Assembly: GCA_029891345.1 (NCBI GenBank)
Contig: CM057002.1
Location: 23,422,795-23,486,794 of the forward strand
DNA from: Dryococelus australis
Taxonomy: Eukaryota; Arthropoda; Insecta; Phasmatodea; Phasmatidae
Direction: 5' to 3'
DNA length: 64,000 nt
Shown here: positions 1 to 64,000 of the stretch, piece by piece
How positions within the stretch are numbered: the stretch's first letter is position 1
Layout: each line of letters opens with the position of its first letter
The notes under the pieces: generated by a model
Seen by the model: the letters and a program-made list of their open reading frames with translations, nothing else
Database searches by the model: none
What the model was told of the DNA's origin: nothing
Translations under genes and position numbers: made by a program

Positions 1-164
1 CAATTTTGTCTTTTTAGAAATAGGGGTTAACTTACGAAGGTTTTTTTTTGAACAACACAGTATTAATCCTATTTACCTTAAGCATTTAGTGTATGTACTT
101 GCTGTGAACATAAACAATGCCATATTTGTAAATCGCACCGGAGCGAGGCCGGGACGGGTCGTTA

Positions 165-318
165 GTTAATTATAAATCAATTATTTTAATTGTAAGATAA
201 ACGATATATATACACGACACATTTTGGAAAAACTAACCACGTCATACATGGGGTGATAATTTCGAAGTTTTAATTCAAAATGCGTGAAGGAAATGCTGCG
301 AACAGACTTTACCTATAG
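165..318 (-). repeat. MITE family C, truncated reverse copy
   Basis: The stretch carries the family C landmark ACGTCATACATGGGGTGAT followed by a degraded terminus GACTTTACCTATAG at its right end. The same landmark lies in reverse complement near the left ends of the copies starting at 19256 and 52373. The left part is lost or unrecognisable. It is a non-coding, non-autonomous DNA element. Confidence 0.5.
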
Positions 319-600
319 TTGCATATATTTATTATAAACACTGACTCTCTTACATGAAGAAATGCTGACCAGAAGTAATAAAAATTAGTTCTACGCATTA
401 ATTTTGTATTTAAAATGTAATATTTACGTAGGTGCCCTGTGAAGTAGTTTTCATTTTGTTTTGTGTTGCACACCTATTTTCATTTAAAGCGGATAATTTA
501 CAGCCCATACCTTGCTGTTTATTTCCACCGTAAACAATTTTTTTTTTTTTTTTTTTTTTTACAGAAAACGGTATTGTGCAGCGAATATTTGAGTCTTCGT

Positions 601-816
601 TAGGGCTGTTCTAAATATCGATATATCGATAATTATCGATATGAAAAATAATTTATCGAACATAACGGAACTTAAAAAAATTGGTATATAGGTGTTTCGA
701 TATTATGGAAGTTTTAGGTATTATCAAAATGATCGATTTTATCGATATATCGAAAATATCGAGTAACTGTTCGGAAAAATATCTATATTAAATTATTATG
801 ATATTTAACAATCCTA
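601..816. mobile_element. hAT-type MITE with TATCGATA subterminal motifs
   Basis: This 216-bp element is flanked by perfect 8-bp direct repeats GTCTTCGT (593-600 and 817-824). Its ends are inverted: TAGGGCTGTTCTAAATATC at the left, TAGGATTGTTAAATATC on the reverse strand at the right. TATCGATA-like palindromes are crowded near both ends, a common arrangement for transposase binding sites. An 8-bp duplication with short TIRs fits the hAT superfamily. It encodes nothing and must have been moved in trans. The element at 43533-43966 has the same design. Confidence 0.85.
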
Positions 817-824
817 GTCTTCGT

Positions 825-1871
825 TTGAAATTAAGTGAGGGTCGTGACTGATATAAAGTTTCCCATAATGACTATACATTAGTGTGACGATTTGCATCAT
901 AGTAACATTTATTGTATTCGCTAGATTCATGAAAATCCTTAAGTATTTTTACCACTGGCAACACGTTGTATAACGGGTTCAAAGAACAATTTGATTCCGC
1001 TTTTAGTAGGTAATTTTATCTTTAATAAGTCAGCTGTTTATGTTAATTTTATTGAAAGGAAAAAAAAAATTGTAATATACGTTAAACAAGGCAACTTATT
1101 TTCGGATGGGAGATTCCTAGCAATTCTTCTTCTTAACGAAGAAATAAAACAACTTCTATAGACGTCTCTTGTTAGAATTGATGATATATCTGCCCGTGAT
1201 ATTCTTTGTACTGAAGTTTTGAGTGGCCAGCAAAGTAAAATTGAAAGAAAATGGATTTTATGCAGATTTTTAAATTTTCTTTATTTTACTTGACTTGTTA
1301 TTTAGCTTGTTAACGACCTTGGTTTAGCTTGACTGGCGGGGAAAGGAAATTTTTCCAGGTTGGAATTTCGAAGGGGGGAGGGGGGGGGGGGAGGAGAGGA
1401 CTTGTGAAATAAAGTAACTTCAAAAACATAAAACTTTTACATTTGATAGCCTCTTATACTACCTTGACATACCCGATACTCTGACACGGAACTCGCTCAA
1501 ATATGTCTTCGAAACTTAATACTCGGAGGTTGCCTCCTTCCCGAATTTAAATTTATCATTCTGACCTATCTCTGGCGGGAAAGACACCCACGTCTTGATC
1601 ATTTCCAGAACTGTTTCGCTTGGGTACGTGTGCACCGAGAAATATACGCAGAAGTAAACTTTCACTGAACAGCTCTGTAATTGGTTATCGGTTTTCAGGA
1701 TAGCGGCGACTCAACTTCGGTACCAGAATCAGATTACCGCAGTTGTGGTTGTCCCAGAAACAGGTTCTTCTGCTGGCGGAACCGCATTTTCTGTCGCGCG
1801 AAGTGCTCAGCTACTGGAATCGGGTCTGCAGTTGCAAACACAGACAGGACCGCAACTGGCAATTCTGTCGG
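825..1871. other. Unassigned AT-rich DNA with a G-rich tract
   Basis: I see no gene, TIR pair or repeat shared with the rest of the window. A nearly pure G tract with a few A interruptions lies around 1370-1396. The small overlapping frames at 1681-1922 run on both strands over one GC-richer patch and show no recognisable domain. Confidence 0.4.
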
Positions 1872-2656
1872 TACACGCTGTTCGCGGTAAAAATTAGTGG
1901 TTCCGAAAGCTCTGCTTAACATTTACTTTCACACACGTTATGTATTCTTCCACCGCTAGCGAAAATTAAAATTAAAATGGGCGTGATCGCTTTGTTCATG
2001 AGTCGTTCAAGTGAAACTGAATTTATTAGAAAAGTAAAATTTTTTTTCAAATTTTCTGATTCTTATACTTACAGTATATGCATTAAAAAAAAAAAAAAAA
2101 ACAAAAAAAAATCATTTCAGTATACTCAAACGTTCGCGCCTAAAACTTAGACCTATAATTCACTATGAAGATATGAAACCTTTTTCCCTACGCCGCGCCG
2201 TTACCAACTTTACTGGACTCTTCCCACTCGGCCAGTGTGCCGTTAAAAAATATGCACGTATAGTCTATTCGCCGTTTCTTCACACTGTTTGATTCAAACC
2301 TTCGAAAAAAAACACCCTTGCATTTGGAGTTTGGTTGTTTCCTAAATATGCCACGTCTCACAAATGTTTTATAATCACTTATAGCTAATACGAATAAAGA
2401 CAGAGAAAATACGTGGGTTGGTAACGCTTAGTAAGAAATAGTTCTTATGGAAAACATCATTACAATAAGTACGCACGAGTGCGGTGCGTTGGCCCTCTGG
2501 TGTAGTTATCTAACTTTCGTGTACGAGGCGGAGGAATACCCCGGAAGTAGAACTTTAGTAAGGCTTCAGAAAAGTTGGAAGAAACCGTGAATGGAGTACA
2601 ACAGCAGTATAGTTTTTCAAATTTGATTTCGAAAGTGCTTAGTAAAACAATCTATA
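1872..2656 (-). mobile_element. MITE A1 (reverse) split by a nested C element
   Basis: The left end CGCTGTTCGCGGTAAAAATT and the internal landmarks (TATTCTTCCACC, TTCATGAGTCGTTCAAGTGAAA, GTTACCAACTTTACTGGAC) match the reverse A1 copy at 40840-41268 in the same order. The match stops at 2258 and resumes at about 2600 (GATTTCGAAAGTGC...TCTATA). The interrupting block is a family C element, so A1 inserted first and C later. Confidence 0.75.
2259..2598 (+). mobile_element. MITE family C copy nested in A1
   Basis: It starts TATAGTCTATTCGCCGTTTC and ends AACCGTGAATGGAGTA, giving imperfect TIRs. Internal landmarks GTTTGGTTGTTTCCTAAATA, AAATAGTTCTTATG and GAGTGCGGTGCGTTGGCCC are shared with the copies at 19256 and 52373. 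At about 340 bp it appears close to the undisturbed family length, while the other forward copies are longer because of insertions. Non-coding. Confidence 0.7.
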
Positions 2657-2689
2657 CTGCTGTCGTTAACAGCTTGTCTGGTGAAAGCG

Positions 2690-2825
2690 GTACCGCAGAG
2701 GTCAGGCCACTCGTCGCACACTACTGCTAGCCGGGTTCGAATCCCGGCGAGGTCAGCTCCCGAGTTCCGACTGGCGTCAGCCGGTGGGTTCACTAAGGGT
2801 ATTCCGCCCCTGCAATACATACATG
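2690..2825 (+). repeat. tRNA-derived SINE fragment (B box present)
   Basis: GGGTTCGAATCCCGGCGAGG at 2733-2752 is a good RNA polymerase III B box. It is followed by GTCAGCTCCCGAGTTCCGAC, like the GTCGCTCCCGGATTTTCGGA that follows the B box of the SINE at 51931. I cannot see a clear A box or a cloverleaf, so this is a SINE remnant and not a tRNA gene. Confidence 0.55.
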
Positions 2826-2896
2826 GTCCAGTTTCACCTCATTTCACTAAATAGGGCCCACCGCAGCTGTTAAACCAATGGACTTAAGATTAGGTA

Positions 2897-3317
2897 ATGG
2901 CTGTTCACTATAAAGTGATCACTTTTGAAATCAACCTTTAGAAAAAAGTCACTGGCCCTACATTCATGTAATTGAACGGGCGTCCTGAGCGACATGCACC
3001 CAGTAAAGTTGGTAACGATGGAGGAGAAAGTAGTTCCGTATCTTAACGTCAAATAAAAAGTGTTAGGTGACCATTTGTGATAACTTAAATTATTTATTTC
3101 GCTCTCTGTTTATTTTTAAATGCATCGAAGTGTGAAAAATGAACAGATTTGTTAAAAATATTTACTTTTCAAATAGTTTCACTTGACCGACGCATGAATA
3201 AAGTGATGAAAACCACGACAACGTTAATCTTGCATAAGGCGGAAGAATACACAACGTACATACAATTAGATTTTAAGCAGGGCTTTCAAAAGTGTTCATT
3301 TTACGGTTAATAGCCTA
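2897..3317 (+). mobile_element. MITE A1, forward copy
   Basis: The ends are GGCTGTTCACTATAAAGTGA and AAGTGTTCATTTTACGGTTA, inverted copies of each other. The order of internal landmarks (AAATCAACCTT, CCAGTAAAGTTGGTAACGATGG, ACTTAAATTATTTATTTCGC, GACGCATGAATAAAGTGATG, AAGCAGGGCTTTC) defines the roughly 420-bp A1 type seen several times in this window. Non-coding and non-autonomous. Confidence 0.85.
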
Positions 3318-3777
3318 TAGATTAATTTTTTTCTTCCTTGCGTGTTCCGAAAATTTACTGAAAAACTACTTATATAACCGTCAAAAATCACTTATTAAAA
3401 CAATAACGTCGTGCAGTTTGTTTACGTTACGTTTTGCAACAAACCCCCGCTATTACCCAAAAAATAATTCCGCTGTGCGGTAGTTGATCACATCGTGTTT
3501 GCTTTACTAGTGGCCAAAAGCCACTTGATTTTTAAACTGGAAAAAGTGAGATTATAGACCTACTTAAAACCAAGCACATCGTTAGCAATGCAGTGTTAGT
3601 CCATACCCATACAGTAAAATGAAATTTTTAAAACCGCCTATCCACTAATTACTGACATTAATATGTAGCATTGAAACTGAATGCATGATGCCATTCACCC
3701 ATTTAAAGTAAACAGCAGTGTGCTAACCTTAGTGTAGAAGGTACATAGTTTTAACAATTCTGTAGGATGAAGGAAGG
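3318..3777. other. Unassigned spacer between MITEs
   Basis: AT-rich sequence with no open frame of note and no recognised repeat between an A1 and an A2 element. Confidence 0.4.
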
Positions 3778-4020
3778 TATAGGCTATTCAAGTTAAATTG
3801 AGCACTTTTCGAAGCCCTTTCATTTGGATTAATAGTCATTAAATATATTTTATTGTAACGTTAAGACATTAACTTTCGAGTGTAGTGAAATATATACACT
3901 GTGTTTATTACTTGCCTGGCAATAATTTTTTTTTTAAACGTGGTGGAAGGATAAAAATGGCAGCTAGGAAAAAAGTAACTAGAGCCTTTAAAGTGCTCAC
4001 TTTACCATGAACCGCCTATA
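3778..4020. mobile_element. MITE A2 copy abutting a B element
   Basis: It starts TATAGGCTATTCAAGTTAAA and ends AAGTGCTCACTTTACCATGA then ACCGCCTATA. The short A2 type (about 200-250 bp) shares the A1 ends but has its own middle (TTAATAGTCATTAAATATAT, ACACTGTGTTTATTA). Its right end CCTATAGG is also the left target duplication of the B element that follows. Confidence 0.85.
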
Positions 4021-4022
4021 GG

Positions 4023-4319
4023 TAGAGACACATGCAAAATTCGCGTTATTATTTGAAGACAGGCGAGACTTCAAACACTTGTGTTTTGTATTGCCTTTGT
4101 CATTAGACTAAAGTTTGTTAGGACACTCCCAGGGCGGCTTTAGACCAATAAGAAACCATTAACGAGAAGCTGGCCCAATCACGTCCAATCAAGTCGAAAG
4201 GGGAAAATGTGTGCTCACTGCTGCAGAAGCCAATAAAGAAGTGGCACTGGCTCGAATACGTATAGGACGGTGAATTTTAGAGTACTGCAAGAAAATAACG
4301 CGAATTTTGCATGTCCCTA
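4023..4319. mobile_element. hAT-type MITE family B, copy 1
   Basis: The TIRs are TAGAGACACATGCAAAATTC and, on the reverse strand at the right end, TAGGGACATGCAAAATTCGC. The flanks are CCTATAGG (4015-4022) and GCTATAGG (4320-4327), an 8-bp duplication matching at 7 of 8 bases. The left copy of that duplication is the very end of the A2 element, so B inserted into the A2 terminus. Related copies lie at 35810 and 47397. Confidence 0.85.
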
Positions 4320-4360
4320 GCTATAGGTATGTATAGTATAGGCAAAATAAGCTAGGAGAT

Positions 4361-4555
4361 GGAAATAATTATTAGAAAGCTGATTCCTTCTGAAATACGT
4401 TTTTTAGGTTCTCCTGTACTTCCCCATACAAATCCCAAAAAATCCTGCATGGGGAACACCCTTACCCTTTAAAAAAACGACCGCCATGTTGGATATTTTT
4501 TTACAAAAAAAGGCATAACTCAGAAACGGACAATCATAGAGAGAGGTACTGTTGG
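4361..4555. repeat. Left terminal inverted repeat of the 5.4-kb element
   Basis: Pairs with 9600-9793. The first 16 bases are identical on both sides. Farther in, similarity continues with small gaps through GGCATAACTCAG and ACAATCATAGAGAG. A TIR of this length should hold the transposase binding sites. Confidence 0.8.
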
Positions 4556-4899
4556 TACCAAACATTTCTGTTTTTGAAGAAGAACTCATTATTGCAATTA
4601 AAAGTCTAAAATAGACAGTTGATAAAACGTTATTAACATATTATTGCATAAAAAGGGTTTTAAAACGTACAAAACTTCATTTTCAACTAAAGAAATGTAT
4701 AATTGGGTTGGAAACTTATAAATTGACGGCATTCGTTTTAAAATTAAAAATAAACCCATCACATAAACAGGTAGTTAGTGTTCAATATGTCTGACAATTT
4801 TTCGTCTTTCAATAAACTCGTCTTCGTTTTACATAACATTCTCTGGTGGAGGCGCTGGAAGGAACGTTTGGCTTCGATATGATTCTCGATATCGCAGTT

Positions 4900-7800
4900 A
4901 CCTTCGATATCGTCTTCATCCTCTGAATCCGGGGATATTCCGATTGAAGCAGGACTCTCCCGCAGATTCGCTGCACATAGTGGTGCATGTCATCCCGCTT
5001 CGCCTGCACTCACAATTTCGGGAGTAGTCTCCTCTGCACCCACAACTTACGAGATGCAGCAGGTTGTCTGGCGCAGGGGGTAAAATTGGATGTGACAGGC
5101 TTGTATTGTCCCTGTTCGACGGTCCAGCCCCAATCTTTAGTTGAAAAGACGTCACCCTTCCACGCCTAGACTTAGTGATGTACTCGCAGAGTATGCTGGC
5201 TGGCGGAAGTTGAAGTAGGAGGAAGGCTCGCAAGATTCATGACGTAGTTTGGAGGTTTTTTTTTTACCAATGGTCTGGACATATTTCTTGTATCTGGTTT
5301 TGTATAGTCCCTCTGAACGTTCACCTCTCCATACAAATGGACGATTAATTGCTCTCCTGCAGCAGCAACACAATCCTGCGACGTGTTTGGGTTGTTGGAT
5401 ATGTCCACAACTTTCAGCAGCTCAATGTCATTTTTTAGCTTGTTGAAGCCTGAAATTAGACCTCTTTTGTGCAAAGCAGAGGTGGTGTCACATCCCATAA
5501 AAGCGCGTAGGAAAAGTAGGTGTTTCGTCATGTTACCAACGTCTTGTTGTAATTCTCTGTTGCAGTTAAACTTTTCTAGTGGTGGTGGGATTTCCGGGAA
5601 CTTACATGTACATGGCAAACTGGGGTTGTGTCAAGGCAGCATTGAGCACGAGCAGATCTGAGTCTGCACCAACTACAACAGCTGATCGTTCTGACTCCGC
5701 TTCTGTTTTCGCCGTTTCAACAACCAACACATCCGCGTCACTAAGGGCCTGGAAAACAGGGAACTTTGTTTTCTTGAATTCGGTTGTAAGGAATTAAAAA
5801 AAAAACTTGGTTTATTGTCAACGTTCGACAAGAATTGCTCTTGTGCAATTGTCACGGCATTGGATGGAGTTACATCAACATTCGCAGGTGATTTTCCTAC
5901 AGCTCGTCGCATATGCACTGCATCTTTCGTACTTGGTGCATATCCGTCGAATGCTACGATGGCATTTCTTCAGTAATTTCGGTTGATGTGATCAAAGTAG
6001 GCACTGCACACTTCACCATACGTTGCTGGGCGAGGCCAATATACTCTGTGCAAAAGATCCCCACTGTTGAGAACATAGCTTGGGTTTTCAGGCAGTTTAT
6101 TGGTAATCTTGCACATATTGTCGATTACTTAAACAATCTTCGATTTTGTTCACACGAGAAGACCAACTTCCTCAAACAAAGATTGAAGATATGGTGCCAA
6201 TTCATACTGTAGGCAGTCTTCAAGGCCGTCTGCACTTTTTACAACACACGCGATGAGGTGGAACAGTTGGTTAAGGTTGACAACTACAGGATCCTTATCA
6301 ATTTTTATGGTTCTTTCCCATAGGGGCCAGTGTGAACACTTGCGCCTTACTCTTCAAAGTCACATTTTCAAAAGATATTTCCACGTTTCCTGTGACAGCA
6401 TTTTCGCCTAGCCCCTAGGCTGAGTCACAATTAACTCTATCGTTAGCAACGATTCCTGAAGACAGGGAAATGAGCTCTATGGATTTGCTGGAGGGCGAAT
6501 GTTGTTTCAGCCAAACTACAAATTTCTTTAAATCACTGGTAGAAGGATTCTCCTGTCACTCCAGCGAAAGCTTCCACTGCTTCCGTCACATTGAGACTTC
6601 CCGGAATGGTGCAAACCCAATGCGCTACGACACTATCAGATATATTTCGGCCTTGTGCCACGCCACCATCAACCTTCATAGATCGCATTAAGACCTGCTG
6701 TATGGTCTTGTCCGTCCAAATGCAGCACCACAATTTATCCGATCGCCGAACTGTAAAATAACCCTGATTGACGAAACGTTCAAACTCTTGATCCGACAAA
6801 GTAGTCCTTAGTTAAGACATATTCTGGAGGTAGAGGTGGGCTGATCTGGCGTAATGAATATGGCCAGCTGCATGGAGGTGAGATAGCATGCGTTGGACGG
6901 AGAACAGATGAAGGTTCCAGTCACCTGTTCTTTCTGCTCTCATGAAGTCATGCATTATAGAAACTTGCTTGAAGTACTACAACCATAATTTAGCTGTACG
7001 GCTTCTTTCTTTTGGTGTTTTTTCTCGTGCTGGATACAGCTCTCAGTAAAGGTTCGACTTTGGCTTGTATAGATTCCTCGCTGGGGGACAAATGTAACGC
7101 CTTGTTGCGAATTCCCCTGAGAGTTTGTACATCAAAACTGATCAAAAATCCTTCTTCCTCATAACACTCCAATATCAAATGAGCGATAGCTGCCTGAGAC
7201 AGCGAATGAGCTCGTAATGATTTTACATAAGTATGCCCATTGGCCATGTGGACAACAGTATTCTTGGCAAATACCTTACCCACATTTTTTCCATACCACT
7301 GCCACCCATTATTTTGCCCACTGCACCCATGTAACTCATAAGAAGATGAAATCCGTCTAATCTCACAATTACTTTGGACAGCTAATCAGTTTCGTCCGCC
7401 TGATAGACTATATCTATGGCTTTAATGGAAAGTGGCTGATCGAACACCACAATGCACCTTTGTTGCCACTTCCTGTGTTCTTCAGCCACGAAACGAAGAC
7501 AGGTGTTAATTGAGGTGGGGTTAGAAGGTTGAAGATTGACGAAGGGCAAGGGTGTCACTGCTGACTTTTAGTAAAATCTTTTTCCTGCAGCAATCTCCAT
7601 GAAACCACTCCGTCCCTTGTGAGGTTTTTCAGCTGACTTGGGACCAGCCAGCCAAATCCAATGGTATCTGGTTCCCATCTCGGCATCCATCAGGTGCAAT
7701 TTCAGGGAGAGGACATCTTCCATTACCAGTCGATTCAATCTATGGTTCTTGGACCGGTCGTAAGTGACGATTGGGATGAAGCCAAACTTACCAACAACAT

Positions 7801-9200
7801 TTTACCGTTAATAGAATCTTCGGTCGTGGAACATGAGAAGTCGCCTGAACAGCTGAAGACGGTATCACACACTGCACTCTTCCCATCACATGAAAAGTTC
7901 CATGTCCATCCACAGTTCGAGTGTTGTGATCTGCATTGTCGAACACAAACTTCACAAATCCATTGTACTGAACTTCACTTGAAGTGTTTACTGTCACGGA
8001 AGTTTCATACTTGCAGATCTCGATGTAGGAAACTTAGCAGCCTAAATTATGCAGAAGGTTAATTAGATGTCTTGATCGGAAACACCTATGTAGAAACACT
8101 CCAATTCCAACCTGCACAGCTGTCACAAAAAGAACATGGACGCACCGAAGAAATGATAGCGTGCGTAACACTCAGCACCTTTTGGTTGCAAGGTGGAAGT
8201 TTTACTGGTTTCGTTAAACCAGAAAGCAGATGAGTGAGCATCTCACCTACTTGATTTTCTCCCCTTTTCGATATTTCTTCGTAGGTAGGATATGTCGAGC
8301 TATCATAAACTTCAGATCTTATCTCTTCTTGGAGGATGGTGATAGCCGCATCTAGAATCATCTTCTTTTCTTTCACAAAGTTTTTTTGTCGGCCGGAGCA
8401 CTAATTGTAAGTTAAAATCCTCGTTGCAGCGGGCCTAAGTGAAACAACAGTCCCGAAACATTTCATGCTGGATGACATAACAACGGTATTGCTGTAGCGT
8501 GCTGACAACATCTCCCACAGATGCTTTTCACTGTACAACTTGTCACTCACAGTACTGAACTTTAAGAGCATCTTCATAAGGACAGACAGGAGATACTGGC
8601 AGCCATCTTTGTCAACCAGGAAGTTGAATAATTTATTGAAAGCCTCTAACTTGAGCTGGTCAACAGGTCTTCCGACCACATTTTCAGATAGCTGGCATCG
8701 CATACTTGAACCAACGATTGAAAATCGTGCATCACAATTTTTATGATATTGCTCATCGGCAGCAATCAGGTTACATTCGCAATTAATGTGATTTAGAACT
8801 ATTTCCCCCTTGTAGCAGCTATTTGCTCAGATACTCCGAATATTTGCAATTTTCGGGACTCATTCCACTTGGTATATTTTTGGGTAGCGATCTGGGTGGG
8901 TGCTTCTTGTAAGCTTCCTTATAAACCGTCTCCCCACAATAAAGACAGCACAATTTAAAGTCGAAGGGCTGTAGGTCACTTCTTAGGAGGGGTTTTGGTG
9001 TATTTGTTCAGCCAGGTAGAGACCTCACTGGAAATGTAATTTCCATGTCTGGTATAACGTCTTCTGCACTGCACATGCACTCGTACATTACTAACGCCCT
9101 CAAGTTTTTCCCCTATCCCATATCTTCTCTGTATACTGAGATTCCTCAAAGTCTGTTGATGTCCACCATCCCGCCTTCTCCGCAGAAAATGCACTTCTCC
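4900..9200 (-). pseudogene. Degenerate transposon protein, DNADHN / GCDTTSA family
   Basis: Reading the minus strand from 9194 down gives, in order: HVQCRRRYTRHG (8976-9194); FDFKLCCLYCGE in a shifted frame (about 8850-8988); YHKNCDARF and a helical block (8401-8760); HAIISSVRP (8086-8376), then after a frameshift VQVGIGVFLHR; DNADHNTRTVDGHGTFH (7788-7997); FGFIPIVTYDRS; FDQPLSIKA and DGFHLLMSYMGAVGKIM (about 7285-7460); NTVVHMANGHTYVKSLRAH (6990-7283); ERTGDWNLHL and RRSDKLW...QQVLMRSMK (6600-6920); FLRAFMGCDTTSALHKRGL (5172-5618); and a cysteine-rich block ending CECRRSGMTCTTMC (4916-5233). I recall this order from a family of large uncharacterised proteins dispersed in arthropod and cnidarian genomes, which supports a mobile origin. 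The Cys/His N-terminal motifs look zinc-binding. Breaks include a frameshift near 8987, stops near 8825, 7391 and 6812, and a frameshift near 8115, so the copy is dead. The biochemical role is inferred only. Confidence 0.75.
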
Positions 9201-9599
9201 GCCATATTCTATCCAGCTTTACAACAACCGCCTACAATCCCCTCCACCTGTAAATAAAAAAATTACAATAATATTAATTGTAACAGATATCCAAACAAAA
9301 TCAGGTAACACAAAAAGGAAAATCTATGTTAAACATGCAAAAAATCTATGCATTTACATCGTACAAACGCAAGCAACGTTTTATCAGTCTCAACACCTGA
9401 TTTTATGTTTTGGAAACATTACGTGCATTATTAGCCAGTTGTATTTCAAACATAACCATGGCAATGCTGTATTTTTCGGAAAAGTCACAGCTTTTTGTAG
9501 AAATTCTATCGACTTAATTAACTTTTAACCGTTAACTGAATTACATTTAGAAAACACATGTTTTAATCGTTTATATTACACAAACCATGTATTTCAGCG

Positions 9600-9793
9600 C
9601 GAACAGCGCCTCTCTATGATTGTCCATTGCTGAGTTATGCGGTTTTTGGGGAAAAAAACCCCAAGACGGCGGCCGTGTTTTCAAAGTTTAAGGGTGTTCC
9701 CCATGCAGGATTTTTTTGGGATTTTCCTTGGGACTTACAGGGGAACTTAAATAACGTATTTCAAAAGGAATTAGTTTTCTAATAATTATTTCC
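9600..9793. repeat. Right terminal inverted repeat of the 5.4-kb element
   Basis: Reverse complement of the left TIR, ending CTAATAATTATTTCC. The open-frame remains run away from this end on the minus strand, so this side is upstream of the coding region. Confidence 0.8.
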
Positions 9794-12701
9794 GTTTCGA
9801 GTCAAATTTAAGTATAATTTGTGTATACTAGTAGGGATTAGCTTCTCGTCGACAGCGAGGTCATAAGAGATGGAGATAACTGCTCGTAGAATGAGCAAGA
9901 ACAAAATTAGGACATGCCCTCTAATAAGGTTGATTCTACTCAAGAGGAAAGGCAAGACAAAGCAAGACACTGATCCCTCACATATCATCCAAAAAATCAA
10001 TACTCAAACACTATTGAGAACAATTGCTGTCAGAAAAAACGTAATTTGTAATAAGAGTTTACGAAATACACTCTACTGTCGTTTGATTGCGATTACGTCT
10101 CAAAATGTGTAACAGAAATAGGAACTACGTGATCACTGATTGATTTTGCTGGCAGTTCTTCTGCACAAAAGTTATTGTCTGGCTCAAACTATGATTCATA
10201 CTTGCCCAGCCAAAACTTTTTAAATATTAATTTTATTTCTTCATTGATATTCACTCCCTCCAATGATCTTTACATGAGCAAACAATAAAAAATACAACTG
10301 TGAGTGGCATTGGGCGTTCATAAGCAAGCTTAATTCAATGGGAAAACATTACGGATTTAAGTGCGAAAAAAAAAAAATCCAGCCGTTATTAAAAGGAATT
10401 TTGTACTTTTTCCTCTCGTTTATGGAAACTGCACAGGAATGCCCTAAAAAAAAATGTATTTTGAAACATTCCACCATTAAATTTTTTCATTCAGTTGCGA
10501 TGTTTAAATAAAGCATTTGTGCAAGCCTACGTTTAGCTTAATCCATTTTACGACAGAATGTTTAACAATACGCGAGTATAGTTATTTATATTTCCAATCT
10601 GGTGTGAAAGGCCGAAGTTAATTCTTTACGCAGGGTCTGACTCGAGACATCACTTAAGATTTTACACAGGTACATTTAGCTATTTTATGACAACTGCAAT
10701 CGTCAAATTTACTTACATACAAAACGGAAAAAACCCAAACTTAAAGTACTGAGCTCTTCAACCTGAGTAGAATAAACATTACATTCGGCTCGGGTGATTT
10801 CGGGATATTCACGGAAAACCGAAATCAGGATGGCCTGACCTTCCTTTTCCTCCTCCCCTGCATTCTGGCTCTGCTCCAGTGACTTGCTCACGCTCTCATC
10901 TGACTTCTCTCCTTTCACAGACAGTGTAGGCGGAGCATTGGTGCAGACATTTAGTTATTATAATTGCGTGTTTCACACTGTGCAACAGATACTGGTGGCC
11001 TGTCTTGAACGAAACTTCAGTGATGAGCAACTGTGGAAGGATGCTACGTTTGTCGGGAAAAAATAAAACAACGAAGTGTTGAAGCTGTGATGGACCAAGC
11101 TTTGCAAGATCAACGTAAACCCCGGCTCCAAGGCCGACGCACACTTGACCAGACAGATATCGCTGCAGGTGCCAATCTCGTAATTCGCTCCCCTGCGCGC
11201 TTTGCTTCAGGCTGAGAAATCAGCTGGATCTCGGGTTATTGCGCTTCTGTTCTGCTTCCTCTCTGAGGTCGCGAGCTCTTTTCTATCATCTCAAGCTTCT
11301 TAGGAGAACTTTACCCCGCCATATCGTTTTTTTTTCTGACTTTTTATTTTAGAAAATCCGAAAATACCCTTGTATCCAGCTAGTTATTGACCTCATACAG
11401 CATTACAGACGTATGGATTGAACTGCAAACTCGCATTTACATCACAATTTTGACCTCCTCAAATTTTTCCGTAATTAATGTTGGGAGATTTATTTTAAAC
11501 ATTTATTTAATTTATTTATTATTTACATTCCACATTATTTGTCAGAAATTACTAATCCCCAGCTTTTCTTTTTGGATACCTGTAAGTTAGCATCAGTCGA
11601 CAACATCTTTCGTATTATTGTTCCCAGACGGAAAATCAATAGTCAATAATAAGCACGAGTATCTATAGACAGAAGAACTAACGAAATTGTTTCAAGCAAC
11701 CCTTAAACAAACTTAGCTCAGAAAGAGGTAAAACATTTAAGTTGTTCTGCTCGTTTCTAGACCTGCAACAAGGATTGGGACATGCTAAAACTGATTAGCG
11801 AATTAGCTTGATATGGTTTCCATTTTATCGAACGCTTCACCTTTTATAGTGTAGATAAATATGCTGAAACTAGTTACTTAAATTCACGGTTTCAGTTCAT
11901 CCTCTTAGGAGATTTTACTCTTTGAGGCCTATATTTGCTGACGTTCATGTTGAGCTATAGAAGCGAATACTTTCTATATCAACTCGTACACAGTAACGCC
12001 AGCTCTGTTTGTTTATTTATTCCCAGTTATCCCCAAGTTAAAACCGTCCTATTTATCTACAATTCATTGAAACTACACTGTACTGTAGACATTTCATTAT
12101 TGGGTGTCCATCAGCCAGTGCAGTGCCGATTTGGCCGATTCTCAATGATCGTGATTTTACGCATGTAATAGGATCTTCAACACATCGGGTTAATTTTAAG
12201 ATAATACTTGTTTTGATTAAAGAAATTTAATTTTAAGCGTCCCGCCTGCCTGCATCGTTTTTCTCCTTTTCTGGCCGAGCAGAGCGGGAGCTATAAGGGC
12301 TACACTGGCACGCGCTACAAGTGCGCCATCGTCTCTACGCGCAGAGCTCTGAACTGGTGTGCCAGTGTTCTCGTAGTGCTGCGTGTACCTATGGCACTTT
12401 CATCGGTGACAATATCATCTCATTGATGTAAAGTATGTAGCAAAGTTCAGTAGAGTCTCCTATCGTAGTTTGGATCGTGTCCGGCTGTTTTTAACTTTAC
12501 TGGAGGGCTCCAAAATAATATTTACAGCATGTGCGATAACTTTAAAGTATCATTCCTGCCTACTTTGTGGCGTGACGTCTTTTCGTAGGTAAACATACTG
12601 GAGGTACGTTTAATACTTTCGCCGAAAAACCACGATTTCCAACACTCTGCAATGCAGTTCATGCGCCGGGCAGGCAGAACCCTTAATGTCACTACAAGGT
12701 A
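9794..12701. other. Unassigned interval
   Basis: No recognised gene or TIR element. The segment 9855-9880 (GACAGCGAGGTCATAAGAGA) resembles a phrase in the SINE tails (ACAGCGAGGTC) and may be a SINE scrap. A small minus frame at 10709-10918 is rich in Glu, Ser and Lys but has no domain I recognise. The patch 10850-11200 is less AT-rich than its surroundings. Confidence 0.35.
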
Positions 12702-12937
12702 TATACTGTTCGCAGTGAAGTGAGCACTTTTGAGGCCCTATTTACTCGTTTCTTTCAGCCAATTTGTTATCATTTACCCATTTTAAAAATAAATATTGCC
12801 AAGTATGTAATCAACACAGTGTGTACATTCCACTGCACTCGGGAGTTAACGTCTAAGGCTGAAATAAAATACATTTATTGACTGTTATTCCAAAGGAGAG
12901 ACTTTCAAAAGTGCTCACTTTACCGTGAATAGCCTAT
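12702..12937. mobile_element. MITE A2 copy, diverged
   Basis: The ends TATACTGTTCGCAGTGAAGT and AAAGTGCTCACTTTACCGTG then AATAGCCTATA are inverted A-type termini. The middle includes TCGGGAGTTAACGTCTAAGG, shared with the copy at 45708-45918 (GTTAACGTCTAAGGCT), so these two form a sub-branch. Confidence 0.8.
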
Positions 12938-14578
12938 AATGACAAGCATTCATGAAACAGTGAAACTCTAAGCGGGGTTTTGTCTTCGAAAAAGAAACTT
13001 TTTCGATATTAATGCACCCCAAGTTACATTCGGGCTTAGTCCTTAAAGTGTTAAACATGATGGCTCGATATGAGCTGGTCCGTCTAGAACGTCAGTTTCA
13101 ATCTTAGCTCGAAGGTTCTCGCACTGTTTCCAGGAGGGTGGATTTTTTTTTTTGTCATCTCGGGGTTCCCCCTGTTGCATGTCCAGACGGCGATGTCACG
13201 GGCTTCCGCAGCGCTGAACGATCTGGAAGCTAAAGTCCGCAACTGTAGACGTCTCCAGGCCGTCTTGATCCCACGATCTGTCCGCCCGCCAAGTCTTCAT
13301 TCCTCCCGGGGCCGGAGGAAGCAAAACAGTTCGAAACTCGGCCATTTTCTCTCCGACGACCGAGCTGCGAAGAAGTTCGACGTATTGGTAATGCGCCTTT
13401 GTGTGGCGCGGGGAAGAAGTGGCTTTCGTGGTTGTTTGCGATTTTGAAGTTCGGATCGCTGTTCGCGCGCAGCCAACAAGTAGTTGAAAATTCCTCCTTA
13501 CTCACGGAAATTTATACGGAAATATACAGTTGAAGTAGTGTATACGCGGCGGAACAATTAAATAGTACTAATGATTTTTCTTTCTGATATTCAAATCTTC
13601 AATTTGAATTACACGCATATTAATATTTGAATACGTATGAAGTGCTTGCATGAATTAGTATGCGTACTTTCTGGCATGATTTAAGTACTACACTCAAGAT
13701 CATCACTGTCGTACAAATACAGATACCATGCAGTTTAATGATTGGGAGATTTAATTTCCTAACAAACTACAGCCACTTCATACACAAGCAATCAAGAAAT
13801 CTGGTTTAAGTACTACTTCAGTATAATAGCAAATGAGAACCTCGAAGATTTTAAGTTTCCGTCAGAGAAAAATGGTAATTGCCGAATATGCCGAAATTTT
13901 AATGTATTATCAGTATTCAAGCTTAATAATTTACCTTGACCAAATCCCTTGCCAAGTATCTCCGGCTCTTGCTAAATTAGTTATAATCTCATGGGTCCTC
14001 TGGGAAGTAAAAGAAATTTTGATATTCATGTTACCATTCCTCTGAGGCCTCGTTCTCGACACATAAACATGAAATTCATTACCCTTATATTCTCCACATT
14101 AGAGATTTCTTGAAGTAATAGACAAATTACACTTTATCAATATATAAGATCAAATAATTCTTCTTTATTGTAGCAGAATTCTTATGCCATGTGTTACACA
14201 TTCTAATACTAATAACACTTATTCAAAATTTGAATTGAATATTCATAATATTCAATCATAAAACTCCAGTTCTTTGCGAATAGTATTTCTTTTTTAAAGC
14301 ACACAATATGAAGAATTCTTTTCCTTCTAACAAATTTTTTTATCAGAGCAAACCATTACAGCGAGCATTCCAAACATTAAAAGAGACGAAAATATTTTAC
14401 TCTTGGCACAGACATAGATTAAAGAAAATAAATCATTAACACGCAAGAATTTAAATGTAGATTTGCATTTCACTCCTCATCGTTATGTAGAGTAAAATGA
14501 TATGTTACTACCACTTTTCCTTTACATGTCAGTCTGAACTAATCTGAATAGCAAATATCTCATGTTACTTCGCATACA
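12938..14578. other. Unassigned interval with GC-rich patch 13175-13450
   Basis: The patch carries overlapping open frames on both strands (+13175-13447; - 13230-13505), which is what GC-rich sequence with few stop codons gives by chance. No domain is recognisable. It could be an exon or CpG-rich promoter of an unidentified gene. The rest is AT-rich with no structure I can see. Confidence 0.3.
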
Positions 14579-14991
14579 CTTCGTTAAAACGTATACAACT
14601 TTCAATATGTGTAGGGGTCTGTAATCTCACTTCGTTACAACGGATACAACTTTCAATATGTGTAGGGGTCTGTAATCTCACTTCGTTACAACGGATACAA
14701 CTTTCAATATGTGTAGGGGTCTGTAATCTCACTTCGTTAAAACGGATACAACTTTCAATATGTGTAGGGGTCTGTAATCTCACTTCGTTACAACGGATAC
14801 AACTTTCAATATGTGTAGGGGACTGTAATCTCACTTCGTTACAACGGATACAACTTTCAATATGTGTAGGGGTCTGTAATCTCACTTCGTTACAACGTAT
14901 ACAACTTTCAATATGTGTAGGGGACTGTAATCTCACTTCGTTACAACGGATACAACTTTCAATATGTGTAGGGGTCTGTAATCTCACTTCG
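14579..14991. repeat. 51-bp minisatellite, about 8 copies
   Basis: The unit begins CTTCGTTACAACGGATACAA and includes TTTCAATATGTGTAGGGG. Units differ at only a few positions (TTAAAAC/TTACAAC, CGTATAC/CGGATAC, GGGGTCTG/GGGGACTG). Because 51 is divisible by 3 the minus strand stays open over the whole array (14565-14996) as a 17-residue repeat containing TPTHIESCIR. There is no evidence that it is translated. Confidence 0.95.
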
Positions 14992-15267
14992 CTCATTACG
15001 TTAGGGAAATGCTATTCGTAACGACGAAACATGAATCTGAGCTGCGCAAATGCAAAAAAATAAAACTTCCCGTGCTCCCTATGGCTTCGGGTTTTGGGAA
15101 CGAACGATGGCGAATTTGCACGAAGCTTTCTTCGCCACTGTAAGTAGTGGGAGCATCTATTTCGCCCTTATTGCCATTGGCTGCATATGATTAACCTGAA
15201 AGGGGCCTCCATCAGGACAGGAAAAACTGCTGTGTCGTCCTTATTGACATCGGGTGCTTTTGTTTTA
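14992..15267. other. Unassigned spacer
   Basis: Nothing recognised. A slightly GC-richer stretch lies at 15070-15180. Confidence 0.35.
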
Positions 15268-15617
15268 GGCTACGATCCTTCATTTCTACAGCTTTTGCGA
15301 TAATTAATTTTTTTGTACCCAAACGGGAGCCGATATTGTCAAATCCTCTAACAATTTTGTTACAAATTGTTTTTATTATGTAGAATAATTTTTTCAACAC
15401 AAAAACGGTATAATTTTTACCAATTATTAAATAAACAAAATATTTGTTAGTTAATTAATGGGATAAATGTACGTAAACACTTTTCTGTGTCAAAAAATTA
15501 GACTACAAATTAAAAACAATTTGTAACAAATTTGTAAGGGTATTTTACAATATTGGCTCCTATTCGGGTTCAAAAAATTAATTTTCGCAAAAACTGTAGA
15601 AATGAAGAATTGTCGCC
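15268..15617. mobile_element. Inverted-repeat MITE, about 350 bp
   Basis: The left arm (15268-15385: GGCTACGATCCTTCATTTCT onward) is matched inverted by the right arm (about 15500-15617, whose reverse strand begins GGCGACAATTCTTCATTTCT). The arms share TTACAAATTGTTTTTA and GGAGCC.ATATTGT. The flanks read TTTTA|GGC and GCC|TTAAC, compatible with a TTA duplication as used by PIF/Harbinger elements, though three bases are weak evidence. The small minus frame 15212-15400 is a by-product. Confidence 0.7.
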
Positions 15618-16596
15618 TTAACATTGGCGAGACCTCTCGCCTCCGGGATCTACTTTCACTAGAAAATCATCGTTTCTGCAGCATTTAGAGTATACACACC
15701 ATTTAGAATCATTCCCCCAAATATAAGAACGTATCCTCGGGGCGTTACTTCTATCAACACTCAAAACCTCCAAACAATACTAAGGACTGTAACATAAACA
15801 ATGTCACGCATCCTTACCCTACACTGTCACAGGCAGGACGTAAGTTTTTTGTAAGAATTATGCATCTCGAAGCTCTTCATCGGTGTTCTTCAGCTTTGTA
15901 AATTTCTTTCTTACACTGCGTGGAACACATGCGTGCCTAAAATTATTATCTTTGAATCGGAAGTAAAGAAATACGAACTAGGATCCGTAATTTGCTTAAA
16001 ATTCTGTGGCATTTACGGAGAGCCCGCAGCAAAGAATATTTCATCAGCGCTTTTCCGCAAAAGTGGAAAATTTTTGGACAGTGTATGATACCTTCTTTAG
16101 AACTTGATTTATATCGAAAACTCTCAAAATATAAACTGGACGTTGTTCATTTAACACTTTTGTAATCAAAATTTGAAGTAAATCCTTGCTGATGACTAGA
16201 TATACTCGTATTTTGCAGAAATTTCGTCCTTTAGTTCTTAAACTGAAGGTCACCGTAATTTTATTGAATACGTACAATTATAATAATAAAATATATTTAC
16301 CTCTATATAAAAATTTCATCATAGTAGCAGATAATTTAGGCATAGCATCAAGTCATAGTACAATAACAAATCGTGGCGAAAGGTCAAGCAATGATTAAAA
16401 AGAACTATCGGATGGCTTTTAAATGTTTTAAAATTTCCTGGAATTCATTATAGTAAGCAGCAATGCCAATTAAATTGAAATTTTTTTCAAACAATAAAAA
16501 AAAAAAAAATTATTTAAGTAATTTGGTTTTTTTTCTTCTTTGGATACTGTTCCTAAACTTTTAGTCCGAGCTACTGTTAATGTCGAGTATTTTTTA
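15618..16596. other. Unassigned AT-rich interval
   Basis: Contains overlapping small frames at 16044-16398 on both strands with no recognised domain, and poly-A/T tracts near 16496-16510. No repeat pair found. Confidence 0.35.
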
Positions 16597-16830
16597 ATTG
16601 AAATATGATGCTAAGGTTGTCAATTGAAATATGATGCTAAGGTTGTCAATTGAAATATGATGCTAAGGTTGTCAATTGAAATATGATGCTAAGGTTGTCA
16701 ATTGAAATATGATGCTAAGGTTGTCAATTGAAATATGATGCTAAGGTTGTCAATTGAAATATGATGCTAAGGTTGTCAATTGAAATATGATGCTAAGGTT
16801 GTCAATTGAAATATGATGCTAATGTTGTCG
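16597..16830. repeat. 26-bp minisatellite, 9 copies
   Basis: The unit ATTGAAATATGATGCTAAGG plus TTGTCA repeats nine times and is almost identical throughout. The only change I see is in the last unit (CTAATG for CTAAGG). Such uniformity suggests recent expansion. The period is not a multiple of three and the units are stop-rich, so coding is excluded. Confidence 0.95.
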
Positions 16831-18838
16831 GGTAAAACCGAGGGTAAAAATAATTTTTTTCTTTTGTTTTTGATTGAACTTTCAAAAGCTTACTGCCGGA
16901 TCGTTCGAATGCAGTTTAAAGAATATTTTACTACAGAGCAGTTAGTAAAGTGGTCGGCGAGTCTGTTACTGATCTTGTCTTATTAGAAGCTAAAAACATA
17001 AAAATGAACCTGGTTTGTTATAAATTATGGGAACGGCAATTGAAAAGAATTGCTACCTGGCTCTTTTAGACTAGGGCGATGACCGCCAGCGGGGGAATAG
17101 AAACAACGAAGAAGTGTAATAAAATATTAATGATAATTTTAATGGCATAATAAATGATCCACCTCTCAGCTAGCTGCCACGCCACATTAACTCGGCAGAA
17201 TGGCTGGGATTTGATTTCATCTCTGCAAGCTCTCGTGTATTTACAAAGCAACGTCAAAGTCAATTAGCGCCTCATCCATCAGATAGCACGCGCAGCAAGA
17301 TTAAAAAAAGAAGAAGAATCTCTCTTAGTAAATTACAACGAAATTACTACTCTTTTTTCACTAAAAGAAGTCGCCATTTCCACTCTTGAAGCAGTAAATT
17401 TTATTAATAATACATTACTAAATTTATTACTTTCGTTGCAGTAGCTCATGGGCAAAATTGAAATTTTGTGTTCTTCAGGTATTAATTTTTGTAAAACATT
17501 TAGTCAAAGCATTTTTTTTTTCCTTAGAAGCGTTGTTGATATTGAGTTCTCATGAGTTGAAATGACATTGGAGTGACTGTCTATTATACTTACCAAACCT
17601 AATTTTTTTAAAATAATAATATGATTTGATCAAGTTACCGAAAAATTAGGCAGACAAAATAGATTCACATTCCGCATTCACGTGAAAAAATATATTCGTC
17701 AGGAATTCCTACTTCTTTCAGATAATTTTCTTTACTTATTCTACATATATTTACAGGTTTCTTAGCAGCATAAATTAATCTGAAGATATTTTAATACACA
17801 TTTATATTTACTTGTTTACTTATATATATTTCCACTCTCGCTAGATCCCTTTTGCCTGTCTACAGACACTCGGAATATAGAGATTTTACAATATATTTCA
17901 AACATTTATACAGAAATAGTCACATTAAGTTAACATTTCAGATACAATATATGCACACTGACAAAAAGATATGAGCTCAAAACGTGTGAACCAGAAAATC
18001 TTGTTTATAATGTTGCATTATGGATAGTGTATTTGTTACACACGGCGATTGAATTAACATTCTAACTACCTTACCGAGGTTGTACAATTTATTATAAACA
18101 TCTTTCAAATTAACTTTTTATTAATATTGTTCTCTCTTCTACTATCATTTCCTTGCTGTCCCTACCCAGTATTTTAAGAAGTCAGACTTCAGGTAGAAAT
18201 TTTCGAATTGGAGTTTACTGGTCTTGGCATTGGTGTCCACTGAAATGAACTGAGGAATGCAATGCACGATGCACTCAGAGGAAAGCGCGTATATTTGGAT
18301 CACATATTATATTGGTCTTATTAATGCCCTGGTTTATACGTTGGAAATCTCATCAGTGCAAATTAAATAACTAGTTAACTCCAAACTTTATTAACACTGA
18401 AAGGAACCTCACAGTACCAAATCGACTTAAGTTGTTCGAATGTTTAAAAAAGTTTCTATAAGTTTAGCCCATTTTGTATATTTTGATTCGTTATCAGACA
18501 ACAGCCTAATAAAAATGCAAAATAAAAAGAAAAATATTGGTGTTCAATTTTAGAAATTAATTAACAAATTTATATAAATTAAAAAAGTTCACCATTTTCC
18601 AAACAAATTAAAATTGAATAGTTATAAATATGTTTGACTGTAGCTACAAATAATATTTGAAGTCGTCAGAGTAGCCTAAAGAAATTTCTTGGAATTAATT
18701 TGCTTGGTTCATCTAGAGTTTTTTTTTTTTTTTAAGATTCACAAAATATTCAAAATACTTATGGCCAGAAGTTAAAACTATTGTTAGCTAGCCGAGCTTT
18801 TCTTTGTAGGAAAATATCTGAAGTACTTAAGGTATCAC

Positions 18839-18840
<2 letters not shown>
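16831..18840. other. Unassigned AT-rich interval
   Basis: I see no gene. The minus frame at 17066-17263 has no recognised domain. Several poly-T runs occur (17511-17522, 18720-18734). Confidence 0.35.

Positions 18841-18841
<1 letters not shown>

Positions 18842-18929
<88 letters not shown>
18842..18929. repeat. (AT)n microsatellite
   Basis: A pure AT dinucleotide tract of about 88 bp. It creates open frames of alternating Ile and Tyr on both strands that are not genes. Confidence 0.98.
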
Positions 18930-18933
<4 letters not shown>

Positions 18934-19255
18934 GGTAAAGCTGAAGGATTTCAAAATAAATTTTGCAATATATGTGATATATTGACAGGTGTATTCTACA
19001 CTAGCTTGAAGTGTTCTATATTTCACGCTGAAATAGGCTGTAAACACTTAGAACAGTTTCGTTTTAAAAACATGTTTTACCAACGCAATATAACCCAGTT
19101 CGCGCGCAAGTTAGACCCGGGCGCCTTAACCTTACATCGGAAGACAAATATAAATATGAGCGCGGTTGCCATTGTATATGACTTTTCACTTTAATACAAA
19201 CTTTTGTTTCTGAACAACTGTGTGTTAGTTACCGTATGTTCATAGAGAGAACACA

Positions 19256-20221
19256 TGCCGTGTTTTCGCGGTTTCCTCAAACTTTTTGAATCAAACATTG
19301 GGAAAATCACCCCATGTATGACGAACTTGGCTGTTTCCTAAACACGTCATGAATCACAAGCGTTTTATGTTCGTGTTAAAATTAAATACAACAATTTTAA
19401 TTAAATTTTAACTTTAACTTATATTTTATATATACAGTATATTATCATTTTGTATATTATCGATACAAATAAAAACAGGAGGGAAATGTGGGTGTTTGTA
19501 ATGCCTGGTAAGAAATAGTTCTTATGCAAAATATTATTACACAGAGTGCGCACGAAAGCGGTGCGTTATCCCTGTAGTTAACATTTTTTTTTTTTTTTTT
19601 TTAGCATGACGCGAAGGGATATCCTGGAAGTTGTGATACATCACACTCGAGTCCAGGGGCGCTTATTGTATTTTACTTAAACTAAATTAGTTGTGTTGGT
19701 AAGCCATTATACACAGGCTAACTTCATTTGCAGCGCCACTTTCTACAGTGGATAGTTATTTATTATAGTTCATCCGTTTTTTGTTCTGTCAGCCAGACTC
19801 GATGTATCAGTTGCCAGTGAGTTGTTGAGTTGAATATTACATCAGTTTCTTTCCACTAAATTAAAATTAATTTTCATTTTAATGCTATGGCTTATTTCAG
19901 TCAGATGAAATATGTAATATGATTTAACATCTACAAATACTGGTTTACAATTGAACTTTCTGACACTCATTTGGTAAAACTATTTATTAGACTGATCAAA
20001 ACAGGAATTCTTTCGAGGTCTGAGTTTTTTTTTCGCCCCAGTAGTCCTGAAGATTGGTGCTCAAGAATAATTCTAGCCGAGGACTAATCATTAATATATA
20101 TATGAATTCATGAACTTGATTATTTAAAACGTACAGACGGACCTATAAGTTCTGATTTACGTACAAAGTAAAATTTTAGCGGAGCTTCAGTAAAGTAGGA
20201 AGTTACCGTGAATTGACTATA
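19256..20221 (+). mobile_element. MITE family C copy with a foreign middle
   Basis: The left part (TGTTTTCGCGGTTTCCTC, ACCCCATGTATGACG, GCTGTTTCCTAAACACGTCA, AAATAGTTCTTATGC, GTGCGTTATCCC) and the right part (TAAAATTTTAGCGGAGCTTC, GTTACCGTGAATTGACTATA) match other C copies. About 500 bp between roughly 19600 and 20120 do not, so another insertion or an expanded variant lies inside. That middle contains an 18-base T run and nothing I recognise. Confidence 0.65.
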
Positions 20222-20796
20222 CACCTGTTCACCTGTGTTGTGTGTCTGCGGACAGTTCCTTACAGTCCAGTGGACCGACTTTGCTGCATTACTTCGAGAC
20301 AGATCGCTCCAGAATCGGAAATACCTACGTCGCTGGCTGGAAACACGATTAAGACGACGGTAGATCGGGATTTAACAGTGCGTCCACGAAGTGACTTACT
20401 CACTGTACCCACCCTTATTTTAGGCCCCGTTTCTTTTCCCTCGTTCTCAGTGGAATGTACGGGGGAAAAATATACCCGGAAGAAAATCCCCCCCCCCCCT
20501 CCCACCTTCTTGCTTTTCGTCTATTTTGTGCGTGGTGCCGTCAACGAGAAATCTCTATAAAGGCAGGGAAAATGTCTTTCTCCGTCTCGTGGGAACTCAG
20601 GGAAAGGGCACGAGTGGAATTTCTACAGGTCGTCCGTGGCACAGGAAGGGGTGATGGGGGGGGGGGGGATGGCAAGCAGCAGGAAGAGACGCACACTACA
20701 CAGTAAAAAAAAATAAATTATATCTACTTTTTAAAATATAAAAAAATGTATTGCTGGTTACTAAAAAAAACTTAGCAATGCTCTAAGAGCAGAGTG
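20222..20796. other. Unassigned interval with C and G runs
   Basis: A C run lies at 20490-20499 and a G run at 20657-20667. Overlapping frames on both strands (20213-20706) have no recognisable domain. Confidence 0.35.
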
Positions 20797-21016
20797 GAGA
20801 GATTTGGGTGGTCTCTTAACATCGAGGTCCTGAGAGCCAACGACGTTGACGTGAGGTGAGTATGCAGCAGCGCCGGAATGCAAGGGCGGGGGAAACAGGA
20901 GACCCCCGAGGAAACCCGCCGATCAGCGGCATCGTCCGGCACGAATCCCACATGCAAAAATCTGGTTCGTTTTGGTGGCAGACGATTAGTCTCATAATTA
21001 CACCACCACGGCCCCT
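20797..21016 (-). repeat. tRNA-derived SINE, reverse orientation
   Basis: Read on the minus strand it begins GGGGCCGTGGTGGTGTAATT, comparable to the head of the SINE at 51931. It continues with TTTTTGCATGTGGGATTCGT, GCCGCTGATCGGCGGGTTTC, CCCCCGCCCTTGCATTCCGG, and ends near TTAAGAGACCACCCAAATCT. The last four phrases recur in the SINEs at 29085, 55315 and 58448. The B box is degraded. Confidence 0.75.
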
Positions 21017-21050
21017 AAATACTAAATATATGTGTATGTATGTATATATA

Positions 21051-21457
21051 CAAAGGCTGTTCACGACAATGTGAACATTTTTGAAATCAACCTTAGAAAA
21101 AAGGCACTGCTCCTACCTGAGTGACATGTGCCCAGTAAAGTTGGTAACGATGGATGGAAAGAAGTCGAATAAAAATTTTAACGTCGAATAAAAATGCTAT
21201 ATAACCATTTGTGATGACTTAAATTATTTATTTCACTTCCTGTTTTTGTTTCACGCACCGAAGTGTAAATATTAACAGTTTTATAAAATATTTACTTTTC
21301 TAATAATTTCGCTCATTTACCTGACTGACGCATGAATAAAGTGATGCGGCCCATTGCAATTGTTAATTTTATATTGGGTGGAACAATACATAACGTGCAT
21401 ATAAGTAGATCTTAAGCAGGGCTTCCAAAAGTGCTAATTTTAACGTGAACAGCATAT
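21051..21457 (+). mobile_element. MITE A1, forward copy
   Basis: The ends are AAAGGCTGTTCACGACAATG and GTGCTAATTTTAACGTGAAC. Internal landmarks AAATCAACCTTAGAAAAAAG, CCCAGTAAAGTTGGTAACGA and ACGCATGAATAAAGTGATGC are in A1 order. Part of the region just after CACTGC is deleted relative to the copy at 32903. Confidence 0.85.
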
Positions 21458-23300
21458 ACATACACGTTGGAGTATTACGGAAATAGCAGCAAAATTATTG
21501 TAGGCCTGCTACCTTGACCTTTACAGTTATAAACATATCCTTACGAATTTCCAACGCACGCGAGAAAGTCCTCTCAAGGGACACCCAAATAGATGTTCCC
21601 TTGTCGCCAGGAGTTTTTTGAACGACCTTCCCGGATGGCGGAATTCTCAGTGGTGAAAATTATGTTCGTGTTATTAAGTACCTTACCTTGCTCTTTCCAT
21701 GCAATAGGCAGTTAAATAAATTTCAGCCTTAATACTCATCAGGCACAGCGCTAACAATAGCGGGCATGTTGCACAGGATTTTGTTTTTACGTTGGAAGGA
21801 TCATCATTACTTAAGCCTTAAGCCCATGTCACACTGTAAAATTTCCGCCTTCGACTATATTTAACAATAAAACTCGAATACAAAATACGGCCATTACATT
21901 TTTCCTTCCAGCAAATTTGATCAAATAATCTTGAATGTGTTTGAAAATTTGTCACATTAACACATTTTTTTTTTTACTGTGGAAAATCTAATTTGAATTA
22001 TTTTTTAAAAACAATTTTCACAATGAGATATTGTTTTTTTTTTTTTTCATGCAGCCCATTACAAAAAGAAATGTAAGGACTGTTCTAATTTATTTTCGTT
22101 TCTTTACCAAATTAAAATTTTTTTTATCACAGAAGTTTCCTGCACAATGAAATTTAATACCACTAAGTTCGTAATATTATATACAATATTCACTTAAAAT
22201 AGCAGTCATGTAAAAACGTCTTCTATATAAATTAATTATCTTCATAACCTATTGCATTTTCTGCAATTGTTCGTTTTTGTTAAAGTTTCGCGTCGTGCGT
22301 TTTGTCGTGCACTATTCTGATTGGCTGAGACCGTCAAACATCAAAGATATTTTAGAACCGGCCCAATCTTCAAACGTTTGACTGAAATTGGAGCCATCTA
22401 ACTTTTTTCAGACAAATATGGCGGCGTTTATGACGTTTCGATGACGCCATAACTATCCAACTTTATTTGACTAAACTTATTGGAAGGTCTACGGCGAAAA
22501 AAAATTTGACAGTTTGACAGGGGCTTCACAGAGCAAGTGGTCGCAGAAATTCCCTGTTCCCCCTGAAACCACGGCGACTGTTTGTTCCTACCGTGTGTAC
22601 CCAGAATGTAACTTTCAACGCCCACAACTGATCTCGAATCCTTCTTTCGAAATGCAGCAAGGCAGGCGATTCGAAGATGTTGCCCTGGTGTGCCGTGGTG
22701 TGTGGACCCCTCTGCGTCTGCTCTAACATATTCTCTCACCAGCTTCCGCTTGCCCATACATAGAAACAACTGTCTTTCGTGACAAAATTTACGCGGACGC
22801 CAGACCTCGATATCCTATGTGCACACTTGCAGCCTTCCTTCGGCTATTGGCCGCTTGTCTTTGTGGGAAGATATTCTACTGCACGAGTGGGCCAATCCGA
22901 AATAAGTTTCTCCTCTACTGACCGTCCGTGATTCGCGGGCAGACAGATAAGACGTGAAAACAATTGAAATGCTCCAGTCCCGAAAGCTGTTATAAATTAA
23001 AGTGTTTTGGAACACCCCTGAAATCTTTTCGCGAAAATCAGTTGCCCCTAACCATACAGTGTGTGTCCCTGCAGCAGGAGCAACTAGTGGATTTAATTTT
23101 TCATGTCTGTTAGTAGAGAGGAGGGAGGAGGTTAAAATGTCAATACAATATTTGGTTGTATTTTCGGGGATGTGTGAAGTGTTAGACAACAAGTTCGGCT
23201 CAGTTTACAATAGCGTTTTTGCGGCGTAGGATGTAGGAAAGAGTGGGTAAAAGGGGATGAAGACAATGCAGGCACGCGAGATGAATGTAAGTAAGGTCGG
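21458..23300. other. Unassigned interval
   Basis: Mostly AT-rich up to 22400, then mixed composition. Small frames at 22428-22769 and 22815-23229 overlap on both strands and show no family I recognise. The motif ATTGGCTGAGA near 22320 resembles a CCAAT-type box but no gene follows clearly. Confidence 0.3.
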
Positions 23301-23700
23301 GAAGCTGCGAGTAAGTGTCCACTCGATGCAATTACCAGGGAGACGGCGTGCTAGGGAGGGTAGTGTGGACGCCCGCGCGTGACCAGCATGGCGTCAGATA
23401 CCGCGCCCCTCCCGGGAGGATGCGTGTAATGGTGGCCTCTGTATCGGCCGAGGGGCTCCCAGTCTACCCCCTGGTCATCCCCGAGGGTCAGGCACTTATC
23501 GCTCATTTCGGGGCGAGGCGGCCCCTCGTCCGGAGGGAAGCGGGCCCTGCCTTTGTTTCCTCGTCGGGATGCGAGTCAGGCGGGAGAGAGGGAGGAAAGT
23601 CGCGCCTTAATCACGTCGTCCTCCCTCGACGTGGGCTTTGTGTGGACCTCGGAGGTTGGCGTTGCCGGTGGTCAGATCGTCCCTGACGGTACACAGACAA
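23301..23700. other. GC- and CpG-rich island of unknown role
   Basis: Clearly richer in G+C and CpG than its surroundings, with an open frame on the plus strand (23315-23686, 123 codons). The frame has no recognisable domain and the low stop density follows from composition. It could be a promoter-associated island or an exon of a host gene that is otherwise outside my recognition. Confidence 0.35.
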
Positions 23701-24720
23701 TCTGATAGGATTGCGAGAGGGACGTCGAAACACCACACGTCTTGAGACGACCTCGGCTGTGTACCTTCTGATCCCTTCAAGTGCCACGAGCCCCCCTTGT
23801 TCAGTTCATGTAAACTGTTCGACCGTGAACTCTGACGCCTGTGTTCGTTTCCACCTCGAGTGTTACTCTGTGGAATTTCACCTCCGCGCGAGTTTCATTT
23901 GTCTATGTGACATTCGCAAGTGTCTTTCAAACAGATGATCATAGGAAAAACAATCTAAGACCTAAGAAGGGCAAGTGACTCACACTTTTTGCTGAAGGAA
24001 ACATTACATGGTGCATCTGTGCCCTACCGCTAATTCATTGGCACGAAGCCAGTTGGTGAATTCGAACACGACCTTCATCTCAAAATTCACCAAGAAAAAA
24101 CCATTATGGAAATTAATTTCGCTAGCCGGTTATAATACGTCACGCCGATAATACCTCACGCCTACAACAAGGTTGTAGAAGAAATGAAGAAATGAGCGGT
24201 GCACGGAAGATTGCGGGGTTTCTTATCAACCTACAGGTTTGCTGGAGCAGGCAGAAATTCCGCTGCAACAGCCAGCAGTGACCCAAGATACAATACTGCA
24301 AGATGGGCGTCTTTGTCGAAAAGTGTTGTCACTTCGCCACCTGGAGATGCAACATTGAACTTAGTAGTCTGTGCGGGATGACAAACCGATTATTTTTCTA
24401 GAGGGCACCCATGACAGGAAAAAGAATGGTTCGGGCGTTGTGGGGCGTAAAAATTTGACAACTCTTCGGGTATGGTGATAGGTGTACGTTCTACGTTGTG
24501 TCACGAAACCACCACCAACCCAACGTGAGCATCACATCGTTCAGTAAATTACATAATGGGTTCAAATCGTCGACTTGCTACTTGACTACAGAGCCTACAT
24601 CATCGTTGCAGAGATTGACGCACATGCGAGTGTGTGTGCTCAGTAGCGTCACTATGTGGATTCGTGCAATAACATCATTCTCAGATGGCACAGGAGTCTC
24701 ATACACCATAACCTTCATAG
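23701..24720. other. Unassigned interval
   Basis: Mixed composition with scattered short frames at 23711-23938, 24199-24381 and 24498-24818. The last overlaps an opposite-strand frame (24578-24850), and both run into the TIR element starting at 24721. No domain recognised. Confidence 0.3.
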
Positions 24721-25466
24721 TACACTGTTCAAAAAAATTCCTTCTTTTACGTAAAAGTGTTGGTAAAAATTTGTCGACGGGTGTTCGTAAACTCTCCGAA
24801 AAATTACGGTCGCATTGATTTTCAAAAAACGGACTTTCTGTAAAATTCACGGAACCTCTCCGTTAATCCCCTAGTTAGTCTTCTGTACTTCTAGTTTAAA
24901 TAATTTTTAATATATACATATTGTATTTTAATTTTCGTTACGTGGGTGTTCTACTGTGTATAAAACATATATTTAAAAAAGTTAAAAAAAATTTTATACT
25001 TATATCTGAACCCGAGTTAAACAGTTGCAAGTTCACGATCCTAACCACTTACCTACAATGCTCACGTAGTGAATCTGGTATAAATTTTAAATTTATATAT
25101 TACTCACATAAGCAACTTTTTTAGTTTCTGTAGAAGTTAGTGTATTTTAAGTGTTTTAAGTGTTACATACGCCTGTTGCTACTTTTTTTTATGTTCGAAA
25201 GAACAGGTCTTAGTGACATGGATAACCTTAACTGCAGCAGAAACGATAACTATCTGGTTACAGTGGCGAAGAAAGTTTCGTGTAGACACGGCATTGTTCG
25301 TGCCCAATACCCGAAGTTATAGGAACTACCAACGGAGATTTTCCGTATTTTGTATTTACGCACTTAACTCCTTTTTTTTTTTGCCATTACGGATTGTGTT
25401 TCCATATATTTACTATGAATCTTCGAAAAAAATTTCGTAAATATACAGAAAATTTTTCACAGTGTA
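24721..25466. mobile_element. Probable hAT-type TIR element, 746 bp
   Basis: The left end TACACTGTTCAAAAAAATTC has an inverted counterpart at the right end, whose reverse strand reads TACACTGTGAAAAATTTTCT. Both are followed by stretches with TTTACG. The flanking octamers CTTCATAG and CCCCAAAG agree at only 5 of 8 bases, so the duplication is weak. The interior carries short frames (24921-25440) with no recognised domain. Confidence 0.5.
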
Positions 25467-25660
25467 CCCCAAAGAAAATAGTCAAGAGGTGTCAGATCTG
25501 GTGACCGTGTTGGCCGTGGAACAGGCCCCACAGCGTCCAAACCATACTTTTCTGGTACATGGGTCCCTTTTTGAAAAATGATCGGTATGGCATCCCGCGT
25601 AACATAGTGAGCATTGTCGATGTTGTTTTGAATCATACTTTCTAACATATGAACTGTTAA
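25457..25660 (-). pseudogene. Tc1/mariner-type transposase C-terminal scrap
   Basis: The minus-strand frame contains PTRSPDLTPLDYFLWGTL, preceded by a poorly conserved stretch with MIQNNIDNAHYV. SPDLTPLDYFLWG is the hallmark around the last catalytic aspartate in IS630/Tc1/mariner-like transposases. Only about 60 residues remain and the upstream catalytic aspartates are missing, so it is a dead fragment lying beside the right end of the 24721-25466 element. Confidence 0.7.
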
Positions 25661-25697
25661 TTGTTTCTACACATGCGAAAAGTGTAAAAACAAACAC

Positions 25698-26849
25698 AGG
25701 ATTAGACTGAACGAATAAAGTAACATATTTTCCAGCCCTGCGTAAGATGAGTGATAGGATGAAACATTGTTATTTAACCCCGGGATTTTGCCGGGCTGGT
25801 GTGAAACGGCTGCCGGGTGTCATGGTGGACAAATTATGTTAAGTATTGCATTATATCATGTTTGTTGAGACCCCTCAGGTCGTAGGTAGGCAGCCTGGCC
25901 CAAATTTTGATCTTAATATTATAAATGCCTTTACAGTTTTTTTTTTTTGTATTGCGTGAAAGAACTTGTAATATGTAATGTTTGTAAAAACCTGGCAAGA
26001 CTTACATGGAATTTATTTGCGTGGTTCGCCTAGAGTTTTTCCAAGATTTACAATATATTCAAAATATTTATTGCAGAAGTTAAAACTCTCCAGTAAGATT
26101 GTCAAGCGTCTCTTTGTAAGAAAATTCTTAAGGTATTTCCTAGAATTAAGATAAAATCTTTTGCTCGAAACAATCCCATTTTAGTAGAATGTAGAATGTT
26201 AGGGAAATTTACATTCACGGCATATCACGAAATAATACTTGCCGGCAAGTTAGCCACCAATTTCGCATGAACTGTTCTTTTCGCTTCAGGATACTTCCCA
26301 ACTCTCTGATTTAGGTGTGATAGGCATGGATGGGGAGGGGAGGAGACACTACGGTAACCAATAACACTAAATACTTTTTTCCCAGAAGCCCGCTCAGCTG
26401 ATTAGGCGACAGCTCTCCCCCAGGGTAGTTCGGATAGAAACTTTGAACCCAACGATTTCGGAAGAAGAGGGTTGGAGTTAAGTCTAACCACTGAGCAAAA
26501 TACTTTATCGTCTTAATCCTTTCATGGTTGGATGTTGGATGTTACATTTTTGACTGGAATTGACATTTTGCAGACCAGACATAACTGTTAATTCATAGAG
26601 TGTCAGAATTACATTGGACCAGAGACCCGGGAAAGCAGATTTCTACACGCACGACGGCAAATAATGAACGAAAACGTTTTGACGTGTGCAGAGTAAATTG
26701 GAACAGAGGAACAGCCAATTTATACCTCGATAAATCACCAATCTCTAGCAATTTCGAAGATTGTTAACGATTCTCTAGGATGTACAACGTGCAGTAAACT
26801 CACGTCGGAATTCGGCGTTGAGTGGAGCCTAGTGGTTTTGTCGTATAGC
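25698..26849. other. Unassigned interval
   Basis: No gene or repeat recognised. The phrase at 26000-26045 (ATTTATTTGCGTGGTTCGCC TAGAG) resembles 18690-18720 (AATTTGCTTGGTTCATC TAGAG), and the following ACAATATATTCAAAATATTT resembles 18738-18757. A diverged dispersed repeat about 150 bp long may therefore be present at both sites. Confidence 0.35.
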
Positions 26850-27135
26850 TAGAGCCACGAGTATTTCGCGAGTTCATTTGGAGACGAGGTAGACTCCAAA
26901 CACTTGTTCTTTTCTCCTACAGCTGTAATTGGACGACACTTCTTTAGATACGCCCCGTATAACCGTGAGCCAGTCATAAGCAGGAATCAGTAGTGTGAGA
27001 GAGTGTTTGAGAGTCCTGTACAGAGGCCTCACTAGATCACAGCAACCAATAAGCAAACGATAATGTCTCGAGTGTATAGAGGACTGTACAGCCTAGCTTG
27101 CTGCTAACTCAATTCGCGAAATACTCGGGGCTCTA
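26850..27135. mobile_element. hAT-type MITE, TAGAGCC ends
   Basis: The left end is TAGAGCCACGAGTATTTCGC. The right end on the reverse strand is TAGAGCCCCGAGTATTTCGC. The flanks are CGTATAGC (26842-26849) and CGTGTAGT (27136-27143), 6 of 8 identical. The element is 286 bp, non-coding, and related in design to family B (TAGRGAC ends, TTCGCG core). Confidence 0.8.
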
Positions 27136-27227
27136 CGTGTAGTCAATTTATGCCTGCTTTCAACTTTTCCGAAGCGCTGCAAAAGTTCTGCTTTCGGGAT
27201 ATTCCTTCGCCTCATGCGAAATAAGCT

Positions 27228-27652
27228 TATAGATTATTCACGGTAAAGTGAGCACTTTTGAAAGCCTTGCTAAAGATCTACTTGATTGCACGTTGTATAT
27301 TCTTTCGCCTTATGTAAAATTAACATTGTTATCGGCCTTATAACTTTATTCATGCGTCGGTCAAGTAAAATTCGAAATTATTAGGAAAGCAAAAATTATA
27401 CAAATATGCTAATTTTTACACTCCGATGCATTAAAAATAAACAAAAAGGGAAAGTAATAATTTAAGTTATTTACGTGGTTGCCTAACACTTTTGATTCGG
27501 CGTAAAAATATGGAACTATTTTCCATCCATCGTTACCAACTTCACTGGGCAAATGACACTCACTGCACCTATTAAAATATATGCATTCAGGGGCGGTGAC
27601 ATTTTTATAAGGTTCACTTCTAAAGTGCTCAATTTATCGTGAACAGCCTTTA
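27228..27652 (-). mobile_element. MITE A1, reverse copy
   Basis: It starts TATAGATTATTCACGGTAAA and ends AATTTATCGTGAACAGCC. Landmarks appear in reverse A1 order: GAAAGCCTTGCTAAAGATCT, TTCATGCGTCGGTCAAGT, CCATCGTTACCAACTTCACT. It is directly followed by a truncated C element. Confidence 0.9.
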
Positions 27653-27654
27653 AC

Positions 27655-27994
27655 TACTGTAACTTTAGTAAATACACCGAGAGACAAGACACCATGTTAA
27701 TGCGCACTCAGTTTAATATTATTTTGCCGAAGAACTTATTCTTAATAGGCATTGCAAACACACCTATTTCCTCCCTGTTTTTATTCGAATCAATTATAAA
27801 TTAAATATTACAATTTGTAGATAAAATATTAGTAAACTTGAATTTAACCAAAAATATGATAGTTTTATGTTAACAGAAGTATAAGAAAGCATTTGATATA
27901 TTGCATACGTAAGAAACAAGTAAACATGTCCCACTTGGAGAGATTTCCCAAGACTTGGTTTAAAAAAATGTGAAGATAGTGTGAACAGGCTATA
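27655..27994 (-). mobile_element. MITE family C, reverse, end-truncated
   Basis: Reverse-complement matches to C include AATACACCGAGAGACAAGAC, TGCGCACTCAGTTTAAT, AACACACCTATTTCCTCCC and, at its right end, GTGAACAGGCTATAG. The segment matching the CTGAAGC terminus of C is missing where it meets the A1 element. Confidence 0.65.
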
Positions 27995-28120
27995 GCCACG
28001 TTTTGTGACTTCGAAACTTAGCGCTGGTTACTGGAATTTTTAACCCGATTCTCTCGGCTTTAAGAGTTCGTAAGGCGTAAAATCAAGCTAAGCATGTTAA
28101 TTGAAGCCTGCAGGTCTTTG

Positions 28121-28150
<30 letters not shown>
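28121..28150. repeat. Poly-A tract
   Basis: Thirty A residues. No SINE or LINE body recognised upstream. A second run of 27 A lies at 28459-28485. Confidence 0.95.
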
Positions 28151-28151
<1 letters not shown>

Positions 28152-28667
28152 AGGTCATTGTTACATAACGGTTTTTGCTATCGCCTTCTCAAAATATTCA
28201 CCGAAAGTTTTTTGAGGCGTCACTTGCATTTACATGCGTTACTTGCATTTGTTGCATTTACATTTCCAAGTTATTTTTGTGGTTAACACAAAATTATTTC
28301 CTCGTCACAAGTAAATATTTGTGGCCAATAATTTTTTATGTGAAAACTACAAAAAAAAAAAAAAAATATATGGCAGGGTGGCTTCCCAGCAAAATATTTT
28401 GCTGTCTGCAAGCTTATCAATAAGTTGAAATTTTTATTTTTAATTCGGCATCCTTTGGAAAAAAAAAAAAAAAAAAAAAAAAAAAGGGAATATATTTCTG
28501 CGTGTGAGCAAATTTTGCTACATTGACGTTTTTCAATGGATCTGTTCCTGGCGTTTTAAACATGTACGTTTCATTTCGTCACGTAAGGTCTCGACACATA
28601 ATAGGCCTACTTAGGTGTATAGAAGTGGAACAGCAACTACATCATGAACTTCAACCGCACACGCTGA

Positions 28668-28868
28668 TATAGGCTGTTCACGGTAAAGTGAGCACTTTTT
28701 AAGGCCCTCGCAACAGGCACTAACCACTAATAAATATGTTTTATTTCAGCCTTGGAAGTTAACTTTTGAGATTAGTGGTGCGTATACACTGTGTTTATTA
28801 GTCACATCGCTCAAACGAAAAATTTAGCAGGGCCTTAAAAAGTGCTCACTTTACCGTGAATAACCTGT
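28668..28868. mobile_element. MITE A2 copy
   Basis: It starts TATAGGCTGTTCACGGTAAA and ends AGTGCTCACTTTACCGTGAA. The phrase AACCACTAATAAATATGTTT is shared almost exactly with the copies at 30683 and 35565, so these three look like a younger sub-branch. Confidence 0.9.
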
Positions 28869-29084
28869 ACATTGGAGTCACTGTCCAGCAATATGTAGGA
28901 ACGTTTTCCGCCAATCAGTTCCTGCCTGGTAACTTACTTGCCAACCGGCTGCCCGCCCAATAAGCGACTTTTTTTCCAGCACACAGTAGCCAATCAGACA
29001 CAATGCCATCTTCCAGAGACTCGTGCATCCATCAGCGAATGCGTACGCCCACACTAGGGAAACAACAGCCCCATTTTTATTATG

Positions 29085-29235
29085 CCACTGGTCGGCGGGT
29101 TTTCTCGGAAATATCCCGGTCCCCCCGCCCTTTCATTCCGGCGCCGCTTCACACTCACCTCCACCATCCTCATCAGATCTCTATACCTCGCTGTTGAGAG
29201 CCACCCCAATCGCTTCACGCACCCATTTTTCTTCT
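29085..29235 (+). repeat. SINE fragment, 5'-truncated
   Basis: Contains GGTCGGCGGGTTTTCTCGG, CCCGCCCTTTCATTCCGGCG and CCTCGCTGTTGAGAGCCACC, matching the bodies of the reverse SINEs at 20797, 55315 and 58448. The tRNA-like head is absent. Confidence 0.7.
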
Positions 29236-29384
29236 GTGATGTGATTTATGTTAAACGTTTGTGTAGAGACTATAACTCTTCAGACACACCTAAGTATGTA
29301 TAATCGTATCTTCTTACAATATCTCTTGCTAAAATTTCCCATCATTATTTCTGTTGGCAACAACAAATAACACGTGTAGCCATC

Positions 29385-29830
29385 ATTTGGCCTAAAGTCA
29401 TTTTGACCTAGTATTTATTTTAGGCCAAATACCTTAGGCCAAATGCTATTTTACTATATAAGAATTTGGCACTGACTAAATGAACACGACACCTTGTACT
29501 GAATTATGAAACGAGATCTTCGCAGTGTCCATTTTAGGCTATAAGCCTGTAGGCAAAATGTCTGTTTATTAATTTACAGTTTAGGCCAATTGCTTTTAAG
29601 CGAAAAGTCTGTAAGTCAAATTAATCATACCAAATGCGCCATCTCGTTTAAATGCTTTTATGCTAAATGGATGTACGTCAAATGCCTGTGCGCAATTTTT
29701 TTGTTTATGCTACGTACTTTTAGGTCAAATACCAGCTGACCAAGTAAATTTAGATCAAATACCTTGAAGTTATTTTAAGGGAAATACTTATAGGAGAAAT
29801 GACTGTAGGCCAAATATCTTTAGGACCAAT
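29385..29830. repeat. Degenerate GGCCAAAT array
   Basis: The motif TAGGCCAAAT and close variants (TAGGTCAAAT, TAAGTCAAAT, TACGTCAAATG) recur many times about every 15-30 bases, with CTGTAGG or CTTTTAGG between them. The spacing is irregular, so this is an old, heavily mutated tandem array or a cluster of protein-binding motifs, not a simple minisatellite. Confidence 0.7.
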
Positions 29831-30682
29831 TTTACTTTCCCAAATAATATCAGTGTGATATGTTCTATAAAACATAACACATGATTCCTTAACGCCGACT
29901 TCTTAGCATTTACTACTCTGTAGTCTTCCCAGTCAGAGCTCCCGAACATCCTGCTACTAGTTCCGAACCAGATAGCAACGACAGCCAAAGAAAAAAAATA
30001 CATGTATTTAATCTCATGAAATATATGCATCTCAAACGAAACGACAAGTTCTAATGACAAGTTCTAATGACAAGTTCTTTAGAGGAAACCAGAGACTTTG
30101 AGCAAGAAAACGCCCTTAAAGTAAACTGGAAACGTTAATGGAAATGAGAACGCGGAGACTAGAGGTAGACAAAAAGAGACGTCGCGAGGAAGGAAGCGAA
30201 GACAGGAGACAAAAAAAAAAGGGGGGGGGGGGAGAAAGAAAACGCGATACGCAGCGTCAGAAACAGCTTGAAGACAAAGAAAATGCACTTTGTGTTAACA
30301 GAAGACATCTGCAGCGACAGAGGAGAGTACGTCTGTCTGGTTGATAATGGGGCGACGGAAGTAATAGTTGAGTCCTCAAAACAGTTGCACGAGCAGTGAT
30401 CTGGGGAAAATAAAACAGCTGTGCAAAGAAAAGATATTCAGTTTACACTGGAAAGAAGAAAAAAAATTGTGGCAACCCAAAAGAAATTTTTCTCTCGGCA
30501 ACCACAAAATTCGTTTTGTCAATATAGACATGACAAAATATTTTGTAGTGCTAACAAAATTTTTTTTTTTGTTCAATCCAGTATTTCGTGGAAACTGCAA
30601 AATGACGTTTGTGGTAACCAATAAATCCGAAGTGTTTGTAGCCAAAAACGTGTTCGTTTTCGCAGCGGAATCGTTACGATGA
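29831..30682. other. Unassigned interval with purine-rich tract
   Basis: 30130-30300 is strongly purine-rich (A and G) with an A run then a G run at 30212-30231. Overlapping frames there are composition artefacts. Nothing else recognised. Confidence 0.35.
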
Positions 30683-30929
30683 TATAGGCTGTTCACGGTA
30701 AAGTGAGCACTTTTTAAGCCCCCCCCCCCCCCAACAGGCATAACCACTAATAAATATATCTTATTACAGCCTCAGGCATTAAATTTTCAGGGTTGTGAAA
30801 TGTATACACTGAATCTATTGGTCACATTGCAATGTATATATTAAAAAGCATCAGGCAGATGGAAATTGGATGAAAGGAAAAATTTAGAAGTGCCTTAAAA
30901 AGTGCTCACTTTATCGTGATCAGCCTATA
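30683..30929. mobile_element. MITE A2 copy with a C run
   Basis: It starts TATAGGCTGTTCACGGTAAA and ends GTGCTCACTTTATCGTGATC then AGCCTATA. A 14-base C run at 30719-30732 replaces the GGCCCTCGC seen in the copy at 28668. Confidence 0.9.
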
Positions 30930-31879
30930 GCAATTCTAGTTGTGAGGTTCACATAGATGATTTGCAGGTTGTGGGCTTTTGTAGGTAGGTATGGTCCAAC
31001 ACCAATGGAACACTAAACTCAAAGTCGTCAAGAGTGGGATCCCGAGCCTTGGACTACTCACCTGCGAGCTCAGCGTGTTACAATTACAATACCTTGCCCA
31101 CAACATTAAAGCGTTGTCTTCAACATGTCTATAACATAAGTCTAATAAGTGGCACACAGGCAAATATGGCGTCGTGGCCAGACGTGGCCACTTTCACGGC
31201 AGGAAATTGAATTGCTTACGTTGCTAAAGAGTTAACTGCAACTAAAAAAAAATAAAAATAAAATATATATATATTTCAAAGACGAAGAATCAAAACGAAA
31301 ATAAAGGGAGAGGGGAGGAAAAGAAAAAGAACAGGCTCGGATTTTAAATAGGACAATTCTAATCAAGCTATTGCTATTTGTGGGTTTCCTGTTTCTTCTT
31401 CCGATGCAAAAATAAAAGTAGTGGATCAATTTCTTTTTGTTGCTTCCTACTTCAGGACACGGTTTAACACATTGTAAAAAATGAAACGAAATATAATTGT
31501 ATATGAGAAGAAGAAAAAAAATCACACAAAAAATCTGTAATAAGCAAATGTAGAAACACTCTAACATAAATTAAATTTTGCTTGATTTTAGCCACATGTA
31601 TTCTGGTGTGGTTAATAGCTACTTGTTATCACAAACTGGTATTCACAACCTGCACAAACGTCTGTCCTCAGTCATCTCAATTTGGCAGATGGAGTTCCAC
31701 TATTACTGAAAATATCGTATTTTGAGATGATTCCGGTGCGCTTGAGGATATCTAGTAAAAACCAAAGTCAACATGAAACTTTTCCGGTCAGCATTCAAAT
31801 AATTGTATGAACACATTACGTAATAATTTAGTTTTCCACGAAACCCATTTTCCTTTCCAAAGGCTTTTTAAACTCAAAC
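30930..31879. other. Unassigned interval
   Basis: No recognised gene. The minus frame 31232-31567 is hydrophobic and low in complexity, arising from A/T-rich sequence with poly-A tracts. Confidence 0.35.
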
Positions 31880-32152
31880 TAGAAATTGGCGAGAAATTTT
31901 TAAGCCAAAATATTTTTTGTTGATAACACTCATTTGGCATTTCTGATCGGTAGCAAAGATTTCGACTCAGTTAAGGTCTTTGCAGACCAATCACACACGT
32001 TCTTCTTTAGCATATCGGAGTCCTCATTGGCCCAGTGAAATGCGGTAGCAGCTCTACACTTGCATACAAACCAGTAACGTAAGAAAACTGTTAAGACACT
32101 ACAGTACTTCGGATCCTGGCAAATAATCGACTTTTCCCGTGACAAACTACTC
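31880..32152. repeat. Dispersed repeat E, copy 1
   Basis: Shares an ordered set of phrases with 49349-49658: GCGAGAAATTTTT against GCGAAAAATTTTTGAG, AGATTTCGACTCAGTTAAGG against AGATTTTTGACTCGGCTAAG, GTCCTCATTGGCCCAGT against ATCCTCATTGGTCCAGT, and TTCGGATCCTGGCAAATAAT against TCGAATCCTAGCAAACAGTC. The 310-bp size and the CGCGA motif near the ends suggest a MITE related to family B, but the termini are not resolved. Confidence 0.65.
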
Positions 32153-32185
32153 TCACTAAACGCGACATTTCTTCTGTGTTTGAGC

Positions 32186-32750
32186 TAGAGGCGGGTCACG
32201 TTGTCTGAACCTGTTACTTTGCATCTGATACCCATTTGTATCAGGTACTGTAAATGAGTAAACTGCCGAATTATCAGATACATTTAGTATCAGTTTAACG
32301 TTCGCGGGTGTGTTGGATCTTCTGTTCCATGTAACACCGATACAATTTCAATTATGTTTAAAAAGTGCAGTTAAGTTAAAATTCAGTTTCTTGCTCGATA
32401 TTTAGCAACTACAGAGTTTCGTTTTCGTCTAAAGAATTAATAGGATAATTTATAAATTAGTTTTCGTTTAACAATTTACAAACAGAAAGTTTGCAATCCT
32501 CTCTATAGAAATTTTCGCGAAAATGAAGTCTTTTTTTTTTTTTTTTCTGCTCTGGTTTTGAGCCATACTTTAATGTCAGTGAAACAGATACCACACATCA
32601 CATCAACCCAAAACACATATTCGATAACACACAACATGCACTGACTAGGACACCCGAGACTGATGAAACAGTCGCGCAGTCGGGAAATCCTGTATCTGAT
32701 ACAGAACGTATAGGATACTTCGTATCAGGTGCCATTCTGCACCAGTGTTA
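32186..32750. mobile_element. Possible hAT-type element with GTATCAG repeats
   Basis: GTATCAG and its complement CTGATAC occur repeatedly near both ends (TGTATCAGGTAC, TTAGTATCAG, GTATCTGATACAGA, TTCGTATCAGGTGCC). Candidate ends are TAGAGGCGGGTCACG and, on the reverse strand, TAACACTGGTGCAG. The flanking octamers GTTTGAGC and GTTGGAAC agree at 6 of 8 bases. The interior is AT-rich and non-coding. Confidence 0.45.
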
Positions 32751-32902
32751 GTTGGAACAGGCACAGAATCGCTGCAAAGACCCATCTATAACCTGAGTTT
32801 CCCGTCAGATCTATTCATTGAAATTAGTCAGAGCAGACCCCTGATCCCTGAGTAATTTCCCTCTACCAGACGGCTTAATCAGTAGCATAATAATGCAACC
32901 CC

Positions 32903-33327
32903 ATAAAGGGGTTCACGATAAAGTGAGCACTTTTGAAATCAACCTTAGAAATAAGTCACTGCCCCTGCCTGCGCATATTTTAAAGGGCGCACTGAGTGAC
33001 ATGTGCCCAGTAATGTCGGCAATGATGTATGGAAAGTAGTTCCACTTCTTAACTTCGAATAAAGTGTGTTTGGTAACTATTTGTAGTAACTTAAATTATT
33101 TATTTCGCTTTCTGTTTTATTTATGCATTGAAGTGTAAATATGACCAGAGTTGTAACAAATTTACTTTTTTAATAATTGCATAGTTTCACCTGATCGCCG
33201 CATGAATAAAGTGAAGTGGGCCGTGGCAATGTTGATTTTCCATAAGGCGGAAGGATACACAACGTGCATACAAGTAGATCTTGAGCAGGTCTTTCAAGAG
33301 TGCTCATTTTACCGTGAACAGCCTATA
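32903..33327 (+). mobile_element. MITE A1, forward copy
   Basis: It starts GGGGTTCACGATAAAGTGAG and ends TTTTACCGTGAACAGCCTAT. It carries the full A1 landmark order, including GTGACATGTGCCCAGTAATG and CGCATGAATAAAGTGAAGTG. Confidence 0.9.
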
Positions 33328-33329
33328 TA

Positions 33330-33510
33330 CTTGGTTCACTTTTAATTGAGCACGTTTGAAAGCACTGCTTAAGGTTACTTCTCACATTTTGTATCCTTCC
33401 GCTACATGTACTGTAGAATGTACAATGACTTTATTAATGCGTCAGTCAAGTGAAAACGTGAAATTGTTAGGAACTGCTTTTCTTTATTCGCTGCCAACTT
33501 AACTGGAAGC
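33330..33510 (-). mobile_element. MITE A1, reverse, right half missing
   Basis: GGTTCACTTTTAATTGAGCA, CGTTTGAAAGCACTGCTTAA and TTATTAATGCGTCAGTCAAG follow the reverse A1 order. The match fades after GCCAACTTAACTGGAAGC. It begins exactly where the forward A1 ends, and the two share TATA at the junction. Confidence 0.75.
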
Positions 33511-33539
33511 CTTGATGATAGCGTGTATGGTATAGCACG

Positions 33540-33835
33540 AAGGGAAGGTAGGGGAGGCAGTGTAGCCGAGGGAGGGAGGGAAGTCACGTGGCATTGCTGG
33601 CGCTATACACACCGAACTGGTTAACATCGCTCTCTACCGCCGAGCTTATAAATAACGCGCTGCGCTACTTTTGTTTGTTGGACAGGTAACACGCACGCGC
33701 GGAACAGCTCTCGCCCAACCGCTCTCGGCCGCTGTCACTACTTTACTGAACAACCCACACCCCTTCGTGCAGCGGTTGTGAACTCTCCCAACTCGCGCGA
33801 AGAGTTTTGGACTTCTGCGCATCACTATAAAATCA
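33540..33835. promoter_or_regulatory. GC-rich patch with TATA box, possible promoter
   Basis: TATAAATA lies at 33647-33654 inside a GC- and CpG-rich segment that interrupts AT-rich DNA, and CACTATAAAATCAG follows at about 33823-33836. A TATA box in a CpG-rich patch could mark a gene promoter or an LTR. I see neither TG...CA ends with duplications nor a downstream gene, so this is only a candidate. Confidence 0.3.
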
Positions 33836-33897
33836 GTACAGCTGACTGGTAGTTCTTTTTTCTTTTTTTTTTTTTCCGCATTATCAAGAACAGCTTA

Positions 33898-34246
33898 TAT
33901 AGGCTGTTCACTGTAAAATGAGCCATGGGCCTCATAACTTTATTCATGCGTCGACCAAGTGAAATTATAGAATTATTATAAAAGTAAATGTTGTACAAAT
34001 CTGGTAATTTTTACACTTCGATGCATTGAATAATACAGAAAGTGAGATAAATAACTTAAGTTGTTTCAAATAGTTACCTAAAACTTTTCGTTCCACTTTA
34101 ATAATATGAAATTACTTTCCCTTCTTCCACTAACAACTTTACTGGACACATGTCGCTAATTGCGCACGTTAAATTATATGCAGATAGGGGCAGTGGCTAT
34201 TTTTGAAGGTTGATTTCAAAAGTGCTAACTTTAATGTGAACAGCCT
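33898..34246 (-). mobile_element. MITE A1, reverse, internally deleted
   Basis: It starts TATAGGCTGTTCACTGTAAA and ends AGTGCTAACTTTAATGTGAA then CAGCC. Right after ATGAGCCA it jumps to TGGGCCTCATAACTTTATTC, so about 70 bp present in the copy at 40840 are deleted here. Confidence 0.85.
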
Positions 34247-35415
34247 TCAGATGGAAATACGTACCTTCCAGTCGTAGTAGGCATTCTAGGGTACCTCATC
34301 CCCAGCCGACAGCGACACCCTGAAATTTCGCAATGTTTGCAAAAGAGGCACGGAAGGGCGTAAGAAACTAGAGCATCCTGAGAAAACCCACAGGCTAGCT
34401 AGGTGCGAGTCGAACAAGCTTGGTAGATGTCTATTGCAGATCCTGGCGCAACTTAGTAATTTGACTAAAATTCAACCAATTTCACGCTAAATTCAAACTA
34501 ATTTACAATCCCCTCGTCAAATTTTTCAAAGCGCAACTCAAAATCAAAATCAGTTTTCAATTTGTGTTCACTCTTTGTATGTGGTTCTTCAAAGACAAAT
34601 TTTCAAGCTAAATCATCATATTTTTGATGAAATTCCAAGAATTTTCGTACTTGTCTTGTGATATTTTTTTTTCAAATTTTAAATAAATATTTACCCTTTT
34701 TGATTTAAATTTAGTCTCATTCACCTTGAAAATGGACTACTGATCAAAGCGTGAACAAAGAATTTTTTTTTTTAAGTTCGTTTGATGGAGAACGCAGATT
34801 TGGGTCAAATTATCTTGATTTTAGGTCAAATTATCTTGATTTTGGGGGTGAAATTGAAGAGATGAATAATGTTTTCAGACGATATGATGGAAATGATGCT
34901 TGAAAGTGAGAAATTTGCGTGAATTTTAGTTAAATTATTGAGCTGCGCCAATATCTACAATAGTTTTCTACTAAGCTTCCCTTTGGCCGTCGCGAAATGT
35001 TCCCGTCTTGGGTGAAACTTACACTAAAAACGAAACGAACACAGACTTAACATCGCGAATTTACTCTTCTTTTATGCTCCTACGAGCAGTCGCAAATTCA
35101 GAAGTGTTTTGAAATAACTATATGACTTGTTATCAATATTTTTTTTTTCCCCGTAGTGTCTGTGAAAGTGGCTTTCGTGACCGCCGAATTTATAGTTTTA
35201 GACTAGCTGCCATTTTGAAATCGTAAAATTTTTATACATATACCGCTAAAGTTTCTAAGAAATTCGAGTGTAGTTCTTACTTTCATTAAAATTTATTGTA
35301 ATAATAGTTTTAATCAGATAAATAGACGTGTAATGGGGGAATCATGATGTTTTCATATACTCCGCACGTAGAAGTTAAAAAATTGGCTTTACAGTACGGT
35401 GGTACTTTACCATTA

Positions 35416-35417
<2 letters not shown>
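34247..35417. other. Unassigned interval
   Basis: AT-rich, no gene. A duplicated phrase GGTCAAATTATCTTGATTTT occurs twice in tandem at 34804-34844. Confidence 0.35.

Positions 35418-35472
<55 letters not shown>
35418..35472. repeat. Poly-T tract
   Basis: Fifty-five T residues. On the minus strand this would be a poly-A tail, but I recognise no retroposon body to its left. The open frame across it (35344-35559) is an artefact. Confidence 0.95.
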
Positions 35473-35475
<3 letters not shown>

Positions 35476-35564
35476 TCGTATCGCCATCATTTTCAGAGGC
35501 GTACGAGGAAGCCAAACAGCCGCTTGAGATGTGCACCTGTAGGCAAGTTCTTGGATTAGATTTA

Positions 35565-35807
35565 TATAGGCTGTTCACGGTAAAGTGAGCATTTTTTAAG
35601 GTCCTCCTGAAAGGCATTAACCCCCTAATAAATACGTTTTATTGCATTCTCAGGAGTTAACTTTTGAGAGTGATGAAATGTATACACCGAGTTTATTAGT
35701 CATATTGCAATGCTTACAATAAAAAATGGAGGAAAGGTAGAAATTTATTGACAGGGAAAATTCAGCAGGGCCTTAAAAAGTGCTCACTTTACCGTGAATA
35801 TCCTGTA
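35565..35807. mobile_element. MITE A2 copy abutting a B element
   Basis: It starts TATAGGCTGTTCACGGTAAA and ends GTGCTCACTTTACCGTGAAT then ATCCTGTA. The middle contains CCTAATAAATACGTTTTATT and ACACCGAGTTTATTAGTCAT as in the 28668 copy. The right end overlaps the target duplication of the following B element. Confidence 0.9.
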
Positions 35808-35809
35808 GT

Positions 35810-36098
35810 TAGAGACCTGCAAAATTCGCGGTATTATTGGGGGACATGTTAAATTTGAAACACACGTACCTTTGAAATACGTTTGTCATTTGACCATACT
35901 TTGTGTGATACACCCCGGGTGACTCTGCACCAATAAAGGAACACTTCACAATTGTGTGCCTATAATCACGTGTTAGTTCAGTCAGAGAGGGAGTGTCTTC
36001 ACGTCTATGCAGCAGCCAATGGAAGCCGACTCTAGTGCATACAGTACTGTGAAGTTCAGCCTGATGCCAAGTAATAACACGAATTTTGCATGTCCCTA
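35810..36098. mobile_element. hAT-type MITE family B, copy 2
   Basis: The left end is TAGAGACCTGCAAAATTCGC. The right end on the reverse strand is TAGGGACATGCAAAATTCGT. The flanks are CCTGTAGT (35802-35809) and CCTATATT (36099-36106), 6 of 8 identical. As at 4023, it sits directly on the right end of an A2 element. Confidence 0.85.
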
Positions 36099-36106
36099 CC
36101 TATATT

Positions 36107-36559
36107 TATTGCACGGAAATAATTGCAGCCTTATGTCAAAAGAGAAACGAGCTCCTTGCAAGTACACGAGAAAAATATAGGGGTATATCTTCGTGCGGAG
36201 GACCTATTTCGTAAAATCAAATAAGGCAGGTTACTTCGTTGTCCGTTGACCTTTGACCTTTGTGGACCCAAGACGCCGACGTCTGTCGCGCTGACTCATC
36301 CCGAAGAGTTTTGGTTTACAGATGAAGCGCTCCTTAGAAGCACGAGAAATTGGTCTGGAAACACAATAGCGGAGGACCTCATTACAAGGGGCGCGGCGCG
36401 GTCTCATTGTCTGGGTTTTGGAACCACAAACCCTGACGGCGTTAGTCATCGTCGCGTTGCGTGTTGTCCCTCGCCAACCCTGCGATGCATGGCCGGGGAT
36501 TACCCGTGAGAGACCACTGCCCAGCAAGTCGAGAGGGCTATGCTGCTTAAAACTTAACG
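36107..36559. other. Unassigned interval with two-strand ORFs
   Basis: 36230-36530 is GC-richer and open on both strands (+36246-36509; - 36231-36527). No domain recognised, so I do not call a gene. Confidence 0.35.
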
Positions 36560-37356
36560 CTTAGGGTTGAAGTAAAGCAACTGCCTATGGAGTACTGCAC
36601 CCGACTGCACAATGCGAAGAACTCATTAAAAACGTAGCAGACACCATGAAAATTTTCATAAAAGTGCGATTTATGCTGTATATGAAAGAAGAATGTATAT
36701 ATTTTGTAACACTATCAAATATTTTACTAAAACATAAGTTTTTAATGTAAAAAAATCGATAATAATAGTTTGTATTCCTAACGAAATTTTAGCGCATTTT
36801 CATTCTGGATGCTTCGGAAAGGAGAATTTGCAAGAAAATATTCGCCATGGAATATCGTCATAATATTTACTATGATTGTAAGAAAATTGAAATAATAACG
36901 TAGGAAATAATTTTTATAATTATTTTTTATGTGCGTCCATTTGTCACAAACATTTATGGCTGAAACAGACGTAAATATAGTTAATCATAAAACTGATATC
37001 GCACATTATTACTATGATTTTATTACACGCGATAACAGTAAATATTATGACGATCTTCATAAAATAAGATTTTCTTGCAAATTCCCTTTTCTGAAGCACC
37101 CATAATGGTAATGTGCTTAAATTTTGTTAAAAAATTCAAGCTATTTAAATCGAATATTTTTTACATTTAATACATATATCTTAGTTAAATATTTTATAAT
37201 GTTGTAAAATATATAGATACATTCCTCTTTCCTATACAGCAATAATCGCACCTTTCTGACAATTTGCATGGAGTACTAATTTTTTGCGAGTTCTTCACAT
37301 TGTCAGTATAGTCGGGTGCAGCGCTCCATAAGCAATTGCTGTACTTCAGCCTTAAG
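36560..37356. mobile_element. Foldback element with arms of about 320 bp
   Basis: The left arm begins CTTAGGGTTGAAGTAAAGCA. The right arm, read on the reverse strand, begins CTTAAGGCTGAAGTACAGCA. Pairing continues through TGCACCCGACT, GAAGAACTC, TTTGTTAAAA-type AT-rich sequence and CTTGCAAGAAAAT-like sequence to about 36870 and 37040. The loop holds AAATAATTTTTATAATTATT and GTCCATTTGTCACAAACA. A left-truncated copy lies at 57556-57999. Non-coding. Confidence 0.85.
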
Positions 37357-37519
37357 GGGGAACTATCCATTCCATTTTCGATTTTTCTTACAAAACTTCG
37401 AGACGAAAATTTATGACCAGACATAGAAAATCAAAGCTTGATATGACATAGACGACTACTTAATGATTTTTTTTTCAGTTCGTACACATTCTATTATGAC
37501 TGCATTTTCCCATTTGGGA

Positions 37520-38752
37520 TTGTCGCAGATTGGCTGGACACGGAACCATACGGGTATATTTATTATATGCATTTGAGTTACACATATGTTTCGGACAGTA
37601 ATATTCAATTGATTTCACGTATTATTTGAATGTTAATATAATTCCTTTCACGTGTTTATTATATTTTATGTTAACATTTAATTTACTTGATTTTTCAATA
37701 TATGTGAACCACCAGCCCACTACTATATGATAATTTTCACACGTTATTCTGAGTTCTACATATTGTTATGTCACTATTTTTATTATTGTATTAATATGTT
37801 TGATTTTATTTTCAGTAATTGTCTCATAATTTTTAAAGCTAAATTATTTATTTGTTTTGGAATTTAAAGACATCATGTTTCAGGCCTTAATTTTATATAG
37901 TGAAGGTAAAGCCGGAAGCCAGCAGTGATTGGACATAGGTTGGTCGGATTTTTTTTTTTTTTTTTTTTAAATTCCAACGCCATCATAAATTTATTTTAGA
38001 AATGATGCTTCCAGGAGTTAAATTTTTAGCAGTCGCCGCAGCAATATTTTAGAAGAGGGCGTAGGGTTAAGTCGTAGATAATTATTTTGAGTGTTAAATC
38101 GACGAGGCGAAAAGGACGTCGAGACTACGACGCCGGCACCATGCAAGGAGATAGCGCCAAGGACCTCAGGTGACGCCAAGGTAATTTAACGTATGGAAAG
38201 CTTAAGTACATGGACTGTTTTTCAAGTATTCTTTAAGGAAGCAGAACTTATTTGACTAAAGTTACTATTTTTATTTTTCAACGATTTGACTGTGAGTTCC
38301 ATGAGTATGTTAAACCAATTGTCCCGAACTTTCGTATATGAGATAGTATAGCCGGAGCAATATGCAATGAGTAGTTAAAGACTTATTTTGAACTTTCAAT
38401 ATAAATCCAGAGTAATTTTATTTGATGAAGTATCAGATTTGAGATAATTATGTGATGAACTGACTTTTAACTTTGAATGAATTATCAGTGAATGTGATCC
38501 AAGAAATTGAAGAATTTAAGTAAGCGCTTTCCGAACTTTCTGGAAATTTAAATACAGAGGAGGCTACTTCCGGTGGAACCTGATTAATATTTTGGACTGA
38601 AATCTTGAGTAAAAGATTTATTAATTTTTTTTTTATTTGGCAGCTATAAAGTTTTACAGTATTTTTCAATATTTTGTTTTATATTAATTTTGCATTCTGA
38701 TTTATCTCTATTCTTACTTGGATGGTGGTATATCATTTACGTTAATTATCAT
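37520..38752. repeat. 1.25-kb dispersed repeat, copy 1
   Basis: Collinear with 49764-51015 from TTGTCGCAGAT to GTTAATTATCAT. Similarity is high in the first 450 bp and the last 200 bp. It is nearly perfect in a GC-rich core at about 38100-38182 (ACGAGGCGAAAAGGACGTCG, CCATGCAAGGAGATAGCGCC, GGACCTCAGGTGACGCCAAG). No coding frame spans it. A solo LTR of an unknown retroelement is possible, but the ends are not TG...CA with duplications here. Confidence 0.9.
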
Positions 38753-39997
38753 ACAGTTTCGAAGAAGAGCGTGGATTACTAACACGGCTAAGCCGATATT
38801 ACACGATACCTGCAGCCGTACTTGGTTTTTGTACAATCTTCTAAAAGCCTGGTGCACGAACCGGTATACCAGCCGCTATATGAGCTGCCATGGAAGACTC
38901 ATATTACACGACAGCAGTTCGCATACTAGCATTTGGCACCCTCGGTGGGTGCGCAGTGTGTGGTTTGTAGTAAATATGATCCTCATTCGTAGAACTGCTA
39001 CCAGTTGGTAACTTGCGTATGCCTATGAAAAAAAAACTAATTAACACATCTTAATATTGCTATATTACTGTTCGCCTTTTACATAAATTGACTGCTTACT
39101 AGTATAGTCTCATCCATTTTCTTGAACATTTTGTCAAGTCGCTAGAGTACGAGTGTGGAATTTTTAATTTTGACGAAAATTACTGACTGGTTGAAAAAAA
39201 TTGATTTTTTTCTTTACATACCGGGATATTATCCTCGTGTAAAATTTAATGATGTTTTCAAGTGGGAGTCACGATTTTACCAATGTACTACCAGTTAACA
39301 CAATAGGTGAGCAGTTTATATACTGTAGATATTTTTATTCTTTGAATTAAATTTTTTTATACAGTAGGTTATGTTTGAAGTATTTAGAACGGTTTTTAAC
39401 AGTAATTAAAAGTTATCACCACCAATATCATTCGTTGTTGTCATATTTTTAATCTATTTGTAAAAATTTCAACCTCGCGGATGTGTAATCAAGATGGAGG
39501 AGACCTTTTCGGTTTCTTCATCACCTTGTTTCAAGTAGTAGCCACGGTGGAGCGTCCTGCGCTTTGAAACTGCGATGTGATTGGCCAGGTACGTGCGCAG
39601 GTGTGGAACCTGCCACGAAAAATAGGACGAGTCCAAAATTACCAAACCCGGCACGAAATCTGGCCTTGCAAAGGGGTGAAATGCCATGACGGGTGCCACA
39701 CTAGTCCGTACACTAGACACCTTACGTCTGGGTTACTTTTCCAAATTGGTCCACACGATTTCCTGACAGCTGCTGGAAAACTCTGAGCCACTAATGAAAA
39801 TTCAGGAAAAGTAGCCCCCATTCAACTTCTTCCACTCCGACAGCAGGCAACCAGTGATTATTTTATGCAGTCCTTTCACAGTTAGTGACAGATTTTCTGA
39901 AGCCCTGCTAAAATTATAACTTCTGACCATTCCTTCTCATCGTGCAAACAAAGCTTGACTAAGTTTAATCATATTTTACAGGAGAACTACTTCTTAC
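38753..39997. other. Unassigned interval
   Basis: 38757-39010 and 39480-39830 are GC-richer with short frames on both strands and no recognised domain. The rest is AT-rich. No repeat pairs identified. Confidence 0.3.
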
Positions 39998-40238
39998 TAT
40001 AGGCTATTCACTGTAAAGTGAGCACTTTTGATAGCCATCTCATGTGGAATAATAGCCAGTAAAAATATTTACTCTTAGCCTTACACGTGAACTTCAGAGT
40101 CCGGTGAATCATAAACACTGTGTTCATTATTTACATAGTAATATTTATTCAAAACAGCTGGTTAAGGGATAGTAAATATCTGAAAGGTAAAAATAACTAG
40201 GGCCTCAAAAGTGCTCACTTTATCGTGAACAGCCTATA
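39998..40238. mobile_element. MITE A2 copy
   Basis: It starts TATAGGCTATTCACTGTAAA and ends AGTGCTCACTTTATCGTGAA then CAGCCTATA. The middle has TGGAATAATAGCCAGTAAAA and AACACTGTGTTCATTATTTA, closest to the copy at 3778. Confidence 0.9.
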
Positions 40239-40240
40239 GG

Positions 40241-40481
40241 CATTACTAACACTCACTTTTTCTCCGTTTTAATTCATATTAATTACAAATTAAATATAGC
40301 TTCTACATGATATATAAATACAAATTAAATTAATCAGAAACGAGATAATTTCGTGTTAATACAAGTATAAAATGCTCGTGATACATGGGGTATTTAGTAA
40401 ACAACCAAACACGTTATACACGAGACTATTTTATTGATGTTTTAATTCAAAAAGTGCGAAAGCACTGCGAATACTCTATAT
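40241..40481 (-). mobile_element. MITE family C, reverse, partial
   Basis: GTATAAAATGCTCGTGATAC, ATGGGGTATTTAGTAAACAA and TTAATTCAAAAAGTGCGAAA match the reverse complement of the C left half. As at 27655, the copy begins directly at the end of an A element. Confidence 0.6.
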
Positions 40482-40839
40482 ATCTGCAAGACTGGCCACA
40501 AGACTGCGAAGTCTAGCCTGCAAGTAATTGATATCTCGAATTTTTCATATCTGTACTTACTGGTAGAGATACCACCATTTCTTGTTACTAGCTGGCACCG
40601 AGCTAGACTCCACAGTCCTCTACACACTCGAGAAGGGATCACCTATTAACATGCTGTCGCCACAGGCCGAACTCATTCTCCAACATTCATTCTCTCTTCG
40701 TTCGGGAACAAGATATGCTTCAAACACTTGTACAAGCAAGTCTTTGGAGCTAGCCTCTCGGCTAGCTATCGTTCTTTGTTTTCAGCTGGTTCGGGCGTTC
40801 TAGCGGCAAATGGCAATAAGTAACCCAGATTATAGTTTT
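40482..40839. other. Unassigned interval
   Basis: The segment GCTAGACTCCACAGTCCTCT at about 40603-40622 also occurs in the hAT-type MITE at 45122 (GCTAGACTCCTCAGTCCTCT), so a diverged MITE of that group may lie here. Its ends are not visible to me. Confidence 0.4.
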
Positions 40840-41268
40840 TATAGCTTTTCACGGTGGAATGAGCACTTTTGAAAGCCCTGCTTAGTATATACTTGTATGA
40901 ACGTCGTGTATTCTTCCGCCTTATGTAAATTAACGTTGGAATGGGCCTCATCACTTTATTCATGCGTCGGTCAAGTGAAACTGTGAAATTATTAGAAAAG
41001 TAAAATTACACAAATACGAACATTTTTACACTTAGGCACGTTACAAACAAAACAAAGGGCGAAAGACGTATTTAAGTCACTATAAATGGTTACCTAACAC
41101 TTTTTATTTGACGCTAAGATATGGAACTACTTTCCCTCCATCGGAACCAACTTTACTGGGCACATGTCACTCAGTGCGCCCGTTAAAATAGGTTATATAC
41201 ATGCAGGGGCAGCGACTTTTTTCCAAGGTTGATTTCAAAAGTGCTCATTTTATCGTGAATTGCCTTTA
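40840..41268 (-). mobile_element. MITE A1, reverse copy, best preserved
   Basis: It starts TATAGCTTTTCACGGTGGAA and ends AGTGCTCATTTTATCGTGAA then TTGCC. All A1 landmarks are present in reverse order (TTCTTCCGCCTTATGTAAAT, ACTTTATTCATGCGTCGGTC, CCAACTTTACTGGGCACATG), which makes it a useful reference for the family. Confidence 0.9.
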
Positions 41269-43012
41269 GTAAATAGTGATTATATAACTCAAAAGCTTGC
41301 GAAGGGCCAGTGGCGGCTGGCAGTTGAAAAATGTCCTGCGCTATTGATGTAGCCAGCTTTAACCCCATCACCCTCCCCAAACCATATTTTTTCCCAGCGT
41401 GTGTGTAAGTAGAGATCATTCCCCCCCACCCCAAAAAAATATTAGGTGTAATGGGATATAATGTAGTCATCAAAGTATATTCTGTGAAAACGTTTTGCAC
41501 ATCCAGCATTTTCTTAGTAAAACTGTACTTATACAACCCCCAAATTAATCTAACAACAAACATTACAGTACTTACATCCTATAGTTTTACCTTTATAAAA
41601 ACAATATTTCCCTATTGAATTTCTGATCATATAACCGATTAAATTTTTCAATTTGATTACTAGTCCAAGTTATTATTCTAAAAATACGATCTTATGACAC
41701 GCTTTCCCCCAGAACATGTTACAACATTTATCCTTTATTTCTCCGGGATCAGACTAACTGGCAGTGTAGCCGTAGAGATAAAATTCAGAGTCATTCTGAA
41801 AACTGAATGGTTTGTGAGAAGCTGGAAAACGTATTTGGATTGGTATGTACCTATATGTTAGAACTGATTATAACAAATTCAATATTCTTCAATTAAATTC
41901 AATACTTGATTGTTTACATATCGAAGATGTAGTAGAACTGAAAGATATCAGAACTCACACCACAATGTTTTTCTTCCGAACATATAAGAGTATACATTAA
42001 AAAAATTTCCTTAAACTTGTTTTGTTTGCACTACAGAAATGTTGCTGTGTACTAAAGAAATTGGTTAAGTGATAGATATTAATACTATTATTTGGTTTAT
42101 TATAGTTTTTTTTACCTAATAAAACTTTCTAAAAGCTACGTTATCAAATAAGGAATTCCATAGATCATCTACATGACGGTTTAACCTTTAAAATACAGTG
42201 ACTTAAATCACCACAAAGGATACTGCTGAACCACAATACATGGTTATCATTGCCGTTAGGTCAATAAAAAATTCTACTTGTAGCAAACCTACATACTTTG
42301 AAGAGGTTCTTATTTAACGATAATTTTTTTTTCGGTAACAAAGCATATGTTGAAGTCAATAAAGTGTTTTACAGTGATAAAAGTACGCTCCATGTCTTAT
42401 GCTCTTCCAGAATGGCATATTTCGTCCAATTGTTCTCCGGAGTTTAGGATTTCGTTCTTACGAATCATTCAAATTACTGTTACCACTGCTGTCAGACTCA
42501 TCTGTGCCTACAGGAATAAAACCAGGTTATCAGCTCGATTACTTGCACCAGATAACCACGAACACATTGTTTAGCGTCGGATGTGACAGAGTCTTGGTTT
42601 TTCGAATACTCCTTACACTAACACCTTCATAACGAGGAATCGCCTGGACATGAGCATCCCCTACTAAACTGCAGCCAGCGGCGCTGTTTCGACATCCAGA
42701 TTGGTCCGCGGACTACACATCTCAGCGGAATTGTTGTCAGACCTCGATGAATAATATGCCTACGTTCGGCGAACTTATCACGATAAAGATATCATGTTTG
42801 TCACACAAGTGTGCTTATTTGAAATGCAAAACATGACCCAGGACACAAGTACAAAAAAAAAAAAGGTGGGGGTGGAAGGGTCGGGTGAGATAGAGAGGGG
42901 AAACATCCCGAAATGGCAATAAGTAACATTCGGTTCTCCCCGACCGTAATCTCTTCGGCATCGTTCGAGCTATGCAAATGAAAGCAGGCTGGGAGGGGAA
43001 ATTGCCCTGCTG

Positions 43013-43014
<2 letters not shown>
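41269..43014. other. Unassigned interval
   Basis: Frames at 41183-41563, 42347-42632 and 42815-43102 overlap repeats or each other and carry no recognised domain. I see no repeat shared with the rest of the window. Confidence 0.3.

Positions 43015-43082
<68 letters not shown>
43015..43082. repeat. (AG)n microsatellite
   Basis: A pure AG tract of about 68 bp, followed by GC-richer DNA with G runs (43190-43222). It generates Arg-Glu and Leu-Ser repeat frames that are artefacts. Confidence 0.98.
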
Positions 43083-43087
<5 letters not shown>

Positions 43088-43532
43088 ATTAGCGAGCGCC
43101 ACGCTGCTACGCTATCCCAGACAGACGCAGTTACCGCGAACTACAATAGGTGGTGTAGAGCTACTGCTTTGCCAGCGGTTGGAAGGAGGTTGAAGGGGGT
43201 TTGAAGGGGGTTGAAGGGGGGAGACTCGGTTGCGTGGGCTTCACCGCGGTATGCAATAACGTCTGTTTGTGCCCCGACCCGATAGAATGCGCTGTTTCTG
43301 GCTTCATTAAGCACCGGCGGCCAGCTAACACCCAAACCCCCCCACCTCCCTTTCTTAACACCTCGTGTTCTGCAACGGATTTTCGCACAAGCCACGCCAG
43401 CTTGCGGCTTGTTTGAACAGTGCCGCCGATCTCGATCTAGTTCTCTGTTCCGGACTCCTGGTTATGGCTGCTGGACGTGCGCAAAAAAAAAAAAAAAAAA
43501 TCGGGGTTGTACAAATAAGAAATACTAAGATT
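43083..43532. other. GC-richer unassigned patch
   Basis: Contains GGTTGAAGGGGG repeated three times in tandem variants at about 43180-43220, and an 18-base A run at 43483-43500. Overlapping frames on both strands, none recognisable. Confidence 0.35.
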
Positions 43533-43966
43533 TATGGCTGTAGATAACGGAAAAAATATCGATATTATGTATATTGGTTATTTATAAAAGTATCATTTTA
43601 CAAAACATATCGAAAGAAATATAGGCCTATCGATTTTCGGTACACCTGAATCCAATATTTTATGTATTAAAGGACTTAAAAATTATAAAATTGCTTGTAA
43701 TACTACATATTGAGGACAAGAGACGTTGAAAAATGTGGCGCCTGTTTTCGGTTCATGTTGCCAAAATAAACTGAGTAATTTTTTAAATTCAATCTTTGTA
43801 TTCAAAACAGAACTTTTTAAAATGACACTTAAAAAATAATTATTTCCGATACCCGGGAAAAATATTGATTTCGATAAAATATAGTTAAAAATATCAACGA
43901 TTTATATCGATATATCGTTAATATAATATCGTCATTTCGATATATCGATATTTTTTAGCAACACTA
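43533..43966. mobile_element. hAT-type MITE with TATCGATA motifs, 434 bp
   Basis: The flanks CTAAGATT (43525-43532) and CTAAGCTT (43967-43974) match at 7 of 8 bases. The right end on the reverse strand is TAGTGTTGCTAAAAAATATC, followed by CGATATATCG. The left end TATGGCTGTAGATAACGG leads into AAAAATATCGATATT. The same ATCGAT-rich subterminal design occurs in the 601-816 element. Non-coding. Confidence 0.8.
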
Positions 43967-44066
43967 CTAAGCTTCAGCGTACAAAAATGCCCTTTCTCTG
44001 ATTAGCCCGTTTATTGATATTATAGCCTATAAAGATGGGGTTAATGAAGGAAATTCAATCATACAG

Positions 44067-44457
44067 TTTAGGCTGTTCACGGTAAAGTAAGCACTTTTGA
44101 AATCAGCCACTGAAAAAAAAAAATCACTGCTCATGACTACACGTATACAATGATATACAGGCTCCCAGTCAAGTTGGCAGCAAATTATTAAAAATAGTTC
44201 CGAGAACTGACGTATCGTGTGTGTTAAATGTTAATTTATTGCTACCGATGCTAAGGTTTTTTGTTTAAAACACTTAAGAGAACGGATTTCCTTATTGTTT
44301 ACACATTTACTCGCCTAAAAATTCCTTGGCGCATGGATAAAGTGCGAACGTCCACGGCAATGTTAATCATACATATGGCGGAGCGATACGAAATGAAAGA
44401 AAAGTAGAGCCTAAGTAGGGCTTTCAAAAGTGCTTCATTAATCATGTACATAATATA
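44067..44457 (+). mobile_element. MITE A1, forward, diverged
   Basis: The left end TTTAGGCTGTTCACGGTAAA is good. The right end AAAGTGCTTCATTAATCATG is eroded. Internal AAATCAGCCACTGAAAAAAA, GTCAAGTTGGCAGC, GCGCATGGATAAAGTGCGAA and AAGTAGGGCTTTCAAAAG follow the A1 order. Confidence 0.75.
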
Positions 44458-45113
44458 ACTACTTGTGTGTTAAAAAATTGTGTGTTCATTTGTAACGATT
44501 TACTGATAAGATGTTTTTCCTGCCCTGTCGCTTCAGAAGTAAACTCCAACTAACCGCCTATGAAGAGCATGTATACATGCTATTAAAAGATGCATTGGTC
44601 AGTCGTAGAAGGAATATTTACAGTATTACGGAAAACTGTTTTGCCAAAAAAATGCATAAAATAATTATATCTTTAGTGATCATTACATGATAATAAGTTA
44701 TTAATTATTTTAAAACCACACGGGAAAAAGCTTAAATTTTACATCGGAAACAGTATGAAACAAGCAATTTGTTTTCAAGAAATTGCAGTTTTATCAACCT
44801 GCACGAATTTTATACCCAAGAAGCACGCATATTCTTATATTTAATAGCATGCATTTTTATATGATAAATTATTTTATTGCAATCGTTACGAGAAATTTTA
44901 CTAAAGCGGTTTGAATCAAGCGCTGTTTCTCGTTTGAATCCGAAGAAAGCATTGGTTTTCATTATGCAAATTTAAGGCTAGTTAGTTTAGTATTACGATT
45001 TCATTACATGTTTTACGAACGAGCGTCTATTTGTTCTCATCCTCTTCAAACCATTTGTTGGAATGCATAAGTTCCAGAAGACTTTGATCGACTTTTGTAT
45101 ATAGGCTACGTCA
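44458..45113. other. Unassigned AT-rich interval
   Basis: Nothing recognised. Confidence 0.4.
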
Positions 45114-45121
45114 CTAATTTA

Positions 45122-45365
45122 TAGGGATAGGAAAATTTCGTGAGTTCATTGACCTGTAGGCTAGACTCCTCAGTCCTCTGCATACTGGAGCCTCAGCTGT
45201 GTGTTCATTGGCTGTTGCCCCACACCTGGCAGTTGTGGGATTCGCAAGGTGTTTCCTTGCAAGTCTGCTATTGGCTCAGAGGCGTGCGGGGCGGGTCTAA
45301 TAAACTGTGATCCAATTGCGAAGGTGACTTCACTATATGTGTGTTTGACGTCTATCTTATCCCTA
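45122..45365. mobile_element. hAT-type MITE with perfect 8-bp duplication
   Basis: The flanks are CTAATTTA at 45114-45121 and 45366-45373, identical. The ends are TAGGGATAGGA and, on the reverse strand, TAGGGATAAGA. The left subterminal AAAATTTCGTGAGTTCATT parallels GTATTTCGCGAGTTCATT in the 26850 element, and GCTAGACTCCTCAGTCCTCT recurs near 40603. Length 244 bp, no coding. Confidence 0.85.
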
Positions 45366-45373
45366 CTAATTTA

Positions 45374-45707
45374 GTTCTGTTCTTGGCTGGCATATGGAAG
45401 GTCGTAAATTCAGCCGAGATTCGAATGTAACAGAGGTGTTCCCCCCCCCCCCCGGGGTGGTTCACCATTCCCAAATCACGAAAATGTTTGAACACTTTCA
45501 CTGTCTCATACGCTTCGCATCAAGTAGAGTGAATGCGGAAAGGAAGATGGATCTGATGCCATTATTAAACAACACTTTCACGGTCTAAACCTGGATCAGT
45601 AATATCATTCAGGGATATAATAGTAACTGAAAGTTGTTTAACAAGCCGTTGCCTGACTGTCAAAACAACGTAATTAAATGGGAACCAATGTCTCAGTAAA
45701 GAGTCGG
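45374..45707. other. Unassigned spacer
   Basis: Contains a run of 14 C at 45440-45453 and a small frame across it with no recognised domain. Confidence 0.35.
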
Positions 45708-45918
45708 TATAGGTTGTTCACGGTAAAGTGAGCACTTTTGATGCCCTAGTTACTATCTTCTTATCAGTTATTTTTCAACCTTCAAATACTTTTTACAGTG
45801 TAAATATTTAATTGGTCTCGAAAGTTAACGTCTAAGGCTACAGTAAAATATATTTATCCACTATTATTCCAAATGAGAGGACTTCAAAAAGTGCTCACTT
45901 TACCGTGAATAGGCTATA
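45708..45918. mobile_element. MITE A2 copy
   Basis: It starts TATAGGTTGTTCACGGTAAA and ends AGTGCTCACTTTACCGTGAA then TAGGCTATA. The middle GTTAACGTCTAAGGCTACAG matches the copy at 12702. Confidence 0.9.
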
Positions 45919-47388
45919 AGCACATATATACGAAATAGCGTAGCGCTCCCATTGATGTAGGAGGGGAGAAATAACTCTCTGATTGGCTGGGCGAGGATCT
46001 GGGAACGGTCTGCCAGAAGTGGTATTTGATAGCGCCAATTAAATCTTAGTTGTTCCGATACTGAACATCTGTGATGCGCGGGTTGGCGCACACGACGCGT
46101 AGCACTTAAAATCATCCAATATCGAAGGCTGAATATGAGCCGAAGTGTTATCAAATACAACCAGACAGGAACTCCCTCCTTATTATGATTCGCTGCCAAC
46201 ATTACAAGAAGTATGGAAATCATTGGGATATTTAACCTACTCTAGATTTCAAAACTACCTCATTCCCAGCGAGATAGCAACTATATCACTTCTCACAAAC
46301 TTACTCGAATAAATATAAAAATTTAATAATGTTGTTCCATTGGCGAAGGCTGCTGTGGTAAATTGAAACGTGAAACATATTCACAATTACATACTGAGTA
46401 TTTCGAAACGGAATTTTTGAACAGGTTAAAATGGTTTTCGTCTGAAATAGCTACTTTATCCATCATTTATGCAGACAATGAAGCGCTAATGAAGGTTATT
46501 ATCACTGCGGATTTGTGTCGATATCATCGATACCGTTCAGTAATAATAAAAGCATCGAAAAGAAATTTATTCGCTATCGTATACACCAGCAGCACATTGA
46601 ACGTTTTTTTTGACAGTGAATTTAATTGGCATTTCGAGCAGTCGTGTTTATTCCATTATGCACACTCAAAACTAACACCGTATTGTCCCCACTTTCCAAT
46701 ATACGCAGCGTGTCAGCGGGGAAAATTACTGTAGTTTACACAACCACGCCCGATGCAAACATGTGGATACATGTTTAAGTGTAAGTAGTGAGAACTTGAC
46801 AACACGTCACAAAATTCTCTACGTTTTCTTCCATACATTTGTGAAGTTAAATGAAAATTTAATTAGCTGGTAAATTAATCTTCTTTATAGAGCGAAATTT
46901 CTTTTTCTTGATACTAAGCAGAACATTTTTTTTTTTTTTTATCATTGTAGTGATCCGAACAGAATAAATTTAATCGAATAAATTGTAGAAAAATTTCACT
47001 CAGGAGTTAAAATCTTAATTATCGCGTGAGAAGGCAAGACTCAGTTCCACATTTTTAAAAAAAATATGGGAACCATTGCATGGTTCTTTAGGGAGGATGT
47101 TTTGAGTATAGAACATGATTCTCTGTAAATTGTTTGCTCAAGATAAATGAAAACGTAAAAAAAGTATTTCACAGGTCATCTATTTGCCTTCCGCTACATA
47201 AATTATTGCCGAGGAAAACGATTTAATTATTAGTATCGATAGATCAAAGAAACTAAAACTTACAACTACTTGTTATAATTTGGTCGCAACATTACTGTTA
47301 ATTACTCTAGTAATGTCTTCATTGAAATGTATGCAGCTAACACTGGTAATTTTTTTAGAGGATGCCTACGAAAGTGTTTAATTGATTT
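45919..47388. other. Unassigned interval
   Basis: The longest frame is 46363-46734 (+, 123 codons) in AT-rich DNA. It has no low-complexity bias but also no domain I recognise, and I would not call it without transcript support. No repeats identified. Confidence 0.3.
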
Positions 47389-47396
47389 CATATTGG

Positions 47397-47692
47397 TAGC
47401 GACCTGCAAAATCCGCGTTGTTATTTGGCATCAGGCGCAACTTCACAGCTCTGTATATACTCGAGCCAGCGTCGTTTCCTCATTGGTTGCTGCCTAGATG
47501 CGAAGTCACTCCCTTTTATGATTGAACTGCACGTGATTGGGGCACACAATTGCGATGTGTTCAATTTATTGGCGCAGAACTACCCAAGGCGTGTCAAATA
47601 AAGTACGGTACAACGACAGACGCATTGCAAAGGTACACGTGTTTTAAGTCAAACGTGTCCCCAAATAATAACGCGAATTTTGCAGGTCTCTT
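47397..47692. mobile_element. hAT-type MITE family B, copy 3
   Basis: The left end is TAGCGACCTGCAAAATCCGC. The right end on the reverse strand is AAGAGACCTGCAAAATTCGC. The flanks CATATTGG (47389-47396) and CACGTTGG (47693-47700) agree at 6 of 8 bases. Unlike the other two B copies, it has no A2 neighbour. Confidence 0.8.
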
Positions 47693-47700
47693 CACGTTGG

Positions 47701-48567
47701 TTATGTTCGATTTCGTCGCTGCGGATGAATAGCAGCGGAAGATTGCTGAAGTGTTTAGGAAATGCATGCCACGATCCTTCTTCTTCGTGTCAGTGTATTA
47801 AATTTCCAGGGATACGTGTTGGTGCCATACATTCCTTGTGATGGGGGGGGGGGGGGAGACTCAGTTTGATATATCGTACGTCCTAACATCTCTGGCCCTT
47901 CGGGAAATATTAGCTGAAACGCAGACATTCTTTCCGCGGGACATCGTTTTGACGGTTGCAGTCCGCTGTGACTCGAATATCGGAATTAACGGCTCTCCGA
48001 AGATACGTATTCCCCGCCCAAGGCGACAGACTCCCGTGAGAGATCGCCCGGAAGAACTACAACATCGGGGTTAGATTAGGCGATGCTGCTCCGAGTTACA
48101 CTCTAAAAAAAATTATTCAGACATTTACCGGAACAGTGTATGCTTTTAGTGAGAATGCGGGAATGGTAATCCCTCCCCCCCCCCCCACACACACACACAT
48201 ACATTCATTGTAGCGTTCCTACATTTGCTCGGGATACAGTCAAAAATGTGTAGGGAAGTTCACAACTTTGCAGAGTAGTGGCGCTAAACATACATATATC
48301 TGCAGCTTGATGTGTGGCATTACTTCCGTGCAGTGTTGCAGTGTATAGGTTAAAAACTTCCATTACAGTTTAGGAAGTTAACCAGATCAATTTTTTACAG
48401 TGTACTTGTGAAATGGGGCGCCTATCATTGCAAGTGGAGCGAGGGCAAAAATTGGGATGAGTTTCTGTTTTAAGAATACAAAAATGTAAAACTTCTTATA
48501 ATTACAGACACGAACATTTCGCAGTGTAGTCATCTGTAAGCTGTACTCCACACTGAGGAATAAAATA
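47701..48567. other. Unassigned interval with G and C/CA runs
   Basis: A run of 14 G lies at 47840-47853, and a C run followed by (CA)n at about 48175-48200. The 47870-48075 patch is GC-richer and open on the plus strand, with no recognised domain. Confidence 0.35.
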
Positions 48568-49115
48568 TGGTTGCAGGAACCATCCAGACTGTTAAAATAG
48601 GAGCAGCCATCTATTGAGTCGTAGGTACCATCTAAATTTTGTTAACATAGATAGTTATGCCAACAGAACTGTATGTTGTATTCCTGCATGTAGTTGCTTG
48701 CTTCTGTACATAGTTGATGCGGCAGAGCACTTCAACAATATCTGGGTTGTTCTCACAACAATCAGAATTGCAATAATGTAAAAGAATGATTTTTTGTTAG
48801 TACTGAACAGTTCGGTTGCTGGGTTCGAGGGTAGCAGCAACATTCTGCTAGGTTTCTACAATACTGATTTTTGTGGCAACTATCCAAATATTGGTAAAGT
48901 TGTTCTGTTGGAGGTACTTTTTTTTTTTGTGGCAGGAATGCAGTGCTCTGCTGTAGCAACCATGAGTAAAGCAGCAAATACAAATACAAAGAGGAATACA
49001 ACAAACAGTTCTGTTGGAATTACCATCTATATTAACACTATTCAGATGGTTCCTACAACGTGTCAAAAGGCAGTCACTATTTCTACAGTCTAGACGGTTC
49101 TTGTAACAATATATT
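48568..49115. mobile_element. Foldback element, about 550 bp
   Basis: The left arm, from about GGTTGCAGGAACCATCCAGA, and the right arm, reverse strand from TTGTTACAAGAACCGTCTAG, pair over about 200 bp. They share AACAGAACTGT, TTGTATTCCTC/TTGTATTCCTG, GCAGAGCACT and ATCAGAATTG/ATCAGTATTG. The loop is short. Overlapping frames on both strands reflect the palindromic structure and are not genes. Confidence 0.75.
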
Positions 49116-49348
49116 TCTTCTCAGTGCGTAGACATTACATACTCAATCTTCAAAATACATGCCTTCTTCTTTAATGTAGAACATAAATCGTATATCTGAG
49201 ACAATTTCGGTGGCTTACTTCGATATGGCCGTGACGGAAAACAGGATGATTAGTATTTCCTGCTCGAGAATGTGGAGGACTGTGAAGTCTGGAGTGTAAA
49301 CATTTTACAACGCGAAAGGTAGTGTATCGAACATTAGACCTACTACTA
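49116..49348. other. Unassigned spacer
   Basis: Nothing recognised. Confidence 0.4.
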
Positions 49349-49658
49349 AGGATGATTGAAAATCGCGAAAAATTTTTGAGCCGACATTTTTTTTTTTTTT
49401 CGATTTCACTGTAACTGTTTTAAACTTTTATGATTTGATGACCAAGATTTTTGACTCGGCTAAGTTCTTTGCAGGACTATCAAAACCGTTCTGCTTTATA
49501 GTATCAGGATCCTCATTGGTCCAGTTGAATGAGGTAGTAGCTTCATACATGCATGACAGCCAATAATAAAACGAAAAAGTTCGGAAATATGTACAGGACG
49601 TCGAATCCTAGCAAACAGTCAAATTTCCCCGCGATAAATCATCACCTCTACTAATTAT
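49349..49658. repeat. Dispersed repeat E, copy 2
   Basis: Ordered matches to 31880-32152 as listed there. It starts near GATGATTGAAAATCGCGAAA. Its right end on the reverse strand reads TAGAGGTGATGATTTATCGC, giving a probable imperfect TIR of TGATT...ATCGCG. Non-coding. Confidence 0.65.
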
Positions 49659-49763
49659 GTTAAAACTGATAACTTCCATAACACTTCAGCATGCTTGACG
49701 TCAATACGTCTTTAAAATCAGACCGACTCTTGGGGTGCCAGGATGGAAACAACTATGTAAAGT

Positions 49764-51015
49764 TTGTCGCAGATCGCCTGGCACGGAACCATAAGGTTAT
49801 ATTTATTATATGCATTTGTGCTACACATATATTTTGGACAGTAATATTTAATTGATTTCACGAATTATTTGAATGTTAATATAATTCTTTTCACATGTTT
49901 ATTATATTCTATGTTAGCATTTCATTTCTTTAATTTTTCGATCTATGTGAACCACCAGTCTGCTACTCTATGATAATTTTCACACGTTATTCTGAATTCT
50001 AAACATGTTTATGTCACTATTTTCAATATTGTTTTAATATGTTTGATTTTATTTTCAGTAGTTGTTTCATAAATTTTAAATCTAAATTATTGATTTTTTT
50101 TAGAGTTTAAAGACGTAATATTTTAAGATTTAATTTTATTTTGTGAAGTTAAAGCAGGAAGCGAGAAGTGATTAGCTGTTGGTTGGTCGGAAGCCGGAAG
50201 ACATTGAACATGTAAGGCGTCTAAATTTTCGTTGGAATTTTATTTTTGAAATTCCGAAGCCATCACAAATTTAGTTTAGAAATTACGCTCCCAGAGGTTA
50301 AGTTTTAGGTCGCCAGTCGCAGCTATATTTAAGAAGAGACTGTAGGCTAAGTCGTAGATAGTTATTTTGAATGTTAAACTGACGAGGCGAAAAGGACGTC
50401 GAGACTACGACGCCGGCGCCATGCAAGGAGATAGCGCCAAGGACCTCAGGTGACGCCAAGGCGTATGGAAAGCTTAAGTACATGAACAGTTTTCAAGTAT
50501 TGGACTTTAAGGAACCTGAACTTATTTTACTAAAGTTACTATTTTGATTTTTCAACGATTTGACTGTGAGTTCCATGAGTATGTTAAACCAGTAGTCCCG
50601 AACTTTCGTATATGAGATAGTATAGCCGGAGCAATATGCAATGAGGAGACAAAGACTTGTTTTGAACTTCCAATTTAAATACAAAGTAATTTTATTTTTT
50701 GGAATATCATATTTGAGATAGTTAATTTATGAACTGATTTTTATTACTTAACTATTAGTGAATGTGATCCAAGAAATTTAAGAATTTAAGTAAGAGCTTT
50801 CCGAACTTTCTGGAAATTTAAATACAGAGGAGGCTACTTCCGGTGGAACGAATTTAGTTATTTTAACTGAACTTTAAAGTAAAAATTTATTATTTTTTTA
50901 ATAGAAGCTCCAAAGTTGCACCGCATTTTCAGTATGTTATTTTAATTTAAATTTCCATTCTGATTTATCCCTATTCTTACTTGGATGATGGTATGTCATT
51001 TATGTTAATCATCAT
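49764..51015. repeat. 1.25-kb dispersed repeat, copy 2
   Basis: Collinear with 37520-38752. Here the flanks read AAAGT at 49759-49763 and again AAAGT at 51016-51020, a candidate 5-bp target duplication. If real, the element runs from TTGTCGCAG to ATCATCAT, which is not the TG...CA of a standard LTR. The core at 50383-50462 is almost identical to copy 1. No coding frame. Confidence 0.9.
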
Positions 51016-51020
51016 AAAGT

Positions 51021-51930
51021 ATAATTTAATTTGAGTAAAGATATTTCTGTCCCATACACACATTTAATTTTGCACCTTGTTGAAGTATTCACTTATTTGA
51101 GTCTGAGTTTTTTTTTTATTTCTTTTCATTAATAATTTAATTATTAATGTTACACATGTTTTATTTAATTTAATTACTGTGAAGGTTGGAATGTGTTTTC
51201 TATTGCATGAGGTTTACAGCATCGCCGGAGAGCTTCTGATTCCAGTGTGGTTAGACCAAGGTCACATCACGAATAATAAGGCTCCCAAAATCTATCATAT
51301 CATTATAATTATTATTTCTCCCAACTCACACCAAATAGATTTGCATCTACATTTTTTTTTTACAGATACTATCACTGAGATTATTACAGATGAAGTGCCA
51401 CACTTAACATGGCGGCTTAAAAATATTTCAGTGATTAATTTCACAGTGGTGCTTGACAGGACCATATGTTTCAAGTTCGAAACAATTCGCAGGCTTCGCG
51501 TCCGTTGTCGTCTACTTCTAGGCTGACCAATTGGTCAGGCATTGTTCCCTAATGATGGCAGCTGCGACGACTGCAGAAAAGTTGGCGAAGAAATCCTCGG
51601 CGTCGCTCAAAACCCAGACGCCTGGAAATGGATGTAAAGTTTGCAGGGCTATCCACACCGAATCTATAACTTTGTTACTTGGAACACGATTGGAAAAAAA
51701 AAATGCGGTCTCGTTCGATCGGTATACGACTACGATATGCGAGCATGACCTCGAGTTGTCCCCGCGCATGTGCAAGGGGCGGGTGGGGGTCGGCGGCATT
51801 TCACATATCTAGCGACTCCGAAGAGCTTGCGCGCTGATTTGGTTGCCAAACTAAATACCTCACCTAGGTACGTAGGTTTTAGACTTAAATTCCAAGTATT
51901 CATTTCGCTAATTTCGCTTCATCCCCATAC
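51021..51930. other. Unassigned interval
   Basis: 51518-51812 is GC-richer and open on both strands for 93 codons each, with no domain I recognise. The rest is AT-rich. Confidence 0.3.
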
Positions 51931-52246
51931 GGCCGTGGTGCTTTAGTGGTTAGAGTCCTCGACTCTCACATAAGGTGAACCGGGTTCGATTCCTTGCGGA
52001 GTCGCTCCCGGATTTTCGGATGTGGGAATCGTGCTGGACTATACGGCTTGTCGGTGTTTTTTTTTTCGGGGTGCTTTCGTTTCCCCCGCTCTTACATTCC
52101 AACGCCGCTCCATCCTAGATTCTCATTTCATGTCATGTCCGGGGATGACGGGCACCTACGGGTCCCAACTGGAAATCCCGTCATTAGGAGGGTGCCGCGT
52201 CAAAATGGGTGCACTTCCAACGCGACATTAATTAATTCATTAATTA
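51931..52246 (+). repeat. tRNA-derived SINE with A and B boxes
   Basis: GGCCGTGGTGCTTTAGTGGT carries a fair A box and GGTTCGATTCC (51983-51993) a consensus B box, spaced as in an internal RNA polymerase III promoter. The body continues CTCCCGGATTTTCGGATGTG, GGGAATCGTGCTGGAC, then CCCCCGCTCTTACATTCCAA. It ends near an ATTAATTA-rich tail (52228-52246). The tail sequence differs from the other SINEs here, so it is a separate subfamily with a shared head. Confidence 0.85.
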
Positions 52247-52372
52247 ATTATGTCAATACAAGTTTAAAAAGTTTGTAATACATGGCGTATCCAGGAAGCA
52301 GCCAATCATGTCTTAAATGCGGTGATTTTTCAAAGGTTTGACGGAAAAAGTGTGGCTAAAGCACGAACAGGC
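52247..52372 (-). mobile_element. MITE family C, reverse fragment
   Basis: GTTTGTAATACATGGCGTAT, GAAGCAGCCAATCATGTCTT and AGCACGAACAGGCTACA match the reverse complement of the C left end. It abuts the next, forward C copy head to head. Confidence 0.7.
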
Positions 52373-53379
52373 TACAGTCCATTCACGGTTTCTTCGACCT
52401 TTTTGAATGAAACCTTTGAAAAATTTCCCCATGTATGACGTATTTAGCAATTTCCTAAATACGCCCTGTATCAGAAGCGTTTTATACTAGTGCTCATAAA
52501 AGTTTTTTTTTTCCTGTTAAATTTAAATGCTTTCATATTTTATCTATAAATTATAACGCTTTATTCATAAATAATTTGATTGAAAAAAACTGGGAGAAAA
52601 TAGATATGTTGGTAACTTCTGGTGAGAAAAATAGACCTTATACAAAATACTGTTACACTGAGTGCGCACGAATGTGGTGAGTTGTCCCTCTGGTGTAATT
52701 CTCCAGGCTTAGTTAAACCTATGCTCTTTACACAATAGAAAACTTTAGCATTTGACTTTACGTTTCCTTTCCTCCGACGAAACCACCAATACACAATACA
52801 ATTGTAAAGTCAAGCGTTCAGACAATTGAACATCGGTTCTGCCAGCTTCCTTAAAATGTGTATCTTGTAATGTAAATATTTATTATATTATCCGGGAATG
52901 CATTTTATGTAACTTTTATAAAAATAGGCTTAAATTTAATATTAAAAGTTTATTTCAAAACAAAAAACTAATTTATTTACTTTATTAAAATATATAAATT
53001 CATATGTTTTCACTTCACGTTATATTTGTTTGCCATTTATTTAATTTAAGACGAACTTTCTTTAATATACCGAGATTAAAATCGCCCTACAATAAAATAG
53101 CGCACTTTCCACACAACCTCTGTTAGATTCTCGGCCAAATGGCTGCTTGACTTTGACTTTAAATTTCAACTTTTCGAAATCGTAAAGTCAAGAGTGCTTG
53201 ACTTTACCTTTGGCAGTTCCATTGTGTCAAGCATACAAGTAAACAACATGTCGGAAATCAAACGTGAAGTCAAATGGTAAAGTTTTCAATTGTGCAAGGG
53301 CCTTGGGGCGGAGGAATATCTTGCAAGTAGAACTTTAGCAGGGCTTCAGAACTGGCTGGAGTAACCGTGAATGGATTAT
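52373..53379 (+). mobile_element. MITE family C copy with a nested element
   Basis: It starts TACAGTCCATTCACGGTTTC and ends TAACCGTGAATGGATTA, clear inverted ends. Landmarks CCCCATGTATGACGTATTTA, AGTGCGCACGAATGTGG and AAGTAGAACTTTAGCAGGGC are in C order. The copy is interrupted by the element at 52731-53294. Confidence 0.8.
52731..53294. mobile_element. 564-bp TIR element nested in C
   Basis: The left end CACAATAGAAAACTTTAGCA is mirrored on the reverse strand at the right by CACAATTGAAAACTTTACCA, and the match runs on through TTTGACTT.ACGTTT. The motif AAGTCAAG or its complement recurs inside near both ends. The flanks show no clear target duplication. Non-coding. Confidence 0.75.
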
Positions 53380-53790
53380 GCAGCGAGATCGGTTGCGCGG
53401 CAAGGTGTCGGGCGAAGCGGAGTGGCAAGCAGCCTCGACCCGCAGTCAGGCAGCCCACGACGGTGGTCCCCGAAGTCCCCCCTCCGCGGACGCCGGATGT
53501 GCATGCCCTGCACGCCCGCCACGCTGTTGCTGCGCCGCCATTTGTCAGCGAATTCCCCGCAGGCAGGCGCCCCCTTCGTGTCCGACGGGGCAATAAGAAC
53601 GGCCGGGCCGGGCGGCGCGGTTGAAGAATTGGCCGGCCCCACCAGAACCCGTGAGGGACCCTCCATATTCATGGCGCTGCCCTTCTCCCCGGTGGAGGAG
53701 AGTACCGCCTCGACAGCCGCGTCCTGCAGTACGTGCGCGGCAAGCTTGTCACGTGTGCCGCACGCAGAATAGCTAACCACACAGAACACA
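53380..53790. other. GC/CpG-rich island, open on both strands
   Basis: A sharp rise in G+C directly after the C element. Frames of 133 codons (+53371-53772) and 137 codons (- 53376-53789) overlap almost fully, as expected from low stop density. Neither shows a domain I know. It may be a CpG island, a host exon or part of an unknown element. Confidence 0.35.
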
Positions 53791-53883
53791 ACAGAACATC
53801 TTTAAATGGCACCAGCATCCTAAGCTAAGTTCGGCCTGTTTCGCTCTGCGGGGTGTTGCAGAGGTCTTGAACAAAAATGGTAT

Positions 53884-54595
53884 ATTTTGCATTCTTTCAT
53901 TCCATCGTGTGTTATGGTATAACTTTTTGGGGTAATTCCACTGGCAGCAAAAAAAAAAGAAGTGTCTCACATGCAAAAGAGAGCTGCAAGAATAATCAAT
54001 GGCAAAAGAAAGTCAGACTCATGTAGGCCTCTTTTCAAGAGCTCAGATATTTCAACAGTTGAATGCGCGTACATGTTTTCAGTACTTATATTAATTTAAA
54101 TTAGTCCTTTCATACGCATGATACTAGAATAAAAACACCCGTGGCTTCAGTTAGCTTAAAACGTGTCCAGAAAGGGCCATCCTACCTTGGTAGCCAACTT
54201 TTCAATAAGTTACCACAACACCTTCAAGAAATTTACTTCACTAACTAAAAACTCTTTAAAAGACAGCCGAAAGGATTTTTTTTACTAGACGTGCGTTTTA
54301 CAGTGTAGATGAATATCTAAACTACAAAATTAAGAAATTGCTGTACAACATGTCAGTGTACGCATTTCTTGTTCCTGTTTTTCTCGTTTCCTTTTTCTTC
54401 TGTTTCAGCAAAACGACGACGCCCCACAGCATGTTGGAGGAGGATTGGTGTACGTGTAGTCTGACATAGATATGTGTGTATTTACTATGTCCAGTGTATA
54501 AACTTTGTACACTGTAATTTTACTTGTCCAATATATTTGTACAGCTATGTATTGAAAAAAAACTTTATGGATGCAATAAAACTAAACAAAAAAGC
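53884..54595 (+). pseudogene. Jockey-like LINE, 3' end of reverse transcriptase ORF and UTR
   Basis: Plus-strand frames give CYGITFWGNSTGS, then after a frameshift in a 10-A run HMQKRAARIINGKRKSDSCR and PLFKSSDIST. Farther on come GPSYLGSQLFNKLPQHLQEI and FYSVDEYL. This order (GI.FWGNS, QK.A.R.I, SCR.LFK, FN.LP..L, FY...EYL) is the conserved C-terminal thumb region of Jockey/CR1-type reverse transcriptases. The polymerase core, including the catalytic F/YADD, is absent. A short 3' UTR ends in GCAATAAAACTAAACAAAAA. Dead, 5'-truncated copy. Confidence 0.85.
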
Positions 54596-55314
54596 TGAAT
54601 GCCATAACTGGTCTTAGTTACTAGAATTTAAAATAAATTAGGTAAATAGTCGAAACATCGAATTTATCAAGTTATAAAAATTAAAAACAAGTAAATTTTT
54701 AATTTACAGAGGCTTAAAATTATATTTTGTTATAATCCCAGAAAATAAAGGTTACGTTATAGTTAAAAATGTCAACAGTTAAAATTCCTCTGCCTCCACC
54801 CTTGAACCCTCGCCCTGCCATCCTCTCCAGAGACAGAGGGGCCGACTGTTGTCGTTTTCGTGAGGTATCCGTCGTGTGTTTGATGTTTGTGTGTGTGTTG
54901 TGATGGTGTCAGTGTAATGTTGTTTGTGTAGGGTGTTGTACAGTGTAGGTGTTGTTCCTTTAGTTTATTTGTTTTTGTGTTTATCTGTAATATTGATGTC
55001 ATTGTGGGTCGGACGTCATCAGTATACGAGAATATGCTATTGTTTATAATGATATGTTTTGTATTGTTAGTGAGGGCTCAAGAGCAATATTTATTTATTT
55101 AGTATCGGAAATTATACTAATAACAATTATTAGATTGAAAGGTGTTACTTTGATTAGTGATTATATTTCAATAAGGAAAATAATTCTAGTAACCACTCCC
55201 AAGTAACTAACAACGCAGAAGCGAAATGGCACGAGTCTATGGGAATGTGCCTTATTTCTGACTGGGTATCTCGAGTTGCGATTGATTCCCCTCTCTGGGC
55301 AGCGTTCCAAAACG
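54596..55314. other. Unassigned interval
   Basis: 54880-54990 is strongly GT-rich on the plus strand. The minus frame across it (54772-55002) is therefore Thr/His-rich and not a credible gene. Otherwise AT-rich. Confidence 0.35.
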
Positions 55315-55584
55315 TTACTCCGAGGGAATGAAGAGATTTGGGCTGCTCTTAACAGCGAGGTCTTGGAGAACCGATGAGGGTGATTGAGGTGAGTATGTAG
55401 CGGTGCCCGGAATGAAAAGGCGGGGTGAACGGGAGATCCCCGATAAAACCCGCCGACCAGCGGCGTCGTTCGGCACACGATTCCCATATATGCAAAAATC
55501 CGGAAGTGACCCGGCCGGGTATTGCACCCTATTCGCCTTGGTGGGAGGCGAGCAGGCTAACCGCTCAGCCCACAGTGATCCCTG
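55315..55584 (-). repeat. tRNA-derived SINE, reverse orientation
   Basis: On the minus strand it begins near GGGATCACTGTGGGCTGAGC with GCTGAGCGGTTAGCCTGCTC as a tRNA-like head. It continues with GGATTTTTGCATATATGGGA, CGCTGGTCGGCGGGTTTTAT and CCCCGCCTTTTCATTCCGGG, and ends around CCTCGCTGTTAAGAGCAGCC. Body and 3' end match the SINEs at 20797, 29085 and 58448. Confidence 0.8.
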
Positions 55585-56364
55585 AACAACTAGAGTAAAC
55601 GTGGTTTTCCAACGAGCATAATGTGAATATCATGCTGTGCTTAGAAATATGCACTGAGTAATTAGCCTAATCAATGAAAATTCGAAAATATATTTATCAC
55701 TTTCCCCAAAGCTTTCTTTTCAAAAAAAAAAAAACAGTTATAATCATAAACAGCTTTACTTGACATAAAATAACCATGACTAATTTTATCACTTGTCTTT
55801 TGTAATTTTCCCTTGTGTGTCTGTAACCAGAATGTCAACATTTCCATTTAGTTTGTGTTTAATTCTACTAAACTACCCGCTATTTTCAGCTTACCCTTCC
55901 TTACTCACTGAAATAGTGCGTGTAAAAGTTTTACTCTGGCAAGACGCCCAGAGTAATAATTACATTGCAGTTTTAGGAAACTGCCAAGAGCGAGTGAAAC
56001 ATGTACTTGAAGTGTTTTGGGACAGTCAAAGAGAAATGTTTACTCGCAGAGGAACGTTTTGTAACGCCGTCCCGGCTGGACCTCTTCGCGTGGAAAGTAA
56101 GTTACCGGGCCGCTGATTGGCGAACGCGATATTGTGATGGTGCGCTGTGTTGGATGCTGGTGACGTCTTTTAGCTGGAGTTCGCATAATAAGTATCTGTT
56201 TCATCTCTGTGTTCTTAGGTATAATGTGAGCTAACCCTATCAATAGGCGATCGAGCACAGTAGTATCAAAAAAGCACCCCAGCTTGCTTTTTGTACACTA
56301 CCTCGATGAAGTTTGGCCGAACGTGTAAACGCTGTCCACCGCGACGCTTACGGCACCTTAATAC
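55585..56364. other. Unassigned interval
   Basis: Small frames at 55793-56234 overlap each other on both strands with no recognised domain. Confidence 0.35.
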
Positions 56365-57314
56365 TGTTACAGCTTTTCAAAACCAATGAACTTGGCCAGG
56401 TCGTTTAAGAGATGAAGATCTTTATTAAATAAAAGGGTAAGTTACAATTTCCTATTTACAAACACTACATAGAAAATACTACCAACTTAACTTCTCACAA
56501 AATAAATGGCTACCAATTCCTATTTATAACTGTGACGTGTCGTCACGTTTGTATGCTAACGAGTGGACCATCATATCTAACATTTACATACTCATCCATC
56601 ACCTCACAGATATTACGGCAAATCAAATAACTAACATCAGTCCCAATAAATGGTGTATCAATGCCTATTGAATTATTCCATAAATTGCCTGCCCATATTT
56701 GACATGACCATACAGTCCTACCTTAATGCAGTCTATATTCCACCAGTCCAGACTATTCTAGAGCACTCTGAGCGTTTCCATACACAGTAGCACTCTACCC
56801 GTCAGTTGCCACGCCTTCTCGTCCATCCACACCACACTTACACTCGTACGCCGTGTCTCGTACCCTCATCCATGTTCGTCCTCTCTTCTGATGTCCCTCG
56901 CCGCACCTGACTATACTCGATTACCGCACTTCAGCCAGAGGGCTACCACAAAACTGCTGACCCTCCATCTACGAGAGTATTTATAGTGTTGTTGGTCCTA
57001 TCCCAGGACCTTCCTTACATTTCGGGTTGCGCCGAGGAAGGAAATTACCCGACAGATCGCCGCCGTCGACTTCCTCAGAACGGAATTAGTGAGGGAGGGG
57101 GGGACACTAAAGCCAAACGCCGGTCCAGTAGCTGGCAATTATCCCTCTCGCCGGACGACGTGACGACGTGCAGGTAGGGTTGACTCACTGCCCCCTTTCC
57201 CCCTCCAGGGACGACCGCACGAGCCTTATGCCTGGCCGTTTCCACCGAGCTTACAAGGCCCTACAACCTCTGTGTGACGTCACTGGCGGTAGGCAGTACA
57301 ATTGCTGCGTTACA
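56365..57314 (-). mobile_element. Probable Gypsy-type LTR, reverse orientation
   Basis: Read on the minus strand it begins TGTAACGCAGCAATTGTACT and ends AAAAGCTGTAACA, a TGTAAC...GTAACA pair typical of Gypsy LTRs. A TATA box ACACTATAAATACTC lies at about 56978-56992 and AATAAAG near the 3' end (about 56432-56438), in the order U3-R-U5 expects. The flanking tetramers differ (ACAA and GTAT on the minus strand), so a duplication is not preserved, and I see no internal retroelement sequence on either side. Confidence 0.65.
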
Positions 57315-57555
57315 TTGTTTTGGAATGTGTAGCTGAGTGGGAAATGAAAATGAGCGGTATGGAACACAAAGTTTTGTTGCTTTCAATCAATTTCCATTTG
57401 TAAACAAGTAAAGTAACAATGATTATATTCTCTGAATATATCAACCAATTGAAAGCTACTTCTTAAAAAAAAAAAACTCACAAATATTAATTAATTTTAC
57501 ATTCTCCAACCCATTTCATAATTATTCCTACTATAATATAAACATATTATATATT
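57315..57555. other. Unassigned spacer
   Basis: Nothing recognised. Confidence 0.4.
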
Positions 57556-57999
57556 ATGTAGGAAATAATTTTTATAATTGATTTTATGTGCATCCATTTG
57601 TTACAAACATATACGGCTGAAACTGACGTAAATAAAGTTAATTATAAAATTGATACGATACATTATTACTATCATTTTGTTACACACAATCATAGTAAAC
57701 ATTATGACGATATTTCTTTTAGGAAGATTTTCTTGCAAATTCTGCTTTCCGAAGCATCTAAAATGGAAATGCGCTTGAAATTTGTTAAAAATGCGAACTC
57801 TAACGATCGATTATTTTTTTCATTTAAAAAGTATATTTTAGTAAAATATTTTATAAAGTTACATTCTTCTTTCATATGCAGCATAAATTGCACTATTCTG
57901 ACAATTTTAATTGTGTCTGCACTACTTTTTTAATGGGTTCTTCACGTTGTATAGTCGGGTGCAGTGCTACATAGGCAGTTGCTTTACTTCAAACTTAAA
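57556..57999. repeat. Right-hand copy of the 36.5-kb foldback element
   Basis: Matches 36900-37356 in order: GTAGGAAATAATTTTTATAA, CATCCATTTGTTACAAACAT, AATTCTGCTTTCCGAAGCAT, TATAGTCGGGTGCAGTGCTA and GGCAGTTGCTTTACTTCAAA. The left arm is absent, so this copy is truncated within the loop. Confidence 0.85.
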
Positions 58000-58447
58000 A
58001 TTGTTTACCAGGGAGGCGCATTAGGTCCAATTTCCGACCTCAGAGAGTGCCAGATCACAGACTGCGCGAGGGGTTGGAAAGTGACGAAAATAACTGGAGG
58101 TTCGCACACCCACCGCAGATGTGCGGTCATACTGGAGCCGTCCGTCGTGTGTCGGGGAAATACTTTCGCGAGGCGCGGGCGCGCAGTCGAGGTGCTACGA
58201 ACGAGCCGCCGACAACCTCTGCTGGGGCAAGGGGGTGGGGGGCCGCGGGGGAACTACGAGCTCGCGACTGACGACCGCACACCGTCGTACGCGAGGGTCG
58301 ACGAACAAGTCGGCGCGCCCCAACCATCTGTTCGTAAACAGAACGTCGTAGCCCTCTTAACTACGACTTTCGCGGATTCTTCGGAAGGTCACCACGAAAA
58401 TACAGCAAGACCGTTTTACTTGGAGTTTCGAGAAAAAATGGGGGGGA
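58000..58447. other. GC/CpG-rich unassigned patch
   Basis: Lies between the foldback copy and a reverse SINE. It is open in several frames on both strands (for example 58047-58271 and - 58127-58327). No domain recognised. The 287-codon frame that crosses it also runs through both neighbouring repeats. Confidence 0.35.
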
Positions 58448-58657
58448 GGGGGGGCTCTTTAACAGCGAGGTCTCGAGAGCCGGTGGAGGTGAAACGAGGA
58501 GGAAATGGACCGGCGCTGGAATGCAAGAGTAGGGTGAAATGGGAGGTCCCCGAGGAAAACCCGTCGACTAGTGGCATCGTCCGGCACGATTCCCACCTGC
58601 AAAAATCCGCATTTGTGGGAGGCCAGCGCTCTAGCCACTACACAACCGTGGCCCCCA
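58448..58657 (-). repeat. tRNA-derived SINE, reverse orientation
   Basis: On the minus strand it begins GGGGGCCACGGTTGTGTAGT with GTGGCTAGAGCGCTGGCCTC as the tRNA-like head. It then has GGATTTTTGCAGGTGGGAAT, CACTAGTCGACGGGTTTTCC and a 3' end near GACCTCGCTGTTAAAGAGCC. Same family as the copies at 20797 and 55315. Confidence 0.8.
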
Positions 58658-58984
58658 GTATTTTACTTGCGTATGTGCTCACAAAGTCAACATATAATCT
58701 TTTGTGTATCAGCATAATTTTTTTTATCATTGACTCGCTTGTTATTCACATGCTCACTGCTTATAACATCAATAGTTTTAAGTACTTAAATTACACCCAC
58801 GGACATAAAAATTTTCGAACCCCGTAAAAAATCATTCGGTAACCGTGAAAGTTGTAAACAAGCACATCGAGATATATGAAGTCGATTTAAGTTTCGTGCC
58901 TTGACATATGTACATGAGTAGTAAGGGAGGACAGACAACTCTCTTAGTGTGGTGTATGTGATGAGACCTCAGGATAGTGTAAGT
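58658..58984. other. Unassigned spacer
   Basis: No recognised feature. The edge at about 58985 may be the start of the Tc1 remnant that follows. Confidence 0.35.
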
Positions 58985-59479
58985 GATGTTACACGTACGA
59001 TACTTGTCAAGCGTGGTCAATGAGCGACATGTATGCGAAGAATACTAGCGGAACAGCCGTACGAACGATAGACAGAGTCTGGGAGATGCTGGATAATAGA
59101 ACTGCGGGAGGCTGGGCTAACGGGTGTCAAATTTCCCGTCATTCGGGCTGATCGGGTTTCTCAGCCAGGGTGTATTTTAAACAGTGGGCACGTGAAGGTG
59201 TTCACATAATGATAGACTGCTTCCGGATGACAGCGACTGACCACCAGGAGGGATGACTATTTGATTGGCCAACAGTCACGAATAGAGCCAGCGTCTTCCA
59301 TGCCCACCATACAGCTATATGTGGCAGCTTCACTAGAGAACAATGTCTCGGACAGGAATATTTACAGACGCCTAGCACAGCAAATATGCTAACACGATGG
59401 CCTTGAGACATGTTCTGCAATCAACAGCTCAATATCGTCACCTTTGTGTTTACAGTACTGTCAGCAGAGAGCACCCATA
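58985..59479 (+). pseudogene. Degenerate Tc1-like transposase remnant
   Basis: Conceptual plus-strand pieces such as NIYRRLAQ and, in a shifted frame, MALRHVLQSTAQYRHLCVYS resemble the TVRRRL...RP.RR.PLT..H...RL segment before the first catalytic aspartate of Tc1-type transposases. Further degraded pieces lie upstream (DRLLPDDSD, FDWPTVTNR). Several stops and frameshifts separate them, and a GT/AT microsatellite follows directly. Only the DNA-binding part is suggested; no catalytic motif is visible. Confidence 0.45.
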
Positions 59480-59486
59480 TGTGTGC

Positions 59487-59535
<49 letters not shown>

Positions 59536-59541
59536 TATATA
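59480..59541. repeat. (GT)n(AT)n compound microsatellite
   Basis: A GTGTGT tract passes into a longer ATATAT tract with one C interruption. Confidence 0.97.
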
Positions 59542-59859
59542 ATTCGTTTAAGAATCCTAACCGCACTAATCAAACCAAACACGAAAAATATGAGCATACA
59601 ACTTCAAACTACATGATTTACGAGCGAACTGTAAGACCTATATTTTCCTTCCATAATTTCAACTTGGCGTGGTAGCTTAGATGGCAAGGTAACGGCCTAG
59701 AGTCGAAAGGTGCGCGGAGTGTTTTTTTACTTTTTTAAATTACGGTAAATTGCACAACATAAATAGTTAACTATCGTAAATATGTTTATTTCACGTAATT
59801 ATTTGGCTACATTAATAAAAGCGATATTTAATTCGCCACTGCAATCGCCATTACTTATT
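59542..59859. other. Spacer with a tRNA-like scrap
   Basis: GGCGTGGTAGCTTAGATGGC at about 59665-59684 resembles a SINE or tRNA 5' half with an A box. No B box follows within the expected distance, so no tRNA gene is called. Confidence 0.3.
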
Positions 59860-60012
59860 CAATCAGTGAAATTGTTTCACGTCACTAACTGAATCAGTAA
59901 AAATTTTTCACTGAAACAATCAGTGGTTTTCCACTGATTGTAAGTGGAGCCATTTTCACTGATTAGAGTAGTTGAATTTCACTGCTAATCAGTGGTTGCT
60001 CTATGATTCGAA
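59860..60012. repeat. Cluster of AATCAGTG / CACTGATT motifs
   Basis: AATCAGTG, AATCAGTA, CACTGATT and CACTGAAA occur about nine times in both orientations within 150 bp (for example CAATCAGTGGTTTTCCACTG at 59920-59939). Such crowding is typical of subterminal binding sites of a DNA transposon, but I could not find the partner end. Confidence 0.6.
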
Positions 60013-62988
60013 TTTAGAGTGTACTAGAGAATGGCGACACTGACGGTAGTCTTTAACTGAAGAATCATGCTTTTGGCGGAGAACAGTTGACCACGAAGCA
60101 AATCTGCAAATCTGCCCGGAATAAACGGCGTTTTATCCACTGTCCGTTTGTGTTAAGGTGGTCCAGCTATGGATTAAAGGTGTCCTCTTTCTTTGTCGCA
60201 GCTGAGCGTAACACTGTCCTGATATTGTGATGATATTACAGTCACTTTGCATTCTTGCCCGTTTCATCACAGTAATATAATTTGTGTGATTTCTGTTCTA
60301 TTTGATACTTTTATTACTAAACGTATTCGTGCAAACGACTATATGATTAGTAAAGTAGTGTAAGCTCGTTTAATTGGGAAATAATTTTATGTTCGCATTT
60401 TTACTTTTGTAGTTGGTGGTTAAATGTAATGATATTCTACACATAATAACTAGGGAATGGAAAAAGTAAACAAATATGAAAAGGTAAACGAGACTTCAAC
60501 TGCATGAAAGTTGTAGGCCTATACTAGGCCCAATGAACGTACTCGCTTTGAAGCTATACATTTCAACTTCCGTTTCCAGTGCCGTACTAGGATTGTTCTC
60601 GAACGTTTGCAGATATTATTGTATTTTTAAAGTCGAAGAGTTATTTTATTGAAAACAAAATTCCCCTCCTACGTTTTGTCGTCCATTTGTAATACACAAT
60701 TCAGTTTTGAAATCAGAGACACTGTTTTGTGTCGATTGTTGACTTCTACAGTAACACCGGGGAAAAGGTCATGTTGCATCAAATAGTATAGTTTGTTTGG
60801 CGCGACCAAATTAATTTTTTGTACATGGTTTGTGATATATTTGGTTATTGAAACCAAATTATTTTCCTTTTTCCTACTTGGTTGCCCCGAACGAAGATTT
60901 GGTTGATGCAATTAAAGATTTGTTTGGCTATGCGTAAATTAAAATGTTTCGGTTAATATAAAAAGCCGATAATCGAACCAAGGTAATCGGAGCCCAAGCA
61001 CACCGCCTTAAAAATACCAGCTAAACTGTCTACTTATGAAGTGAAATATTTTTTAACATACACATTTCAAATACTGGAAAATGTGTGCAAATAAATATTT
61101 CAAGTTTCACAGCTTTACTGATTAGCTTCCTGCTGAACTTGATTTATTAGGATGTTTGTACCATTTATTAAGCATAAATAAATGCTCTAACAAACAATGT
61201 TACTATCTTAACTGTCATAAAAAATGCAACCAAACACTTGAGCCCCATTTTCGAACGAAGGCAATCAAATGAGTAGCCAAACAAATATATACGGTTGATT
61301 CAACAAAATATTGTGTTGACAATTTTATTTATTTTGCCCCAACACAGAGGTTTTGTTTATGCAAACGTGTATTTGGTTAGATGGACATAATTTATTTTGT
61401 TCCTTTTTGCTTTTCAATTTTTGTCTATTCAATAAAATATATTTTTTGGAGCAACTAAATATATTTTGACCCTATACAAATAAATAGTTTGTTGTGTGTT
61501 CTCTCAGATGACGTTGTTTTGAATTTGATTGCCTTTTATATAGTTGCCTTGAATCGGCATGCACTACTGCATATTATCACATCACATCATATATTCGAAT
61601 AAACGAATGCTACCACGGAATTTGCCAGTTTTCGAATTCAAGCTGCGAGCGAATGTTCTCGATTCTTAAAAGTAATCAAATACAAAATATTAGATTCTTA
61701 GAAATATTCTATTCTACCCATTACTACACAGATCCACCCGTGGTCCGGTCAAGGTCAATCCTATTTCGTGTCTAGAATCATACACTGAAAATGAGGTAGG
61801 CCGATTATTCGTCTTCTGCGCATGTACCCAACATTGACCTACCCCAAAGTAACACAACTGTCAAAGCTACTTGCACAACAGAGATGAACGTGTTTGTTTG
61901 TGTCTTAACTTTTATATGAAAAGCACTTTTATATTAAACTAATTTCACCAATTTGAATTTAATCAAATAGCATTGCCAATCGGCTAGAGGAAGTGTACAA
62001 ACACACAAAAGCACTTGTTTACAAATCAGTGTTCTAACCTCGAATCCACTACACGCCGATTTTACTAGTCGAGTTGGCAGAAAAGCAGTTCAGTGTTGGG
62101 ACACGGAGACTCGTGTGCAGCCAGCGAAATCAGTCTACCTCATATTTATTCTATGTCTATTCTAGGATAGCACCGGAGTTCTCCGTGCGCATTATACTCC
62201 AAAGAGGACCTCTGATAAAGCCTACCGATTGCCCAGTGCTCCTAATTAGTCTAGAACAACAAAGGAAGGCCACAGTGGTTTACAGAACCGATTCAAACTT
62301 CCCGCCATTGTGTTCCAAGCGCGAGTAAATACTCTGTCTTAGCTCTTTTGATCGCATCCTCTTGAATTCGCCGAAATGCCCCCACTCAGATGAAGAACGT
62401 TTTGAATTTTCATCTCGCGCACCGTTGCTTTCGGGTTTACTAGTACACGTAGAAGGAAGCAATGTCTGCAAATTGTAGCCATCAAATTGTTTCTCGGCGT
62501 CGCATCTAATTATGAGAAAATTGCTTTCTTGAGTTAAGACCGCAGTGCCAGGGCATAAAGCACAGTGAGTGCCAACCTGTTAAACCAACTATCAAAATGA
62601 AGTGACGACGTTTTTATTTTATTTAGCGCCTTGAATTAACTGTAAAAAAATATCAGCTCAGAAAAAGCTATGGTTCCAGATACGTAGGATATTTTGTTGA
62701 AGACCTAAATGTAACGTTATCGGATATTTAAGATCTTTAGCCTGGTTTTATGGCAACACTTCAGGTTATATTGCCCATCTCAGGATTTTACACACTTCTG
62801 ATTAATACGATACCGGCTGTAACGTCTCCCTACTATACTGCGAAGACGAAGGATGTCCAGTTTGTAAAAGTATAAATTCGGATAAATTTAGATGTTTTAA
62901 ATGTTCAGTGTTGATACATTACGGTCTCAAGTTGGGAAAGAACAGAAAAGCATATTATATGTAATTTTCTCTGTTTACTGTGAAGTAT
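60013..62988. other. Large unassigned interval
   Basis: No gene recognised. 60780-61500 repeatedly contains TTTGGTTG, AACCAAAT and GCCAAACAAAT, suggesting an unresolved repeat. The minus frame 60669-60911 and frames at 62074-62471 have no recognised domain. Confidence 0.35.
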
Positions 62989-63883
62989 TGTTACGCGCTG
63001 CAACTGCCGCTGGAAGGCTGTCCGACGTTGTGGGGAAGGGGCGGTGATTCACCTTGAACCTCCCCTCTTCCTGGAACGACGCGCTCGCTGCCGGTTTCCC
63101 TGCTTCTGGGAAGCCCGCGAATACTGACAGCGGTGAGACTTGCTGGCGTCACAGATCTCCTCTCACCTGCTGGAGATTCCGACAAATGTAGCGACGACGC
63201 AAGAATATTCTGGTGATACTACCCGGTGCCACAGCCCTCCTCGGCGCAGCGCGCGAGTTGGGTAAGATTATTGGTAATGGCCTACGACACTATATATACT
63301 GCCGCGATCCAGTGGCCAGAGTCTTTGGCGAAGGCCATCTGGCCGAGAGCGCACGAGCAAAGTGAAGCCTGGATGACGACAGGAGATTGCGGGACGACGG
63401 CGGGCGAGGTGATCGTGGCGTGAATGGACGAGAGGGCGTGAAAACCGGTGAGTGGGGCTTACTGTGCGTGATGGCGCTCGGAGGACGCTCAGAACATTGC
63501 GGACTGGTGGAACATGGACTGAACTGAGGTGGGACTGAATGGACATGCAATATGGATTCTATTGTAAATATTCGAACTGTCAAATATGGACGCATGTGTT
63601 ATAAAATAATTGAATAGATTGATACACTGTCTATTGGGACTGATTTTTAATGAGTTAATTTCAATGATTTCTTTGTGGTAATTATAAAGCCTATTAGTTA
63701 GAGTAATTAATTGTGAACCGTAAATGATTGACAATTTATTGTGAGATGTTGAATTGAGAGAATTTTGCTGTAGTTGTAAATAAAATTAGGAAATTATAAT
63801 TAACTCTTTTATTTAATTAAGACTTCCATCACTTAGCGAACTTGTTTTAGCCCACTTAACTTCTAGAGAGAGAAATTGTAACA
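62989..63883 (+). mobile_element. Solo LTR of a Gypsy-type retroelement
   Basis: The 895-bp unit starts TGTTACGCGCTGCAACTG and ends GAAATTGTAACA, so the terminal TGTTAC and GTAACA are exact inverted repeats. It is flanked by GTAT on both sides (62985-62988 and 63884-63887), a 4-bp target duplication. A TATA box TATATATA sits at 63291-63298 after a GC-rich U3, and TAAATAAAAT near 63778 could serve as polyadenylation signal. No internal gag/pol or primer-binding site remains, as expected after LTR-LTR recombination. The GC-rich U3 and R hold spurious frames on both strands. Confidence 0.85.
63291..63298 (+). promoter_or_regulatory. TATA box of the solo LTR
   Basis: TATATATA lies in GGCCTACGACACTATATATA at the U3/R transition of the LTR. 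The reverse LTR at 56365-57314 has ACACTATAAATA in the equivalent place, which supports the function. Confidence 0.6.
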
Positions 63884-63887
63884 GTAT

Positions 63888-64000
63888 GTAAAATCCAAAG
63901 ATAACACGCATACACGATTGCAAAATTCTTCGATGATTGTGTAATAAAATGGATGTGTTGCCGTATGCTATGTGGATTACGCAACTATTCAACAAGGCAG
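63888..64000. other. Unassigned window end
   Basis: AT-rich sequence, nothing recognised. Confidence 0.4.

Follow-up and report, generated by a model that had tools for sequence, protein, structure and literature searches.

A decayed transposon in Dryococelus australis, probably of the Academ superfamily, encodes a predicted DDE transposase core joined to a FEN1/XPG-type nuclease domain

We analyzed a 64-kb stretch of the Dryococelus australis genome (hereafter the window) that contains a 5.4-kb element with inverted ends and, on its minus strand, the remains of one large protein. The following features were assigned:

4361..9793, no strand: whole element, 5,433 bp, delimited by the match of its terminal inverted repeats (TIRs); sole copy within the window
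4361..4543, plus strand: left TIR (repeat search and blastn)
9610..9793, minus strand: right TIR (repeat search and blastn)
4364..4373 and again 9781-9790, no strand: palindrome AATAATTATT, belonging either to the TIR or, in whole or in part, to a target-site duplication (TSD)
4819..9205, minus strand: broken transposase gene, 1,473-residue read-through collinear with its relatives
9066..9193, minus strand: first Cys/His motif, presumably zinc-binding (Cys pair ... HxxC; conservation in relatives)
8734..8947, minus strand: second Cys/His motif, presumably zinc-binding (CxxC ... YHxxC; conservation in relatives)
8431..8667, minus strand: possible winged-helix DNA-binding domain
6560..7961, minus strand: predicted RNase H-like DDE transposase core (structure comparison and residue conservation)
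5139..6150, minus strand: XPG/FEN1/EXO1-type nuclease domain (profile and structure comparison, residue conservation)
4943..5044, minus strand: C-terminal CXC (Tesmin/TSO1-like) cysteine motif (aligned cysteine columns and source names)

An earlier note, made from the letters alone, had proposed a bounded TIR transposon of this size, and the inverted arms were indeed detected. A repeat search of the window paired 4356-4442 with 9712-9798 and 4434-4543 with 9610-9719, each at 84% complementarity, and when the element was compared with the whole window by blastn, the arms aligned at 83.8% identity over 185 bp (E = 3e-44). No further copy of the element or of its TIR arms was found by blastn in the 64-kb window. 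A perfect 18-bp terminal match, GGAAATAATTATTAGAAA, which includes the palindrome, has its outermost bases at 4361 and 9793. Local alignment shows a weaker, gapped inverted similarity carrying on beyond these positions, so they are not proven to be the exact ends. At this single copy no repeat was found immediately outside 4361 and 9793, and a 3-bp direct repeat lies 20 bp outside the ends. Just inside the ends, the palindrome permits symmetric direct repeats 4, 6, 8 or 10 bp long, and each option, worked out by hand, gives the identical 16-bp palindromic empty site, GGAAATAATTATTTCC.

We read through the coding region by stitching together, from 9205 down to 4819, 18 pieces taken from the three minus-strand frames; the result contains 16 frame changes and 9 in-frame stops. 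The order of the pieces is that of predicted proteins about 1,450-1,480 aa long; one relative, P0002, aligns with read-through residues 35-1445. Many relatives are collinear over almost the full length, and the joins are therefore sound, in agreement with the single large broken protein described before. The three motif blocks that had been picked out by eye were all located: the Asp of GCDTTSAL maps to 5489, DNADHN starts at 7940, and the window copy has DGFHLLMS as its GGFHLLMS-like block, with the His at 7348. The window copy is inactive, with many frameshifts and stops and one residue lost in each active site. Scans of ten window fragments against Pfam and of four against NCBIfam gave no match above the cut-off. 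XRN_N on the fragment bearing DSDLL (E = 0.087) fell below the cut-off and was a mere lead.

Searching with the read-through identified 55 proteins with E no higher than 1e-3. A profile built from 37 of them retrieved 216 with E no higher than 1e-5 (best 120 of 216 listed), scoring only the 7,991 candidates with the most shared words. Named sources among the matches listed include thrips, a stick insect, beetles, whitefly, butterfly, ant and parasitoid wasp, together with soft coral and one rust-fungus record. A profile of the core only retrieved 1,411 proteins, with bivalves among the best 120 that were listed. The closest named relatives among the matches listed come from Dryococelus australis itself, including P0014 (51% across 417 core residues and 65% across 140 residues of the nuclease region). 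Where named, relatives are uncharacterized, hypothetical or CXC domain-containing proteins; this copy gives some guidance on where their widespread, so far nameless animal family belongs. Scans of viral contigs and genome contigs with alignment A1 found no relatives. The rust-fungus record, P0152, comes from a 5.2-kb contig of Austropuccinia psidii and could be either a fungal Academ or contamination. The window is rich in inverted repeat pairs of other families, as might suit the chance location of a broken host gene between two oppositely oriented copies of a dispersed repeat, but the arms recur nowhere else in the window, they bracket the entire coding region and the relatives are numerous; we regard such a coincidence as extremely improbable.

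Residue conservation was counted in 109 of 156 proteins, those with a length of 1,380-1,560 aa, the other 47 being excluded by length. A candidate D, D, E triad is conserved in 109/109 of these relatives. In the window copy the core Asp codons are kept at 7940 (and 7931) and 7441, and the third residue (codon at 6700) is Gln, versus Glu in all 109. The 19 best Foldseek rows for a model of the N-terminal part are RAG1 or ISCth4, and the best VIA rows are DDE transposases. On this basis the half of the protein that holds DNADHN, TFDQPL and IEQ is predicted, with moderate strength, to be a DDE transposase core, and the earlier impression of a protein unlike standard RNase-H (DDE) transposases is not supported. 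When residues are counted backwards from where the aligned ranges end, using what we take to be the catalytic residue numbers, the candidate Glu (E840) fits RAG1 (6xnx) and Hermes (4d1q) exactly and lies within 3 of Hermes 8sjd, but is off by about 11 in HzTransib, which speaks against this reading of E840. Both this mismatch and the rmsd values weaken the case for the DDE core. The predicted RNase H-like core and a helical insertion ahead of the last acidic residue resemble the hAT (Hermes), Transib and RAG1 transposases, although a PDB profile search gave no sequence-level match to them; to our knowledge, none of these three has an XPG domain.

Of 30 relatives, 8 have a section of the core that matches Pfam family DUF6589 (PF20231), with E = 1.7e-8 at best. 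The P0028 match covers residues 595-881 (E = 1.3e-6, 27.8 bits against a cut-off of 27): the GxFH His at 607 and the Glu at 831 lie within it, and the second Asp, at 580, lies 15 residues before its start. In P0007 the match (591-792) has the second Asp (597) inside and the Glu (839) outside. Since these two matches cover core residues, DUF6589 probably belongs to this DDE core. The Pfam entry gives no function and the name DUF6589 is absent from the literature searched; the family would thereby gain a likely identity.

Downstream of the core in the protein, GCDTTSAL had been likened to the GCDY loop of XPG/FEN1 nucleases, and both profile matches and the predicted fold support a GCDY-type loop of such a nuclease. 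The model shows a FEN-type fold with clustered aspartates, and the window copy keeps the nuclease Asp codons at 5948, 5739, 5733, 5664, 5658 and 5489; another Asp, the first in order (codon at 6068), is Asn in this copy. The domain shares fold and acidic motifs with the EXO1/FEN1/XPG (Rad2) nucleases but differs from them in being fused to a transposase, and the EADA motif of EXO1 becomes DAD. The XPG-type match is far stronger than the DDE match, as would be expected if the XPG/FEN domain alone cut the DNA and the DNADHN/TFDQPL block were structural or DNA-binding rather than a DDE enzyme. Against this stand the structure comparisons and the invariant triad of the preceding half; the element is therefore probably not driven by the nuclease alone, and we consider a purely nuclease-driven transposon unlikely.

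Other parts of the protein may bind DNA. Among 30 relatives, P0002 positions C8, H50 and C53 of the first Cys/His motif are invariant and C3 nearly so; in the second, C86, C89, Y152 and H153 are invariant and C156 nearly so. The CXC motif is based on cysteine columns and on the source names of P0049, P0113, P0118 and P0129; the CXC model had no match at E 0.01 in the 30 relatives, and a literature search tying CXC/Tesmin to transposons or XPG returned nothing relevant.

AcademX, a lineage of the Academ superfamily, has a nuclease of the XPG type. Searches for literature joining Academ with XPG and Repbase found none. In published descriptions, Academ is counted among the Repbase superfamilies whose transposase is of the DDD/E type (PMC9587614), AcademX has a nuclease and 3-4 bp TSDs and AcademH a helicase and 9-10 bp TSDs (PMC10045372), and curated bivalve Academ elements have a mean length of 5,565 bp (PMC10294476); PMC10799480, PMC4455052 and PMC5753468 contributed only lists or the helicase lineage. 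Compared by description, the window element resembles AcademX in its predicted RNase H-like DDE transposase, its predicted nuclease, its TIRs and its length of about 5.5 kb, and differs in that the window copy is dead. It would share superfamily membership with AcademH, but the helicase ascribed to AcademH was not found: no helicase family matched at E 0.01 in 30 relatives, in a scan that missed the remote XPG domain and would therefore also miss a very divergent helicase, and no helicase Pfam domain occurs among the matches listed in the core search (best 120 of 1,411), most of which have no Pfam annotation. A 10-bp TSD, as described for AcademH, is indistinguishable from the 10-bp palindrome at both ends.

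Academ, raised in the earlier note as a possibility, is thus the best placement by description. This placement rests on described features rather than aligned reference sequences, which leaves some room for a separate, undescribed superfamily having only the DDE-plus-nuclease design in common with Academ; but transposase, nuclease, length and TIRs all fit the nuclease lineage as described, and we think such a superfamily improbable. Most probably, the element is an inactivated representative of a kind already known: with a probability of roughly 0.83, we read it as a decayed autonomous cut-and-paste transposon of the AcademX lineage whose one protein combined TIR-binding parts, a DDE core and a FEN1/XPG-type nuclease.

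In an active copy, the Cys/His, winged-helix and CXC parts would bind the TIRs, and the RNase H-like core, given its predicted fold and conserved residues, would cut and join DNA strands. A branched intermediate (5' flap, gap or hairpin) would arise in excision or integration, and the fused nuclease may trim or open it. We tentatively suggest, as a possibility we favor less than its opposite, an obligate pairing of a hAT/RAG-like DDE core with a FEN/EXO1-type nuclease in one chain, in which the FEN domain would process the intermediate (e.g., a hairpin or 5' flap) and thereby set the target duplication in a palindromic AT-rich site, DUF6589 being the DDE core, hitherto unrecognised, of this group. 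With candidate residues mapped for the two active sites, and with full-length relatives available, it becomes testable what a fused repair-type nuclease does in transposition.

The window holds several other repeats. About 30 bp to the left of the transposon, an element-like short stretch (about 4015-4327) has 21-bp perfect inverted arms (4030-4050 and 4294-4314), and sections of it show matches at 47635-47691 and 36073-36104. At 3778-4022, 12700-12938, 39998-40280 and 45708-45918, and as numerous end pieces, the window carries a dispersed MITE-like family, about 240 bp in length and with termini resembling TATAGGCTATTCACGGTAAAGTGAGCACTTTT. A second family has longer arms with the same outer ends; its members were listed as follows:

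33123-33330
33922-34026
21260-21458
27228-27431
3120-3319
40840-41004

Some pairs of this second family are inverted, at separations of roughly 1 to 6 kb. In 21400-27300 and 40250-45700 there are ORFs of at least 85 aa. ARAGORN found no tRNA in the window, and about 2690-2880 a stretch looks by eye like a tRNA-derived SINE. Tandem arrays occupy 14577-14991 (51-bp unit, 8.1 copies) and 16596-16829 (26-bp unit, 9.0 copies).
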